A stretch of 64,000 bases of DNA from the NCBI GenBank assembly GCA_029168955.1, contig JAPDOI010001550.1, positions 1 through 64,000 of the forward strand, read 5' to 3'. Position numbers and translations under genes: made by a program. Positions 1 through 64,000 of this stretch are shown here, piece after piece (position 1 is the stretch's first letter; every line of letters begins with the position of its first letter). This DNA comes from Aplectana chamaeleonis (lineage: Eukaryota > Nematoda > Chromadorea > Rhabditida > Cosmocercidae). The notes beneath the pieces were generated by a model. That model did no database searches. It was not told where the DNA came from and saw nothing but the letters and a program-made list of their open reading frames with translations.

Positions 1-764
1 AGAACGAGTGGGGCCACCTTTTTCTAGAAAACCAGTAAATATTCCTGAACCATATACTGAAGAAAGTTTATACCCAGCTTCTTCGCTCATTTCAATGCAA
101 CCTACAATTAGTATGATTTCGCACACCACTGAACTGAGATTTCAAGAGGGTTTGAAAGGTAGTGGGGCTGATCTTAAAACTAAATCTATAAGGCTTTGAG
201 TGAGTGACTAAAGTATAGGTTTTTATTAGGGTCAAGATGACCTGTGGCCTTATCCGAATTGACGCTTTCTCACCTGCAATCGGACATCTGCTGAACTCAA
301 CTTTATTCCTGATTCCTCTGCACATTGAAAGCTAAATAATAAAGTGGGCTTGCAAATCAGTGAGTATAAAATAGTACAGAAACGTGGAAATCTACTATTT
401 ACAAGCAGAAAATTCAATTTTTCACAATTAATATCTCTTTCCTTTCTTCATATGTTAGATAATTAAATTGCTAACTGACTTTCCTGAGCAAATAATAAAA
501 ATTTGTGATTAGGGCAAACCGAAACTGTTCTTTCATATTTTCTTCTCTCTGATTTGGCCTTTTTAACATTGCATGATGATCTATTCGAACGATAAGAAAG
601 TCTTACAATGTAACTAATACAAAGCCTCAATATAGTTAATCGTTTACTACATACTACACTGTTTGTAGGATTTGGTCAGAAAACGAGCTTAAGCTCTGGG
701 GTTTTCCTCTTATTTAGTCATTCTTGTATAACTCGCTTTAAACTCGACTTCTCGAGGAAAACTA

Positions 765-1033
765 ATGTGCTTATCTGGGTCAAATTCCGGTTCGCACTGT
801 ATCTCGACACGCTTCGCGGCAGCACGCGCTGGAGTCAATCGAGTTTCCAGCTCAAAGCCGACTGATATGGCTTTTTATACAGTTTTCAATTTTGCTTAGT
901 TTCCAGTTTCTAATACCCACCTAGAGTCAACAGATCGGCAGCTGCGGCGCTGGAAACTCTTCCGACTGGTGCCGTGCGGTCGCAAAGCGTGTCGAGATCG
1001 CCAACTGCGGACCGGAATTGACCCAGATAATCA
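765..1033. mobile_element. TA-target MITE, TTATCTGG-terminus family, copy 1
   Basis: The ends are inverted repeats: the left has TTATCTGGGTCAA and the right end, reverse complemented, also reads TTATCTGGGTCAA; the homology continues inward through CGGT(C/T)CGCA and the CGACACGC segment. A TA flanks each side (763-764 and 1,034-1,035). The partner duplication near 30,152 reads straight through with a single TA, so this is a real insertion with a TA duplication, as in Tc1/mariner-type elements. No transposase is encoded. A second copy is at 18,568-18,848. Confidence 0.9.
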
Positions 1034-1472
1034 TAGGGTGATATTCTGTCGATCCTGAACTTGAGGGCCACCAAATTAAGAGTATATCAAACGAATGAAA
1101 ATTTTCAAATAATATATAGGAACTGTGAACAGACTTCCTCCTGCTGAAAATTGACTCTTCCTCTTGAATATTCGAATGAACGAATTAGGTCTGTAAAATT
1201 AATGAAGCCAATCCTAAGGAGGGGGCCAATCATAGAAATGAAAAGAGTATACCACAGTCACTCACAAGATCATTTTGTATCACTGTGATAGCAAATTTGG
1301 TTCTCTTTAGATATTTTGTTTGGGTCTCAGGGCTGAGTATAGGGTTGAACTTTCTATTTCTGACTTTGAACTCCCTGAGTGGACCCTCCTAGTATAGAGC
1401 CAAATTATTGACTTTCTATAATATTCGGCACAATCTAATACACAAAATCGTAAACAAATTTATTCCGAAGAT

Positions 1473-1580
1473 TGACTTTTTTGAATAGTCCAATAAACGC
1501 ATTATTCGAGAATCTTGACTTTTTCCGAATAATCGAATTATTCTGAATGACATTCGAATACGAGTAATTCTATGTGTAGG
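1473..1580. repeat. Decayed 42 bp ATTCG-rich minisatellite
   Basis: Two or three degenerate units of the form GAATA...AATAAACG...ATTATTCG...TTGACTTT lie here. The orthologous position in copy B (30,228-30,436) carries about five clean units, so copy number has changed since the duplication. Confidence 0.65.
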
Positions 1581-1845
1581 TAGAATATTCAATACAATCG
1601 TACAAAGAAATTTCTGCATTATATAGCATGGAAATTGTCGAACTAAAAGTTTCTGGAACATCGCTCGAATCTATGTTCGGGACCTACTCTCGAGCAGACG
1701 GAAAACAGTATCAGATTACTCCGCCCAGAGAGAGAGAGATTCAAAGTGGGGCGATGGCTTGGCCTTAACAATGTATTCCAGCCGCAGTGAGAAGTATGGG
1801 GGAACCCGCGTTCCTTCCGGATCACGCGCAACTTCAGCTCATCAG

Positions 1846-4019
1846 GGGTGTGTGGCGATTGCTGCTTGCCGAAATTTTCGGTCTAAACGGCAATTTTCGC
1901 GAAAATTCGTTGAAACACAACAGTGTCATGCGCCTCTCTGAAGTGTCTGTTATGGTCAGCGAGAGAGCACCCCTGGAGCTGCTACAACAATAATGACACC
2001 CACATTTTTTTGACTTGTTCCAGCTTCTGGTTCCGGTCTCTGTCAATGTATAATTCTACACCTTTCAATCGGTAATCTTATGAAAACATTCTCTGATCAG
2101 TAATCGGAGGAGCTCGTAAAGGCATGCCTGAGCCCCTCCCTCCTTCTGAATTGTTTGGGAGCCTCCAGACTGTCCTTCTCTTCTCTTTTTCTCTTCATCA
2201 TAACCAAACCTTGTCCACTCAGGAACCAACTTTAAGAATGTACAAACCAAAATTAGTCAACAAAACCCTTTTTCAGAGGCACTATCTGACTACTGCAAGT
2301 TTCTAGGATTACAAAAACTAAGCTTAATCAAAGCTGTAAAGTGCAAAAACAGCCTTATTTAGACTTCTCTATAAACTGTAAAGTGGAGAACTCGTAAAGA
2401 GCATAAGAAATGCAGTCACAGTCGGTTGGTTGGCTGATGGTAATAATTGGTACAGAGAAAATTATCGTGACTCTGCAAACACTTTGAACGGCTTTTTGAA
2501 AGTATTGAACAATATTCACAGCGGTCATTGAAGGCATTGGTCAATGATATTCGATTCTGATCTGATCAAAGTGAGCTGAAATGAAAGGTTGACTTAATGA
2601 CAGAGCTGGCTTTACTAGGAAATGGTGTGTGGAATATGGGAAAATGAAAAATCTCCGAAAGCAACGATTAAAACCGCATTCACCCCACCAGAGCAAACCG
2701 AAGGGTTCGAGGCCCATTGCAACAACAGTGTGTGGAAAACGGCTCAAAACGAGCAGCCAACATTTCAGATATTAGATGGTCAACTGAAATCTTGAAAGTG
2801 GTGTACCCTCCACCGACTTTCCTCGGTAGCCACTGGGTGGCAAGGCGGATGGAGGGGGCGGGTTGAACCATATTCACTCGTTTCTTGGGACCGTATAGAA
2901 GGCAGATTTATTGCTGCTGTTTCTAGCCGACACATAGCTGTTTGCTATAATTTGGCTCTTTGCGTGCCAGCTTGTAGCTTCGAATACGCAAAGGGAAGAG
3001 CTCAAGAGCAGTCCAGCTGGCTAAAGGCACTGCCTGCGGCGCCCAGCTGGGCGAAGTGAGCGCAACGGACTTACTGTCGTGCGCATGCATGTACCATCTC
3101 ATCCAAAAGCCCTTATTCTGTGCATTTGATGCAGACATGTCCCTGAGCCTTTGATGTGGTAAAACTTGAAGTCTTCTTTTACTTTCGTGAGCACTGCATT
3201 CAACTAGACTAGTCTCACTCCATTCCTGTAGCCCTTCACAAAAGAGTAAATCCATTCAATCGTAGTTTGAAACGAGCGAATTATAGAGGAATCTTGACGC
3301 CTTACCACTACTTACGTACTAACAAAACTGTGACCTGGTCCTGGTCCAACCTTTTCTAAGCCGCGAGCTGCTGGTGGCGGTGTGGATTGTCAATCGCCAC
3401 TACCAGACCAATCGTCGCGTATGCTTTCATCTGAATGTCGTACCGGTATCGGCCACAGTCTTTGGATCCGGCTCCACAAACCCATCGCACCAAGCATGCT
3501 TACGGTTGCCCGCTGACCTTCCCGGATCGACTAGGCTGGATCGCGCACATGGCCGCAAGCTCCGTTTGAAAAAAAAAGAAAAATCATTTGCGGGTCTATC
3601 ACACTTTGCACTGCTAAAAGACGCCCATCCTTCAAATCTCTAGCACTGATTTCTCAACTGGAAGCTTCAATTAGTGGGGAGGAACTAACAGAATTGATAT
3701 CTAAAGCTTACAGCCTTGTTTGACCTTAGAATAGTGACCTTCATCACTTGAGGTGGCCAAGTAGCTTTTTGATACACATTTATTTTTTTCTTTTGAAGGC
3801 GATTGAAACGCCAAATGGTATAGTAATCTGGCAGATAGTAAAGCAATGGAATATTGACATGACTTAGCAAGTGTTATAGGTGTATTACATGGCACAAAAT
3901 AGATTTTGTTGCCATTTGCCGGTCATTTCTTTGGGGCTGCTGTTGCCGCTCGTTTATTGAAATTTTAAATTCCTTTGTCGCCAAAACCCCTCAAGCTGCG
4001 CGGGGTTTTTTATTGATGG
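1846..4019. other. Region without a recognised gene or repeat
   Basis: This stretch joins the two parts of duplication copy A but has no clear partner between 30,845 and 34,260. Two short open frames were looked at: minus strand 3,255-2,923 (110 codons) and plus strand 3,374-3,643 (89 codons, ending in a lysine-rich tail). Neither shows a domain, signal peptide or family signature that I recognise, and single-exon frames of this size arise by chance in such DNA. Confidence 0.5.
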
Positions 4020-4939
4020 GTGAAATATGTAAGTGGAACCTTTTCACAGTAAACAGTTTGCACACGACAGATAGGCAATCCAGAACTCTTGATTTGCTCA
4101 ACGTATTATGTTCTGGGCTGTCCTGATACAGCCTTCAAATCCAGGCATTTATCCCCAGAATCACCTCTCTTCAAAATACACTGGACCACCCCTTTGACTC
4201 ACCTTCTGCATAACTCGTGCAACAGTAATTATAATGACTTCTATCACGTAAAAGTATGTTTAGAAAATTCATCACTGCAAAATATTTCTCAAATAGCGTG
4301 TGCTGATCCCTCTTAATTGACTTCTTGAGAAGATTTTCTGCTTTACGCCCATTTTTTGAGAGTAACTTTTTCTGTTTTCTGTCGAACTCTGATTTTCTGT
4401 AATTCTGTTTCCACTTTGGTGCGCACCTTCTGGATTAGGATAAAGACTGATGATTTCGAAATTCGGTTTTGTAAATTGAATAAGATCTCAAAATGCACGC
4501 TATAATCAGAATGAAGTTGAAAGTCCATTCAATATTATAGGACATTTAATGGCTTCAATGATAAGTATGACAAGTATGGTGGATGCAGAGCCGCTATGCT
4601 TAAGATTTGAGAAAAAGATCCGTGGGTAAAGGGAATCAGTGTGTAAAGGAAATGAAAATGAGAGCAAAATTTTGAGAGAATTAAACATGCACGATTTTTC
4701 ATTTGGGAAATCTCTGAGTCCTGCATGCTACGCTTCTAGCGCTGAGCATTGCATCCAGTACTACTGTATTCCGTAAACTTTGACGTACTAGAATTTAAAC
4801 CTGCAAACTTTTTTGCTCACCTTTATAAGCCAGGCTTTCCTTTCGAGAAGATATATACAACAATGCTGAGTTCTCTTCATGATAAGTGTGTATACAGGAT
4901 AACCATCAACCATTTATAGACTCTGTTTCATTCCAAGTG

Positions 4940-5100
4940 AACTCATGTTTGCGGTCACTCACACAGCAAGCGGGAGCAGTGGCTTTTTGTCGAAACTCTC
5001 CTTATCACTAGTTGATATTTCACTGAGGCCCACTCACAATGGGCACGTTCCGCTGCTGGTGATAATCAGAAGTCATACAGGTCACTCAGGGATGTGCCAG
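4940..5100. mobile_element. Decayed small palindromic element, relative of 44,124-44,287
   Basis: The centre (CTCCTTATCACTAGTTGATA then TTTCACTGAGGCCCAC) matches the loop of the palindromic element at 44,124-44,287, and flanking pieces such as CAGGTCACT match its arm. The arms are badly eroded and no target duplication can be read. Copy B lacks this block. Confidence 0.55.
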
Positions 5101-5227
5101 GGGTATATCTTGAATGGACCTTGCACACAATCATGAATGATTCACAAGGGGGCGGACTGTTAAATTGAATATCATCCCAGACAGTTGGTATAGGTCTACA
5201 GCACGGTATGTCTACAAAGAAATAAGA

Positions 5228-5301
5228 ATATATGTATAAGTATATATATGTATATATATATGTTTGTATATATGTATATACTTATGTATATAGTATATAT
5301 A

Positions 5302-5362
<61 letters not shown>
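5228..5362. repeat. (TA)n microsatellite
   Basis: Imperfect TA/TGTA-rich sequence becomes a nearly pure TA run from about 5,297 to 5,361. The corresponding part of copy B (near 35,550) has no such run, so it expanded or was inserted in this copy. Open frames through it encode only alternating Ile-Tyr and are meaningless. Confidence 0.95.
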
Positions 5363-5364
<2 letters not shown>

Positions 5365-7477
5365 GTGGCAGGGGCAGTGGCCCTTGTGTGCGGTAGCAGT
5401 GACTCTCCCTAACATACTGTAAAGTGTCTGATTGTGTTCCAATAAACACCACTTTTTTCAGTAAACAATCTGACGGCCATTGGGTCGGTTCATCAAACAC
5501 AGACTCACTGTCTACACACACACAAACATTGGATCTATCAAAGCCTACACAAAGGTTCCGGAAAAAAAAAAATACAGAGTAGAGGAGGATACTATTAACA
5601 AAATGTCGGTACTGTACTTTAGGCGAGTCCGCAAATCATGCATCTGCCACACTTTCATCCATCGCCGTGGAACGATAACTTTGAACAACATGGAGCGTTT
5701 ACTCTCCGACTTTTTCATTTCCATTTTCTACTTTTCTCCTCGATAACCTCGGTCCTACCTTCTCAAAAGCGAGACAGCACTGACCCATCGCGAACTCTCT
5801 ATAACAAACTGCCTCCTTTGGATAGCACTTCTCTCAACTTTTCCCCAAACCTCATGTAACTTTTCAGATACGGAAAATATGTCTATATTCCAGGTAAGTG
5901 TGCAAGCAAGTTAAGGCAAACAAAGTTCACGCTAGAGGATGTATGATCTAGAAAAAAAAAGAAAAGTAGTGGGAAAACGGATCGTAAAGGGCATGCACGG
6001 ACAAGAGAACATTATGCAGGGCTTTTCAACAAATCGTGAAGTACTGCAGCGTATTTTCTGATTCCGATTCCACTCAGGCTGACCTGATGCGCTTCCCTTT
6101 GGTGATTCAGGGACGGGCTCATCCAAAATACAATGTAAAAGGCAAAAAGCAAAGTAGAAGAACGCATGCAGAAATGCACATGTTCTAGAATTCACTAATT
6201 TCCAGCCGGATTATAGGCGAAAGCGAACAATTCCTGTCCCGCAAGTTACTTATATAATTTAGCGGCGAAGAACTAACGGGAATTTCTTCTTCCTGGTAGA
6301 AGTAGAAATTTCATAATCCAACCAAAGCCGGCAAGTGAAGGTCGATCCAGAATAACTGGTCGCAAGCGCCAAGCACCTTCCATCTTTAAGTTTCGTCAGC
6401 CAAAGGAACAGTTGATGTACTCTCCCAGCGACATCAAGGAAGAGATTTGAAACAGAAAGACAGATGGCTTTGACAGAAACAGAGAAAGAATCTTCATTAA
6501 CGGGCAGGTAGAACAGAAAATGAATATCACTCAGGTCAGTCATCAATCAATAAAGAGTGTTTGGCGCAAAGTAGCTCGTCTGAATGAGGACTGTCCAAAT
6601 CCCAGGGCCGGGCACTGCGTCCCGGTTAATCGAACCTCCTAGGGGGTTGTGTATTGGACGTTGACGCAGAGGGCAAAGGGGGGTGCCTCAAACCGGACAC
6701 CAAAAAAAGCGAAGTGCAGTGTTCTATAAAAATTTCAGGAGCAAAATAATACACAGATTCTCTTCTGGTTTGTCATATCTTCCTTCTGCTTTTTAAGACA
6801 AACACTTTACAGAATTAAAATTACATGTTAATAGATATGCAGTTTGTGGTTTCGGAATAATTGATCGCTAGTTGCTGTCGAAGCTTCATGTCATCAACAA
6901 CTCTATTAGAAGTTTGAAGATCATATAAATGTGTTTGATTGTTTTGATGAAGGAATAAACATCACTACTCTGTTATCTAGTGAGCAAGTAAGGATTTGAT
7001 GTGGGTGTAATGTTTCTTTGTGTAACGTCTAGTGCCATTACGCTTGTGAAGTTACCGATTAGGAAGCGAAGATACAAAGACAGCGCTCAGCATACATGAG
7101 CTATCAAGTTCACAGGTTCAGAAAAGTGATTAGCGTGAACTGTTGGTGACACACATACACATATGGGCAGATCATCAAAAATACAGGTAAAAAGGTGTGT
7201 AAAAGTATTCGCGGCTCAGTATAAAAACTAAGTATAACGGATTTTCGTCTGTGAGAATGAGACTTGAAGTGAAAATAGAGGAGCTGAGGCTTCAGTAAAA
7301 TTGAAGACTGCATCAGTTCCAGTGAAAGTAAAGCATATATAATCGTATTTTCCTACTTGGAGAAGTACCCTGTTCCAGATCACAAGCTCCAGAATTTTAT
7401 ACACAGCTTGAATGCTGCAATCCTTTAGAGATTTGTTTGGGCTCGCCGTGTGATATGGTATGTTTGTCCGCAAGGGT

Positions 7478-8276
7478 GCTAGCCACAGCGCACACTGGAG
7501 TGGACGCGCGCACGATAAGATATAGCATTAATCAAACAAATAAGTTTTATTACAGAACGGGAGAGAGAAGAATGAACTCTAGGGAAAAAGTGTGTGTGTA
7601 AAAGTGTATAAATGGAAGAAGGCATAAAGGCAGAGAATAGGCTGCTTGTAAGCTAGCATGGAGCAAGGCTATCAATGTAAAACCATCTCAGAAATTTAAT
7701 GTAAATAAACTAAATTGGAGCAATGTGAATTTATGAACTTGACAAGGTTCATTCAAACGAACTTTATTCATTAAAAACAGCATTAACCATGAGAACTAAG
7801 AGCATTGGGAGAAAGAGGAGAATCTGGAAAACACTTTAGTAACGGACGCTTTGATATTCAATGTGATTTAAGTACCTTAAAACTCGTCCCGGTTTTGAAC
7901 CAGAACGGTTTTGTCCGGTTTTCCTGGGGTAAAACCGGGACGAGATTTAAGGTCCCAATCACATTAAAAACGATCTTGTTGAAGCTAAACTGTTTGCCAG
8001 ATTTTCCTCTTTCCCAAAATATCCTTTGCTCGCATTTTAATGCTACTCAACTAGGTTCGTTTGAATTAAACTTGTCACGGCTAAATACTTACCCCTGCTC
8101 CAACTTTGTTTGTTTACATTACATTTCTAAAATGGGTACATCCAGAATAGACAATTTTCATCATCTTCCATTTCCTTCAGTTTCAATCGTTTTCTCTTCC
8201 CCGTTCTGTAATAAAATACATTTTTTTATAAATATTGTGTGCGCGTCCACTCCCGTGTGCGCTGTGTGGCTGCGTA
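7478..8276. mobile_element. Long palindromic (fold-back) element
   Basis: The outer arms pair AGCCACAGCGCACAC at about 7,482 with GTGTGCGCTGTGTGGCT ending near 8,272, then GTTTTATTACAGAACGGG with its complement near 8,205. The centre (about 7,858-7,975) is a second palindrome around AAAACTCGTCCCGG. The open frame at 7,805-8,311 is a by-product of the palindrome. No transposase and no clear target duplication were found. Confidence 0.75.
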
Positions 8277-8764
8277 CACACACCAGATCGCACGGCGAGC
8301 CGAGTCTCTAAGGGATCGCGGCATTCTACGTGGGTAAAAATCGGGTTTTCCACTCCCTAAGCATCTCATCAATCCCTGAATGGTTCCACAACACAAAATA
8401 ATTCTGAAAATTTCTTCATCAGAACGATCAAACACGGATGAATCCTTCGTACATAGGTTCATGAAAACATTCGATAGAAAACATTGATTACTGCAATAAA
8501 AGTAGCTCTGCTGTTGTTTGTGATTACTGAATTGTAAATGAATAAGAAATTGTTTTATCTTTGTTACAACCTATCTTCTTATTAAAAATTTTCTTCATAA
8601 GATTGTTTGGAAGTTTAAAAATTACACTACCTTTTTTTGTTGAAATTTTCGGAATATTCTTTATTCAGTGTTTTTTTTATACTCTGGTTTATCAAAATAT
8701 GGAAGTCAAGATCATGGCTGTCGTGGTCGACTTCACGGAAAACAGCCGATTTCGATTTCCCATA

Positions 8765-9477
8765 CTCAGAAAAATCAAAACAAGTTACTTGTAATATAAA
8801 TGTAACTTACTTGAATGTCTCAAGTAACTTACATTTATATTACATGTAAAATACATTTATATTACGTGTAACATACATTTATATTACATGTAACTTAAAT
8901 TTATATAACATGTAAGTTACACTTATGTTACATGTAACTTACATTCGAATTTTCACTATGGGTGGCCATCATGTGACGCAGACGACACGCGACACAGAGG
9001 GCGCGTCCCAGACCACACACTACGCAACAAAATGCTGTGTACGGCCTTCCCTGCTGGTGGTGGGGGTCAAGTACCTCAAACTTGGGTAATTGAACCAACA
9101 GGAACGCCAGTCTTGAGCCTGAGCCCGCGAGTGTGTCGTACATCCCCCTGGTAAATATCTTCTAGGCCGATTTAAGTTACTTGCGACTTATATTGTGCCA
9201 TTTAAGTGCGCACTTCACGCAGTGTCTTCTCAGAAATCGAAAACAAGTTACTTGTAACATATCTAAGCTGATGTAAGTTACTTGCGATTTATCTCAAGTC
9301 ATTTAAGTTACATGTAACATATCGGAGGCGCACCCCACGCAGTATCCCACCGATATGTTACATGTAATTTAAATGACCTGAGATAAGTCGCAAGTAACTT
9401 TCATCGGCTCAGATATGTTACAAGTAACTTGTTTTCGGCCTTTTATGTTACAAGTAACTTGTTTTCATTTTTCTGAG
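8765..9477. mobile_element. TA-target MITE with subterminal GTTACATGTAAC arrays
   Basis: The terminal inverted repeats are about 35 bp with two differences, starting CTCAGAAAAAT and continuing through AAAACAAGTTACTTGTAA. A TA flanks each end (8,763-8,764 and 9,478-9,479). Both subterminal regions carry many copies of the palindromes GTTACATGTAAC and GTTACTTGTAAC. Such arrays are common transposase-binding layouts, but that role is inferred. No coding sequence of its own is seen. Confidence 0.88.
8784..8947. repeat. Tandem array of ACATGTAAC / CATTTATATT units
   Basis: About seven units of roughly 22-25 bp alternate a palindromic ACATGTAAC-like block with an AT-rich CATTTATATT spacer. It forms the left subterminal region of the MITE at 8,765-9,477; the right side has more widely spaced copies. 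Confidence 0.85.
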
Positions 9478-9556
9478 TAGGGGGGTGCCTGAAAATTACC
9501 GAGCTAAGGGGGGTGCATATTCAAAATCGCCCTGCCGGGACGTCTGCCCAGCCCTG

Positions 9557-10225
9557 GTCCAACCATGCGGCCGGCGCACGTGGCAGACGTCTGTTACGTC
9601 CGCAGCTTCCGGAAGAGTGTTTGAACGGCTGTCATCCCCTACCTCTCGGCTGCAGAGCTGATTGTTCGACGCAGTTTGCATGCTGCCAGTCGCAGCCGGG
9701 CCCGCTCCTAGTCAGGAAAACTCGCCGTCGCTTCGCCTGCTCTACCAAGAACGTCGTCATTCATTGGGTCTCATTGTTTGTAATGGATGAGAATCATAAC
9801 AGCTGGAAAGGGAATCCGGATAGACGAAAAATGCCATTTCGGATGAAGCTGAGGTCCTCTAAACCCCAGCATACACTATATTTTTGAACAGCCCTCCTCA
9901 CCTAGATACTGAATAGCTGTCTAGACCTGAAAAAAGTTGCTCTCAAAGAAGGTAAATTAAAGGGCCCAAAAACGCGTTTTTTTATAGTTTGTTTATTCAC
10001 TTGGCCCGCTAAGATCAGCCTGAACATGGAGAAATGGAAAACCACATTTGTACAAAAAACACATCTTTCCTGTCACGGAATTCCCCGTTTCTCTACTGCT
10101 TTATATAATGAATTGCAAACTCACTTCACTGCTCTGATTTTTAATTCATGGGAAAGGAATAATAGTTGATTTCAGGGGCCGGTTGGATCAACGCACATGA
10201 TGGGGGAAAGACTGGGTCTGGCTAC
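9557..10225. repeat. Segmental duplication, copy A part 3
   Basis: Continues the duplication beyond the hAT-like insertion: CGCACGTGGCAG, TCGTCATTCATTGGGT and CTGTCTAGACCTGAAAAAAG match 36,555-36,760. From about 9,985 the sequence (GCTAAGATCAGCCTGAACAT, GGTCTGGCTACCA) also matches 57,320-57,475 and 57,930-58,010, so this end belongs to a dispersed family with at least three members. No gene is seen. Confidence 0.75.
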
Positions 10226-10345
10226 CAGGGCTGTGCGGAGCCGTTCCGTTTCCGTATTTTCGGAGTTCTTCGGGCTGTTCCGTTCCGTTTCCGAGTTTTC
10301 GGGCCAGGAAACGGAATAAATAATGCAACAGATCTGTGATAGTGG
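10226..10345. mobile_element. hAT-like element, left-end fragment
   Basis: Begins CAGGGCTGTGCGG, then carries subterminal repeats of CCGTTCCGTTTCCG and a segment like the one after the left end of the element at 16,289 (AATGCAACAGATCTG compared with AATGCAAATCTG). The matching flank at 58,008 lacks it (GGTCTGGCTACCATAGG). No matching right end was found, so it is probably truncated. Confidence 0.6.
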
Positions 10346-12035
10346 GTCTAGGCAAGGATCTTTGAAGATTTCATGAGATGCTGGGAATTACATCGGACCC
10401 CTTATGTTAAAGGCAGTGGTCAAATATGCTCAAATATCAAATATGCTTGTCGTCCTTTTCCCTCTAACCCCTTTTCTGGGTCTCGAGTAGTAGGACGTAT
10501 AAGAAAAAATCGCGAAAAAACACTTTTTGAGCCATGTTTGAAGCCTGAGATTTCTTGTCTTTTGATAGTGGACGAGCCAACTCCACATCATCGGCATCGA
10601 TGACCTCTTATATCAAGAACATCAGCTGGCTTGAAGTTGAATTTCAATCAATGAACCTCCGGATTTATGTACACATCTGGTCAAAGACATTGACTGGAGT
10701 GCTTGCTTTCCATGTTCGATGGTTTTATTAGGAAGTTGCATTTAGTTCTTCCTCTGAATGTCGACGATTTTTGACTGCTCGGCATGAGACTGCGATCTTT
10801 TTGGTCGGCTCTGTGCACGTGTGCACGAGCTGGCATCTTTGGGTCCTAGAAACTCTAATTCTAGCCCGTTTCCACCGCGCTACCTTCATAATTGTTTATC
10901 TGTTTTTGATCTAAGCTGATTTTTGTGGGTTTTTTTTCGATATCGGTTTTCATCGTGATCACTGCCTCTAAGGTTGTAGACAGGAATCTGCCAACCCGTA
11001 CCTAGATGCCTCCGATGGCGCGGCCTGTAACACCGCCCCATTCCATGTAGCGAGAATTTACGGCTTTTAGCTACGATAGATAAAACCCGCATATTCTTGT
11101 GTCGAGGCTACAAGGCTGCAAATTCTGCGAGTATTCTACGTAAAAACGAAGGCTAAATTGGAAATATTGTTCTCTCTGATGCTAAACCCGTATACTCTCG
11201 CTATAATTTTGTAGCGAGAAACTACGGATTTAGCGACAGCCTGTGTTGAATTGCAAACTCAAACCAGCGCTGTCTACGCGGAACGCAGGGATGCCGTTCG
11301 AACAGTGTTGGCCCGGGCAACTCACGGAGTGCTTACTGGTCGTGGAGGGTAACACCGTGTCGCTCTCTGGAAGACCTTGCTAAGGGTAATTTTGACCGCT
11401 GGGATGCTGCAGAACGTGGGGAAGAAATGGTAATGCGGTCGATCAGCAGCTGTAGTCGCCTTTCTAGAACGGATCAGGTCTGGGAGGGTCGATCGACCGA
11501 GGGCTGTAACGAGAATTAGCGTAGGATATGCCGGTGCCGTAGCGAGAACTTACGTAGAATATGTGGGTGCTGTAGCTAAAATTTCATTACTGAGGCTGAA
11601 CTTACCGTAATTTACGTAAATTCTCGCGTAAAGATTAGACTAGATGCCTTCGAAACTCTGGTCATTTCCGGTTTCCACGTGAGGCATTTAGCTACTTGCT
11701 GGCAGAGTAGTAGAAATGATGCGGCTCTTACACAAACGCCTGCTCGAGCACCAGTGGGCTTTGAGAAGTCCTGCTTCGTAACATCAGACAGTATTTTCCT
11801 GGCACAGCACTGAACACCATGCTCAAGAACAACCACCTTCGTTAATTAAGTAGAAGCAGCTTTCCTTCGCTACGTAATTAGGTGTGCTACGAATTTAAGT
11901 ATTATAGGCTCAAAAAAAGATGTAGAGTCTCACCAAAATATCCCCTGAGTTTGAATTTGAAGGAGTTCTCATTTCGATTTTGAAAGAAGTATGCACGAAA
12001 TCATGAGATTCTTGGATAGAACGATCTTGTCACTA
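10346..12035. other. Non-coding stretch with a scattered GTAGCGAGAA-TTACG motif
   Basis: No gene is supported. Between about 11,047 and 11,895 a motif of the form GTAGCGAGAAnTTACG recurs at four or five places (e.g. 11,047, 11,211, 11,538), with related GCTACG/TTACGTAA words up to 11,890. It may be the subterminal region of an element whose ends I could not define. Confidence 0.5.
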
Positions 12036-13795
12036 TCTGCAATGCTGGCCGGATCTTCTGCGTTTTGGACGAAAAAGACGCAAAAAACGTGTCTTTTGCG
12101 TCCTTTTCTCATAACTCTGTTCAATGTGGTTCATTCTGGAATCTGAGAAAATATTTGGAATCAGCATTGGGAGCTCTTTCCCTTTTGAGCCCTTACATGT
12201 CTTACTCTGCAGAAAGGCATATAGACGTGACACAATCAATCGAGTGCGCGAAACGCGAAAGCGGAATTGTGGTCTGAGGATTGAATGTGTTTATATAACT
12301 ACTGTGTATATTCTAATGGAACATTCTGAAGGGATTTGAACTGAAATAATGAGATATAGATTTCGATTTCTCCCATTTTCAAGTATCCATACTTCGGTCA
12401 TTTCCCGGGTCACGTCCTCGGCGCAGACGATATCAATCGACGTGAGATTCGTCCAGTAACCTTTTTTGTTATCTTCCTCTAATTTAACATTGCAGCAGTT
12501 CAATTCCTTTAACTCGATTTTTCACCCCATTCAGATGTGTACAAACAGCGTTTTTTCGCCTTTTTGACACCATGGGAGACCCATCAATCGTCCTTCTCTA
12601 GGGCGCAAAACACTTGCGGTTAGAAGTGCTGTTAGTGTAGACTTCTATAAAACAGTAACAACCGGTGTGAAGGCTTTCTCCGCCTAGCGACACCCCGGTA
12701 ATCTTGGCTGAAAACAACCGCAAATTACCGCCGTCCCGTTCTCGGCTCAAGTGGAACCAAATGACCTAAGACTCTGTCAACAACCTTTTATGATCTTCTT
12801 GCAGATTTCTACAGCAGGAGATTTCGATTTTTCATTCCGTCCAGATGTGTCAAAAAGCGTTTTTGGATTTTCGACGCCCCGGGAGACCCAACAATCGTTC
12901 TTCTCTAGAGCGCAGGACATTCGTGTTTACAAGTGCATTTAGTGTAGACCAGCAACAACCGGTCTGAAGGTTCTCTACGCCTAGCTACACCCCGGTCATC
13001 TTGGCTGAAAACGACCGCAAATTACCGCCGTCCTGTTCTAGGCTCAAATGGGACCAATCGACCTGAGACTCGACCACTAATATTTATTATGATGCCCTTT
13101 CAAATAAGCATTTCAAGATCCCGATTCGGAGATTTTGTTTTTCACCTTTTTGGGATGAGCTAAAACAGCGTTTTGGGGTGCCCCGGCAGACACAGTCATC
13201 GTCCTTCGCTAGAGCGCAAAATGCCCGCTATCACAACCACGCTCAATACAGACTCTTTGAAGCAGAAGCAACCTGTCTGTAAGCATTTCCCGCCTAGCGC
13301 CTCCCTCGTGATTTTGGCTTTGAAAAACGACCCCCTATCACCAACGTTGCGTTTTCGGCTCAAATGAGACCAATCGACCTCAAACTCGAACTACAAGCTT
13401 ACTTTCTTAGACTCTTTCGTATAAGCCCTGCGGCAGCCCAATTTGGAAAACATGATTTTTCACCTCATCAGGATGTGCCAAAACAGCGTTTTCGTCCGTC
13501 TTTTTCGATTTTCGGGACACGCTATGGCCAGCCAGTGCTCTGAGACAGACAGCTACGTTGAGAGAACGCGCATCCCCGCCTTCCCGGGCTCCCAAACGCC
13601 ACTGAACGTGCGACTCACAACGCCCCTCACTCGCTGAGTTTCAATGCTCACACCCAATTGCGGCTTGCCGGCCCTTCTCGTAACTCCGTGGAGACAGGGG
13701 CAGAGATGCAGAGCTGCAAAGCGCAGAGAAGAAGAGCAGCAGGCCAGGAGCAAGCCAGCCTATCGCTTCACTTATTGATTCCTCAGAGTTCGGAC
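12036..13795. repeat. Left arm of giant inverted repeat (right arm 20,745-22,975)
   Basis: Reverse complements of many segments occur in 20,745-22,975: GACGAAAAAGACGC near 12,069, GACGATATCAATCGACGTGA near 12,427, CCTGTCTGTAAGCATTTCCC near 13,271 and GCTATGGCCAGCCA near 13,521. The right arm contains a later MITE and about 400 bases of unrelated sequence. No gene is encoded in the arm. It could be the end of a large composite element or an inverted segmental duplication. Confidence 0.85.
12510..13490. repeat. Tandem array of ~310 bp units (3 units plus a partial)
   Basis: Anchors CAGATGTGT/GGATGTGCC followed by AAACAGCG recur at about 12,532, 12,842, 13,150 and 13,471, i.e. spacings of about 310, 308 and 321. 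Each unit also has GGGAGACCCA-like, CGCCTAGC, ACCCCGGT and CTCAA(A)TG(G)GACCAA blocks in the same order. The units are well diverged from each other, so the array is old. Confidence 0.85.
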
Positions 13796-13859
13796 TGGAA
13801 TACAGGCATCTTGCCCCCGTCTCATCCCGGTAACCCTTTCCCGCAGAATTACACGTATG

Positions 13860-15913
13860 GGCTGGGATTCATGAACGCAGCCGGCTAGGTTTGGGTTTGA
13901 TTAGGGCAGCAACCCCAGCGGTAGCCAAACCGCGAAGCGGCATTCACAACCGCCCCATCGCGGTTGGGTGGCTAACTATTCCGCGGCCACGTACTTGCCA
14001 CTCAATTGACGCCGAGAATCTCGATTGGAGAAAATCAATATTGGCACTCGGGTCGGAATTTCCCTAACCCGTCCTTATTTTTATTGCACATAATTGCTAA
14101 TTTTGCTTGCTGTTTAAATTCTTATTTTTTCTACCTTGTGCTTAACCTTCTTCAATGGATCGCAGGCATTTAAGGGGATTTTCCTCAGCTTGGAAATGTT
14201 TTTTCCATTTTTAGGCTGTTCATTTTTTCCTTTTTTCAAAAAATCCTTTTTGGTTTTTTAAAAGTACATAAAGTGATGCTGCTCTCTCACGATGAGCCGC
14301 AAACCTGCTGGTGAAATGTTAACCCCCAATTTAGCTTTTTTTCTCGCATTACTAGCCTTTTCAACTTCTTTTTTTTTTCGAAAAGCCCCTCTAATTTTTT
14401 TGTGTGTTTCACATGGCTTAGGTGTTGCTGCAGGGATCATCATCGTCCTCTCAATGAGTTTTTGGCTTCAAGTTCTCCGTTTGTCGTTTGAGTTCCGAGT
14501 TTATCCATCTCTTTTTTTGTCTAAGAATCCCTTTTTTGTTTTTTTTTCTTTGTCATTCTCTTACAAGCTTACTGTCGCTCACAACAGGAGAGAACTAAAA
14601 CGACTCCTTAGAAAAATCTTATGGAAAAAGCTCAAAATGCAAGGGAAAAACAGAAGTTTGAACTAAAAACATCGAGAAAACCCAGGTTGATCACAGAACC
14701 ATGTAAAAAACATTAAAGGCAGAGTTCGCGATAAAAACGATTTTTGAGCTCTCTTCATGAAAATGTAGATTTGATCATCACAAAAGTAAAAATTAGTGAA
14801 AAACCCCGGAATTTCGCGGGAAAAACGCTCAAAAACAAAGTATAACGGCTAATTACTGGTGTCGGCCGGCCCCCTAATTAACGAGATTTTCGTTAACGCT
14901 TGTTTATCTGCCTTTTGTTTTGCTGTTTATGTAGTCAGTAGTCTCCAGAAGTGCTCATAAATTACTTTAAAAGCAAAACAAAAGCTAACAAAACAGGCTT
15001 TTCTAGAAATCCCGATAATTGGAGGCGGGAGGACACCAGGCAATAACTTGTTCCTGAGCGTTTTTTATCCAATTTTTTACTTATTGTCACTTTTGTGATG
15101 CCAAGATCTACCTTTTCATGGGGATAGCACAACAACCGATTTTCTCGCGAACCCTGCCTTTAACATTAGAAATCCAAGTGGGCGCTTCGGAAAAAAAAAA
15201 GTAGAAGAAAACGTTGTAAATGCGAAAAAACCAGATCATGCATCACAGTACCAAACCAAGTTAGGGTTTTCCAACAGAAAAATAACGAAAACGTGTACGA
15301 AAAGTGCTGTTAAAGAATTCTGAGGGAAAAATGAGGGAATTCAGAGCCGAAATGGGAAAGAAACCCAGCGAAGAGCCTGTGGCTGCTCGGTAAATGGTCA
15401 GCGAACGGAAGACAAGAATTAGGAACAAAAAGTGGAGGCAAAAAGAACAACAACGTGCTATAAAATAAAGAAGAGGGCGAGAGAAGGGAGGACAGGCATA
15501 CAGATTTTAGTTAGCCATGGGCAACATACATAAAACTTACAGATGAGGTTGATGATTCTGAGAATTTTCGTTGTTATCGAAAGGAACACATTATGGCTAG
15601 AGGGCCTATAATGTGGCAGTCAATAACGGCGGCATGCCTGTATTTTCAGCTTGCCTCAAAGATATCAAGTTTTTATGCGTATTCGCAAAAGGTGCGTTTC
15701 CTCAGTGTTGTGCACTAATACAGCACACCATCAATTCGACGACTAACAATAAGCCGCAAAACCGCTGCTAACCGCGGTTAACCGCAGCTCCGAGGTGCGG
15801 TTACGCGTAGCCCAATCGTAGCCCAGCCGTAACCAAACCGGATTTTTCGCGGATGCCGGTTTCCTCCGCTAGCCCAGCCGTAACCGTGGTTCGCCTTTCA
15901 TGAATCCCAGCCA
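13860..15913. mobile_element. Putative ~2 kb TIR element with nested TTAA MITE
   Basis: A perfect 16 bp inverted pair, GGCTGGGATTCATGAA at 13,860 and its complement ending at 15,913, brackets a region whose two subterminal parts are both rich in AACCGC, GCGGTT and GGGCTA(G)C words. ATG adjoins each end, but no convincing target duplication longer than 3 bp is seen. The hydrophobic open frame at 14,292-14,666 has no recognised family. The boundaries are tentative. Confidence 0.45.
14717..15159. mobile_element. TTAA-target MITE, AGGCAGAGTTCGCG subfamily
   Basis: Starts AGGCAGAGTTCGCG and ends in CGCGAACCCTGCCT, nearly its complement, between TTAA at 14,713-14,716 and 15,160-15,163. TTAA duplications are the hallmark of piggyBac-type transposition; palindromic TTAA MITEs are known from nematodes. 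It encodes nothing recognisable. Confidence 0.85.
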
Positions 15914-16280
15914 TGATGTCTCTCGCCTGGCGGCCGGCCGACCATCCACTCATATCGCAGCGCGTGTGACAGGCGCACCCAACAGAACACAGTGGAGTTG
16001 ATTTCGAGCGTGGCTGCACTTTGACTCAAAAATACATAAATGCAGTGTATAACAGTGATGCAAGTGTTAGAATGCTGCGTACTACTTGAAGTTACGAGTA
16101 CTTGTATACAGTTCAAGGGTATTTAGTGATCCTAAACTGTCTTCAGATGAAGGTCACGTTTGCTGGACATTTTTCCAAATAGCTTCAAAACCTTACATGT
16201 GTCCAATCCGAGGTCCTCGGAGACCGGCTACGGGGCCGCCGGTGTCTCCTTGTGAATCCGAAATTGGGCCGCGCGATTCA
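15914..16280. other. No recognised feature
   Basis: About 370 bases between the putative TIR element and the hAT-like element. No gene or repeat was recognised. The last eight bases before 16,289 (ACTTACAC) are the left target duplication of the hAT-like element. Confidence 0.6.
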
Positions 16281-17269
16281 ACTTACACCAGGGCTGTGCG
16301 TAATTACGAATTACGGTTTACGATTTACGAATTACGGGCGTTTTTGGCAAATTTTTTACGATTTACGATTTACGAAATTTGGGCCGAAAAACGTAACGAA
16401 TCGTAACAAATCGTAATGAAACGCGGTTAAATGAGCAATGCAAATCTGCGGTCTAGTACAAATATAAATCTAACACTTTCAATACAACACAACTTCAACA
16501 CACACTCCTAATATTTTATTCCTCTTCAAAATCTAAATTTTCGGTGAACCCGTACCCTTGCATGCCCGGCCGGTCGAAGTCAGCAGTAGGTCAGCCATGG
16601 GGAACTATAATTGTTGTTAACGAACTTAAGGTATGATTAATCGCTACCCTTCTCACTCTAACGGACCCAAACTTATTAATTGGTTCCAACCTTTCCTTGC
16701 CCCGAGCCGAGCCAGGTCGGGGGCGTCAGAGATATTTACTTCCACGAAATACTATTGACAATTGGTGAACACCAGAGACGCAGACCTTTGGTGAAGCCGC
16801 AGTCCATATCGGACCAAAATTTCAGTCCACAGTTGCAGACAACCGCTGTTGCAACACGTACTGCAAACAGAGTCATGCTGTGACCGCGAGGTCCTGACAT
16901 GATCTATATTCGTTCCAGCACCACTATCTTCTAGCTCTCTGTGAACTTCTAAAGCGGTCGTCTGCAACTGCGCACAGCAATTCCATTCCAATATAAATAG
17001 ACAGTAAATATAGGGCTCGGCTCTAAGGGCTTGGCTGGCTCATGGAGCAAATAAGGGTTGGAACCCAATACATATACACTTCGTTGAAGAATTTTGCGGA
17101 GACTTCGAAAACAACCTTCCCCACGCATCCATCTTTAGCGGGTAAAAGGATACAAGCGAAAAAAGTGGAACTTCGTGAATTCAAATCTGCCGGAGAATCG
17201 GGAAATTTTTTTTCTAACCTGAAAACATTATTTGAGGGAGACGCTACCACATTGACCCTTTAATAGTTT

Positions 17270-18297
17270 CCATATTTAAGCTGATTCGCGAAAAAAGACG
17301 GTCTCCGAGTACCCCAGAAATTTGAAAGTTCCGGTGTGATTGTGGTGCGCGCGAAGCGCGCACCAGATTTGGTTTTGAATCGGCCCCGCGCGCAACCCCT
17401 TTTTCGAAATCTCAGTTGAGAGTGAACGTAGGAATTAGAGCTAAATTGCATTAAAAAGAGCTCAAAAAGTTGGTGTATGTACCCAGAAACGGTTTAGAAC
17501 GGTTCACGGGTTTTCGAGTAAAAATTGAAAGAGCGCGCGTTTTTGTTGTTAATCTCCTTTTTTTCAGACGGCGTACACGATCTTGTTGGTACACTTAAAA
17601 TTGAGCTAGGGAGCTCATTTTTGGACAGGAGGCTGAAAATGGATGCAGGTCGCTCCTATTCCATTTTGAACTTGATACCTCAACTTCGAAGGGTACCTCA
17701 AAATCGTGGGTTTATATACTAAATTAGCCGTGGAGCACGAAAACTGTTTTTTTCTGCTACGGCTGTGGAGACCGGGGTGCGTGGGTGAATCTGCAGCCAA
17801 TCAACACAGGTCGTCGGAGATAAGTAGTGAACTTGTCCGAATCCGTACTCATGACACGTCATCGATCGATAATCAATATTATCGACTTTCGCGCTTTTTG
17901 CACAAAATGCGGCGAGGAGTGGTGATTGCTGATGGGATTGGTTTTGTTGGTTGGAGAATTTTGCTAATCAGTCATCGATAAATAGTGATCAATAATATTG
18001 ATTTTTTCGCCTTTTGCACAAAATGCCGCAACGATTTTCGATTGTTGATGGCTCTAAGTCACATGTTTGGGAAATTCTTCTCATCATGCAAAACCGAACA
18101 GTATCGATCAATGATATCGATTTTTCCCATGTTGCACAAAATGCGGCAATGAGTGGTATCTTTTATGGTTTTGGGTAATAAGTTTCAAAAATTGTACTCA
18201 TTCGACAATCTCGTTATTAGATGTTTCATCATTCCGAAATGGAAATCGTTGAGCAAAATTCAAGTCGGAAAGGGAACCTTCGGGAAAAATATGTGAA
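17270..18297. repeat. Dispersed repeat with GAA-loop hairpin; inverted match to 28,695-29,640
   Basis: The reverse complement matches 28,695-29,640 throughout (ACGATCTTGTTGG is variant, GAGGCTGAAAATGGATGCAG, TTAGCCGTGGAGCACGAAAA). Part also matches 27,798-28,181 inverted and 44,620-45,060 directly. From 17,880 it contains about three diverged ~120 bp units, each with TGCACAAAATGC(G/C)GC. A CTTTTTTTCAG-like tract at about 17,555 resembles a nematode 3' splice site and recurs near 44,900, but no exon structure could be supported. Confidence 0.8.
17344..17364. other. Perfect hairpin, 9 bp stem, GAA loop
   Basis: Stem GGTGCGCGC and its exact complement enclose the loop GAA. It is followed by AGATTTGGTTTTGA. 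The same arrangement with a different but still perfect stem occurs at 44,679, 47,177 and 50,227. Confidence 0.85.
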
Positions 18298-19076
18298 ATT
18301 TCTGAAAATTTAGCTTCCTGGCAAAAGTAACGATTTGGTAAGGATAAAAAAAATGTCTTGAAATATCTTAAGAAAATGATTTGGCGTAAAATAGCCTGGA
18401 AAAATGAAAAAGCTACGAAATGAAGTGAAATAACCAAAAATATGATTTGGTGGTCGATCATTTCACAATTTTCTCCATTAAACTTATTAAAACGAAATCA
18501 AGCGCGCAACGGAAATATTAAACCATTTTTGAAAGCTGTAATAAGGGAATCAGCATAGATCAAGTTACTGTGCTTCTTCGGGCCAAATTCCGGTCCGCAA
18601 TTGCGTCTCGACACGCTTTGCGGCCGCGCGCATTCGAGTCGGAAGAGTTACCAGCGCCGCAGCCGCCGATCTGTTGACTCTATGTTGGTATTAGTAACTG
18701 GAAAGTAAACAAATTGGAGAAAACTGTTGTATAAAAAAGCCACTTCGAGTCGGCTTTGGCGCTGGAAACTCGACTGACTCGAGCGTGTGCGGCCGAAAAG
18801 CGTGTCTAGACGCAATCGCGGACCGGAATTTGGTCCAGATAAGCACAGTATGCGAACCCATTCCATATCGTGCTTGATTTTGTTTTGATAAGTTTAATGG
18901 AGAAAAATTGTGAAACGATCGACCACCAAATCATATTTTTGGTTATTTCCACTTCATTTCGTAGCTTTTTATTTTTCCAGGCTATTTTACGCCAAATCAT
19001 TTTCTTAAGATATCTCAAGACATTTTTTATCCTTACCAAATCGTTACTTTTGCCAGGAAGCTAAATTTTCAGAAAT
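18298..19076. mobile_element. Palindromic element, TTTCTGAAAATTTAG-terminus family, copy 1
   Basis: Arms of about 215 bp (18,298-18,513 and 18,864-19,076) are inverted copies: TTTCTGAAAATTTAGCTTCC outward, TTTGGCGTAAAATAGCCTGG and TTGGTGGTCGAT inward. A TA MITE (18,568-18,848) sits in the loop. Relatives are at 27,221, 28,182, 46,744 and 56,397. No coding capacity. Confidence 0.85.
18568..18848. mobile_element. TA-target MITE, TTATCTGG-terminus family, copy 2
   Basis: Ends CTGTGCTT and AAGCACAG flanked by TA (18,566-18,567 and 18,849-18,850), with inner inverted repeats through CAAATTCCGGTCCGC. The related palindrome at 28,182-28,694 reads through the equivalent site with one TA (near 28,432), so the insertion is demonstrated within the window. 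Homologous to 765-1,033. Confidence 0.9.
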
Positions 19077-19089
19077 CCTGATCTCGTTT

Positions 19090-19475
19090 TGAAAAATGTC
19101 GAATATTATTCTGAATATTCCAATAGGATTCAAGTATTCGAATAGTTGGCTGACTTTTTCGAATGTATTCATTAATTCGAGATTTTTTAAAGGGCTTATT
19201 CGAATGTATTCATTTATTCCGGGATTTTCAAAACGCACTATTCGAATGCCTTCATTTTTTCTGGGTTGTTTAAAGGCCTTAGTCGAATGTATTCATTCAT
19301 TCATTCGGGAATTTTTTAAAGGTCTTATTCGAATGCGTTAATTTATTCGGGGATTTTTAAAAAGCATTATTCGAATGTATTCATTTATTCGGAAATTTTT
19401 AAAAGGCCTTACTCGAATGTATTCATTTATTCGGCATTTTTTAAAAGACCGCAATCGAATTATTTATTCATTCGT
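19090..19475. repeat. AT-rich minisatellite, about 42 bp unit, about 8 units
   Basis: Units of 41-46 bp begin GAATGTATTCATTTATTC and carry a TTTTTAAA(A)GG block about 25 bases in. The cleanest units are exactly 42 bp. The open frame through it is incidental. Confidence 0.9.
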
Positions 19476-19850
19476 AAACTGGGGTAGAATGTCCATGTAT
19501 AGTCTCCACCCCCAACAAACTCACGCTTATGTGGAGGAACGCTTATAACTCCGTTCAGAGCAACACTACAAATATAGAGAGCAGACTCGTTTTCTGCTTC
19601 AAGAAGTGGTTTTGTAAATGTATATCCCCTTCGAGATGGCCACCTTATCAGAGCATCTTTCCTTAAAAGAATAAGGCTAAAACTATCCAACCGTAAATTT
19701 TTTCTCATCACAGTGTTGCCCTCCTTGGCTTCAACTGAACTGTGTTTGGTAGAGCGATGATTCCCTATGCTTTCGTTTTCAAAAGTTGGGCGAAACTTGG
19801 CACAGGTGTGGTACTTGAATAAACTTACGAGTTTCCATTTTGTCTATTAA
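19476..19850. other. No recognised feature
   Basis: About 370 bases inside the hAT-like element between the minisatellite and the TTAA MITE. No gene or repeat was recognised. Confidence 0.55.
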
Positions 19851-20432
19851 AGGCATCGTACACGATGAAAACCATATTTGGGTTTATGCGGTCATTCGGA
19901 CTAGTGGGTCACGACACTGTCACCCAGAAAGTTTGACGTTCCAAAATCGCCTCTGAATGAAGATTAGCTTACCTCAAAACGGCTTCCTGGGTTTGGGGTC
20001 GATCCGTTGTTACAAGGAACGAAACTCCGTGGTTGCTGCCGGCGGGCGCGCCTTGACGTGTCGTAGGGTGCAATGTACACGCCAGTCGATTCCGCATACG
20101 GCATCGATCGGAAGTAGCTGGCGGTGATGGACGCAGCAGGTTGGTAAGCCATTTTAATTCCGTTGAAGTCGTAGTTGAGCGGCATCATCGGTGAATTGCT
20201 TCCAACGCTGCGCCAAGAAACGAAGCGTACAACTGTTCCTTTCATTCTCCGCGCAACTATCCCAAGTTGATGTCGGCGCGAAATCCAAATTTGCGATGAA
20301 CTTTTTAAATATGGGTTTTTCTTTAAAAGTTGACGTTTTTGAGGGGCCTTTTGCTACCGTTAGTCACTATAGGGATAGTACAACACGAAAACCTCAAAAC
20401 CCCAAATATGGTTTTCATCGTGTACGATGCCT
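19851..20432. mobile_element. TTAA-target MITE, AGGCATCGTACACGATG subfamily, copy 1
   Basis: Begins AGGCATCGTACACGATGAAA and ends with the complement, between TTAA at 19,847-19,850 and 20,433-20,436. The interior matches 47,384-47,769, including CTCCGTGGT(T/C)GCTGCCGGCG and CGTCGTAGGG, but is about 200 bases longer. No transposase. Confidence 0.9.
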
Positions 20433-21479
20433 TTAAAGTCGTTCCTATACCACGTATGTGTACTGAATATTTATTCAAGTGCTGCTCAAAAAATGTCACT
20501 TTGAAACCCAACCTCCATCCTACTTCGATATAGAAACATCTCATCACTGAAATGCTACGATGTTTCCACATTGAATGAGGTTTGGGTCATGCGTGGGCTT
20601 ATTACTCATTATCAGTTACGATTTACGAATTACGATTTACGAATTACGAGGAATTTCAAAAATTACGATTTACGATTTACGAAATTTAAAAATTCAGTTA
20701 CGCACAGCCCTGACTTACACCGCTCACACTCACATTGCCTCACTATGACGAATCGATAAGTGAGGCGACATGCCGGCTTGCTCTCGGTCTGTTCCTCTTC
20801 TTCTCTGCGCTCTGCATCTCTACTCTGTCTCTACCGCGAGACGAGAAGGGCCGTCAAGTTGTAGTGAGGATGAAAATTTAAACTCCACGACTAAGGGGCG
20901 TTGGTAAGCGTCCGTTCAGTGCCGTTCGGGAGCGAAGAACAGCGAGGGCGCTTGTTCTCTAGAAATAACACTGTTTCAGTGCCTTGGCTGGCCATAGCGT
21001 CTCGAAAATAAAAGTTTGGCATGGGGTGGATAACAGTCGAGAAGGGAATACGGCAGCTTCTTACAATGGCGATTCGATCCTCGAATTGCGTGAAACGCTG
21101 AGGAGATCCGAACAAGTTTTCAAAAATGTGTAATTAAGAAGCATTACTGCAAAAGAAAAAAATCTTGCAGGACGCGCCGAAATATTATAACCCGAAAAAG
21201 GGCCGTAGCCACGAAGAAAAGCCATCGAGATCGAGAGCCATCGAGATCTCAACAATTTCAGATTGACATCGCGCTCAAGATAGACATAAACGTGTTCCCA
21301 GAAACAAACAATCAGTTGGAGAAAGTTGCCAGAGAAATTTGAAATTTTGATCTCGATGCCCTCTGTTTGCCCGCATCGCTTCGCAGTGCCGGGTTCCGAA
21401 GTCCAAAAAATCAAGTCTTGGGTGAGGGTGGTCTAAGCTGAGGAACGGATAAGGCGTTGCCAGGAGCCCGAACGGATCG

Positions 21480-22010
21480 AAAAGATTTGAGGTCGTCTTC
21501 GAAGCCAAAATCACGGGTGAGCCGCTAGGCGGGAAATGCCTACAGACAGGTTGCTTCAAAAGAGTCTATATTGAGCGCGGTTGTGATAGCGGGCATTTTG
21601 TGCCCGAGCGAAGGACGATGATTGTGTCTACCGGGGCGCCAAACAGGTCTAAAACGCTGTTTTAGCTCATCCCAAAAGGTGAAAAACAAAACCTCCGAAT
21701 CGGGATCTTGAAATGCTTATTTGAAAGGGCATCAGAAAAGAAAATTGGTGGTCGAGTCTCAGGTCGATTGGTCCCATTTGAGCCGAGAACAGGACGGCGG
21801 TAATTTGCGGTCGTTTTCAGCCAAGATGACCGGGGTGTAGCTAGGCGTGGAAAGCCTTCACACCGGTTGTTACTGTTTTATAGGAGTCTACACTAACAGC
21901 ACTTCTAACCGCAAGTGTTTTGCGCCCTAGAGAAGGACGATTGATGGGTCTCCCATGGTGTCAAAAAGGCGAAAAAACTCTGTTTGGACACATCTGAATG
22001 GGGTGAAAAA
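21480..22010. repeat. Two ~310 bp units in the right arm, one chimeric
   Basis: Inverted counterparts of the 12,510-13,490 units. The unit nearest 21,700 joins a part closest to unit 2 of the left arm (GGTCGTTTTCAGCCAAGATG, ACCGGGGTGTAGCTAGGCG) to a part closest to unit 1 (CACACCGGTTGTTACTGTTT, TCTCCCATGGTGTC). One repeat fewer is present than in the left arm. Confidence 0.75.
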
Positions 22011-22114
22011 TCGAGTTAAAGGAATTGAACTGCTGCAATGTTAAATTAGAGGAAGATAACAAAAAAAAAGGTTACTGGCCGAGTCTCACGTCGATTGATA
22101 TCGTCTGCGCTTAA

Positions 22115-22598
22115 AGGCACAGAACACCCAAAAAATAAGTTCTCGAATTTGATGCTTATCTTGAAGACAGTCACACGCTGATCACAGTGGTATCTCTGAA
22201 ATCGTCCAGGACCCCCTATGAACAGAGTTAGGGCTCTTCAAAGATGCCTAGATTTTGAGGGTGAAAAATTGGTGGACGAGGTGTCTCAGGCCTGTATTTC
22301 TCTTCATTCGCAATCGGTGCGCGAGAGTGAGCCAGGATAAGGAGACAGCCCGGCAATGGACTGAAGAACGACGACTTGTTGGAATTCATCCAACCATCGA
22401 GCCGCTATCGAGTTCGAAAATCTGCTAGGGGGTCGGGCCTGTGGTGGTGAGAGAAGGGGGTCGGGCCTGTGGTGGTCGCTTATATCTCGCCTATTTGGAG
22501 GAATTGAGATCTCGCATTTGGCACGTATTATACAGGAGGGGTCTACTACACAATTACATGAAAATCTAAAAATTCATATCTGAGGGTGTACTGTGCCT
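22115..22598. mobile_element. TTAA-target MITE, AGGCACAG subfamily
   Basis: Begins AGGCACAGAACACCC and ends GTACTGTGCCT between TTAA at 22,111-22,114 and 22,599-22,602. It splits sequence that is continuous in the opposite arm near 12,420 (GTCTGCGC then GACGTGACCC in complement), where the four intervening bases are now CGAG. No coding capacity. Confidence 0.85.
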
Positions 22599-22975
22599 TT
22601 AAGACGTGACCCGGGAAATGACCGAAATACTTGAAAATGGGAGAAATCGAAATTTATATCTCATTAATTTAGTCAAAATCCCTTCAGAATGTTCCACTAG
22701 AATATACACAGTAGTTATATAAACACATTCAATCCTCCAACCACAATTCCGCCTTCGCGTTTCGCGCACTCGATTGATTGCCTATATGCCTTGTTGCAGA
22801 GTAAGACATGTGAGGGCTCAAAAGGAAGAGCTCCCAATGCTGATTCCGAATATCTCCTTAGATTCCAGAATGGACCACATTGAACAGAGTTATGAGAAAA
22901 GGACGCAAAAGACGCGTTTTTCGGTCTTTTTCATCCGAAACGCAAAATATAAGGCCTGTATTGTAGCTTTGAAGA

Positions 22976-24040
22976 TGGTTGCCGTGCCTGTGGACTCATT
23001 CCGGCATTATAATCACTGAAGATTTCTATGTGTTTGTACAGCCATGATAGGTAGAAATAAGTGAAGGAGGAGTGATTGGAGATTCAGGTGTTCAAAACCT
23101 CCTTGACGTTTCGATGCAAAATTCAAAGCAGATCGAACTTCTTGCGCTGCGACCAACCCTACTGGATGGAGAAAGAGTTGTGTTTTCGAATGGTGTGCCG
23201 TACTTGAGAAATCAAGGATACAAAAGATAAAATCTACTGACATACATACTTCCATTTCATGTAAAACTTCCGGGCCAATTCAATGGATCTCTTTTAATTC
23301 AGCAAAATACTATTTCAGAGAAGAACACGAAGAAAACTTCCGGTCTGCCCTATTCATAAGTTTTATTTTTTATTCAATATTTCATTCTTACTTGTTCATT
23401 GAGTTGGAAATCCACTACATTACAAATATAAAAAAATCGAAACAGTTCTCTGAAAAATACACTTTTTTGCCACGAAACTTCCCGTTTCTCCGCCTCTTTA
23501 TATATTGGTATTCGAACGGACAATATTTAACATGTTGTGTCCGACACGAATATGTGAAACAGGAATATAAATTGGAGTTGGAATCAGGGATGAGGGGAAA
23601 TTTTTTCTGATCTTCGGATGTCGAAAGGACTTTCCTAATTTCTGAAATCGAAACGCTAAAAAGCAACGGAAATACGTTCACCGAAATTCTTAACCCTATC
23701 CTGGTGACTACGCCTGCGAAAAAACTAGTGCGTATCCTTCTTAACCGAATAATTTTCATGTAAACACATTTAACCCTGGGTTAAAAGTAAGTGATTCTCA
23801 GAGCGCGAGTAAAATCGCGGTAAGTTCTCGGTAAATTGCAGCTCCGCGCGAGTTATTCATTCGACGATTTTTAGGCAGGAAGTCAGAAACCGCCGAAATT
23901 ACGAACCCGCATGCCATTTTATGAGTCAATAAATAAGCATAGTGTAAAAAAAACTTTCCAGAAAATGGTTCATTCTGCCCTTTTTTTTGGAAAGAAGTGA
24001 TTTAGAGAAAAATTCTGCAGGTTTTTCGAACTATTCTCAG
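22976..24040. other. Region without a recognised gene
   Basis: AT-rich DNA. A segment at about 23,472-23,508 (CCCGTTTCTCCGCCTCTTTA then TATATTG) matches a motif that recurs in several other repeats of the window. Short open frames on both strands show no recognisable domain. Confidence 0.5.
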
Positions 24041-24256
24041 CTCGCATTAAATTCGCGCAAAACTGAAAGTAAACGCGAGCTGACAGAGAAATGGTAATAG
24101 TGTGTGAATATGGAAAAAGGAGGATATTTTTCGAAATACTGCTCCGGGGGACTTTTACGGAGGCTTTCTATCATTATCTTCCTTCATTCATACACTATTT
24201 CCATTTTCTCTGCCAGCTCGCGTTGAGTTTCCAGTTTTGCGCCAGCTTAACGCGAG
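24041..24256. mobile_element. Small palindromic element
   Basis: CTCGCATTAA...GCGCAAAACTG at the left pairs with CAGTTTTGCGCCAGCTTAAC GCGAG at the right; inward, GCGAGCTGACAGAGAAA pairs with the TTTCTCTGCCAGCTCGC block. Arms about 75 bp, loop about 60 bp. No target duplication could be fixed. Confidence 0.75.
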
Positions 24257-24270
24257 ATATCATACGTTAA

Positions 24271-24710
24271 AGGCACAGTCCAAGCTCAGGGACGAAATCT
24301 GACATTTCCACATGATTTTGCAGTAGACCCACCCTATATAGCACCTGCCAAAAGCGAGCTCTCAATTCCTCCGAATAAGCGAGATATAGGAGGAAGCCAC
24401 CCTGGGGCGCCCACCTCGGAAGCCACTTTGGCACGTCCCTTTTACGATATTTCGAGATCAACAGTGGCGAGATGAGCGATGATTTCAGATAAATGGCACC
24501 GTTCTTCCTCCATTCTCAGCCTCTCTATCCATTGAGGTCGGCTCGCATGAATCGGTTGCAAATGATGGAAGTTACAAGCCACGGACATCTCGTCCACCAT
24601 GCTTCCGTGGCTCAATTTTTGAGGGGCCATAACTTCGTTCCTAGAGGGTCTTGTACGATTTCAGAGACATCGTTGGAATCAGCGTGGGGCCGTGTTCCTT
24701 ACGCTTGCTC
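24271..24710. mobile_element. TTAA-type MITE, left part; right end lost
   Basis: TTAA at 24,267-24,270 is followed by AGGCACAGTCC. The body resembles the elements at 34,750 and 37,110 (CATTCTCAGCCTCTC, GAAGTTACAAGCC, TCGTCCACCATG, GGGGCCATAACTTCGTTCC). The expected CTGTGCCT-TTAA right end is absent; the sequence runs into a decayed minisatellite near 24,716. Confidence 0.7.
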
Positions 24711-24715
24711 TGCTA

Positions 24716-25170
24716 AAGAGTGCACTAGCCGTGGTGGAAAGGGTGCAGGAAATTGACGAAATGGCGCAGGATCCAGAGAAAGTGTGAAGGAGGTTCAGGA
24801 GCCCCAAGAAAGTGAGCAGATTGGGTGCGTAACTCCATTGGGGATGTGCAGGATGTGTGCGGGACCACACTGAGAGTGTGCAACCGTCATGGAACGTGAG
24901 CAAGACATTACTGAGAGAGTGCAGGAAATCGGGGATTGTGCACAGGATTTGGCTGAAAGTGTGCCGCAAGTCGTGGGATGTTTGTAGGATTTCATTGGGA
25001 GTGTGCAGGAAACCTGAGAATGGGATCCAGACTTCAATCGGAGGTCCTGCTCACATTCTGCACACTCGCAGTGGGGTCCTGCAAACATTCTGCACATTCC
25101 CACTGAGGTCCTACGCACATCCTGTTCACTCCTACTGGATCCCGCACACACCCTAAACATTCTCATTTGG
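24716..25170. repeat. Strongly decayed 21/42 bp minisatellite with internal inversion
   Basis: To about 25,030 the words GTGTGCAGGA, GTGAGCAAG, GTGCAGGAAA recur every 20-42 bases. After about 25,045 the complementary words TCCTGC(T/A)CACATTCTGCAC and CACTCCCACT-like blocks take over. The units are relatives of the arrays at 39,106-46,670. Confidence 0.7.
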
Positions 25171-25342
25171 GTCCTGCGCGCTTGCTATGCACGGCGTACT
25201 GAAGTTAAAGTTGGCGGTGAGCTCTTGTTCGAAGGTAGTGGTTAACTCGCGATGAAAACCCATTTACTACCACCCTTAGCTTTGTGAAAAGTGACGACGG
25301 ACCTCGAATTCAAATTTAGCGCCCGAAATAACCCCTAAGGAC

Positions 25343-25368
25343 TTATTTATTTATTTATTTATTTATCT
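25343..25368. repeat. (TTTA)n microsatellite
   Basis: About six TTTA units. Confidence 0.9.
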
Positions 25369-25375
25369 ATTAATA

Positions 25376-27220
25376 CGCCCCAATGAACGCTCCAGTCAAG
25401 GCAGAAAAAAAACTGACCAGTGAACAGAAAGCTGAAGTCAATAGAAAAACAGGAAAGAAGAAACAAACAAAAACAATACAACACCAGCAGCAAGAAAACA
25501 TGGCCACACGCATTCGGGCACAATCCCTAGTTACTGTTCCCTCTACGTCAGAGCTATCTACAAGTGAAAAAAATCAAGACGCAAAACAATGAAGCTCAGG
25601 GAGCCGTCAGTACTGCCAAGAAAAAAAAATGTGACAAATTGTAATACTACATGGTCATTCCATGGGGATTCTAGCCATTTCAGCCAGCTATGACACATGA
25701 AATCTTTGCCGGAACTTCGGAAGCGCCTGTGACATGTAAACAAGAAGCTCGTAGTAATGGAAAAGTGCAACAGTCCATATAGGAATGCCTTCATCCGACG
25801 TATTGAACTATAGCTATAACTGTGTGGAACTTTGGTAAGAAAAGCAACAAAAATGAGCTGATCCTTAGTGCAAATTCGAGGAATAGAACAGATCTCAACA
25901 TCAGATCAATCAGAGACTTTCACGTGAGTATATCATATCTATAAGAAGTGGCGACTATAACTCTTCTGGACCTCGGTCATCTAGACGTTCCGAAGACCAT
26001 CGCGCGAAAGCCCGAAAGCATATGATGAGCTCACACATATTAAGCAATGTTACTCCATATTGCAACTTCCATATCTAAAAGAAAACATGTAGTGTGTAGC
26101 TAAGGAATGTAACGATGCAAAAAGGTACAGATAAGAGAAGAACAACCGTTAAACTTCCCTGAGTTAGTCGTCCACCATGCTGTGGAGTCCAAGGAGTGAA
26201 GTGGACAAGGCAGAAACTGGGCTGGGATATCTATTTCCATATTTCACACAACATCTGCACATTTAGTATTCTTGAAAAGTCCCACTTTCCCAAGGTTTTC
26301 TTGAAATAGCTACGAGTTTCGGAAGTATTTCCCATGGCAAAAGCTGAAACCACCCAGCAGTACGATAAAACAGAGTTGAATATTCGAGAAAGATTTCTTT
26401 GTCTGACTGAAGCATAATGAATATTGAATGCATTTCTTCCGAGGCTGCTTGGTCGAAAAACCCAGTATTTTCTTCGAGGCAGATTGGTTTCTCTACGCAG
26501 CATGCGGAATTGGGCAAGGAAGTGTAAAAAAATTTAGTGAATATTTCCGATTTCTTCCGCATTTTAGGCTTTTTTTCGAATTCGGAAATGGGAAGGCCTA
26601 AACCATCGGAAATCAGGAACCGGATTTCCGCTCATCCCTGGTTGGAATGAGTGTCGGCACTAGAGGAAAAACGTGATTTCTGATAAGACCGGGGTGATCT
26701 TGACCCTAGCAGACACTGCATTGTTGTATAGACCCTCTCACCTGAATTCTGGAATATGCTCATATCTGGAAAAAGTTATACCCAGGGAGAATATTAAAAA
26801 AGACTCAAAAACGTGTTTCACACGCCTTCAAACAAAATCTTGCGAGCAATAGTGTTGAAAAAATTATACAACTCCTGAGCCAAAAAAGGCATAGAATCCG
26901 AATATGCCATCTGGGGCTGCCTAGAATTATTCTGAACAAAGTTTTAGATTGAGGTGCTTTGCTGTTGGTTAGTAGTAATTTAATCGAGATTTCAAATCTG
27001 ATTAGAAGCTTCTCTATGGGGTTTATTTGGGGCGTAGAAGACGAAATTGATGTCGCTTTTTCCATTTCTGAAACATTCAAGTTGGTTACGCTAGCACAAG
27101 AACAACTAAGCCACCGTAACCAGCAGTAATCGCTAGAATATTGAGTAACAGACCCAATTTTTGTGCTCAGCTCTCTGAACAACCTCGCGCTACGATTTAT
27201 GAGCCACAATCAAATTCTTA
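25376..27220. other. Possibly single-copy region; only weak coding hints
   Basis: Plus-strand frame 25,383-25,592 (69 codons) is hydrophilic, rich in Lys, Gln, Glu and Ser (e.g. MNAPVKAEKKLTSEQ) and unlike the repeat-derived frames, but no domain is recognised and nothing shows splicing or continuation. A short run near 25,965-26,040 reads Ser/Arg-rich. From about 26,700 the sequence resembles an old relative of 36,680-36,920 (GGAAAAAGTTATACCC, GCCATCTGG(G/A)GCTGCCTAGAA). The minus-strand frame at 27,209-26,805 has no recognised family. Confidence 0.4.
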
Positions 27221-27797
27221 TTTCTGAAGATTTGGCTCCCTGGCAAAAGTAACGACTCGGCAATGATTTTTAGAAGTCAAAACACAAGAGTTTCAAAAAC
27301 ATCTCAAAATATCTTAAAAAATGATTTAGCGCAAATTAGCCTGGAGTAATAAAAAAGCTAGGAAATGAAGTGAAATAATAAAAAATACGTTTTGGTGGTC
27401 AATCGTAGACCAACAATTGATAATTAGTGACATACGAGTGGTCGGATTCTACAAGCTTCTCCGTTAAACTTATCGAAGCGCGCCGCGGAATGGAGCGTCG
27501 CGTTCAACTAGCTTGACCTATTCTAATTCCTTTATTACAACTTTCAAAAAAAATTTTCTTGTTTCCGTTGTGCGCTTGATTTCGTTTTAATAAGTTTAAC
27601 GGATAAGCTTGTGAGATAATCGACCACCAAACCGCATTTTTGGTTATTTCACTTCATTTCCTAGCTTCTTTATCACTTCATGCTATTTTACGCCAAATCA
27701 TTTTTTAGATATTGCAAGATATTTTTGAAACTTTTTGTTCACTTCTGAATGGCATTGCCAAATCGTTACTTTGGCCAGGGGGCTAAATTTTCAGAAA
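27221..27797. mobile_element. Palindromic element, TTTCTGAAAATTTAG-terminus family, copy 2
   Basis: The left end TTTCTGAAGATTTGGCTCCC pairs with a right end finishing GGGGGCTAAATTTTCAGAAA. Internal landmarks TTTAGCGCAAATTAGCCTGG and TTTTGGTGGTC are shared with 18,298-19,076. The loop contains GCTTCTCCGTTAAACTTATC. Confidence 0.8.
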
Positions 27798-28181
27798 ATT
27801 CACATTTTTTTCCCGAAGGATCCATTTCTGGCTTCAATTTCGCTCCACGATTTCCATTTCAGAACGATGAAACATCAAACAGACGATAATCTCGTATGAG
27901 TACAAATTTTGGAACTTATGACCCACAACCATAAAAATACCACTCGTTGCCGCATTTAGTGCAAAAAATCGATAATACTGACTATCGATCGATGGCGTGT
28001 CATGAGTACGAATTCTGACGAGTTCAGTACTTACCTCCAACGACCTGTATGATTCGCTGCAGATCCACTTACACAAACTCGTCTCCACAGCCGTAGCATG
28101 CCCATGCAGTTTCCGTGCTCCACGGCTAATTTAGTATGTGATCCAACGATTTTGAGATACCCTTCAAAGTTAATGTATCAA
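27798..28181. repeat. Dispersed repeat, inverted partial match to 17,700-18,297
   Basis: In complement it carries the TTAGCCGTGGAGCACG, CTACGGCTGTGGAGAC and CATGACACG(C/T)CATCGATCGAT blocks seen at 17,720-17,870 and, directly, at 29,090-29,290. It is therefore a partial second copy next to 28,695-29,640. Confidence 0.75.
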
Positions 28182-28694
28182 TTTCTGAAAATTTAGCTTC
28201 CTGGCAAAAGTAGCGATTTGGTAATGATAAAAAAAGTTTCAGAAAAGTCTTGAAATATTTTTAAAAAATGATTTGGCGTAAAATGGCCTGGAGTAATGAA
28301 AAAGCTAGTAAATGAAGTGTAATAACTAAAAATACGATTTGGTGGTCGATCATTTCACAAGCTTCTCCGTTAAACTTATCAAAGCGAAATCAAGCGCGAT
28401 ATGGAATGGAGCGTTGCGTTCACCTAGCTTGACCTATGCTGATTCCCTTATTACAGCTGGCTTAAAGTTTCCGTTGCGCGCTTGATTACGTTTAGGTAAG
28501 TTTAACGGATAAGCTTGTAAAATGATCGACCACCAAATCGTATTTTTTGGTTATTTCACTTCATTTCCTAGCTTTTTTATTACTCCATGCTATTTTACGC
28601 CAAATCATTTTTTAAAAATATTTCAAGACATTTTTGAAACTTTTTTTACCATTACCAAATCGCTACTTTTGCCAGGAAGCTAAATTTTCAGAAA
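28182..28694. mobile_element. Palindromic element, TTTCTGAAAATTTAG-terminus family, copy 3
   Basis: The least interrupted copy: both ends read AATTTCTGAAAATTTAGCTT in inverted orientation, arms about 210 bp, loop about 100 bp. It provides the empty site for the MITE at 18,568-18,848 (single TA near 28,432). Confidence 0.85.
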
Positions 28695-29640
28695 TTTCAC
28701 ATATTTTTCCCAAAGGTTCGCTTTCTGACTTCAATTTTGCTCAACGATTTCCATTTTGGAATGATGAAACATCTAACAGACGATATTGTCGTATGAGTAC
28801 AAATTTTGAAACCTATGACTTACAACCATAAAAAATAAAACTCATTGCCGCATTTGGTGCAAAATGTGAAAAATCGATATTATTGATCATTAATATTTGA
28901 TCTTGCATGATGAGAAGAATTTCCCAAACAAATGACTTAGAGCCATCAACAATCAAAAATCATCACGGCATTTTTTGCAACAGGCTAAAAAATCAATATT
29001 ATTGATAGGTATTTAACGATAATGATTGATTAACAAAATTCCTCAACCAAGAAAACCAATCCCAAAAGCAATCACCACTGTTCGCCGCATTTTGTGCAAA
29101 AAGCACGAAAATCGATAATATTGATTATCGATCGATGACGTGTCATGAGTACGAATTCTGACAAGTTCGATACTTACCGTCGACGAACTGTGTTGATTGG
29201 CTTCGAATTCACCCACACACCCCGGTCTCCAGAGCCGTAGCAGAAAAAAGGAGTTTTCGTGCTCCACGGCTAATTCAGTATGTAAACCCACGATTTTGAG
29301 GTACCCTTCAAAGTAAAGGTATCGAGTTCAAATTCAAATAGGAGCGACCTGCATCCATTTCCAGCCTCCTGTCCAAAAATGAGCTCCCTAGCTCAATTTT
29401 ATCTGGTAGCACAAGATCGTGAACGCCGTATGAAAACTTGCGGTTTTCCAAAATTTGCTCAAATTCTAGGAAACCACTCCAGACCATTTTTTGCATGAGA
29501 TACAACTTTTTGCGCTCTTTTCAATGCAATTTAGAGCTAATTTCTACCTTCAGCCTGAACTTAGATTTCGAAAAACGGGTTGCGCGCGTGGCCGATTCAA
29601 AACCAAATCTGGTGCACACTTTGCGTGCACTAAAGTATAG
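28695..29640. repeat. Dispersed repeat, inverted counterpart of 17,270-18,297
   Basis: Reverse complement of 17,270-18,297 with many small differences. The hairpin found at 17,344-17,364 is decayed here (29,611-29,630). The end near 29,550-29,640 also matches the start of duplication copy A (about 130-215), so this repeat borders copy B. Confidence 0.8.
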
Positions 29641-30845
29641 TTCTCTCTAGGGTCAATATGACCCTGGCCTTATCCGAATTGACGCTTATCCACCCGTAAC
29701 CGGATATCTATTTGAACTCAACTTTTATTCCTGTTCTGCATTGTCAAAGCCGAATATTAAAGTGGGCTTGCAATTCAGTATATAAAATATAACGGAAACG
29801 GTAAATTCCATGACAGGAAAAATTTAATTTTCTCACAATTGGGGCAATTCCTTTCCTTTTCTCCATGCTTAGGATGCAGTTAAATTGCCAATCGACTGAG
29901 CAAATAATAAAAATTTGTGGCTAGGGCAAACCGAAAATGTCTCTAGCGTTTTTCTCTGGATTGGTCTTTTTTAACAGTAAGATATCCATTGGATCGATAC
30001 GAAAGTCTTACACGTAATTAATAGAGCTCCAATATAGTTGGCCGTTAACTACATACTACACCGCTCGTAGGATTTGGTCAGAAAACGAGCGAAGTCGGGT
30101 TTTCCTTCTTTTTTGTCTTTCTTGTATAACTCGCTTCAAACTCGACTTTGAGCGAAACTAGGGTGATATTCACGATCCTGACCTTGAGTGCTACTCACCA
30201 GAATATATCAGACGATTAAAAATTATCGAATATTCGAATAAACGAATTATTCGTAAAATGGACTTCTCCGAATATTCGTATAAACGAATTATTCGAAAAA
30301 TTGACTTCTCCGAATATCTGAATAAATGAATTACTCAAAAAATTGACTTTTCGAATAGTCGAATGAATGAATTATTCGAGAAATTGAATTTTCCAAATAG
30401 TCGAATATACGAATTTTTCGAAAACTTGACTTTTCCGAACAATCGAATTATTCGAAGGATTCGAATACGAATAATTTGAATATTTGGCCAAAATCGCGAG
30501 TATTCGAATTAGAAGTACGGATCGAGTACGCATAATCGAACCCCCGTTTGCGGCACCACCAACTTTCTTGATATTTTTTGTATACTATGGTATAAATCAA
30601 AGCTAAGCCTATGAACTTCCATAAACAAGACATTCTACATCATATAGCACGAAAGTTATCAAACTGAAAAAGTTTCTGGAACAATCTGTTCAGGACCTAC
30701 CAGAGCAGACGGAAATCAGTATCGATTACTTCCGTCCATAAATTCGGGGGTGATGGTCGTAATGTATTCCAGCCGCAGGAGAGGCGGGGGGAACTCCGGG
30801 TTCCTTCCGATCACGCGCACCGCTCATCCCCCGTTGTTTCACCTC
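29550..30845. repeat. Segmental duplication, copy B part 1 (partner about 130-1,845)
   Basis: Direct match to copy A part 1 without the MITE at 765-1,033. The uninterrupted site is the AACTAGGGTGATATTC stretch near 30,149. Apart from a longer ATTCG array it is about 20% shorter than copy A through scattered small gaps. Confidence 0.85.
30228..30436. repeat. ATTCG minisatellite, 42 bp unit, five units
   Basis: Units start at about 30,228, 30,270, 30,312, 30,353 and 30,395, i.e. 42, 42, 41 and 42 bases apart. Each has GAATATTCGAATAAACGAAT-like sequence then TTGACTT. Confidence 0.9.
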
Positions 30846-31076
30846 TCTCACGGTTGGAGTACATTAAAACATTACAACCAACACATGAAAAGTGGCGCTG
30901 AGCGAGATACTCTACCATTAGGTTCCTGAATATCTCATGTTGAATATTGCAGTATTCTGATTATATTCGAACTTTCTACCAGCTTGATTGGAGACATATA
31001 ATCTCTGGATTGCAAAGATGGACCTGCGCCGGAGACTCTGCTACCCATTTTCCTGAAATTATTCGTTTATTCAGCC
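30846..31076. other. No recognised feature
   Basis: Short stretch between copy B part 1 and a second ATTCG array. No gene or repeat is recognised. Confidence 0.5.
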
Positions 31077-31260
31077 GAATATTCGAATAAACGAATTATT
31101 CGAAAAATGGACTTCTTCGAATATTCGAATAAACAAATTATTCGAAAAATTGACTTCTTCGCATATTCGAATTAACTAATTGATCGAAAATCTGACTATT
31201 ACGAATAATCGAATAATTCGAATATTCGATTGTTCGTTTATTCGGCCGAATATTCGTTTT
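31077..31260. repeat. ATTCG minisatellite, 42 bp unit, about three units plus remnants
   Basis: Units start at 31,077, 31,119 and 31,161 (42 bp each), nearly identical to those at 30,228-30,436, and degrade into ATTCGAATATTCG-type sequence up to about 31,260. Confidence 0.88.
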
Positions 31261-31394
31261 CCGAAACGTTTTCTGACGTACTCTGCTACCCATCGGTATG
31301 GCCTTTGTTGTGATTACGTTGAGAACAACGAAGTTTTACAATCAGCCAGGTTTTTAATTACAGTACTGTTGCGGATGGGGCGCTACCATATCAG

Positions 31395-31660
31395 AAAGTT
31401 GGAGCTCGCCACCCACTAACCAAAAGTTCGGAGGCGCGCAGCACCTCGCGCGGCCCGCGAGCGGAATGGTAGCGAGTGGCGAGCGCTGGCATGCTGGCGC
31501 TCGCCACCCGCTCACCACGTCACGGCGGCGCGCTCGCAACTCCACGTCGGCGCGCTCGCCTAGCGCCGGTCGCCGACGGAAAGACAGCGGCTCAGACGAT
31601 AGGAGGCCCTGAGCCCACCCCGAATGCACCCGGAGCCGCGTCCATGTTGCGCTCAGGGTG
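31395..31660. other. GC-rich block with strong hairpin
   Basis: Sharply GC-rich compared with its flanks and full of GCGCTCGCC words. Around 31,471-31,515 CGAGTGGCGAGCGC pairs with GCGCTCGCCACCCGCTC across a ~10 base loop. It may be an eroded fold-back element or an island of foreign composition. Open frames here are a by-product of GC content. Confidence 0.5.
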
Positions 31661-33679
31661 ACAAATTTGGCAATTTCCAGGCCACATATATTGCGATGCA
31701 GGCCACATACGTTGAGCTCCGGGTCCTACCGACGAAATTGATTCACGCAGCGCCCAAAGCGCAACTGCCTGCTGTTGGCGTCATAGTACATCATCCAGCG
31801 TAGACGGTTGCGCCCCGAGCGCTTTCTATAAATCGATTTTAGCATCGCAACTGCAAAAATCGATACCTCGACGTATTTCACACGCTTCGCTGATCGACTA
31901 TCGCACCCATTTTAGCTAATCGATTTTGCAAGGAAGAATCTTACGATTTCCACACATTCAAACCCCACCCCACTGAAATTGCTTGGATTAATGTGACCCT
32001 TAATTGTCCTTTTTCTAAGCTAGCCCTGATTATGAAATACCTAAGCTTAAGACACTTTCCCCTGCTTAGAACTTTGATTCCGTCACAATTTCCCTCACAA
32101 CTTCACCCATTGATCTTCTGATTTCCATTGTATGCGATTTCATCCTGTAATCAACCCGCTAAGCATAGGAAATCGATGCCTGAATTAGAGCGACCGGATA
32201 AGTATCCTATAGTTCCTAGCCAAATTTATTCTGTTCCCTCGCACGCCTGCGGAGCGAGGGTAGAGACAGCGAGAAAGTGAGGGGAGAAGGATCCGCAGCG
32301 TACGCGCGCAGACGCACTCGACGAATGGAAATAAATTGCACTCAGAAACAGAGGATAAGCTGAATATCGTATTTTAGAGCACTCAAAATGCGTATTAAAC
32401 CCAAATAACCCTCCCGAATAAATTTTTTTTCCGATTTAGGACTTTTTAATTTTTCGGAGTGGATGACTAAATGCAAGAATGCGATCGATTCGTTTTTCTT
32501 ATTTTTTCGAAATTATTAAATAAATTTAAAAAACTCTCTCCATTAGTATTTGCAAAATGCGTTCGTAAGGTCATGTTAACGTTTAAATTCTTTAAGACAG
32601 TCTATGTATTGCACAAATATGAAGAATATAATGAATTTTAGGATAGTCGAATGTTGAGCGCAAATGTAGCAGAGGAAATCGATTACAAGCCCCACAAGAG
32701 AAACAGTGAGAATCTCACTTAAAAATAGCAGGAAGCCCAGATGCTCTTCCTTGTTCCAATCGATTCATCTAATTTCGAAATGCGCGCGTCAGTCAACGCA
32801 TGTGGCCCGAGGAGCAACCTGAACGCACTGCACGTTGCAATCACAACCGAAACGCACCGAAAGTTCGAATATCAACTGCTCTGCGTTTCGATCGCAGTGG
32901 GCGGGGAGAGGCGGAGCCGGTTGCGCTCTGGGCCTGCTACTGTGTGAGGGGTGGCGAGCTTCTGACTGTGACTTCCGCTTCAACTTCATGCAATACTTAA
33001 TTTTCCCTTTCGGTCATCTGCTCTTATCGTCTGCATGGGGAGGGGGGGGGGGCTTGGTATAGCGCTTGACTCCGCCCATTTAACAAAAAATTTGAAGCAC
33101 CAAGCCATGTTTTTTTCTCCCATTCCAAAATCAAAAAAGTCGTTGGGGCATGAAAAAATGGGCGCGGCTAAGTGCGATATCATAGCGCCCCCCTTTGTTG
33201 CGATGGCACCATTTATTCTTTGTCAGTATTAGTACATATATTTGAAAAAAGGAGGGTTTAGGACCATCAAGAATAATTTATTGTAGTTAGTTTCAAATAA
33301 ATACCCAAAATTCTTAGAACTCCAAGTGTTTCTACTGATTATATCATAACTAATTGGCGTAATACTTCGCATTAGGAGAAATCACAATTTTCTAAAGCTC
33401 AACAGAAACTACGGCACTCAAATAAAAAACTATCGATCAAAAATTCAGTTCATCCAGGCAATCATGACGCTTCCGGGCTTCCTTGTGTGTCCTTTTCCAT
33501 CGCTTGCAAAGGATCCGAGGCACTTGTAGACTGTTGACTTGTAGACTGACTGTTCTTTGAGTTTCCATGCCTCTAAAATATATAGATATAGGTATGTATG
33601 TAGAAATAAATACAGCAACCTCTCACATATCATTTGTCACTTACTATCCTAGAGGTTTATTTTTGGTTGAGTGTATAAA
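31661..33679. other. Region without recognised gene or repeat
   Basis: About 2 kb with no internal match noticed. It contains a GC-richer part (32,780-33,090) with CGCCC/GGGCGG words and a G run at 33,041-33,052. No start, splice pattern or protein family could be supported, so a promoter reading would be speculation. Confidence 0.45.
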
Positions 33680-33687
33680 CATGTCCC

Positions 33688-33897
33688 GGTGCAAAACTAG
33701 TTAGGGGGGGGCGCTCAAGATTCACCCATAGAAATGAAAGGATTCATCCATGAAAATGAAAATTTATTTCGTAATCAGATATGTGATAACGTTATCACTC
33801 GTAATTTCCTAGAAATTCCATGGAATTAGATCGATTTCTAAAGGCGGTATCATTCATTCATTTGAATTCTGAATCCTCCCCCCCCCGGTTTTGCACC
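33688..33897. mobile_element. G/C-run fold-back element with 8 bp target duplication
   Basis: Ends GGTGCAAAAC and GTTTTGCACC. The flanks are CATGTCCC (33,680-33,687) and CATGTCTC (33,898-33,905), an 8 bp duplication with one difference. A G run lies just inside the left end and a C run just inside the right. Overall palindromic, 210 bp, non-coding. Confidence 0.8.
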
Positions 33898-33963
33898 CAT
33901 GTCTCTCAGTGAAATTTATGACAATTTGATTGATCACAAGGTCAAGGTAAACCCAAACCGCCA

Positions 33964-34154
33964 ATTTTGTTTGTCACTGTTTAAATATTGCGAATAGGGG
34001 CTATTCTTAGTGCGTGGGGGAAAATAGCCGTTTGTTCGGGCTTCGAAAAGTTTTTTTTTCAGAATTATGTTTTGGAATAAAAAAAAAACGGCAAATTTCT
34101 TTCGCACACTAAGAAAAGCCCCTTTTCGTAATATTTAAGAGTCGTAAACAAAAG
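33964..34154. mobile_element. Small palindromic element
   Basis: TTTTGTTTGTCACTGTTTAA...GGGGCTATTCTTAGTGCG pairs with CGCACACTAAGAAAAGCCCC...AAACAAAA. Arms about 55 bp, loop about 85 bp. The target duplication is not clear. Confidence 0.75.
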
Positions 34155-34259
34155 TAATGCCGAAGTGAACAAGAAAAAAAGAAAAACGGTAACTCATCCC
34201 GAAGATCAACTGTGCTGTCGATCGATAATGAAATTAGGCGCATTTCACCGTAGTTTCAG

Positions 34260-36760
34260 TCCAGGTGAAGTATGTAAGGAACATTCCACAGAACAGTTTC
34301 AGACGGTCAGATAGCAATTAACTTTTGAACTACTTAATGCCTTGTTCTGGCCGCCTAAGACAGCCTTCAAATCAACAGTTATCCCATAATCACCTTCAAA
34401 CTACACTGACTACCCTTTGACCACCTCTGCATAATTCGTGCACATATTTGACTTCGTCACGTAAAAATGTTTAGAAATTGTACCACTGTCAAAGTTTTCG
34501 AATAGCGTGTGCTGATCCCTCTTAATTGAGTTTTAAGAAGATTTCTGCTTTCCGACCAATTTTTAAGATTTTTTCTTTTTTCTGTCGAACTCGATTTTCT
34601 GTATTCTGTTTCCAATTTTTTTTTCGCGCTCCCCTGATTAGGAGGAAGACTTGATATTTCGAAATTCGGTTTCGTGAATTGGAAATAGATTCAAAATGCC
34701 GCGAATCAGAATGAAGCTGAAAGTTCCATTCAATAATATGGACGTTTAAAGGCAGTGTTCACCATGAAAATCGTGTTTCTGTTTTCCAGCTTATTTTGAA
34801 AAAGGTCCCATGCTGATTTCAATGATGTCACTGGAATCGTACAAAACCCCCTGGAAACGGAGTTATGGCCCCTCGAAATTCAGCAAGGGAAGAATAGTGG
34901 ACGAGTTGTCCGAGGCTTGTAACTCCCGTTTTTTGCAGCTGATGTGTGCGAGCTGACCTGAGTAAAGATAGAAGTTGAGAATGAAGGGAAGAACGGGGCT
35001 TCTGATCGGGAACCATCTAATCTAATCTAACCACGAGTTCAGAGCAACTGTTATAGGACGTGGGCGGAGTGGCCCAATGGGTTGGCTGGCCCACGAGATT
35101 TTCACCCACTTAGGGGCTGTTTTCAGTCGCACTTGCGTTCTTAAATCTCTTAGAGGGACCTAAAGCTTACGTTTTAGCCAAAAAAAACTTGCAACTTTTT
35201 CTTCGTGAACACTGCCTTTAATGGCTTTGATGCATGACGAAGTATGCAGATGCAGAGCCGCTATGCTTGCAATTTGAGAAGGACCCGTGTGTAAAGGAGA
35301 TGAAAATGAGAGCAAATTTCTCAAAAATTAAACACACGATTTTTCATTTGGAAACCCTGCCGTACGCTTAGCGCTGAGCATCCGTATACTGTATTCGTAA
35401 ACTTTACGTACTAAAATTTAAACCTCAAACTTTTTTGCTCACCTTTATAAGCCAGGTTCCTCGAGAAGATATATTGTTGAGTTCTCTCCCTGATAAGGTG
35501 GATGCAAAACAGCTATTTATAAAAACCTGGGTAATTGGGGGCGGGCTGACATTCCGAGGTACAGTCTACAGCAATGGAAGAAGGCCCTGGTGCGGTTGCG
35601 GACTCTCCCTATCATACCGTAGTCTGATTGTGTTATCACTCATTTTTTTCCGAAATAACTGAGATTGATCGGTTCATTTTCACCTGTTTTCATTGCGCTC
35701 GCAGATATGGTCGTGTCGGTGAAAACACAGACTCACAGATCTATCACAGCTTTTTCGGAAAAATGAGTGATACCATCAACAAATTACCGTATTCAGGGCG
35801 AGTCTGCAACCGCATCACAGCCTTTTTCCATTGCCGTGAACTATAACCTGAACCTATGCGTTTGCTCTCCGACTTTTCATTTATTTCCACTTTTTTCGAT
35901 AACTCGGTCTATATTCTCAAATGAACAGCACGACCACCCTTCTTATCGCGAACCCCTAAAACAATACCTTTGGGTAGCACTTCTCACCTTCTTCACCTCA
36001 TGTAACTTTTCAGATACGGAAAATATGTTTCAGGAGGTAGTTAGTAAAATTGGACGCTAGAGGCGTATCGGATCGTGGCAGACGGACAAGAGAACATTAA
36101 GTGCAGGGCTTTCTTAACAACGTAGTACTCTAGCATGTTTGCTGATTCCGATTTCAGTTGACCTGGATGCGTTTTCCTTGGTGATTCAGGGACGGGTTCA
36201 TCCTAAAACAACGTTTCTAGAAATCTAATATAGCCGGATCGACAACACTGAGAAAACGAAACAATTTCGTCCCGCAAGTTACTATATAAAGCGGCGAAGA
36301 AACGGTAAATTCTTCTGGTAGAAAGAAACCTAAATCCACAAAGCCGACAAGGGGTCGACAACTGGTCGCAAGCGCTGATCCATCATAATTCCTACCAGTT
36401 GATGTACTTCCAATCAAGAAAGATAGGTTTTTTTTTCTTGAAAACAGAAAATTGACAGAAAACAGAGGAAGAATTTTCAATAATGGGCAGAGAACAGAAA
36501 ATTGTTAAAAATCAATAAAGAGTGTTTGGCGTAAAGTGTGTCCGAATGAGACTAGCCAACCATGTGGCAGGCGCACGTGGCAGGCGGGCGGGGGAAGACT
36601 AGCCGTCGTTTCGCCTGCTCGTCCAAGAGCGGCGTCATTCATTGGGTATCATTGTTTGTATGGAATGAGAATCAGAAACTGTCTAGACCTGAAAAAAGTT
36701 GCTCTCAAAGAAAGTAAATTAAAAAAAGGTCCAAAAAGGCATTTTGCGTGTCTTCTAACC
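34260..36760. repeat. Segmental duplication, copy B parts 2 and 3 (partner 4,020-6,600 and 9,557-9,985)
   Basis: Colinear with copy A. It lacks the (TA)n tract, the decayed palindrome and the 2.95 kb hAT-like insertion, whose empty site is near 36,550-36,560. It carries a private TTAA MITE. From 36,760 to 36,905 it continues as an old relative of 26,800-26,940. No gene is supported. Confidence 0.85.
34750..35217. mobile_element. TTAA-target MITE, AGGCAGTGTTCAC subfamily, copy 1
   Basis: Begins AGGCAGTGTTCACC and ends GTGAACACTGCCT between TTAA at 34,746-34,749 and 35,218-35,221. Copy A has a single TTAA at the same place (near 4,549), giving an empty site. The body is homologous to 37,110-37,595 and 24,271-24,710. 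Non-coding. Confidence 0.92.
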
Positions 36761-37109
36761 AAATCCCACGAGCACTAGAGTAATACCTCACAAGAAAAGA
36801 TGTTTTAGTTGACGTTCCAATTGCAAAATGGATGTGCGACTCCAGGGCCATTCCAGACATAAAATCCGAAACGCCATCTGGAGCTGCCTAGAACTAAACC
36901 GAACGGAGTTATGGTTTACGGTAGATTGCTGTGGGTATCAGGCTACGGCGCGAGGTGTGATACAACCCAACATTGGTCCGACCCCCCACCCAAGTCAAGC
37001 GATTTGCTCAGCCCCCCCCCCTCGCTAGGAAAAATGATGGCGACAACCGGGGGGAGGCGGTCCTCATCTCGTAATGCTTTATTCTATAGTGAACGAATTT
37101 TTAATTTAA

Positions 37110-37595
37110 AGGCAGTGTTCACTATAAAAATTGTGTTCCAGTTTCCACTAGGAATGGGTAGTGGAGGAGCACACTATAACGTTGACGTTGAAAGAACGCA
37201 TGAAAACGAGCCAGGAAAAGCTCCAAAAGAGCCCGAAGTTGCCACTTCGAGCGCAAGGCAAACCCCAAAAGCGCAACACGCGCCCACCGACGTGAACAAA
37301 TGAATGCTCGAGATCGTGAGATGAGCGGTGATTTTCAGTCACTGGCCCCGTTCTTCCCTTCATTCTCAACTTATCTCTTTACTCAGGTCAGCTCGCATAC
37401 ATCGGCTGCAAAAGACGGAAGTTACAAGCCTCGGACAACTCGTCCACCATGTTTCGTTGGTTCATTTTTTGAGGGACCATATCTCCGTTCCCAGAAGGTA
37501 TTATACGATTTCAGAAACATCATTGGAATCAGCATGGGGCCGTTTTCAAGATAGGCGGGGAAACGATAAAACGATTTGTATCGTGAACACTGCCT
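37110..37595. mobile_element. TTAA-target MITE, AGGCAGTGTTCAC subfamily, copy 2
   Basis: Begins AGGCAGTGTTCAC and ends GTGAACACTGCCT between TTAA at 37,106-37,109 and 37,596-37,599. The interior shares CGTTCTTCCCTTCATTCTCA, GTTACAAGCC and ATCAGCATGGG(G/A)CC with 34,750-35,217 in the opposite orientation. Confidence 0.9.
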
Positions 37596-37711
37596 TTAAG
37601 GCTACATCAAGACCTAATAATGCAATAAATAAATGTTTTCCACGGAAGCAGACGAAAACAACTCTCCTACGACAATGGCACCGAATGTTTGTTCAATGGC
37701 TGAACGTTCAT

Positions 37712-38225
37712 TAGCGCCCTTAGGGTACATAGGTGCGGTTTCGGGCATGAAAACCACATCTAGTAATTGACTATCCGGATGTGAAAACGCACCCAAAGTT
37801 TCATGGACGCAGCTTTAAGCCGAACAGCGCTACATAGGTTGGGGTCCATGAGAAAGTCGATAGCTGTGAAATATTTCCAAGTATTTAACGAAATTTGAAT
37901 TAGAGCGTTTCGCATAGCTACAACGTGCGGAAAACCCAGTCACGGGCCCAAGTAATCAATTTCATTCTTTTACCCGGTTAAAAACGGTCTTTGAAGACCC
38001 ATTTTTAGGTGTGATACAATCGATTGTATCCCACCCAAATCCATACAAATTAGGTGTGATACAATCGATTGTATCACACCTAAAAATGGGTCCTCAAAGA
38101 CCGTTTTTAACCGGGTAAAAGAATGAAATTGATTAATTGGGTCCGCGACTAAGTTTTCCGCACGTTCTCAAGGAGTCGGGGGGTTCTATTCGGCCGCGAT
38201 AGGATTTTGACTCGACTACAAAGCG
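37712..38225. repeat. Left arm of inverted-repeat element (right arm about 40,685-40,968)
   Basis: CATGAAAACCACATCTAGTA and AAACGCACC at the outer end, and TCGGGGGGTTCTATTCGGCC at the inner end, have complements in 40,685-40,968. This arm is split by a palindromic element at 37,923-38,165. A further inverted pair (GTGTCGAATATGCATTCAAC near 38,476 and its complement near 40,280) lies inside. Confidence 0.75.
37923..38165. mobile_element. Near-perfect 243 bp palindrome
   Basis: ACGTGCGGAAAAC and GTTTTCCGCACGT form the ends. The arms continue through TTTTACCCGGTTAAAAACGG, and each arm includes the self-complementary TGATACAATCGATTGTATC. It interrupts a sequence whose inverted partner near 40,740 is continuous (GTTGCAACAACTC in complement), so it is an insertion. 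A target duplication is not obvious. Confidence 0.85.
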
Positions 38226-39105
38226 ATTTCACGACGATATGGCCACGTATTTTCCTTGCGCTACGTGGCCTAATCCTCGTCCAAGTGAGAAGCACGTGGC
38301 GCCAATCATAGCAGTTCCACTCGGCCACGATACGCTTTGGATTCGACTACGATGAGTTTGGAAGACGAACGAGTCACAATGCCCATGATTGAACACTTTG
38401 ATCGATCGCTTAAGAACTGACCCGGCGCGTACCAGCCGCACAGCACGTACTCAGGCAATCGCCGCATTCTATGCGTGTCGAATATGCATTCAACTCGAAG
38501 ACAAGATGGTTTCGATCACAGTCAGGGAACGTGCTGCTAGGGGAGCACGTGCTCCTATTGTTTTTCAAACCAGCGGCGTCGGCCGGCTCACGCCGGCCTC
38601 TGCCGCTGGGGCCCGGCTTCGCCGGCATATTGGGTATAAGGCAAATAACTCGGTGCTTTCTTTCTTCCTGCGCCGGCCCATAAGCTGGTTTAGGCGGCAA
38701 CACTTAAACCATGGGAAATCACAAAGCATTCCAAACCTTGCTACGCCCGTTTACTTCCTTATCTGTAACGTGACACACCGGTCGTTCTTCCGTTTTATAA
38801 GATCCTGAACTGGCCTCTGACTATCTCAATTTTTGTCATGATAAGGACAACCGCTGTTTGGAATTTACTAAACGTTTTCATGATCAACCGACCCCCTGCT
38901 ACTTTTTGCCAAATGAAGTAGAATGATGTTTGTGTTTCATGGATGCAGATTTTGATTAACTCTTATTTTCATCGTATATAAACCCGATTTAGAAAAGTTA
39001 GTGCATATAAACAGCTAAGCAGTTGAATTGAGTGGTGAAGGGTAGGGGACCTGAAGAAAGGAGTGGTGTACGCCCTCTTTAGACGCACATAGTGATTCTG
39101 AAGTA
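38226..39105. other. Interior of inverted-repeat element, no gene recognised
   Basis: Contains a GC-rich stretch at 38,570-38,670 with nested GCCGGC hairpins and AGCACGTGCTCC-type words also seen near 40,640. Open frames on both strands here show no recognised family. Confidence 0.5.
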
Positions 39106-39830
39106 ATGCGCTCTCTCTCTCTGAGTCTCACACGTTTTCTGCGGCGTCCAACGCTTCCTTTTGGGTCTCACACACTTCCTACGGCGCGATCTCCTCGGGT
39201 CTCACACATTTTATGCGGGGCCCCTAGCACTCCCACCTGGGTCCCGCACACTTTCTACGGCGACCGGCGCTCTCCGCACTTGGTTCCCGCACACTTTCTA
39301 CGGCTGCCGGCGCACTCTCACTCGGGTTCCGCACACTTTCTACGGCGTCCGGCGCACTCACTCGGGTCCCGCACACTTTCTACGGCGTCCGGCGCACTCA
39401 CTCGGGTCCGCACACTTTCTACGGCGTCCGGCGCACTCTCACTCGGGTCCCGCACACTTTCTACGGCGTCCGGCGCACTCTCACTCAGGTCCCGCACACT
39501 TTCTACGGCGTCCGGCGCACTCTCACTCGGGTCCCGCACACTTTCTACGGCGTCCGGCGCACTCACTCGAGTCCCGCACACTTTCTACGGCGTCCGGCGC
39601 ACTCTCACTCGGGTCCCGCACACTTTCTACGGCGTCCGGCGCACTCTTACCTGGGTCCCGCACACTTTCTACGGCGTCCGGCGCACTCTCACTCGGGTCC
39701 CGCACACTTTCTACGGCGTCCGGCGCACTCTCACTCGGGTGCCGCACACTTTATACGGCGTCCTGCGCACTTCCACTAGGGTCCCACACACTTTCTACGG
39801 CGTTCTGCGCGCTCTTGAGCCCGTACCCGT
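39106..39830. repeat. GC-rich minisatellite 1, 42 bp unit, about 16 units
   Basis: The unit contains GTCCCGCACACTTTCTACGG followed by CGTCCGGCGCACTC. Period 42 with a few 40-43 bp units. Its complement is the same family as 45,238-46,670. Several frames stay open for 220-240 codons because 42 is a multiple of three; these are not genes. Confidence 0.95.
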
Positions 39831-39873
39831 AAGGTAGCCCGTCTTGAAAGTCAAGCCGAATAAACGGTCAAAC

Positions 39874-39945
39874 AAACACACAGAGAAACGCACACATACA
39901 TAAACACACACACGCACACACAAATTTACCAAAATATATATAGTA
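39874..39945. repeat. (CA)n-rich microsatellite
   Basis: CACACA-rich sequence interrupted by CATACATA and ending in a short TATATA run. Non-coding. Confidence 0.8.
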
Positions 39946-40684
39946 GGATTACAGCACGTGCGCCAACAAATCAGCCGTCCAATGCGGGCATGATACACAT
40001 TCAACTCGATGACAAGAACGATTATCCAAATTGGGGTATTTCACTCACCCGGCCGCTGGAAGCCTCGTCCAATCGCTGACGACCCCAGATGGTGCTCGGC
40101 GAGCTGACCACGTCGCACGTCGGTGTGCCACCCGTGTCGCGTGTGTGCGCTGCTACGATAGCGCTGGACTACCTTGCAGCACGTACTCCTGCAATTGAAT
40201 TTTGCGGCACATGCTCCTGCTATAAAATTTTGCTGCTGTTTGGAGCACGTACCCCTGTGATTAAGCCTTTCGATGGGTGTGGTCACTCGAGTTGAATGCA
40301 AATTCGACACGCATTGAATGCGGTGGTTTTCTGAGTATTTAAGGGGCCCGATCCCAGAGAGAGTCCGCCTTTCGGGGCTGCTCCTGGAAGGTGACTACGA
40401 GTCACTTTCTGGACGATTTTTGAACCGTTAAGGTGTCTTTCCCACGGTCCACAGCAAGGGATGGTCCCTCGCTGTCGACCGTGGCGAGAGTGATGTCCCT
40501 GTCGCGGACTGCTGTGGGGGTGATCCTCTGCTGCGGGCAGTGACTTGGACCGTATCCTTATTGGGGGAGACCCGCTCCCATCGAAGGGGTGGGGGCCTGC
40601 CCCCAGCGCCACGTAGTCCTATCGAACTGACCACGTGCTCCTCGAAGCAGCACGCGCTGCTGCAAAAGGTCCTTTCAACTCGAC
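39946..40684. other. Interior of inverted-repeat element; GC-rich GACCG(C/T)GGCGA motif
   Basis: No gene is supported. GACCGTGGCGAGAGTGATG near 40,478 resembles GC-rich blocks at 41,862-41,945 (complement), 58,430-58,500 and 60,020-60,090. Words of the type CAGCACGTAC and GGAGCACGTACCCCTG are repeated at 40,178 and 40,240. Confidence 0.5.
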
Positions 40685-41105
40685 TAGGTACCCGAATAGA
40701 AAGCCTATCGTGGCCGAATAGGACCCCCGAGTCCCTGAGTTGTTGCAACGCGAAACTCCCTAATTAGAAATTCGATAAATACTTGTAAATATTTCACAAC
40801 AATTCCGAACTTGATCATTTTTTCATGGACCCCACCCTATGTAGCGCTGTTCGGCTTAAAGCTGCGTCCATGAAATTTGAGGTGCGTTTTCACATTCGGA
40901 TAGCCAATTACTAAATGTGGTTTTGATGCCTGAGATAGCACATATGGGCCCTCAGGGCATGAAAACAGGCTCCGCCCACCCTATGTAGCGCTGCTCGGAT
41001 ACAAGCTGCATCCATGAAACTTTGGGAGCGTTTTCACACGCTGAAATTCGTATTCAAAATGTGTGTTCCGCGCCCGCAACCGCTCCTATGTGCCCTGATG
41101 GCGTG
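40685..41105. repeat. Right arm of inverted-repeat element plus ~145 bp tandem copy
   Basis: 40,685-40,968 is the inverted partner of 37,712-38,225. The block CACCCTATGTAGCGCTG(T/C)TCGG followed by GCATCCATGAAACTTTG-like sequence occurs at about 40,828 and again at about 40,976, so the outer part is tandemly duplicated once. Confidence 0.75.
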
Positions 41106-41594
41106 AAAATCTAAAGGCGATTTCATTAAGGAAATGGTAAGAGATATCACAGTGAACAACGCTCTTTTGTGACAGTCATCTATCCATCGTTTTACAGCTT
41201 TGCAAAATTTTTATATTTGGCGGGATCGAACCTGTGAACTCTAAGTCGGCTAAGAATGCATCTTAGATTACGAAATACCAGAACATCTGTGTATTTCGTT
41301 GAGAGGATAGTACGCTTGTAATGACCTCGATGACATCGATTACTTAACACCGCTGCTGCTGACATGTCCAGGAGCGCTTTGGCGACATATTTTGCCTTTC
41401 CAAGACTCCTGCTCTATGTCAGAGTCATTAACGATGGCCGTGCTACCGCCGTCTATTGTCTTGCATGCGTGTTCCTGCCTCATTTTTACATCCCCATTTC
41501 ATATCTTGCCGCATTTGTTTTTTCGCCAATGGTTCTCACTACTTAGTTTCCTTTTTGATCTCCTGTCTCATTTTGCTCTCTCAGTATAATCCCA
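41106..41594. other. No recognised gene
   Basis: About 490 bases without a supported feature. A tRNA-like look near 41,217 (GCGGGATCGAACCTG) was tested and rejected because the stems do not pair. Confidence 0.55.
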
Positions 41595-42307
41595 GACAGT
41601 CGGGGCTTAGCACGTCGGCACAACACCGTTAGTACGCCAGGGCAAACCTGGCATACTAACGCTCGTTGTGTGCAGGAGCTGCTGGTTGCGGCAGCATATC
41701 CTGCCAACGTATGCTGGCATACTAACGCTCGTTGTGTGCAAGAGCTGCTGGTTGAGGCAGCATATCCTGCCAACATATGCTGGCGTTCTAACGCTCATTA
41801 TCGACAAAATTTGAACTGCCACTGTCCTTACCGGTGTTGGATATAATTCTTGTCACGGCCAGCAGCAAGGAGAACATCCTCGCCGCGGTCCGCAACCAGG
41901 AGGCTTCCCTCGCGATGAGCGATGGGGATGACCCCTCAGCGTTCCAAAGATTAACGCCCGAACAGTGACACAAGGTCACCCCATCGGACTGGCCTCAAAC
42001 GGCCAACTGTCCCCTCAGCGAGACTGGCCGCATTATATACCCGCCGCCGTCGTACAAGGGGATGCTGCAATGTTCATTCGTATTAGACAAATCAATGGAA
42101 GAGTGTCAGCAGACATTAGGAGAGAGTGGCTGGCAATAGCACGCGTGCCACGATAAACAAAGCGTTAGTACGCCAGCACAAGCAACAGGAGCTCCTGGTC
42201 GTTGCCAGCATATCCTGCTGTTACCAGCAGCTACAGCACAGGTGCTGCCGATCCCTTTGTGCCGGGGTACTAACGGTATTGTGCCGACGTACTAAGCCCC
42301 GACTGTC
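41595..42307. mobile_element. 713 bp TIR element with internal duplicates
   Basis: Terminal inverted repeats of about 45 bp start GACAGTCGGGGCTTAG and continue ACGTCGGCACAA, CCGTTAGTAC. Inside the left end a ~75 bp block (TAACGCTCGTTGTGTGCA, GAGCTGCTGGTTG, CAGCATATCCTGCCAAC) is repeated twice, with a related block near the right end. The central part (41,862-41,945) carries the GC-rich GACCGCGGCGA motif in complement. No transposase and no clear target duplication. Confidence 0.8.
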
Positions 42308-42424
42308 CGAGATCTCCAGTTTTATTTTGACCTCTTATTGTGATCTCATTTTGCCGTCATTTTTTATACTAAAGGTATGGTTCTCAACCCGCCCCCCCTC
42401 CGGCCCGATAGAAGTCCATCTTGT

Positions 42425-43556
42425 TCCTTAGGGGTGTGCAGGACGTCGTAGAATGTGTCCTACTGAGGTCCTGCACACATTCTACGACAACCTGCACACC
42501 CCATTAGGGGTGTGCAGGACGTCGTAGAATGTGTGCAGGACCTCAGTAGGAGTGTGCAGGACCTTAGTAGGAGTGTGCAGGACATCATGGGACCTGTGCA
42601 GGACCCCACTAGGGGTGTGCAGGACGTCATAGAATGTGTGCAGGACCTCAGTAGGAGTGTGCAGAACCTCAGTAGGAGTGTGCAGGACATTATGGGACCT
42701 GTGCAGGACCCCAGTAGGGGTGTGCAGGACGTCATAGAATGTGAGCAGGACCTTAGTAGGAGTGTGCAGGACATCATGGGATCTGAGCAGGACCCCAGTA
42801 GGGGTGGTGCAATACCTCAGTAGGAGTGCGCACGACATCATGGAATGTGTGCAGGACCCCAGTAGGGGTGTGCAGGACGTCGTAGAATGTGTGCAGGACC
42901 TCAGTAGGAGTGTGCGGGACCTTAGTAGGAGTGTGCAGGACATCATGGGACCTGAGCAGGACCCCAGTAGGGGTGGTGCAAGACCTCAGTAGGAGTGTGC
43001 AGAACATCAAGGAACTTGTGCAGGATCCCAGTACGGGGTGTGCAGCACGTCATAAAATGTTTGCAGGACCGCAGTAGGAGTGTGCAGAAAATCATGGAAC
43101 GTGTGCAAAACCTTAGTAGGAGTGTGCAGGACCCCAGTTGGGGTGTGCAGGACGTCGTAGAATAAGTACAGAACCTCAGTAGAAGTGTGCAGGACCTTAG
43201 TAGGAGTGTGCAGGACCCCAGTAGGGGTGTGCAGGACGTCATATAATGTGTGCAGGACCTCTGTAGGAGTGTGCAGGACCTTAGTAGGAGTGTGCAGGAC
43301 ATCATGGGACCTGTGCAGGACCCCAGTAGGCGTGTGCAGGACATCATGGGACCTGTGCAGGACCCAGTAGGAGTGTGCAGGACGTCGTATAATGTGTGCA
43401 GGACCTTAGTAGGAGTGTGCAGGACATCATGAAACGTGTGCAAGACCCCTGTAAGGATGAGAAGGACTTCATGGAATGTGTGCAGGACCCCACTAGGGGT
43501 GTGCAGCACGTCATGGAATGTGTGCTGGATCTCAGTAGGAGTGTGCAGAACCTCAG
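42425..43556. repeat. GC-rich minisatellite 2, 21 bp monomers
   Basis: Tandem 21 bp monomers start GTGTGCAGGAC and alternate between endings such as CTCAGTAGGA, GTCGTAGAAT, CCCAGTAGGG and ATCATGGGAC. Most of the array advances by 21 or 42. The first ~70 bp contain inverted monomers. Open frames of up to 188 codons on both strands are by-products. Confidence 0.95.
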
Positions 43557-43598
43557 TTTAATTTTCAGGACACCGTATGCAAGCCAGGCCTCCGAATC

Positions 43599-43922
43599 AA
43601 CAAGAACGATAGTTAAGTCCGCCAGAACAGGGCTACCGTAATCTCACTCGAGTTGGCTCTGAAATTTTCTAAGTTCTGACTCCGAATTCGCTTCATCTTC
43701 CCTACAGGTGGTGACGTTTTCCTGCTTTGTAGTCCAGGCAGATACTCAACTGCTAACCTCTGGAGAAGGATGGTGTGTGAATCAAGACACACCGCTCTTC
43801 ACTTCTTTTATACTTTACCCTTGGTCAATTTTGTATCATCCAATTTGTTTACGAGAGTCGAATAACATTATTCCTAAGATTACGGTAGCCCTCTTCTGCC
43901 CCACTTAACTATCGTTCTTGTT
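43599..43922. mobile_element. ~325 bp TIR element
   Basis: ACAAGAACGATAGTTAAGT and GGGCTACCGTAATCT at the left have complements at 43,873-43,922 in the right order, giving inverted repeats of about 45 bp. The interior has no recognisable gene. The target duplication is unclear. Confidence 0.8.
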
Positions 43923-44000
43923 CCGAAATAGACTTATGGGCCGGCGCAGACGAGCCACATCAGCATGAACCGGTGAAGTTTGGCTAGAGCGGCTGACCCT

Positions 44001-44374
44001 GGGTCTATCCTAGATGTGGTGGGGCCACCCAAGATTTGCTCATAGAAATGATGAAAAAGTCTGATAAAAGATGCCTGATACTGCGCTATCAATCAATGTT
44101 TTTATTAGAGCTCTATGGAATTAAACTCTGGTACCGCCGTAGTGACCTGTTGATTTCGATTATCACAGCGCGGAGCGGTGGCTTTTTCGTCGGAACCTCC
44201 TTATCACTAGTTATATTTCACCGAGGCCCACCGCGCCGCTGCTGGTATTGATCGAAATCAACAGGTCACTACGGCGGTACCAGAGTTTACTTCGACTGGT
44301 AGCCGTACCAATTGGCCGTTCATTTCATTTCTGTGTTGAATGGTGCGTGCCCCCCCCCCGTCTAGAATAGTGCC
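44001..44374. mobile_element. G/C-run fold-back element with nested palindrome
   Basis: The left end GG(G)TCTATCCTAGATG(T)GG pairs with the right end, which in complement reads GGCACTATTCTAGACGGG. A C run at 44,351-44,359 lies inside the right end. The ends match the element at 51,290-51,492. The palindrome at 44,124-44,287 is inserted in its middle. Confidence 0.7.
44124..44287. mobile_element. 164 bp palindromic TA-type element
   Basis: AACTCTGGTACCGCCGTAGT and its complement form the ends with TA on each side (44,122-44,123 and 44,288-44,289). Arms are over 40 bp and almost perfect, indicating a young insertion. A decayed relative lies at 4,940-5,100. Confidence 0.85.
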
Positions 44375-44519
44375 TAGAACCTGTACAACTGGGTCATTTT
44401 AAAACTCATTCCCTTTTTCGACTTTTAAATTCAAAAAGTAGATGCCTTGTATCTTCTTTGTAGGAAGTCGCGTTGCAACTATTATCTTGCAGTCTTAGCA
44501 GCGGTGCGGTTGTTTCTTC

Positions 44520-45060
44520 ATTTCTACCACTGTTTTCGAAAAAAAAAACAACTTGACTTTTAGAGCTTGACGATATTGTAGAAGGGAAACCCTTGGAAAA
44601 AGTTGTGAAATTTCTGAAAGTTGGGCTCCGCAGAAAAGGTCAAGGATTTGGCATTGCTCTAAAATGTCGTGAAATTGTGGTGAGCGCGAAGCGCTCACCA
44701 GATTTGGCTTTGATTCGCCATCGCGCAACCCCCTGATCTCAGTATCAGGGTCCAGAGTAAACGTAGGAAGACCTTTCTTTTTGCATTTAGTACACATTAG
44801 AAAGGTGAATAACTGTAAAAAAATGGTCCGAAATGGTTACCTGAAATTGGAGAAAAAGTGTCAAAACCACGTCATTTTGGTCGAAAAAATGTTCATCTCC
44901 TTTTTTTTCAGTTGGCGTTCACGATCTTGTTGGAACACTTATCTTTGAGCTAGAGAGCTCATTTTTGGCCAGGGAGCTGGTTTTGTTTGCACCTAGCTCC
45001 TGTCAAATTTTGAAGTTGGTAGCTCAATTTTTGCGGAACCTCAAAATTGAGGGTAAAGAA
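44520..45060. repeat. Dispersed repeat with GAA-loop hairpin, second member
   Basis: Related in the same order to 17,300-17,700: hairpin at 44,679, then AGATTTGGCTTTGA, a CTTTTTTTTCAG tract near 44,900, GTTCACGATCTTGTTGGAAC and GAGCTCATTTTTGGCCAGG. The part just before the hairpin matches 57,249-57,315 in complement. Confidence 0.75.
44679..44699. other. Perfect hairpin, 9 bp stem, GAA loop
   Basis: Stem GGTGAGCGC and its exact complement around GAA. Compared with 17,344-17,364 one base pair (C-G to A-T) is changed on both sides, so pairing is kept. AGATTTGGCTTTGA follows. Confidence 0.85.
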
Positions 45061-45237
45061 AGACAAAAACACGTAAACATGTTATTAAAAACCAACCGAT
45101 GTTTGCTTATTCGTGAAAATGAACTAGTGAAATAAACACCGTTACTGATAGGCTTTTGCTCAGGATTTGACGGGGCAACGCTTCAATCAATACGGCGGGA
45201 TCTCGGAAGTACTTTTTGAAACGCCGCACGGTGTGAC

Positions 45238-46670
45238 TCAGAAGTGCGCCACAGAACGCCGTAGATACTGTGCGGGACCCCAGCAGGAGTGCGAATGACG
45301 TCGTAGAACATATGTGTGACCAAAGTAGGAGTGCGCCGGACGCCGTAGAAAGTGTGCGGGACCCAAATGGGTGTGCGCAGAACGCCGTAGAAAGTGTCTG
45401 GGACCCAAATGGGTGCGCGCAGAACGCCGTAGAAAGTGTGCGGAACCCAAGTGGGAACGCGCCGGACGCCGTAGAAATTGTGCGGGACCCAAATGGGTGT
45501 GCGCAGAACGCCCTAGAAAGTGTGTGGGACCCAAATGAGTGTGCGCCGGACGCCGTAGAAAGTGTGCGGGACCCAAGTGGGAGTGCGCCGGACGCCGTAG
45601 AAAGTGTGCGGGACCCAAAAGGGTGTGCGCAGAACGCCCTAGAAAGTGTGTGGGACCCAAATGAGAGTGCGCCGGACGCCGTAGAAAGTGTGCGGGACGT
45701 AAATGGGTGTGCGCAGAACGCCGTAGTAAATGTGTGGGACCCAAAAGGGTGTGCGCAGAACGCCCTAGAAAGTGTGTGGGACCCAAATGAGAGTGCGCCG
45801 GACGCCGTAGACAGTGTGCGGGACCCAAATGAGAGTGCGCCGGACGCCGTAGAAAGTGTGCGGGACTCACGTGGGAATGCGCCGGACGCCGTAGAAAGTG
45901 TGCGGAACGCAAATGGGTGTGCGCAGAACGGCGTAGTAAATGTGTGGGACCCAAATGGGTGTGCGCAGAACGCCGTAGAAAGTGTGCGGGACCCAAATGG
46001 GTGTGCGCAGAACGCCCTAGAAAGTGTGCGGGACCCAAATGGGAGTGCGCCGGACGCCGTAGAAAGTGTGCGGGACCCACGTGGGAGTGCGCCGGACGCC
46101 GTAGAAAGTGTGCGGGACCCAAATGGGTGGGCGCAGGACGCCGTAGAAAGTGTGCGGGACCCAAGTGGGAGTGCGCCGGACGCCGTAGAAAGTGTGCGGG
46201 ACCCAAATGGGTGTGCGCAGAACGCCCTAGAAAGTGTGTGGGACCCAAATGAAAGTGCGCCGGACGCCGTAGAAAGTGTGTGGGACCCAAATGAGAGTGC
46301 GCCGGACGCCGTAGAAAGTGTGCGGGAACCAAGTGGGAGTGCGCCGGACGCCGTAGAAAGTGCCGGACCCAAATGGGTGTGCGCAGAACGCCGTAGAAAG
46401 TGTGCAGGACATCAGTGGGAGTGTGCAAGATGTAACAGAATGTGCGCTGGACATTAGTGGGAGTGTGCAGGATGTCATAGAAAGTGTGCAGGACATCAGT
46501 GAGAGTGTGCAGGACTATAGTGGGAGTGTGCAGCACCTTATAGAAAGTGTGTAGGACATCAGTGGAAGGGTGCAGGACATCAGTGAGCGTGTGCAGGACG
46601 TCATAGAAAGTGCACAGGCTATCAGTTGGAGTGCGCAGGACGTCATAGAAGGGGGGGGGGCAGGACTTCA
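45238..46670. repeat. GC-rich minisatellite 3, 42 bp unit, over 30 units
   Basis: The unit contains GGACGCCGTAGAAAGTGTGC and GGGACCCAAATGGG, with variants GTGCGCCGGACGCC and GTGCGCAGAACGCC. Each unit is two related 21 bp halves. To the right of about 46,400 the units drift towards the form of minisatellite 2 (GTGTGCAGGACATCAGTGGG). Frames stay open for 395-482 codons on both strands; the 14-residue periodic products are not credible proteins. Confidence 0.95.
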
Positions 46671-46743
46671 GTGGGTTTACTTTCATCTAACACCACCAGG
46701 CATGAATCATGTTAGAAAGGAAACCTTTAGGAAAATAAAATGA

Positions 46744-47173
46744 AATTCCTGAAAGTCTAGGTTCCTGGCAAAAGTTAAGATTTGGCATGGTCATAAAAAT
46801 ATACTCAGTTGAAAAGGGAAAATAAAGAAAAATGAAAAAAGGTTTTGAAATATTCCTGAGAACGATTTGGCGTAGAATAATTTGTTTTTCGGGAAATGAA
46901 GTGAAATAGTTGAAAGTATGATTTGGCAGTCGAGTTTGAACCAACTATTGATAAGAGTTGTGCAAAACGAGGGATCGCATTGTATGAGCTTATCCGTAGA
47001 ACATATCAAAGCGAAATCACGCGTGAAATGGCGAAGCATCAAAACCTTTTCGGGAGCTGTAATGCGGCGGTCTTCACGTATTAGGTGAAGCAAAATCAAT
47101 ACGCGTGATTTCGCTTTGATATGTTCTACGGATAAGCACAGACAAGGCGATCTCTCGTTTTGCACAACTCTTA
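46744..47173. mobile_element. Palindromic element, TTTCTGAAAATTTAG-related family, right arm truncated
   Basis: The left arm (CCTGAAAGTCTAGGTTCC, TTTGGCGTAGAATAATTTG) matches 56,397-56,592 in complement. The inner palindrome pairs GATAAGAGTTGTGCAAAACG (46,951) and CGAAATCACGCG (47,021) with complements ending at 47,173. The outer right arm is missing: at 47,174 a different repeat begins. Confidence 0.75.
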
Positions 47174-47176
47174 TCG

Positions 47177-47199
47177 CTCCAGCCGCGAAGCGGCTGGAG
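47177..47199. other. Perfect hairpin, 10 bp stem, GAA loop
   Basis: Stem CTCCAGCCGC and its exact complement around GAA, followed by AGGTTTGGTTTTG. It lies at the very edge of a dispersed repeat. Confidence 0.88.
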
Positions 47200-47383
47200 A
47201 GGTTTGGTTTTGCCTAGGCCTTGTGATCACTTATAATTTTATAAAATAGTTTATAGAATCTTTGGAACAAAATTTCTGAAGATTTCCTCCTGGATATAAG
47301 TGAAGGGGTCCAGAAGACATCTGCTGTCCGAATTTCAGCCAAATCGGTTCACAAACAACAAAGTTATGAGCCCGAAAGCTTAA

Positions 47384-47769
47384 AGGCATCGTACACGATG
47401 AAAACCGAATTCCAGCAAAGTTTGGAGTTCCGAAATCGCCTCTGAACGGAGATCTACTAACCTGAAAAAGACTGTTGTTACAACTCCGTGGTCGCTGCCG
47501 GCGATCGTGCGTTGACGCGTCGTAGGGCGCACTTTCACATGCCACTGATTTCTCGTTCGGTATCGATCGAAAGCAGCTGACAGCAATGGACGCAGCAGGT
47601 TAGTAACCCTTTTCAGTTTCGCTGAAGAAAAAAGATCGCTCGTCGATGGCATCCTCGGTGAATTGCTTCCGACGCTGCGCCAAGATGTCGGCGGGAATTT
47701 CAGAATTTGTATTAAGCTTTCTTGAAATGGGTTTTTCTTGAAAAGTTGACGTTTTTGAGTACGATGCCT
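47384..47769. mobile_element. TTAA-target MITE, AGGCATCGTACACGATG subfamily, copy 2
   Basis: Begins AGGCATCGTACACGATG and ends GTACGATGCCT between TTAA at 47,380-47,383 and 47,770-47,773. The partner repeat at 50,420-50,440 reads CCCGAAAGCTTAAGAAAACT with one TTAA, a clean empty site. Homologous to 19,851-20,432. Confidence 0.95.
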
Positions 47770-47815
47770 TTAAGAAATTTTCATGGTGTGCGCCGTAGGC
47801 CGTGAGCGTCATCAG

Positions 47816-49305
47816 GACGTCGTGAAAAGTGCTTCGGGCTTCTGATGGAGTCATCGGGACATAGTGAACAGTGCTTCGGGCTTCTGATGGAGTCATCGGG
47901 ACATAGTGAACAGTGCTTCGGGCTTCTGATGACGTCATCGGGACGTCGCGAAAAGTGCTTCGGGCTTCTGATGACGTCATCGGACGTCGTGAAAAGTGCT
48001 TCCGGGCTTCTGATGGAGTCATCGGGACATAGTGAACAGTGCTTCGGGCTTCTGATGACGTCATCGGGACGTCGCGAAAAGTGCTTCGGGCTTCTGATGA
48101 CGTCATCGGGACGTCGTGAAAAGTGCTTCGGGCTTCTGATGGAGTCATCGGGACATAGTGAACAGTGCTTCGGGCTTCTGATGACGTCATCGGGACGTCG
48201 CGAAAAGTGCTTCGGGCTTCTGATGACGTCATCGGGAGGTGGTGAGAGGGCTTCGGGCTTCTGATGAGGTCATGGGGACGGCGTGAACAGTGCTTCAGGG
48301 GCTTCTGATGACGTCATCGGAACGTCGCGAAAAGTGCTTCGGGCTTCTGATGACGTCATCAGGACGTCGTGAAAAGTGCTTCGGGCTTCTGATGGAGTCA
48401 TCGGGACATAGTGAACAGTGCTTCGGGCTTCTGATGGAGTCATCGGGCTTCTGGTGACGTCATCGGGACGTCGCGAAAAGTGCTTCGGGCTTCTGATGAC
48501 GTCATCAGGACGTCGTGAAAAGTGCTTCGGGCTTCTGATGGAGTCATCGGGACATAGTGAACAGTGCTTTGGGCTTCTGATGACGTCATCGGGACGTCGC
48601 GAAATGTGCTTCGGGCTTCTGATGACGTCATCGGAACGTCGCGAAAAGTGCTTCGGGCTTCTGATGACGTCATCAGGACGTCGTGAAAAGTGCTTCGGGC
48701 TTCTGATGACGTCATCGGGACGTCGCGAAAAGTGCTTCGGGCTTCTGATGACGTCATCAGGACGTCGTGAAAGTGCTTCTGGCTTCTGATGACGTCATCG
48801 GGACGTCGTGAAAAGTGCTTCGGGCTTCTGATGACGTCATCGGGACGTCGCGAAATGTGCTTCGGGCTTCTGATGACGTCATCGGAACGTCGCGAAAAGT
48901 GCTTTGGGCTTCTGATGACGTCCATCAGGACGTCGCGGGCTTCTGATGGAGTCATCGGGACATAGTGAACAGTGCTTCGGGCTTCTGATGACGTGATCAG
49001 GACGTCGCGAAAAGTGCTTGAGCTTCGTGACGTCATCGGGACGTCGTGAAAAGTGCTTCGGGCTTCTGATGGAGTCATCGACATAGTGAACAGTGCTTCG
49101 TGCTTCTGATGACGTCATCGGGACGTCGTGAAAAGTGCTTCGGGCTTCTGGTGACGTCATCGGTACGTCGCGAAAAGTGCTTCGGGCTTCTGATGACGTC
49201 ATCGGGACGTCGTGAAAAGTGCTTCGGGCTTCTGATGACGTTATCGGGGCGTCGCGAAAAGTGCTTCGGGCTTCTGATAACGTCAAAGGGACGCCGTTCG
49301 AAGTG
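47816..49305. repeat. GC-rich minisatellite 4a, 42 bp unit, about 35 units
   Basis: The unit contains GTGCTTCGGGCTTCTGATGA, CGTCATCGG and GACGTCGTGAAAA. Three variants (CGCGAAAA, CGTGAAAA and CATAGTGAACA) alternate, giving a 126 bp higher-order pattern in places. The start, ACGTCGTGAAAAGTG, resembles the core of minisatellite 3. Open frames on both strands are by-products of the period. Confidence 0.95.
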
Positions 49306-49496
49306 CATAGGACTCTAAACGAATACATTTTTTTAGCTGTACTTGGATAAGGAGAGAGTGCCGTTTCCGATTCACAAAATACTTCCATGCAGGCCACCAC
49401 AACGATTTATTTTGGTGGTTAGAAGTTTTAGCCCAAAAAATCGCTTTACGAAATTTCACTATCAGTCTTTTGTTCCTTCTTATTGTTAGGGGTCAC
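49306..49496. other. No recognised feature
   Basis: Short spacer between minisatellite 4a and a fold-back element; nothing recognised. Confidence 0.5.
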
Positions 49497-49943
49497 TCAT
49501 ACTCCTAACCTCCCGCTCAGCCAGGGCGGTCCTTGCGAACGAAGAGGAAAGTGAATATGAATGGGATTTCATTCCTCCGCGCATCAAACCCCTACCGCCC
49601 CCCCCCCCACCGCCACAGCGTGCCTCTGGAGTGATTCATACTCCACTCAAGATTAATTTATGAGAAATGGAATTTTCATCCTGTATCAGATATCTATTAG
49701 CATTATCAGTCATTGTTTACACAAGAACTTGACAGAAAACGTTATCTCTCACAGCGGTGTCATTCATTACTCACTTGAAATCTGAGTGACCACCATCGTC
49801 CCTTCCGCTCCGTCATGACGGTGACGCTGGAGCATTCGTACTTCACCGGAGGAGCGGGAAGGGCAGGAGGGGTGAATTCTATTCATACTCACCTCTTTGA
49901 CCGAGCGGACCGCGCTGGCCGAGAGGTAGGTTAGGAGTATGAA
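49497..49943. mobile_element. Fold-back element with internal C run
   Basis: CTCATACTCCTAACCT at the left pairs with AGGTTAGGAGTATGAA at the right, and GCGGTCC near 49,526 with GGACCGCGCTGGCC near 49,907. A C run lies at 49,600-49,609. Inner segments (CATACTCCACTC and TGGAGCATTCGTAC) form a further imperfect inverted pair. The boundaries are approximate. Confidence 0.65.
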
Positions 49944-50223
49944 TGAATCTTATCGAGTCACATATCCGGAAAAAAACATTCTTTACGCCGGCTGAACACA
50001 CAGGCCAACCTCTCGAGAGGAAACACTAATTCAGACAGTATCTATGTTGCACCACCTGTGCACAGAATTTGGCTAGAGAAAGTTCAAAAGTTCTTGATTT
50101 GAATTCTCAAATCGAACGTTTCTCTATAGTATGGTACGTATCTTAACTCCAGGATACCGCGTTGGAATTATTATCACGCTATCTTGCGGTCGGAGTGGTT
50201 GTTTTACACTCAAACAATACAAA
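49944..50223. other. No recognised feature
   Basis: About 280 bases, AT-leaning, no repeat or gene recognised. Confidence 0.5.
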
Positions 50224-50460
50224 TCGCTCCAGCCGCGAAGCGGCTGGAGAGGTTTGGTTTTGCCTAGGCCTTGTGATCACTTAGAATTTTATAAAATAGT
50301 TTATAAAATCTTTGAAACGAAATTTCTAAAGATTTCCTTCCGGATATAAGTGAAGGGGTCCAGAAAACACCTGCTGTCCAAATTTCAGCAAAATCGATTC
50401 ACAAATAACAAAGTTGTGAGCCCGAAAGCTTAAGAAAACTTCATGGTGTGCGCCGTAGGC
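50224..50460. repeat. Hairpin-ended repeat, copy 2
   Basis: Uninterrupted counterpart of 47,174-47,383 plus 47,770-47,815, with a hairpin at 50,227-50,249 identical to the one at 47,177. The left flanks of the two copies differ up to the base before ATCGCTCC, which defines the repeat's edge. Confidence 0.88.
50227..50249. other. Perfect hairpin, 10 bp stem, GAA loop
   Basis: Stem CTCCAGCCGC with exact complement around GAA, followed by AGGTTTGGTTTTG, identical to 47,177-47,199. Confidence 0.88.
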
Positions 50461-50583
50461 CGTGAGCCGTAGGCCGTGGGCCGTAGGCCGTGGGCCGTAG
50501 GCCGTGGGCCGTAGGCCGTGGGCCGTAGGCCGTGGGCCGTGGGCCGTGGGCCGTATGCCGTGGGCCGTGGGCCGTAGGCCGTC
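50446..50583. repeat. GGGCCGTAGGCCGT tandem repeat, 14 bp (2 x 7 bp)
   Basis: About ten units of GGCCGTA and GGCCGTG heptamers in alternation. It expands a GCCGTAGGCCGTGAGC seed that is also present unexpanded at 47,791-47,808. Confidence 0.92.
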
Positions 50584-50706
50584 ACGCTTTTCAGTCCTCA
50601 CTGCTAATAGCCACTGCCAATGGTCTCAGGCAATCAACTTGGCAGACAGGTAAGTTGGTAGGAGGTACGTAGGCTGGTAAGTAATCGATTTGTAGGTGAG
50701 GGGGGA

Positions 50707-51289
50707 TTCTGATGGCATCATCGGGACGTCGTGAAAAGTGCTTCGGGCTTCTGGTGACGTCATCGGAACGTCGTGGAAAGTGCTCCGGGCTTCTGATGAC
50801 GTCATCGGAACATCGTGAAAAGTGCTTCGGGCTTCTGAGGACGTCATCGGAACGTCGTGGAAAGTGCTTCGGGCTTCTGATGACGTCATCGGAACGTCGT
50901 GGAAAGTGCTCCGGGCTTCTGATTACGTCATCGGAACATCGTGAAAAGTGCTTCGGGGGCTTCTGATGACGTCATCGAAACGTCGTGGAAAGTGCTTCGG
51001 GCTTCTCGTGACGTCATCGGGACGTCGTGAGAAGTGCTCCGGGCTTCTGATGACGTCATCGGAACGTCGTGGAAAGTGCTTCGGGCTTCTGATGACGTCA
51101 TCGGAACGTCGTGGAAAGTGCTCCGGGCTTCTGATTACGTCATCGGAACATCGTGAAAAGTGCTTCGGGCTTCTGATGACGTTATCGGGACGTCGCGAAA
51201 AGTGCTCCGGGCTTCTGATTACGTCATCGGAACATCGTGAAAAGTGCTTCGGGCTTCTGATGACGTTATCGGGGCGTCGTGAAAAGTGC
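50707..51289. repeat. GC-rich minisatellite 4b, 42 bp unit, about 14 units
   Basis: Same family as 47,816-49,305, with frequent variants GAACGTCGTGGAAAGTGCTC and GATTACGTCATCGGAACATC. It resumes at 51,493-51,538 after the fold-back insertion. Confidence 0.95.
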
Positions 51290-51492
51290 GGGACTATCCT
51301 AGACGGGTGGGGGCACACAAGATTCAAGTCAGAAATGGAATGAACCACCGATCTATAACGCTATCAATCGAAGTATTTCTACAGAACTTCATCAACAACC
51401 ATGATTGATAGCAGCATCAAACATCTTTTAACAGGTTTTTCATTCATTTTCATGAGAAAATCGTGGGCGCCCCCCCCGTCTAGGATAGTCCC
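51290..51492. mobile_element. G/C-run fold-back element inside minisatellite, perfect 8 bp target duplication
   Basis: Ends GGGACTATCCTAGACGGG and its exact complement. The flanks are AAAAGTGC at 51,282-51,289 and AAAAGTGC at 51,493-51,500. The neighbouring minisatellite units read GTGAAAAGTGCTTCGGG without interruption, so the target is known exactly. 203 bp, palindromic, non-coding. Confidence 0.93.
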
Positions 51493-51538
51493 AAAAGTGC
51501 TTCGGGCTTCTGATGACGTCATCGGGACGTCGTGAAAA
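51493..51538. repeat. Minisatellite 4b, remainder after insertion
   Basis: One further unit of the 50,707-51,289 array, beginning with the duplicated AAAAGTGC. Confidence 0.9.
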
Positions 51539-51539
51539 C

Positions 51540-51830
51540 CCGGATAGTAGGCAGGTTTTCGGGACCCGTTGCTGGTCATCCAAAAAGTTGTGAAGACCAC
51601 CCCGTAGAGTGAGCAGGAGCCCAGACTCGATGCTAGCCATCCGAGAAATTATACAGGATACCCCAAAGAATCAGCAAGAGTCTTGAGCTTTCCGCTAGTT
51701 GTCTCAGATAGGGTGCTGGATGCCTCGAAATTTGCGCAGGAGTACGAGAACACCTTGCGAAACTTCTGCAAAAGTGTAAGGATGACAAGCATAGCGTGCA
51801 GAAAGCTTGAGATGTTATGCAAGTCATGTC
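51540..51830. repeat. Decayed tandem repeat, about 62 bp (near 3 x 21)
   Basis: GTTGCTGGTCATCCAAAAAG, GATGCTAGCCATCCGAGAAA and CCGCTAGTTGTC start successive blocks about 61-62 bases apart. GAGCAGGAGCCCAGACTC and CAGCAAGAGTCTTGAG fall at the same place within blocks. Probably an old relative of the 21 bp monomer arrays. Confidence 0.5.
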
Positions 51831-52249
51831 AGGTCATGTTGCCAGGCTGCTCTTCAGTTTCGTAACGCGCTGAAGCCATTCACACAATCCCATTTTGAGT
51901 GCTCCCTCAATCTTCTTCACCAGCCTACTGATTTTTTCTACGATAAATGGTACTTGTTTATCAGCATCTAAATTCAACAACAAATTGTTAGAACTATCAC
52001 CATTCGCAGCTCAGCAGAGCTTTTTCATATCAAATCCATGGAATCGAAGCGGCTGTTCTGCGAAGTAATGGGGCGGCAGAAACGAAATAATGAGTATGGA
52101 AAAAGGCTTCGTTCCACTAATATGAAAGTGTCCAAATGTAATGGAAGGTAGTTTCTGACTGTGCAGGTTTTGAGTTATGTAGTTTCATTCGCAAGCGAAG
52201 AACTGTGGGCAGATTCTGCATCCGGCTGTAGGCCAGCAGGCTTTCCTGA
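51831..52249. other. No recognised feature
   Basis: About 420 bases; no gene or repeat recognised. Confidence 0.55.
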
Positions 52250-52510
52250 CTATCGACCGGGCTGGCTACGTCTGAGCAAATCACTGTAACCAGCCTAAGG
52301 CCCCTGTCAGAGTTGGTTGAGAAAATCACCGTGGCCGACCCGTTTGATACGTATGAAAAATATGGAAGGTCCAAATAACACCCGGTGTAACCAGATGTGG
52401 CTGACGCGATCAATATGAATGAATTATGTGGAACGATATCATGGATATCATTCATTTCTTAGCTAATATCATGTGAACATCGGTCTTGTCAGCTACATCG
52501 AGTGATTTTT
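52250..52510. mobile_element. Fragment related to the TIR element at 62,668-63,178
   Basis: AAGGCCCCTGTCAGAGTTGG, TTGAGAAAATCACCG and CATCGAGTGATTTTTCTGAG correspond to AAGGCCCCGGTCAGAGTTGG, TTGAGAAAATCACTCGG and CATCGAGTGATTTTTGC of 62,668-63,178. The order is altered and the ends are unclear, so it is probably a rearranged relative. Confidence 0.6.
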
Positions 52511-52595
52511 CTGAGATAGTTTTACAACAGTTTGGGTTCTTTGTTCGAAATTCTTGCATGGGATATTACAACGTAATATCAAGAAAAAGTGAACA

Positions 52596-52852
52596 ATTCT
52601 CAAAAAAGGGGTCTTCCAAGCAGAAGTGGTTTGGTCTGCGTTACAAAATGTTTCAACAAAAAGGGAACAATAGGAAAGTGGAATGAGGAGAATCTACAAA
52701 AAATGAACAATATCCTCTAAAAACTCTTTTCTTTTTCGAAACTTTTAAACAGCAGAAACAAACCGTTGTGGTATTTTACAAGGAAGAATTGAATGGTTTC
52801 CTAAAACAATTTGACATCATCTCCTCTTTTAATGATCGCTTTTAGGTACACA

Positions 52853-52857
<5 letters not shown>
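52596..52857. mobile_element. Left arm of palindrome that hosts the retrotransposon
   Basis: Near-perfect inverted copy of 56,133-56,393, e.g. AAAAAAGGGGTCTTCC at 52,602 and GATCGCTTTTAGGTACACAT at 52,833. With the retrotransposon and (TA)n removed it would be a ~550 bp fold-back element with a TA-rich centre. A second TA-rich palindrome of this kind would explain why both flanks of the insertion end in (TA)n. Confidence 0.88.
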
Positions 52858-52889
<32 letters not shown>

Positions 52890-52896
52890 TATATAG

Positions 52897-52988
<92 letters not shown>

Positions 52989-52989
52989 T
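52857..52989. repeat. (TA)n tract, left side
   Basis: TA run with interruptions (AGTATATAGTT and a CTA) up to the (CTTA)n junction at about 52,988. Confidence 0.93.
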
Positions 52990-56393
<3,404 letters not shown>

Positions 56394-56396
56394 CAA

Positions 56397-56592
56397 TAGT
56401 TGGTTCAAACTCGACTGCCAAATCATACTTTCAACTATTTCACTTCATTTCCCGAAAAACAAATTATTCTACGCCAAATCGTTCTCAGGAATATTTCAAA
56501 ACCGTTTTTCATTTTTCTTTATTTTCCCAACTGAGTATATTTTTATGACCATGCCAAATCTTAACTTTTGCCAGGAACCTAGACTTTCAGGA
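56397..56592. mobile_element. Arm fragment of the 46,744-type palindromic element
   Basis: Complement of 46,744-46,955: AATAGTTGGTTCAAACTCG, CTACGCCAAATCGTTCTCAG, TTTTGCCAGGAACCTAGACT. Only one arm is present; the next base pairs belong to another palindrome. Confidence 0.8.
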
Positions 56593-57249
56593 ATTGTTCC
56601 ATTAGATTTGGCTATCAAACTGATTTCCTAAATGTAGTGACATTATTGAATCGATTTGGCTGTTGTTGGTATATGCAGATAACATAATCATTAAATGTAG
56701 TGAAACTGTTGCAAACGGATTTGGCAGGAGCTCTGAATTATCACAGTCAAATCACGCGTCAGAAAGGGTTTTTCTTGAAGCGCATATTGAATAGAATGAG
56801 AACAAAAATAAGTCTAGCAGCAAAAAGTTTCCATACAATGTCAACCGTTAAAGCGTTGAGGACACGAAGACATAGCGTCAGTAGCTAATAAATTGCGTTA
56901 GATTTCGTTTTCGTGATTTTTATTTAATTGGTGAGGGAAGGTCTGGTACTACACTGAAAAGGCAGAATAACATTCGAAAACCTTATTTCTAGCCCATAAG
57001 GCCGCGTTTCGTTCAGCATTGCTAATTGAGAAGTAGCTTTTTCTTTTTGTGTTTATTTGCTGGGCCAGAGGACCTTCTGACGCGTGATTTGACTGCGATA
57101 ATTCAGAGCTCCTGCCAAATCCGTTTGCAACAATTTCACTACATTTACTGATTATGTTATCTGCATATACCAACAACAGCCAAATCGATTCAATAATGTC
57201 ACTACATTTAGGAAATCAGTTTGATAGCCAAATCCAATGGAACAATTTC
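56591..57249. mobile_element. 659 bp palindromic element
   Basis: GAATTGTTCCATTAGATTTG (56,591) through TCAAATCACGCGTCAGAAAG (about 56,747) has its complement in 57,070-57,249. Arms about 175 bp, loop about 300 bp. The words CAAATC, TGTAGTGA(C/A)A and CCAAATCGATT recur inside each arm. No coding sequence. A short piece of the hairpin-repeat family (complement of 44,620-44,680) follows at 57,249-57,315. Confidence 0.85.
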
Positions 57250-57315
57250 ACGACATTTTAGAGCAATGCCAAATCCTTGACCTTTTCTGCGGAGCCTAAC
57301 TTTCAGAAATTTTTA

Positions 57316-58010
57316 TAGTTTGTTTCTTCACTTTGCTCGCTAAGATCAGCCTGAACATGGGGAAATGGTAAGCCACAGTTGTGCAAAAAATACATTTTTC
57401 TTAGCACGGAATTTCCTGTTTCTCTGTTGTTTTATATATTGAATTGCAACTTCACTTCATTGATTTGCAGCTACATTACCGCCACTATCTAAGGGGAAAA
57501 ATTGGCAAAATGGACAAAGTAAGCAACTAAAGCGTCTTTCGACCACAACTCGCCTCAAAGTGCTCCGTTTTCAATTTCGAAAGGACCAAAATGTCCAGCG
57601 TACCACAATCTATCTAACTATATGAGATAAAACTGGAATTTTTCTATGAAAACGCTTTTTTAAAATGCAGTTAGTTATGAATTTGATAATGTTATCACAA
57701 GATAACGGGCCCATTCGATCAAAAACAACCGTGCGCGATCACTTAAAAATAATGTTGCTCTCAAAGTTCGCAAAATTTTCTCAAACGATCGACTAGATCA
57801 CGACATGCTGTACATTTCGGGTTTTTCGAAATTGTAAACGGAGCGCTTTGAGGCGAGTTGCATCCGAAAGACGCTTTAGTTGCCTACTTTGCCCTTTCGC
57901 CCATTTTTTCCATTGGATAGTGGCGGTATTGTAGGTGAATGGCACGGGAGTAATAGTTGAGTTCAAGGGCCGGATGCATCGACGCACACGGTGGGGCGAG
58001 CGCAGGGTCT
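57316..58010. repeat. Dispersed repeat matching 9,985-10,225, split by a palindromic element
   Basis: GCTAAGATCAGCCTGAACAT at 57,342 and CTGCTTTATATA-like sequence near 57,425 match the left part; AATAGTTGAGTTCAAGGGCC and GGTCTGGCTACC (57,950-58,010) match the right part. The intervening 57,479-57,926 is an insertion. Confidence 0.82.
57479..57926. mobile_element. 448 bp TA-type palindromic element
   Basis: Ends CCGCCACTATC and GATAGTGGCGG, with TA at 57,477-57,478 and 57,927-57,928. Arms of about 110 bp pair through AAGCGTCTTTCG and CTCGCCTCAAAG. The uninterrupted relative at about 10,125-10,160 lacks it. Non-coding. Confidence 0.82.
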
Positions 58011-58064
58011 GGCTACCATAGGACCGGTGCCCAGAGTGTCGGTGCCCTGCCCCGTATGCGCAAG

Positions 58065-58117
58065 CATTCGGCTTAGGTGCTCAGGGTGATGGCCCGCGCT
58101 CCTCTAAGCCGAAAATG
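58065..58117. other. Imperfect hairpin in GC-rich DNA
   Basis: CATTCGGCTTAG pairs with CTAAGCCGAAAATG across a ~27 base loop. Function unknown. Confidence 0.5.
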
Positions 58118-58204
58118 ATTGCCCGCACCCCATGGTGCCGGCCAGCGGCGCACCATGTTGCATGCGACGCACATGCACCTCCAATATTGGCTTGCCCGCG
58201 CATC

Positions 58205-59861
58205 ACAAAACACGCCACGGCTGCTCACAAAACACGCCACGCCGTCGTCAATTCGGCCGGTTGAAGTGACAATTTATGGTGATCACGAATGCCTCGTCTC
58301 ACTCAAGTCCATTCAAATTTCATTCGGCATTCTAATGCCGGTCCTCGAAGGTGACCTCGAATCATCCTTTGGAGGCCAGCATATTTTTGACCTCTGGGGG
58401 AAAGGAGATATCCCTACGGCTGGAGGGCGACTTTTGCCGCGATCCGCGGGGAGAATGGTCCCTCACCGCAGACCGCGGCGAAGATTACGCCCTTGTGGCG
58501 GAACGAGGCGTGGACCCGGGGCGACATGCTTAAGGTAAATAGTAATAAAAATTATCGCCACAATAATTTGGAAGCCGCGGATCACGGGTCAGCTGGTTCG
58601 TGCCATCGACATGCGACTTGCCGACGCCCCAAGCGCCGGCCATCCACGGAAAAGAACCGCGAGCTAGCTGAAAAAGGTCCGCGGGCCATTGAAATGAAGC
58701 TCGCCGCCGAAAAAAAGCGGACGGACGGAGGTTGGAGATGGCGGTCCAGCAGTGAGCGGTTCACGGCCAACACGCTGAGTACCTGAGGATGGCGTCGGGG
58801 GAAGCTGGACCCTCGCGTGGAGTAGAAAATCACGTGCACACGAGTCAATTTACTGCGAACACCTGCGATCGGTCAGCCGAGACAGCTGAAAGTTTCCTCC
58901 AGGTATGCTTCGTGCACATTGTTTTCTCCTTCTTTTTGTTTTTGGTCCGGTTGAACATGCTGCAATCATTCCTTTTTTTTATGTAGCGTGTTTACAGATT
59001 CTGAACACTTCGAGATTTTATCCGCAGATTCTAAATTTTATTTATTTCGGATGCGCTTGTTCGTATTTGAATTTATAATTTAGTGACCTATCGTTAATGA
59101 TAAACAAGAACGAGGAACAGATCAGATACATTCAGGTTGACTAACTAAGATAATCTTGAGTTAAAAGAAGTCCGTCCTGTTAAAAAAATGCTTTGGGTGA
59201 AAATGAAGTTGAAAATGAAAAAATAGGAATAAATTAGATTTGGAAATTTCAAGCTAGTTCTTGGTGCTTGAAGGTTCACAAAAACGTGTGCAAATCTGCA
59301 ACCGTTGGGTAATGAGTATGAATATCAACGTTAAAATTTTATTTCTCGCGATCAGGGGTCTGGTTCCGAATGTCATTTTACTCAACTTTTTCTATATTTA
59401 GCGTTAGTTATATATATTTAGCGTTAGATGGCCATCCGTTGTGAAAGCGTGAGAAGAAAAACAGAGGAAGGTGAAGAAGGAAGGAAGCCGTCAATGGCCA
59501 ATTATTTTACAGTGTAGTTATTGAGCTTAGCGCATTTTCCCACGGCGGTGCGAGAAATTTTCATTCAACCAGCACTCACATCTGACAGTAGCTCAAATGT
59601 ACAAAAACCAGAGTTTCGGTTAAATTTTATTTGAATATTTTTTGAAAGAAATCTAACTAATATAATCGCAAGACTTCTAGATAAAGCCCTATTTCGCTCG
59701 ATAAACTACTTTTTTTTCGAACAAGCACGGTAGAAAACCAAATTTGTCACATTTTTCTTCCGAAATTCAAAGGAATGATTGGACGAATTTGTGAGAAGAG
59801 AGTAACGAAATTAAGCGCGCAGTACGGATGGAACTCGAAAAAAGTGTTATTAATACGTCTC
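58205..59861. repeat. ~1.7 kb tandem duplication, copy 1
   Basis: Starts AAACACGCCACGGCTGCTCA and is followed directly by copy 2. Landmarks shared with copy 2: GACCGCGGCGAAGATTACG, CTATCGTTAATGATAAACAA, ATATTTAGCGTTAG, and GCACGGTAGAAAACCAAATT. The open frames (e.g. 58,119-58,538) are not conserved in frame between copies, which argues against coding. Confidence 0.9.
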
Positions 59862-61619
59862 GAAACACGCCACGGCTGCTCACAAAACACGCTACGCCGT
59901 CTTCAATTCGGCCGGTTGGAGTGACAATTTATGGTGAGCACGAATGCCTCATCTCACTCAAGTCCTCATTCGGAAATTTTTGGCAGCTGGGGGATGGGGG
60001 ATATACCTACAGCTGGGGGGCGGCTTTTGCCGCGTTCCGCGGGGAGGGTGGTTCCTTACCGCAGACCGCGGCGAAGATTACGTCCTTGTGGCGGACCGAG
60101 GCGAGCCGTTTCTCCGCCGTAAACCAGGGGTTACATGCTTGAGGTAAACAATAATACAAATTATCGTGACAATAATGTGGAAGTCGTGGATCGCGGGCCA
60201 GCTGGTAAAGATCTGCGGGTCGTCGTCATGCGACTTGCCGACTCCCAAGCGCGGGCCATCCCTGGAAAAGGACAGCGAGGCAGCTGGAAAAGATCGGAGG
60301 GCCATCGACATGAAGCTGGCCAACGAACCAAAAGCGGGCGGACGGAGGACGGAGATCGCGGGCCAGCAGGGAACGATTCGCGGACCATCACGCTGAGTAC
60401 TTGAGGATGCCGTCGGGGAAGCTAATCCCAGCGTAGTGTAGAAAAATCACGTACACACGAGTCACCTTACTGCGGAAACTTGCGATCAATCATCCAAGGC
60501 GCTGAAAATTTCTTCGCGGTATGCTTCGTGCACACTGTTTTCTCCTTCTTTTGGTTTCCGGAGCGGTAGAACATAGCTTGTTCACAGGTTATGTATATAT
60601 TCGAGATTTCATCCGCATATTCTGAATTTGATTGATTTTGGCTGCGCTTGTTCTTAATTTAATTTGTAATTTAGTAGCCTATCGTTAATGATAAACAAGA
60701 ACGAGGAACAAATCAGATGCATTGGCTGACTAACTAAGATAATCTGGAATTGAAAGAAATGCTTTCTGCTTTCAAAAAAGTGCTTTTGTGATAAGAAGGA
60801 AGTTAAAAATGGAAAAAATATGGATACATTAGATTTTAAAAGATTAAGCTAGTTGTTGGTGCTTGGAGGTTCACAAAAACTTCTGCAAATCTGCAGCCGT
60901 TGGGTAATGAGTATGGATATCAATGTTAAAATTTTTTTGTATTGAAAAAAAAATATTGAAAACAATCAGTAGTCCGGTTCTGAAAGTCATTTTACTCACG
61001 TTTTTCTATATTTAGCGTAAGTTATATATTTAGCGTTAGATGTCCATCCGTTGTGAAAATGTGAGAAGAAGAACAGAGGAAGCTGAAGGAGGAAGGAAAC
61101 CGTCAATGGCCATTTATATTATGATCCATCACTGCTCGAGAGATCGCCGCGTCGAACACAAGTGGCACGCACGCAAGCGAGGAGGTAATGATCCCATCAC
61201 TACCTACTCGCTTGCGCGCGTGCCACATGTGTTCGACGCGGCGCTCTCTCGACCAGTGATCGACGATACAGTGTAGTTATTGAGCTTAGCACATTTTCCC
61301 AAGAGGTGCGAGAAATTTTCATTCAACCAGCACTCATATCTGACAGTAGCTCAAATGTGCAAAAACCATAGTTTCGGTCATTTTTTATTTGAAAATTTTT
61401 TGAAAGAAATCTAACTAATATAATCGCAAGACTTCTTGATTAAACCCTATTTCGCTCGATAAACTACTTTTTTCGAACAAGCACGGTAGAAAACCAAATT
61501 TGTCACATTTTTCTTCCATAATTCAAAGGAATGATTGGACGAATTTGTAAGAAGAGAGTAACGAATTTAAGCGCGCAGCACGGATGGAACACGAAAAAAG
61601 TGTGATTTATACTTCTCAA
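59862..61619. repeat. ~1.7 kb tandem duplication, copy 2
   Basis: Repeats copy 1 in order with modest divergence and an extra palindromic element at 61,122-61,266. The end (GCGCGCAGCACGGATGGAAC, AAAAAGTGTGA) corresponds to the join between the copies near 59,815-59,855. Confidence 0.9.
61122..61266. mobile_element. 145 bp palindromic TA-type MITE
   Basis: CGCCGCGTCGAACACAAGTG and GCAAGCGAG in the left arm pair with CTCGCTTGCG and CATGTGTTCGACGCGGCG in the right. TA adjoins both ends (61,120-61,121 and 61,267-61,268). Copy 1 of the tandem duplication reads through with one TA near 59,509, an empty site. Confidence 0.92.
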
Positions 61620-62667
61620 AGCCCAATTTCCCCAAACAATTTGTAAGAAGCTCTAGATAAAATACACTAAAATGACGTTCTTTAAAATACTAAAATTGTA
61701 ATGAAATCGAGCAGAAGCGCAAAGCATCAAAGAAAACCCTCATGAAGTAAAAAGGTGGAAGCAGTATCATGGGATTCTTTCCGGAAAAATTGTCGACTGT
61801 AAATGCTAAAATGGAGGATATGTGTGTAGAAAGCCGTGGATCGAAAAATGTACAAATCATTCTCTTCTAGATGTGATAAATTTATAGCGAGGAAAAACAG
61901 TGATAGAAAACCTTGAAATGTTGGGATACTGCATGATCACATAAGGTATTTTGTAAAAGTTTCATCATTTCTACCCTTAGACATGAGTCCAAAAATGGGC
62001 TCGTAACATCCTTAAACCTGCTCTATTGGGTTCTTCACATAGCCGCAAAGCTTCTTGAGAACGCCTATAACTTCTTCCAGGGTTGCTCTGGCAGCTTCCT
62101 GTCGCGGCTACCCTGTTTGGGTTTTTCTTCTTCGCTTGTTAATTCGGCTGACTCTCGGAATTCGCCCTGAACGGAGAAAAGACCAGAAATTGCAACAGTT
62201 TTGTGGGGAATGGCGTTTTGTGCAACAAATTCCCCGTTTCATCACTGCTTTATATAGCGATTTGCACAGTGGAACCGTTCTCATTCTCCATATTTATAAC
62301 ATCTGGCATCTTCGAAGAGATCTGGTATAGATTGGCTACGAAACGAGGGTGAGCGCAATAAAGGATTCGGAAATCGGTGCAAGATTTGAAATTTCAAACC
62401 CGGGTTTCGGTGGAAAATTGGAACAAGATTTTAAGATTTTCGTAAGTCGGAACGTGGGCTTGAAATTTTATCCAATCGTAGGCCAGGTTTACAGTTTCAT
62501 CGAAATAGAGAAGCGATGGCATGAATTGAATACGGATTGACGTGAGACGCGATATCGATCGATACCTCCTCGACCAAATCTCGATGTCATCGCATCGCGC
62601 CCGGATGGACGAGCAAACACGGCCTTATGGTGGGCATTAGATTTCTCCTCATTTCCAGCCGGTCGAA
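61620..62667. other. Region without a recognised gene
   Basis: AT-rich. At 62,218-62,262 it contains CCCCGTTTCATCACTGCTTTATATA, i.e. the recurrent CCGTTTC...GCTTTATATA motif. No open frame has recognisable homology. Confidence 0.5.
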
Positions 62668-63178
62668 GTAAGGCCCCGGTCAGAGTTGGTGCTATTTGCA
62701 TCTGTAATCCACCGACTCCCCCCAACACCCCCAGCACTCACCCGGTCGATACGTATGTATGATTAGAATGATGGAGTGAGGTTGAGAAAATCACTCGGTG
62801 TACCCAGCTAGATATGACGATGATTACGTGGCCAACAGGATTGCACCTGTTCAGAGAAATAGTGAAGGAGAGTATGGTGAAGTAACGGAGGTAGCAGTAA
62901 GGTTAGCTTTCTAGTGATACGCAATGTTTTATCATCGGGCCGCCCACACTGTGATTTTCTCATCCGCCGTCATCCGCGTATTGCATGGATATCGACCTCG
63001 TCGGATACACCGAGTGATTTTCTCAACCTTCATCATTTCAATCATACGTATCGACCGGGTGGGTGTTGGGGGGTGTTGGAGGGATACATCGAGTGATTTT
63101 TGCATCCCATTTCCAATGCTTTCTGTGTGTATCGACCGGGCTGGATACGTCGGCTCATCCAACAATGACCGGGGCCTA
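62668..63178. mobile_element. ~510 bp TIR element with internal ~80 bp repeats
   Basis: AAGGCCCCGGTCA at the left pairs with TGACCGGGGCCT at the right. Blocks starting TATCGACC(G/T)... and GATACA(C/T)CGAGTGATTTT recur at about 62,990, 63,048 and 63,130. The first part contains the complement of these (CGGTCGATACGTATG, GAGAAAATCACTCGG). No gene. TA-like bases flank the ends, but the target duplication is not certain. Confidence 0.72.
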
Positions 63179-64000
63179 AGGCTTATTGGGCTTATCAATT
63201 CGAAATCTCCTTATCGCCACTATAGTTTGCCATGACCGACCGCCCCGCTGCTTGCTCGGCCCAGACTCCTTTGAGCGAGATAGGCTGAATGTGGATGCAG
63301 ACCAGAATTGTAGCGATTCGAGAGGTACCAGTGTGATAGAGAAAATAAAAAATATGGGATCTAAATTTGTTTGAAGTAGAATGAAAGTAAAATAAATATC
63401 ACGGCACTTAATCTTTCCATAGACTCGCAAACTTCAAAAAAAACTCATTGCAGACTAAAGTATAGAAGTTTTCATTGCACTTGCCATAAAATTAGTAAAT
63501 GAGCAAGGAATCGCGAATGGCATCAACGGACCTTTGGAATGTTCCCTAAGTGAGGATGGAAGACTGCAACCGTATTTCAGTATGAGAAATAAACATTTCA
63601 AAGCTACAAGAATACAGTGGAGCCACTTTGTAGGGAATTATGATCTACATGGACCCCGAAGTCATTCACCCAATAAGTGTTAGGTGAAGAGAGCAGCTTA
63701 TACACGCTCATAACATGGTCCCGAGATATCAGCATAAATAAACAGGCCTGCTTTTGGCCCCCCTACCAAATGTCGTGTGCAACCGTTTGAAGCGCTAAAA
63801 GAAACCATTCAGAGTGACAGTATTTGACCATCCCTTCACACCTTACGCCTGGGCGTATTTTCACACCTTTTTAGTAACAGAATGAAAAGTTGAATCTAGA
63901 GAAAACATGTGGAAACTTAGAGTAATAGCACTATCGTGGGAGTGCATAGGAAGAAACAGCTCGATTTACTTGAACACTACCTGTCTACATCACACCCATA
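63179..64000. other. No recognised feature
   Basis: AT-rich sequence to the end of the window. No repeat partner in the window and no supportable gene were seen; a gene could begin or end beyond the edge. Confidence 0.5.

Follow-up and report, generated by a model that had tools for sequence, protein, structure and literature searches.

Minisatellite arrays of 21- and 42-bp period and their probable spread by non-autonomous transposons in the nematode Aplectana chamaeleonis

The window, i.e., the whole stretch of 64,000 nucleotides of contig JAPDOI010001550.1 that was analyzed, contains several arrays of head-to-tail units whose constant period exceeds chance, and which can hence be described as minisatellites. 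Among the matches listed in a similarity search, the first was 74% identical over 89% of the query and the highest identity was 78% over 39%, in line with hookworm-like (strongylid) DNA. We delimited the following arrays, mostly with Tandem Repeats Finder (TRF):

24818 to 25200, no strand assigned: decayed member of family A, from profile matches (E down to 9.8e-10)
39106 to 39830, minus strand: array 1, family A, 42-bp units; TRF
42425 to 43560, plus strand: array 2, family A, several 21-bp monomer types; TRF
45238 to 46398, plus strand: array 3, family A, 42-bp alpha-beta dimers; TRF and autocorrelation
46399 to 46690, plus strand: array 3R, the edge of array 3, divergent and close to array 2 in wording
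47805 to 49310, plus strand: array 4a, family B, 42-bp units; TRF
50700 to 51289, plus strand: array 4b, main part, family B; TRF
51493 to 51538, plus strand: array 4b, final unit past an inserted MITE, family B

A sequence-only reading of this DNA had claimed that the arrays advance by 21 or 42 bp, and both TRF and lag autocorrelation bear this out. Ranked by z-score, lag 42 gave the top autocorrelation in all six stretches (1, 2, 3, 3R, 4a, and 4b); in array 3R, identity at lag 63 was marginally above that at lag 42. Identity at lag 21 amounted to 0.39-0.63 in all six, compared to 0.26-0.29 by chance, while lags 20 and 22 were either below chance or exceeded it by at most 0.05, with the largest excess in array 4a (0.31 and 0.30 vs. 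0.26; z 4.3 and 3.6). The unit length was exactly 42 bp in 100 of the 118 units, a count to which array 2 contributes partly through insertions and deletions that balance each other in the alignment.

Since 21 and 42 are multiples of three and open frames reach up to 482 aa, one might suppose that the arrays encode a repetitive protein. Several phases are open on both strands, as is expected from any repeating stop-free unit of 3n, and arrays 1, 2, 3, 4a, and 4b each contain units whose length is not divisible by three. We dropped a coding role after one frame from array 3 and one from array 4 had returned no homologue (E <= 0.001; E <= 1) among the 7995 candidates sharing most words with them, and we give this idea next to no credence. 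Rfam yielded no match at gathering thresholds, and no tRNA was found. When 84-nt stretches were folded as single strands, those from array 3 (z -0.6) and array 2 (z -0.4) performed no better than shuffles; one stretch of array 4a folded better (z -4.1) by virtue of a palindrome, and the left edge of array 2 is palindromic as well (42425-42520 folded, z -8.6). Scans with exact patterns gave 0 matches in viral contigs and 0 in genome contigs, in neither of which worm DNA is expected.

Arrays 1, 2, 3, and 3R form one family, A. Profiles built from one array matched the others with E values reaching 1e-8 to 1e-24 (nhmmer; 20 shuffled windows served as control), and the consensus sequences of arrays 1 and 3 are identical at 38 of 42 positions. 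The 21-bp halves within this family are related to each other as well (24-30 of 42 identical, with each pair counted twice, vs. 11-12 expected); alpha and beta halves in arrays 1 and 3 are 49-56% identical. With a single 21-bp consensus, array 2 agrees with arrays 1 and 3 at only 12/21 positions (p 0.12 and 0.11, respectively), and the case for its kinship with them is therefore carried by the 42-bp units and the profiles. It had also been proposed that the right edge of array 3 grades toward array 2; consistent with this, array 3R matches each of the two at 33/42. The further claim that all arrays share a core holds in part: we counted 34 exact copies of the core GGACGYCGTRRAAAGTG in the window and 0 in 100 shuffles; arrays 1 and 4a contain 10 copies each, array 3 contains 13, and array 4b one, while array 2 contains none.

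All ten core matches of array 1 lie on the minus strand, i.e., this array is inverted. Per-unit mismatches demonstrate that the edges of arrays 1 and 3 diverge more than their cores; in array 1, a homogeneous core (about 39310-39763) adjoins a decayed edge (39106-39308). Array 2 is composed of monomer types without strict 42-bp alternation. Family A also extends outside the interval covered by the sequence-only reading, to the fossil at 24.8 kb, which contains plus-strand units up to about 25040 and inverted units thereafter.

Clustering of the monomers by array would speak against a common 21-mer, and the monomer tree did not reveal it for arrays 1 and 3, whose placement as single clades was rejected (p-AU 0.003 and 4e-13, respectively); array 2 as a single clade was not rejected (p-AU 0.27). 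Half type required 8 changes on this tree and array 25. Array 4 was neither joined to nor separated from the other arrays. Taken together, these data support a common 21-bp ancestor of arrays 1, 2, 3/3R, and the 24.8-kb fossil, as read from sequence comparison; for arrays 4a and 4b, which the original claim had included, such an origin is only possible.

Arrays 4a and 4b, whose consensus sequences agree at 41 of 42 positions, represent a second family, B. The first part of array 4a (47807-48447) has a higher-order period of 126 bp. The motif TGACGTCA, which we take to be a candidate CREB/ATF site, is present 30 times in the window, each time inside array 4 (22 copies in 4a); some array 4 units lack it and read GATGGAGTCATC instead, and these were amplified too. 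The two halves of the array 4 unit are barely related to each other (9/21 in 4a, p 0.047; 8/21 in 4b, p 0.10).

What ties B to A is a single 17-bp core, alike at 14/17 positions and placed in the same register and strand sense, and this core is only suggestive of kinship. It is also the first point in favor of a scenario of seeding in place, in which local duplication of a single ancestral 21-mer produced all five arrays, array 4 included. The alpha half-units of array 4 are 57-64% identical to the alpha halves of arrays 1 and 3, at least as close as alpha and beta are there, and trees that keep array 4 together or group its alpha halves with those of arrays 1 and 3 were not rejected. The array 1 profile found 9 weak matches in 4a and 6 in 4b, compared to one in the 20 shuffled windows together, with the reservation that matches in repeated units of array 4 are not independent. 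On the level of the 42-bp consensus, array 4 and family A agree at 20-23/42 (p from 0 of 1000 to 0.09), and the 23/42 of array 3R and 4a exceeded all 1000 shuffles. For the local core, p ranged from 0.0025 to 0.51 against shuffles and from 0.015 to 0.445 against real 42-mers, in eight comparisons each. Weighing against seeding in place, the best nhmmer E values of family A profiles on array 4 were 0.15-0.19, their best score there (7.8 bits) equaled the best shuffled score (20 windows), and the other half of the array 4 unit is only 32-45% identical to family A. The surroundings of the arrays, in which we recorded the following elements, bear on this scenario as well:

37707 to 37924, plus strand: left inverted arm around array 1, matching the reverse complement of 40739-40963 at 188/213 positions
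40739 to 40963, minus strand: right inverted arm around array 1, with a second tandem copy up to 41109
44678 to 44700, plus strand: GC-rich perfect hairpin, stem 10, loop GAA
46953 to 52595, no strand assigned: composite block holding arrays 4a and 4b, which the inverted copy lacks at 56392/56393
46953 to 47172, no strand assigned: foldback MITE, located between the edge of the composite block and U copy 1
47173 to 47383, plus strand: element U, copy 1, hairpin tip 47177-47199
47384 to 47769, no strand assigned: MITE inside U copy 1, TTAA target duplication 47380-47383 / 47770-47773
50223 to 50433, plus strand: element U, copy 2, hairpin tip 50227-50249
51290 to 51492, no strand assigned: MITE splitting array 4b, 18-bp perfect TIRs, 8-bp target duplication AAAAGTGC

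Array 1 sits between inverted arms that are long and well matched, as in a foldback element, and this arrangement, together with the inversion of the array, argues against seeding in place. Array 2 is flanked by MITE-like inverted repeats and, as judged by self-BLAST, is not visibly inside an element. The hairpin at 44678-44700 opens a dispersed element (44674-45054), after which array 3 follows; at the second copy of this element (17339-17711) the TRF list contains no array. The window yielded five GC-rich hairpins, of which four mark the start of an element; three of these four lie upstream of an array. We considered a single hairpin-tipped family behind arrays 3 and 4 and do not propose it, since the bodies show no clear resemblance (local scores 22 and 21).

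The two copies of element U are identical at 197/211 positions (93%), and after each comes a B array of the same orientation, a further point against seeding in place; U copy 2 is uninterrupted at the site where copy 1 carries its MITE. Array 4b does not directly adjoin U copy 2, the two being set apart by a 7-bp array plus roughly 120 bp. Since the right flanks of arrays 4a and 4b did not match each other in self-BLAST (E 1e-6; pairs wholly within arrays omitted from its listing), we discarded a simple tandem duplication as their origin. Some 4 kb away, an inverted copy whose flanks are 97-99% identical lacks the entire 46953-52595 block at the corresponding position. Instead of an insertion, the missing block may reflect a deletion with 2 bp of microhomology (AT), although a MITE ends at its left edge.

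The hairpin at the tip of U corresponds to the terminal or subterminal hairpin of Helitrons and Helentrons. The 3' end of these elements has CTRR just beyond the hairpin; by eye we saw no such end at U, where CGAT stands outward of the hairpin in both copies. None of the ten frames scanned in the window encodes a replication/helicase protein, and for none of the five arrays could we delimit an entire carrier with its two ends and a clean target duplication.

Tandem arrays are easily misassembled, as are inverted copies. We nevertheless regard an assembly artefact as very improbable, since the window contains no N, and neither the target duplications at the MITEs nor the graded decay of the array edges would be expected from misassembly.

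Mobile elements, which the sequence-only reading had not noted, explain the local clustering of the arrays better than seeding in place, which we consider unlikely. The arrays are probably selfish minisatellites spread by non-autonomous transposons. Several observations weigh against this reading: no carrier was delimited, the missing 4a/4b block may be a deletion, array 2 is flanked by MITE-like repeats, the hairpin element copy at 17.3 kb has no listed array, array 4b is set off from U copy 2, and the parallel case of array D (see below) is weak. A 21-bp motif would have come first and given rise to monomeric arrays, a state kept in array 2, array 3R, and the 24.8-kb fossil. One alpha-beta monomer pair would then have become the 42-bp unit, which was amplified and homogenized in arrays 1 and 3, presumably by unequal exchange or slippage. 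The second 42-bp family sits next to a hairpin-tipped element and would have been copied along with it, and transposition, inversion, and nested insertion may finally have brought the arrays together within 12 kb. Hairpin-tipped elements would have served as the vehicles, events would have followed this order, and the arrays would have no function for the host. The region thus displays, side by side, different stages in a single process: arrays of 21-bp monomers, an amplified 42-bp dimer, edges in decay, a copy in inverted orientation, and a fossil.

Period alone is no proof of kinship, since the window has two AT-rich arrays, C and D, that are unrelated to A and B and likewise built of 42-bp units. 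A stretch at 1460-1569 matches array D (91/104) without a significant 42-bp period of its own, which makes array D a weaker parallel to the A and B arrays. Lag 42 was a peak in 8 of 15 periodic regions, and one may ask whether the 42-bp spacing, four helical turns, is itself selected, with predicted protein binding on one face of the helix, e.g., by a transposase that recognizes internal repeats or by a bZIP protein on TGACGTCA of array 4. The large share of exact 42-bp units and the confinement of TGACGTCA to array 4 are compatible with this, and a precedent is provided by Galileo, a foldback-like transposon whose tandem repeats, in the part of the report considered here, hold extra transposase binding sites (PMC4079207). 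However, the same window contains arrays with lags of 22, 30, 66, 14, 116, and 119; if A/B and C/D represent only two lineages, a coincidental period seems not rare; array 4 units reading GATGGAGTCATC were amplified too; and recent amplification would likewise yield exact unit lengths. Selected spacing is therefore improbable. The helical-phase idea put forward in the sequence-only reading gains slightly from the 42-bp period of the unrelated arrays and is slightly weakened by the arrays of other periods. Even more speculative is a broader version, to which we assign a slightly smaller chance: a sequence-independent 42-bp unit rule on non-autonomous transposons, with array 4 as a mobile TGACGTCA cluster whose sites, on one helix face, can recruit a putative CREB/ATF-type factor wherever inserted. 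If the preference for 42 bp held genome-wide for unrelated sequences, a helical-phase constraint on satellite units would become directly testable.

The spread by non-autonomous transposons that we favor has parallels in known systems. Tetris of Drosophila virilis is a foldback-like, apparently non-autonomous element with the TIR-220 satellite, and in the part of its description used here (PMC4079207) its internal tandem repeats seed longer arrays and its copies are modular and rearranged, as in our region. In contrast, its unit of about 220 bp lies inside the terminal inverted repeats, compared to 21/42 bp here and an array 1 that lies between the arms, and its 8-10 bp target duplications have no counterpart found for a carrier here. 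Helitrons and Helentrons, in the excerpts at hand (PMC12628747, PMC9071541), resemble our elements in having a hairpin near one end, a tandem array in or beside the element, and arrays in differing orientations, some of them outside elements; they differ in the helicase/replication protein (none in our ten frames), the CTRR end (none seen by eye), and the defined second end. The listed titles and abstract openings of open-license papers contained nothing pointing to the 42-bp families A and B, and passages on nematode satellites (PMC3634726, PMC5765664) do not mention a 21/42-bp family. The same passages describe satellites of holocentric nematodes as many and scattered through genomes (Subirana and Messeguer, PMC3634726), and report long complex tandem repeats from the strongylid Nippostrongylus, some of them transposon-associated as here, with different units, e.g., of 171 bp (PMC5765664). 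Caenorhabditis Helitrons, in the portion of the study drawn upon (PMC6927752), are likewise nematode transposons through which repeated transcription-factor sites are dispersed; those are heat-shock elements with measured HSF-1 binding, whereas TGACGTCA is a putative CREB/ATF site. Alongside these systems, the region illustrates on a small natural scale how satellites of holocentric worms may be seeded and dispersed by transposons.

The repeat arrays and the fractions of their units that are 42 bp long (100/118 across all stretches) are listed below.

Repeat stretches and 42-bp units
39106-39830, minus strand: array 1; 10/14 units
42425-43560: array 2; 20/24 units, a count dependent on an alignment that contains 24 inserted bases and 22 deleted ones
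45238-46398: array 3; 26/27 units
46399-46690: 3R, the divergent right edge of array 3; 5/5 units
47805-49310: array 4a; 27/35 units
50700-51289, plus a last unit at 51493-51538 beyond an inserted MITE: array 4b; 12/13 units

The sequence-only reading had assigned these arrays periods of 21 or 42 bp, and this was borne out. The Tandem Repeats Finder period is 42 bp in arrays 1, 3, 4a and 4b; array 2 is reported at 21 bp and 3R at 21/63 bp. In each of the six stretches the autocorrelation with the highest z-score was at lag 42, and lag 21 was also elevated. Lags 20 and 22 were under chance or at most 0.05 over it, with the biggest excess in array 4a (z 4.3 and 3.6). The core motif thought to be common to five arrays occurs exactly 34 times in the window, compared with 0 in 100 shuffles. 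It is found in array 1 (10 matches, all on the minus strand), array 3 (13), array 4a (10) and array 4b (1), but the pattern count gave no exact match in array 2.

To assess kinship, 42-bp consensus units were compared ungapped, in all rotations and on both strands, against 1000 shuffles. Arrays 1 and 3 agreed at 38/42 positions, array 2 matched arrays 1 and 3 at 27/42 and 28/42, and 3R matched arrays 1, 2 and 3 at 32-33/42, each value lying beyond all 1000 shuffles. With a single 21-bp consensus, array 2 agreed with arrays 1 and 3 at 12/21, which was not significant (p 0.12 and 0.11). In profile searches arrays 1 and 3 found each other (1.2e-24 with the array 1 profile, 4.6e-23 with that of array 3), and both found array 2 (4.5e-13 and 3.2e-13, respectively); the array 2 profile found array 1 at 1e-8 and 3R (46486-46566) at 1.3e-17. 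Arrays 4a and 4b (together array 4, or family B) agreed with each other at 41/42 and with the other arrays at 20-23/42, with p ranging from 0 of 1000 (3R-4a) to 0.09; with single 21-bp consensuses, p was 0.047-0.60. Profiles of arrays 1, 2, 3 and 3R (family A) reached E 0.15 or worse on array 4 (maximum 7.8 bits), a score equalled in 20 shuffled windows, and weak matches were commoner in array 4 than in shuffled windows. A local core common to both families (14/17) gave, in four comparisons each, p values of 0.0025 to 0.18 (4a) and 0.10 to 0.51 (4b) against 400 shuffles, and of 0.015 to 0.165 (4a) and 0.10 to 0.445 (4b) against 400 42-mers taken from the window itself. Judged by these consensus, profile and local-core comparisons, family A is secure as one family, and a link between it and family B is no more than suggested. 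Of the five arrays, three (1, 2 and 3) belong to the proposed 21-bp superfamily; 4a and 4b form one family of doubtful kinship to the rest. A decayed member of family A lies at 24818-25200, with units on the plus strand first and inverted ones after.

Arrays 2 and 3 had also been read as consisting of two related 21-bp halves. The halves (alpha and beta) within units of arrays 1, 2, 3 and 3R agree at 12-15/21 positions (shuffle p <=0.0032), the array 2 unit being assembled from two of its monomer types. The corresponding values are 9/21 for 4a (p 0.047) and 8/21 for 4b (p 0.10). Average-linkage clustering of 237 monomers, cut at 21 bp each, placed alpha of array 1 with alpha of array 3 and beta with beta, set array 2 close to both beta and 3R, and kept the array 4 halves separate from each other and from all other monomers. 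A tree was built from 102 distinct gapless monomers, leaving out within-array duplicates and gapped monomers; it rests on 21 columns, with 63 of 94 inner branches open and a bootstrap that had not settled. Clustering by array, the pattern set against a shared 21-mer, was rejected for array 1 (p-AU 0.003) and array 3 (p-AU 4e-13); clades of array 2 (p-AU 0.27) and array 4 (p-AU 0.47) were not rejected, nor was a joining of array 4 alpha with the alpha of arrays 1 and 3 (p-AU 0.55). Since arrays 1 and 3 were rejected as clades, and half type needs 8 changes on the tree as against 25 for array, the alpha-beta pair most likely predates the split of these two arrays.

A scan of lags 12-120, which excluded stretches dominated by shorter lags, detected 15 periodic regions (none in three block-shuffled controls), and within 8 of the 15 the commonest best lag was 42. 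Three of these eight regions (19154-19473, 30227-30448 and 31076-31244) are AT-rich and unrelated to family A or B (p >=0.32). The latter two are one family (40/42), to which 19154-19473 is perhaps related (p 0.02 and 0.10). By these comparisons, a 42-bp period is present in at least two unrelated lineages of the window, so that the period alone is no evidence of common origin. Because two lineages are involved and several other periods occur in the same window (22, 30, 66, 14, 116 and 119), coincidence is a plausible explanation. Element stretches 194-764 and 29619-30160 are related, and the AT-rich array at 30227-30448 and 31076-31244 lies near one of them; 1460-1569 matches this array (91/104) without a significant 42-bp period of its own. 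Region 19154-19473 lies about 370 bp from a MITE-like element (19847-20436; 46-bp inverted ends) that is related to the TTAA MITE in the first copy of element U.

Element U, which is tipped by a hairpin, occurs at 47173-47383 and 50223-50433 (197/211 identical); both copies open with an identical perfect hairpin (stem 10, loop GAA), and a family B array comes after each of them. A MITE with its TTAA duplication interrupts copy 1; in copy 2 the site is intact. Copy 2 is separated from 4b by an array of 7-bp units plus about 120 bp; the array (7/14 bp, GTGGGCC GTAGGCC) occupies 50448-50582, and similar wording begins at the same place beside 4a. Self-BLAST at E 1e-6 gave no match between the sequences to the right of 4a and of 4b. 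The MITE that splits array 4b has inverted ends of 18 bp and an 8-bp duplication, AAAAGTGC. By eye, the ends of 43985-44372, which contains a second inverted-repeat element (44118-44293), resemble those of this MITE. Right of 4b, the weakly periodic stretch 51538-51800 (lag 62 z 5.2, lag 21 z 4.4) is possibly a decayed array.

Reverse-complement pairs (97-99% identical)
44608-44678 and 57312-57242
46744-46952 and 56595-56392
52596-52987 and 56393-56003

The inverted copy is uninterrupted at 56392/56393, where its counterpart carries 5.6 kb with 4a and 4b. Insertion of the block is the likelier explanation, since its left edge falls at one end of a foldback MITE, and a deletion the less likely one. 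Segments within 44608-52987 and 56003-57312, inverted relative to each other and 97-99% identical, flank a stretch that carries a reverse transcriptase and is bordered by (AT)n at either end; 44608-57312 has the look of a young palindromic element enclosing a retroelement. Array 3 sits between segments 44608-44678 and 46744-46952; the inverted copy has a different insert of about 650 bp there (56592-57247), and we therefore claim no empty site for array 3. This insert is a foldback element with 173-bp arms (98% complementary), and the AATT seen by eye at both ends may be a target duplication. Array 3 is preceded by an element starting with a hairpin of the same design as that of U, and a copy of this element at 17339-17711 has no array in the Tandem Repeats Finder list. 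Inverted arms enclose array 1 (37707-37924 and 40739-40963; 188/213 identical). The left edge of array 2 is palindromic, and inverted repeats lie on one side (41589-41709 with 42200-42313) and on the other (43599-43644 with 43877-43922); despite these features, no carrier element was delimited for array 2.

The best protein lead in the window, an open frame at 53231-54373 (minus strand), encodes a reverse transcriptase domain (PF00078). It matches 603 proteins; 115 of the best 120 are named Necator americanus, the first of these with 74% identity over 89% of the query. The window contains no long gene-like frames, no tRNA and no Rfam match at the gathering threshold. From the protein matches and the scarcity of such frames we judge the DNA to be eukaryotic, and its probable source is a strongylid, hookworm-like nematode. 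All 30 copies of the CREB/ATF site TGACGTCA in the window lie in array 4 (22 in 4a, 8 in 4b; expected 0.87), spanning 47930-51521, and 25 are within the 12-bp palindrome GATGACGTCATC. Caenorhabditis Helitrons reportedly spread heat-shock elements (PMC6927752), and by analogy it is conceivable that array 4 might spread its predicted CREB/ATF sites. Array 4 units lacking TGACGTCA were amplified too, which we count against such a role. The arrays are most likely selfish, and we consider them a genuine case of transposon-associated minisatellites.

Divergence differs along the arrays. Core units of array 3 are 1-6 bases off consensus; the two units at its left edge are off by 8 and 11, and those from 46386 onward (the right edge, 3R) by 7-17. 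In array 1 the differences number 0-3 in the core, 7-13 at one edge and 6 in the last unit of the opposite edge. Three badly aligned units of array 4a (13-14 differences) are internal, without an edge gradient. In centromeric arrays of higher-order units, old edges flank a homogenised core; arrays 1 and 3 are alike in form, with old edges round a homogenised dimer core.
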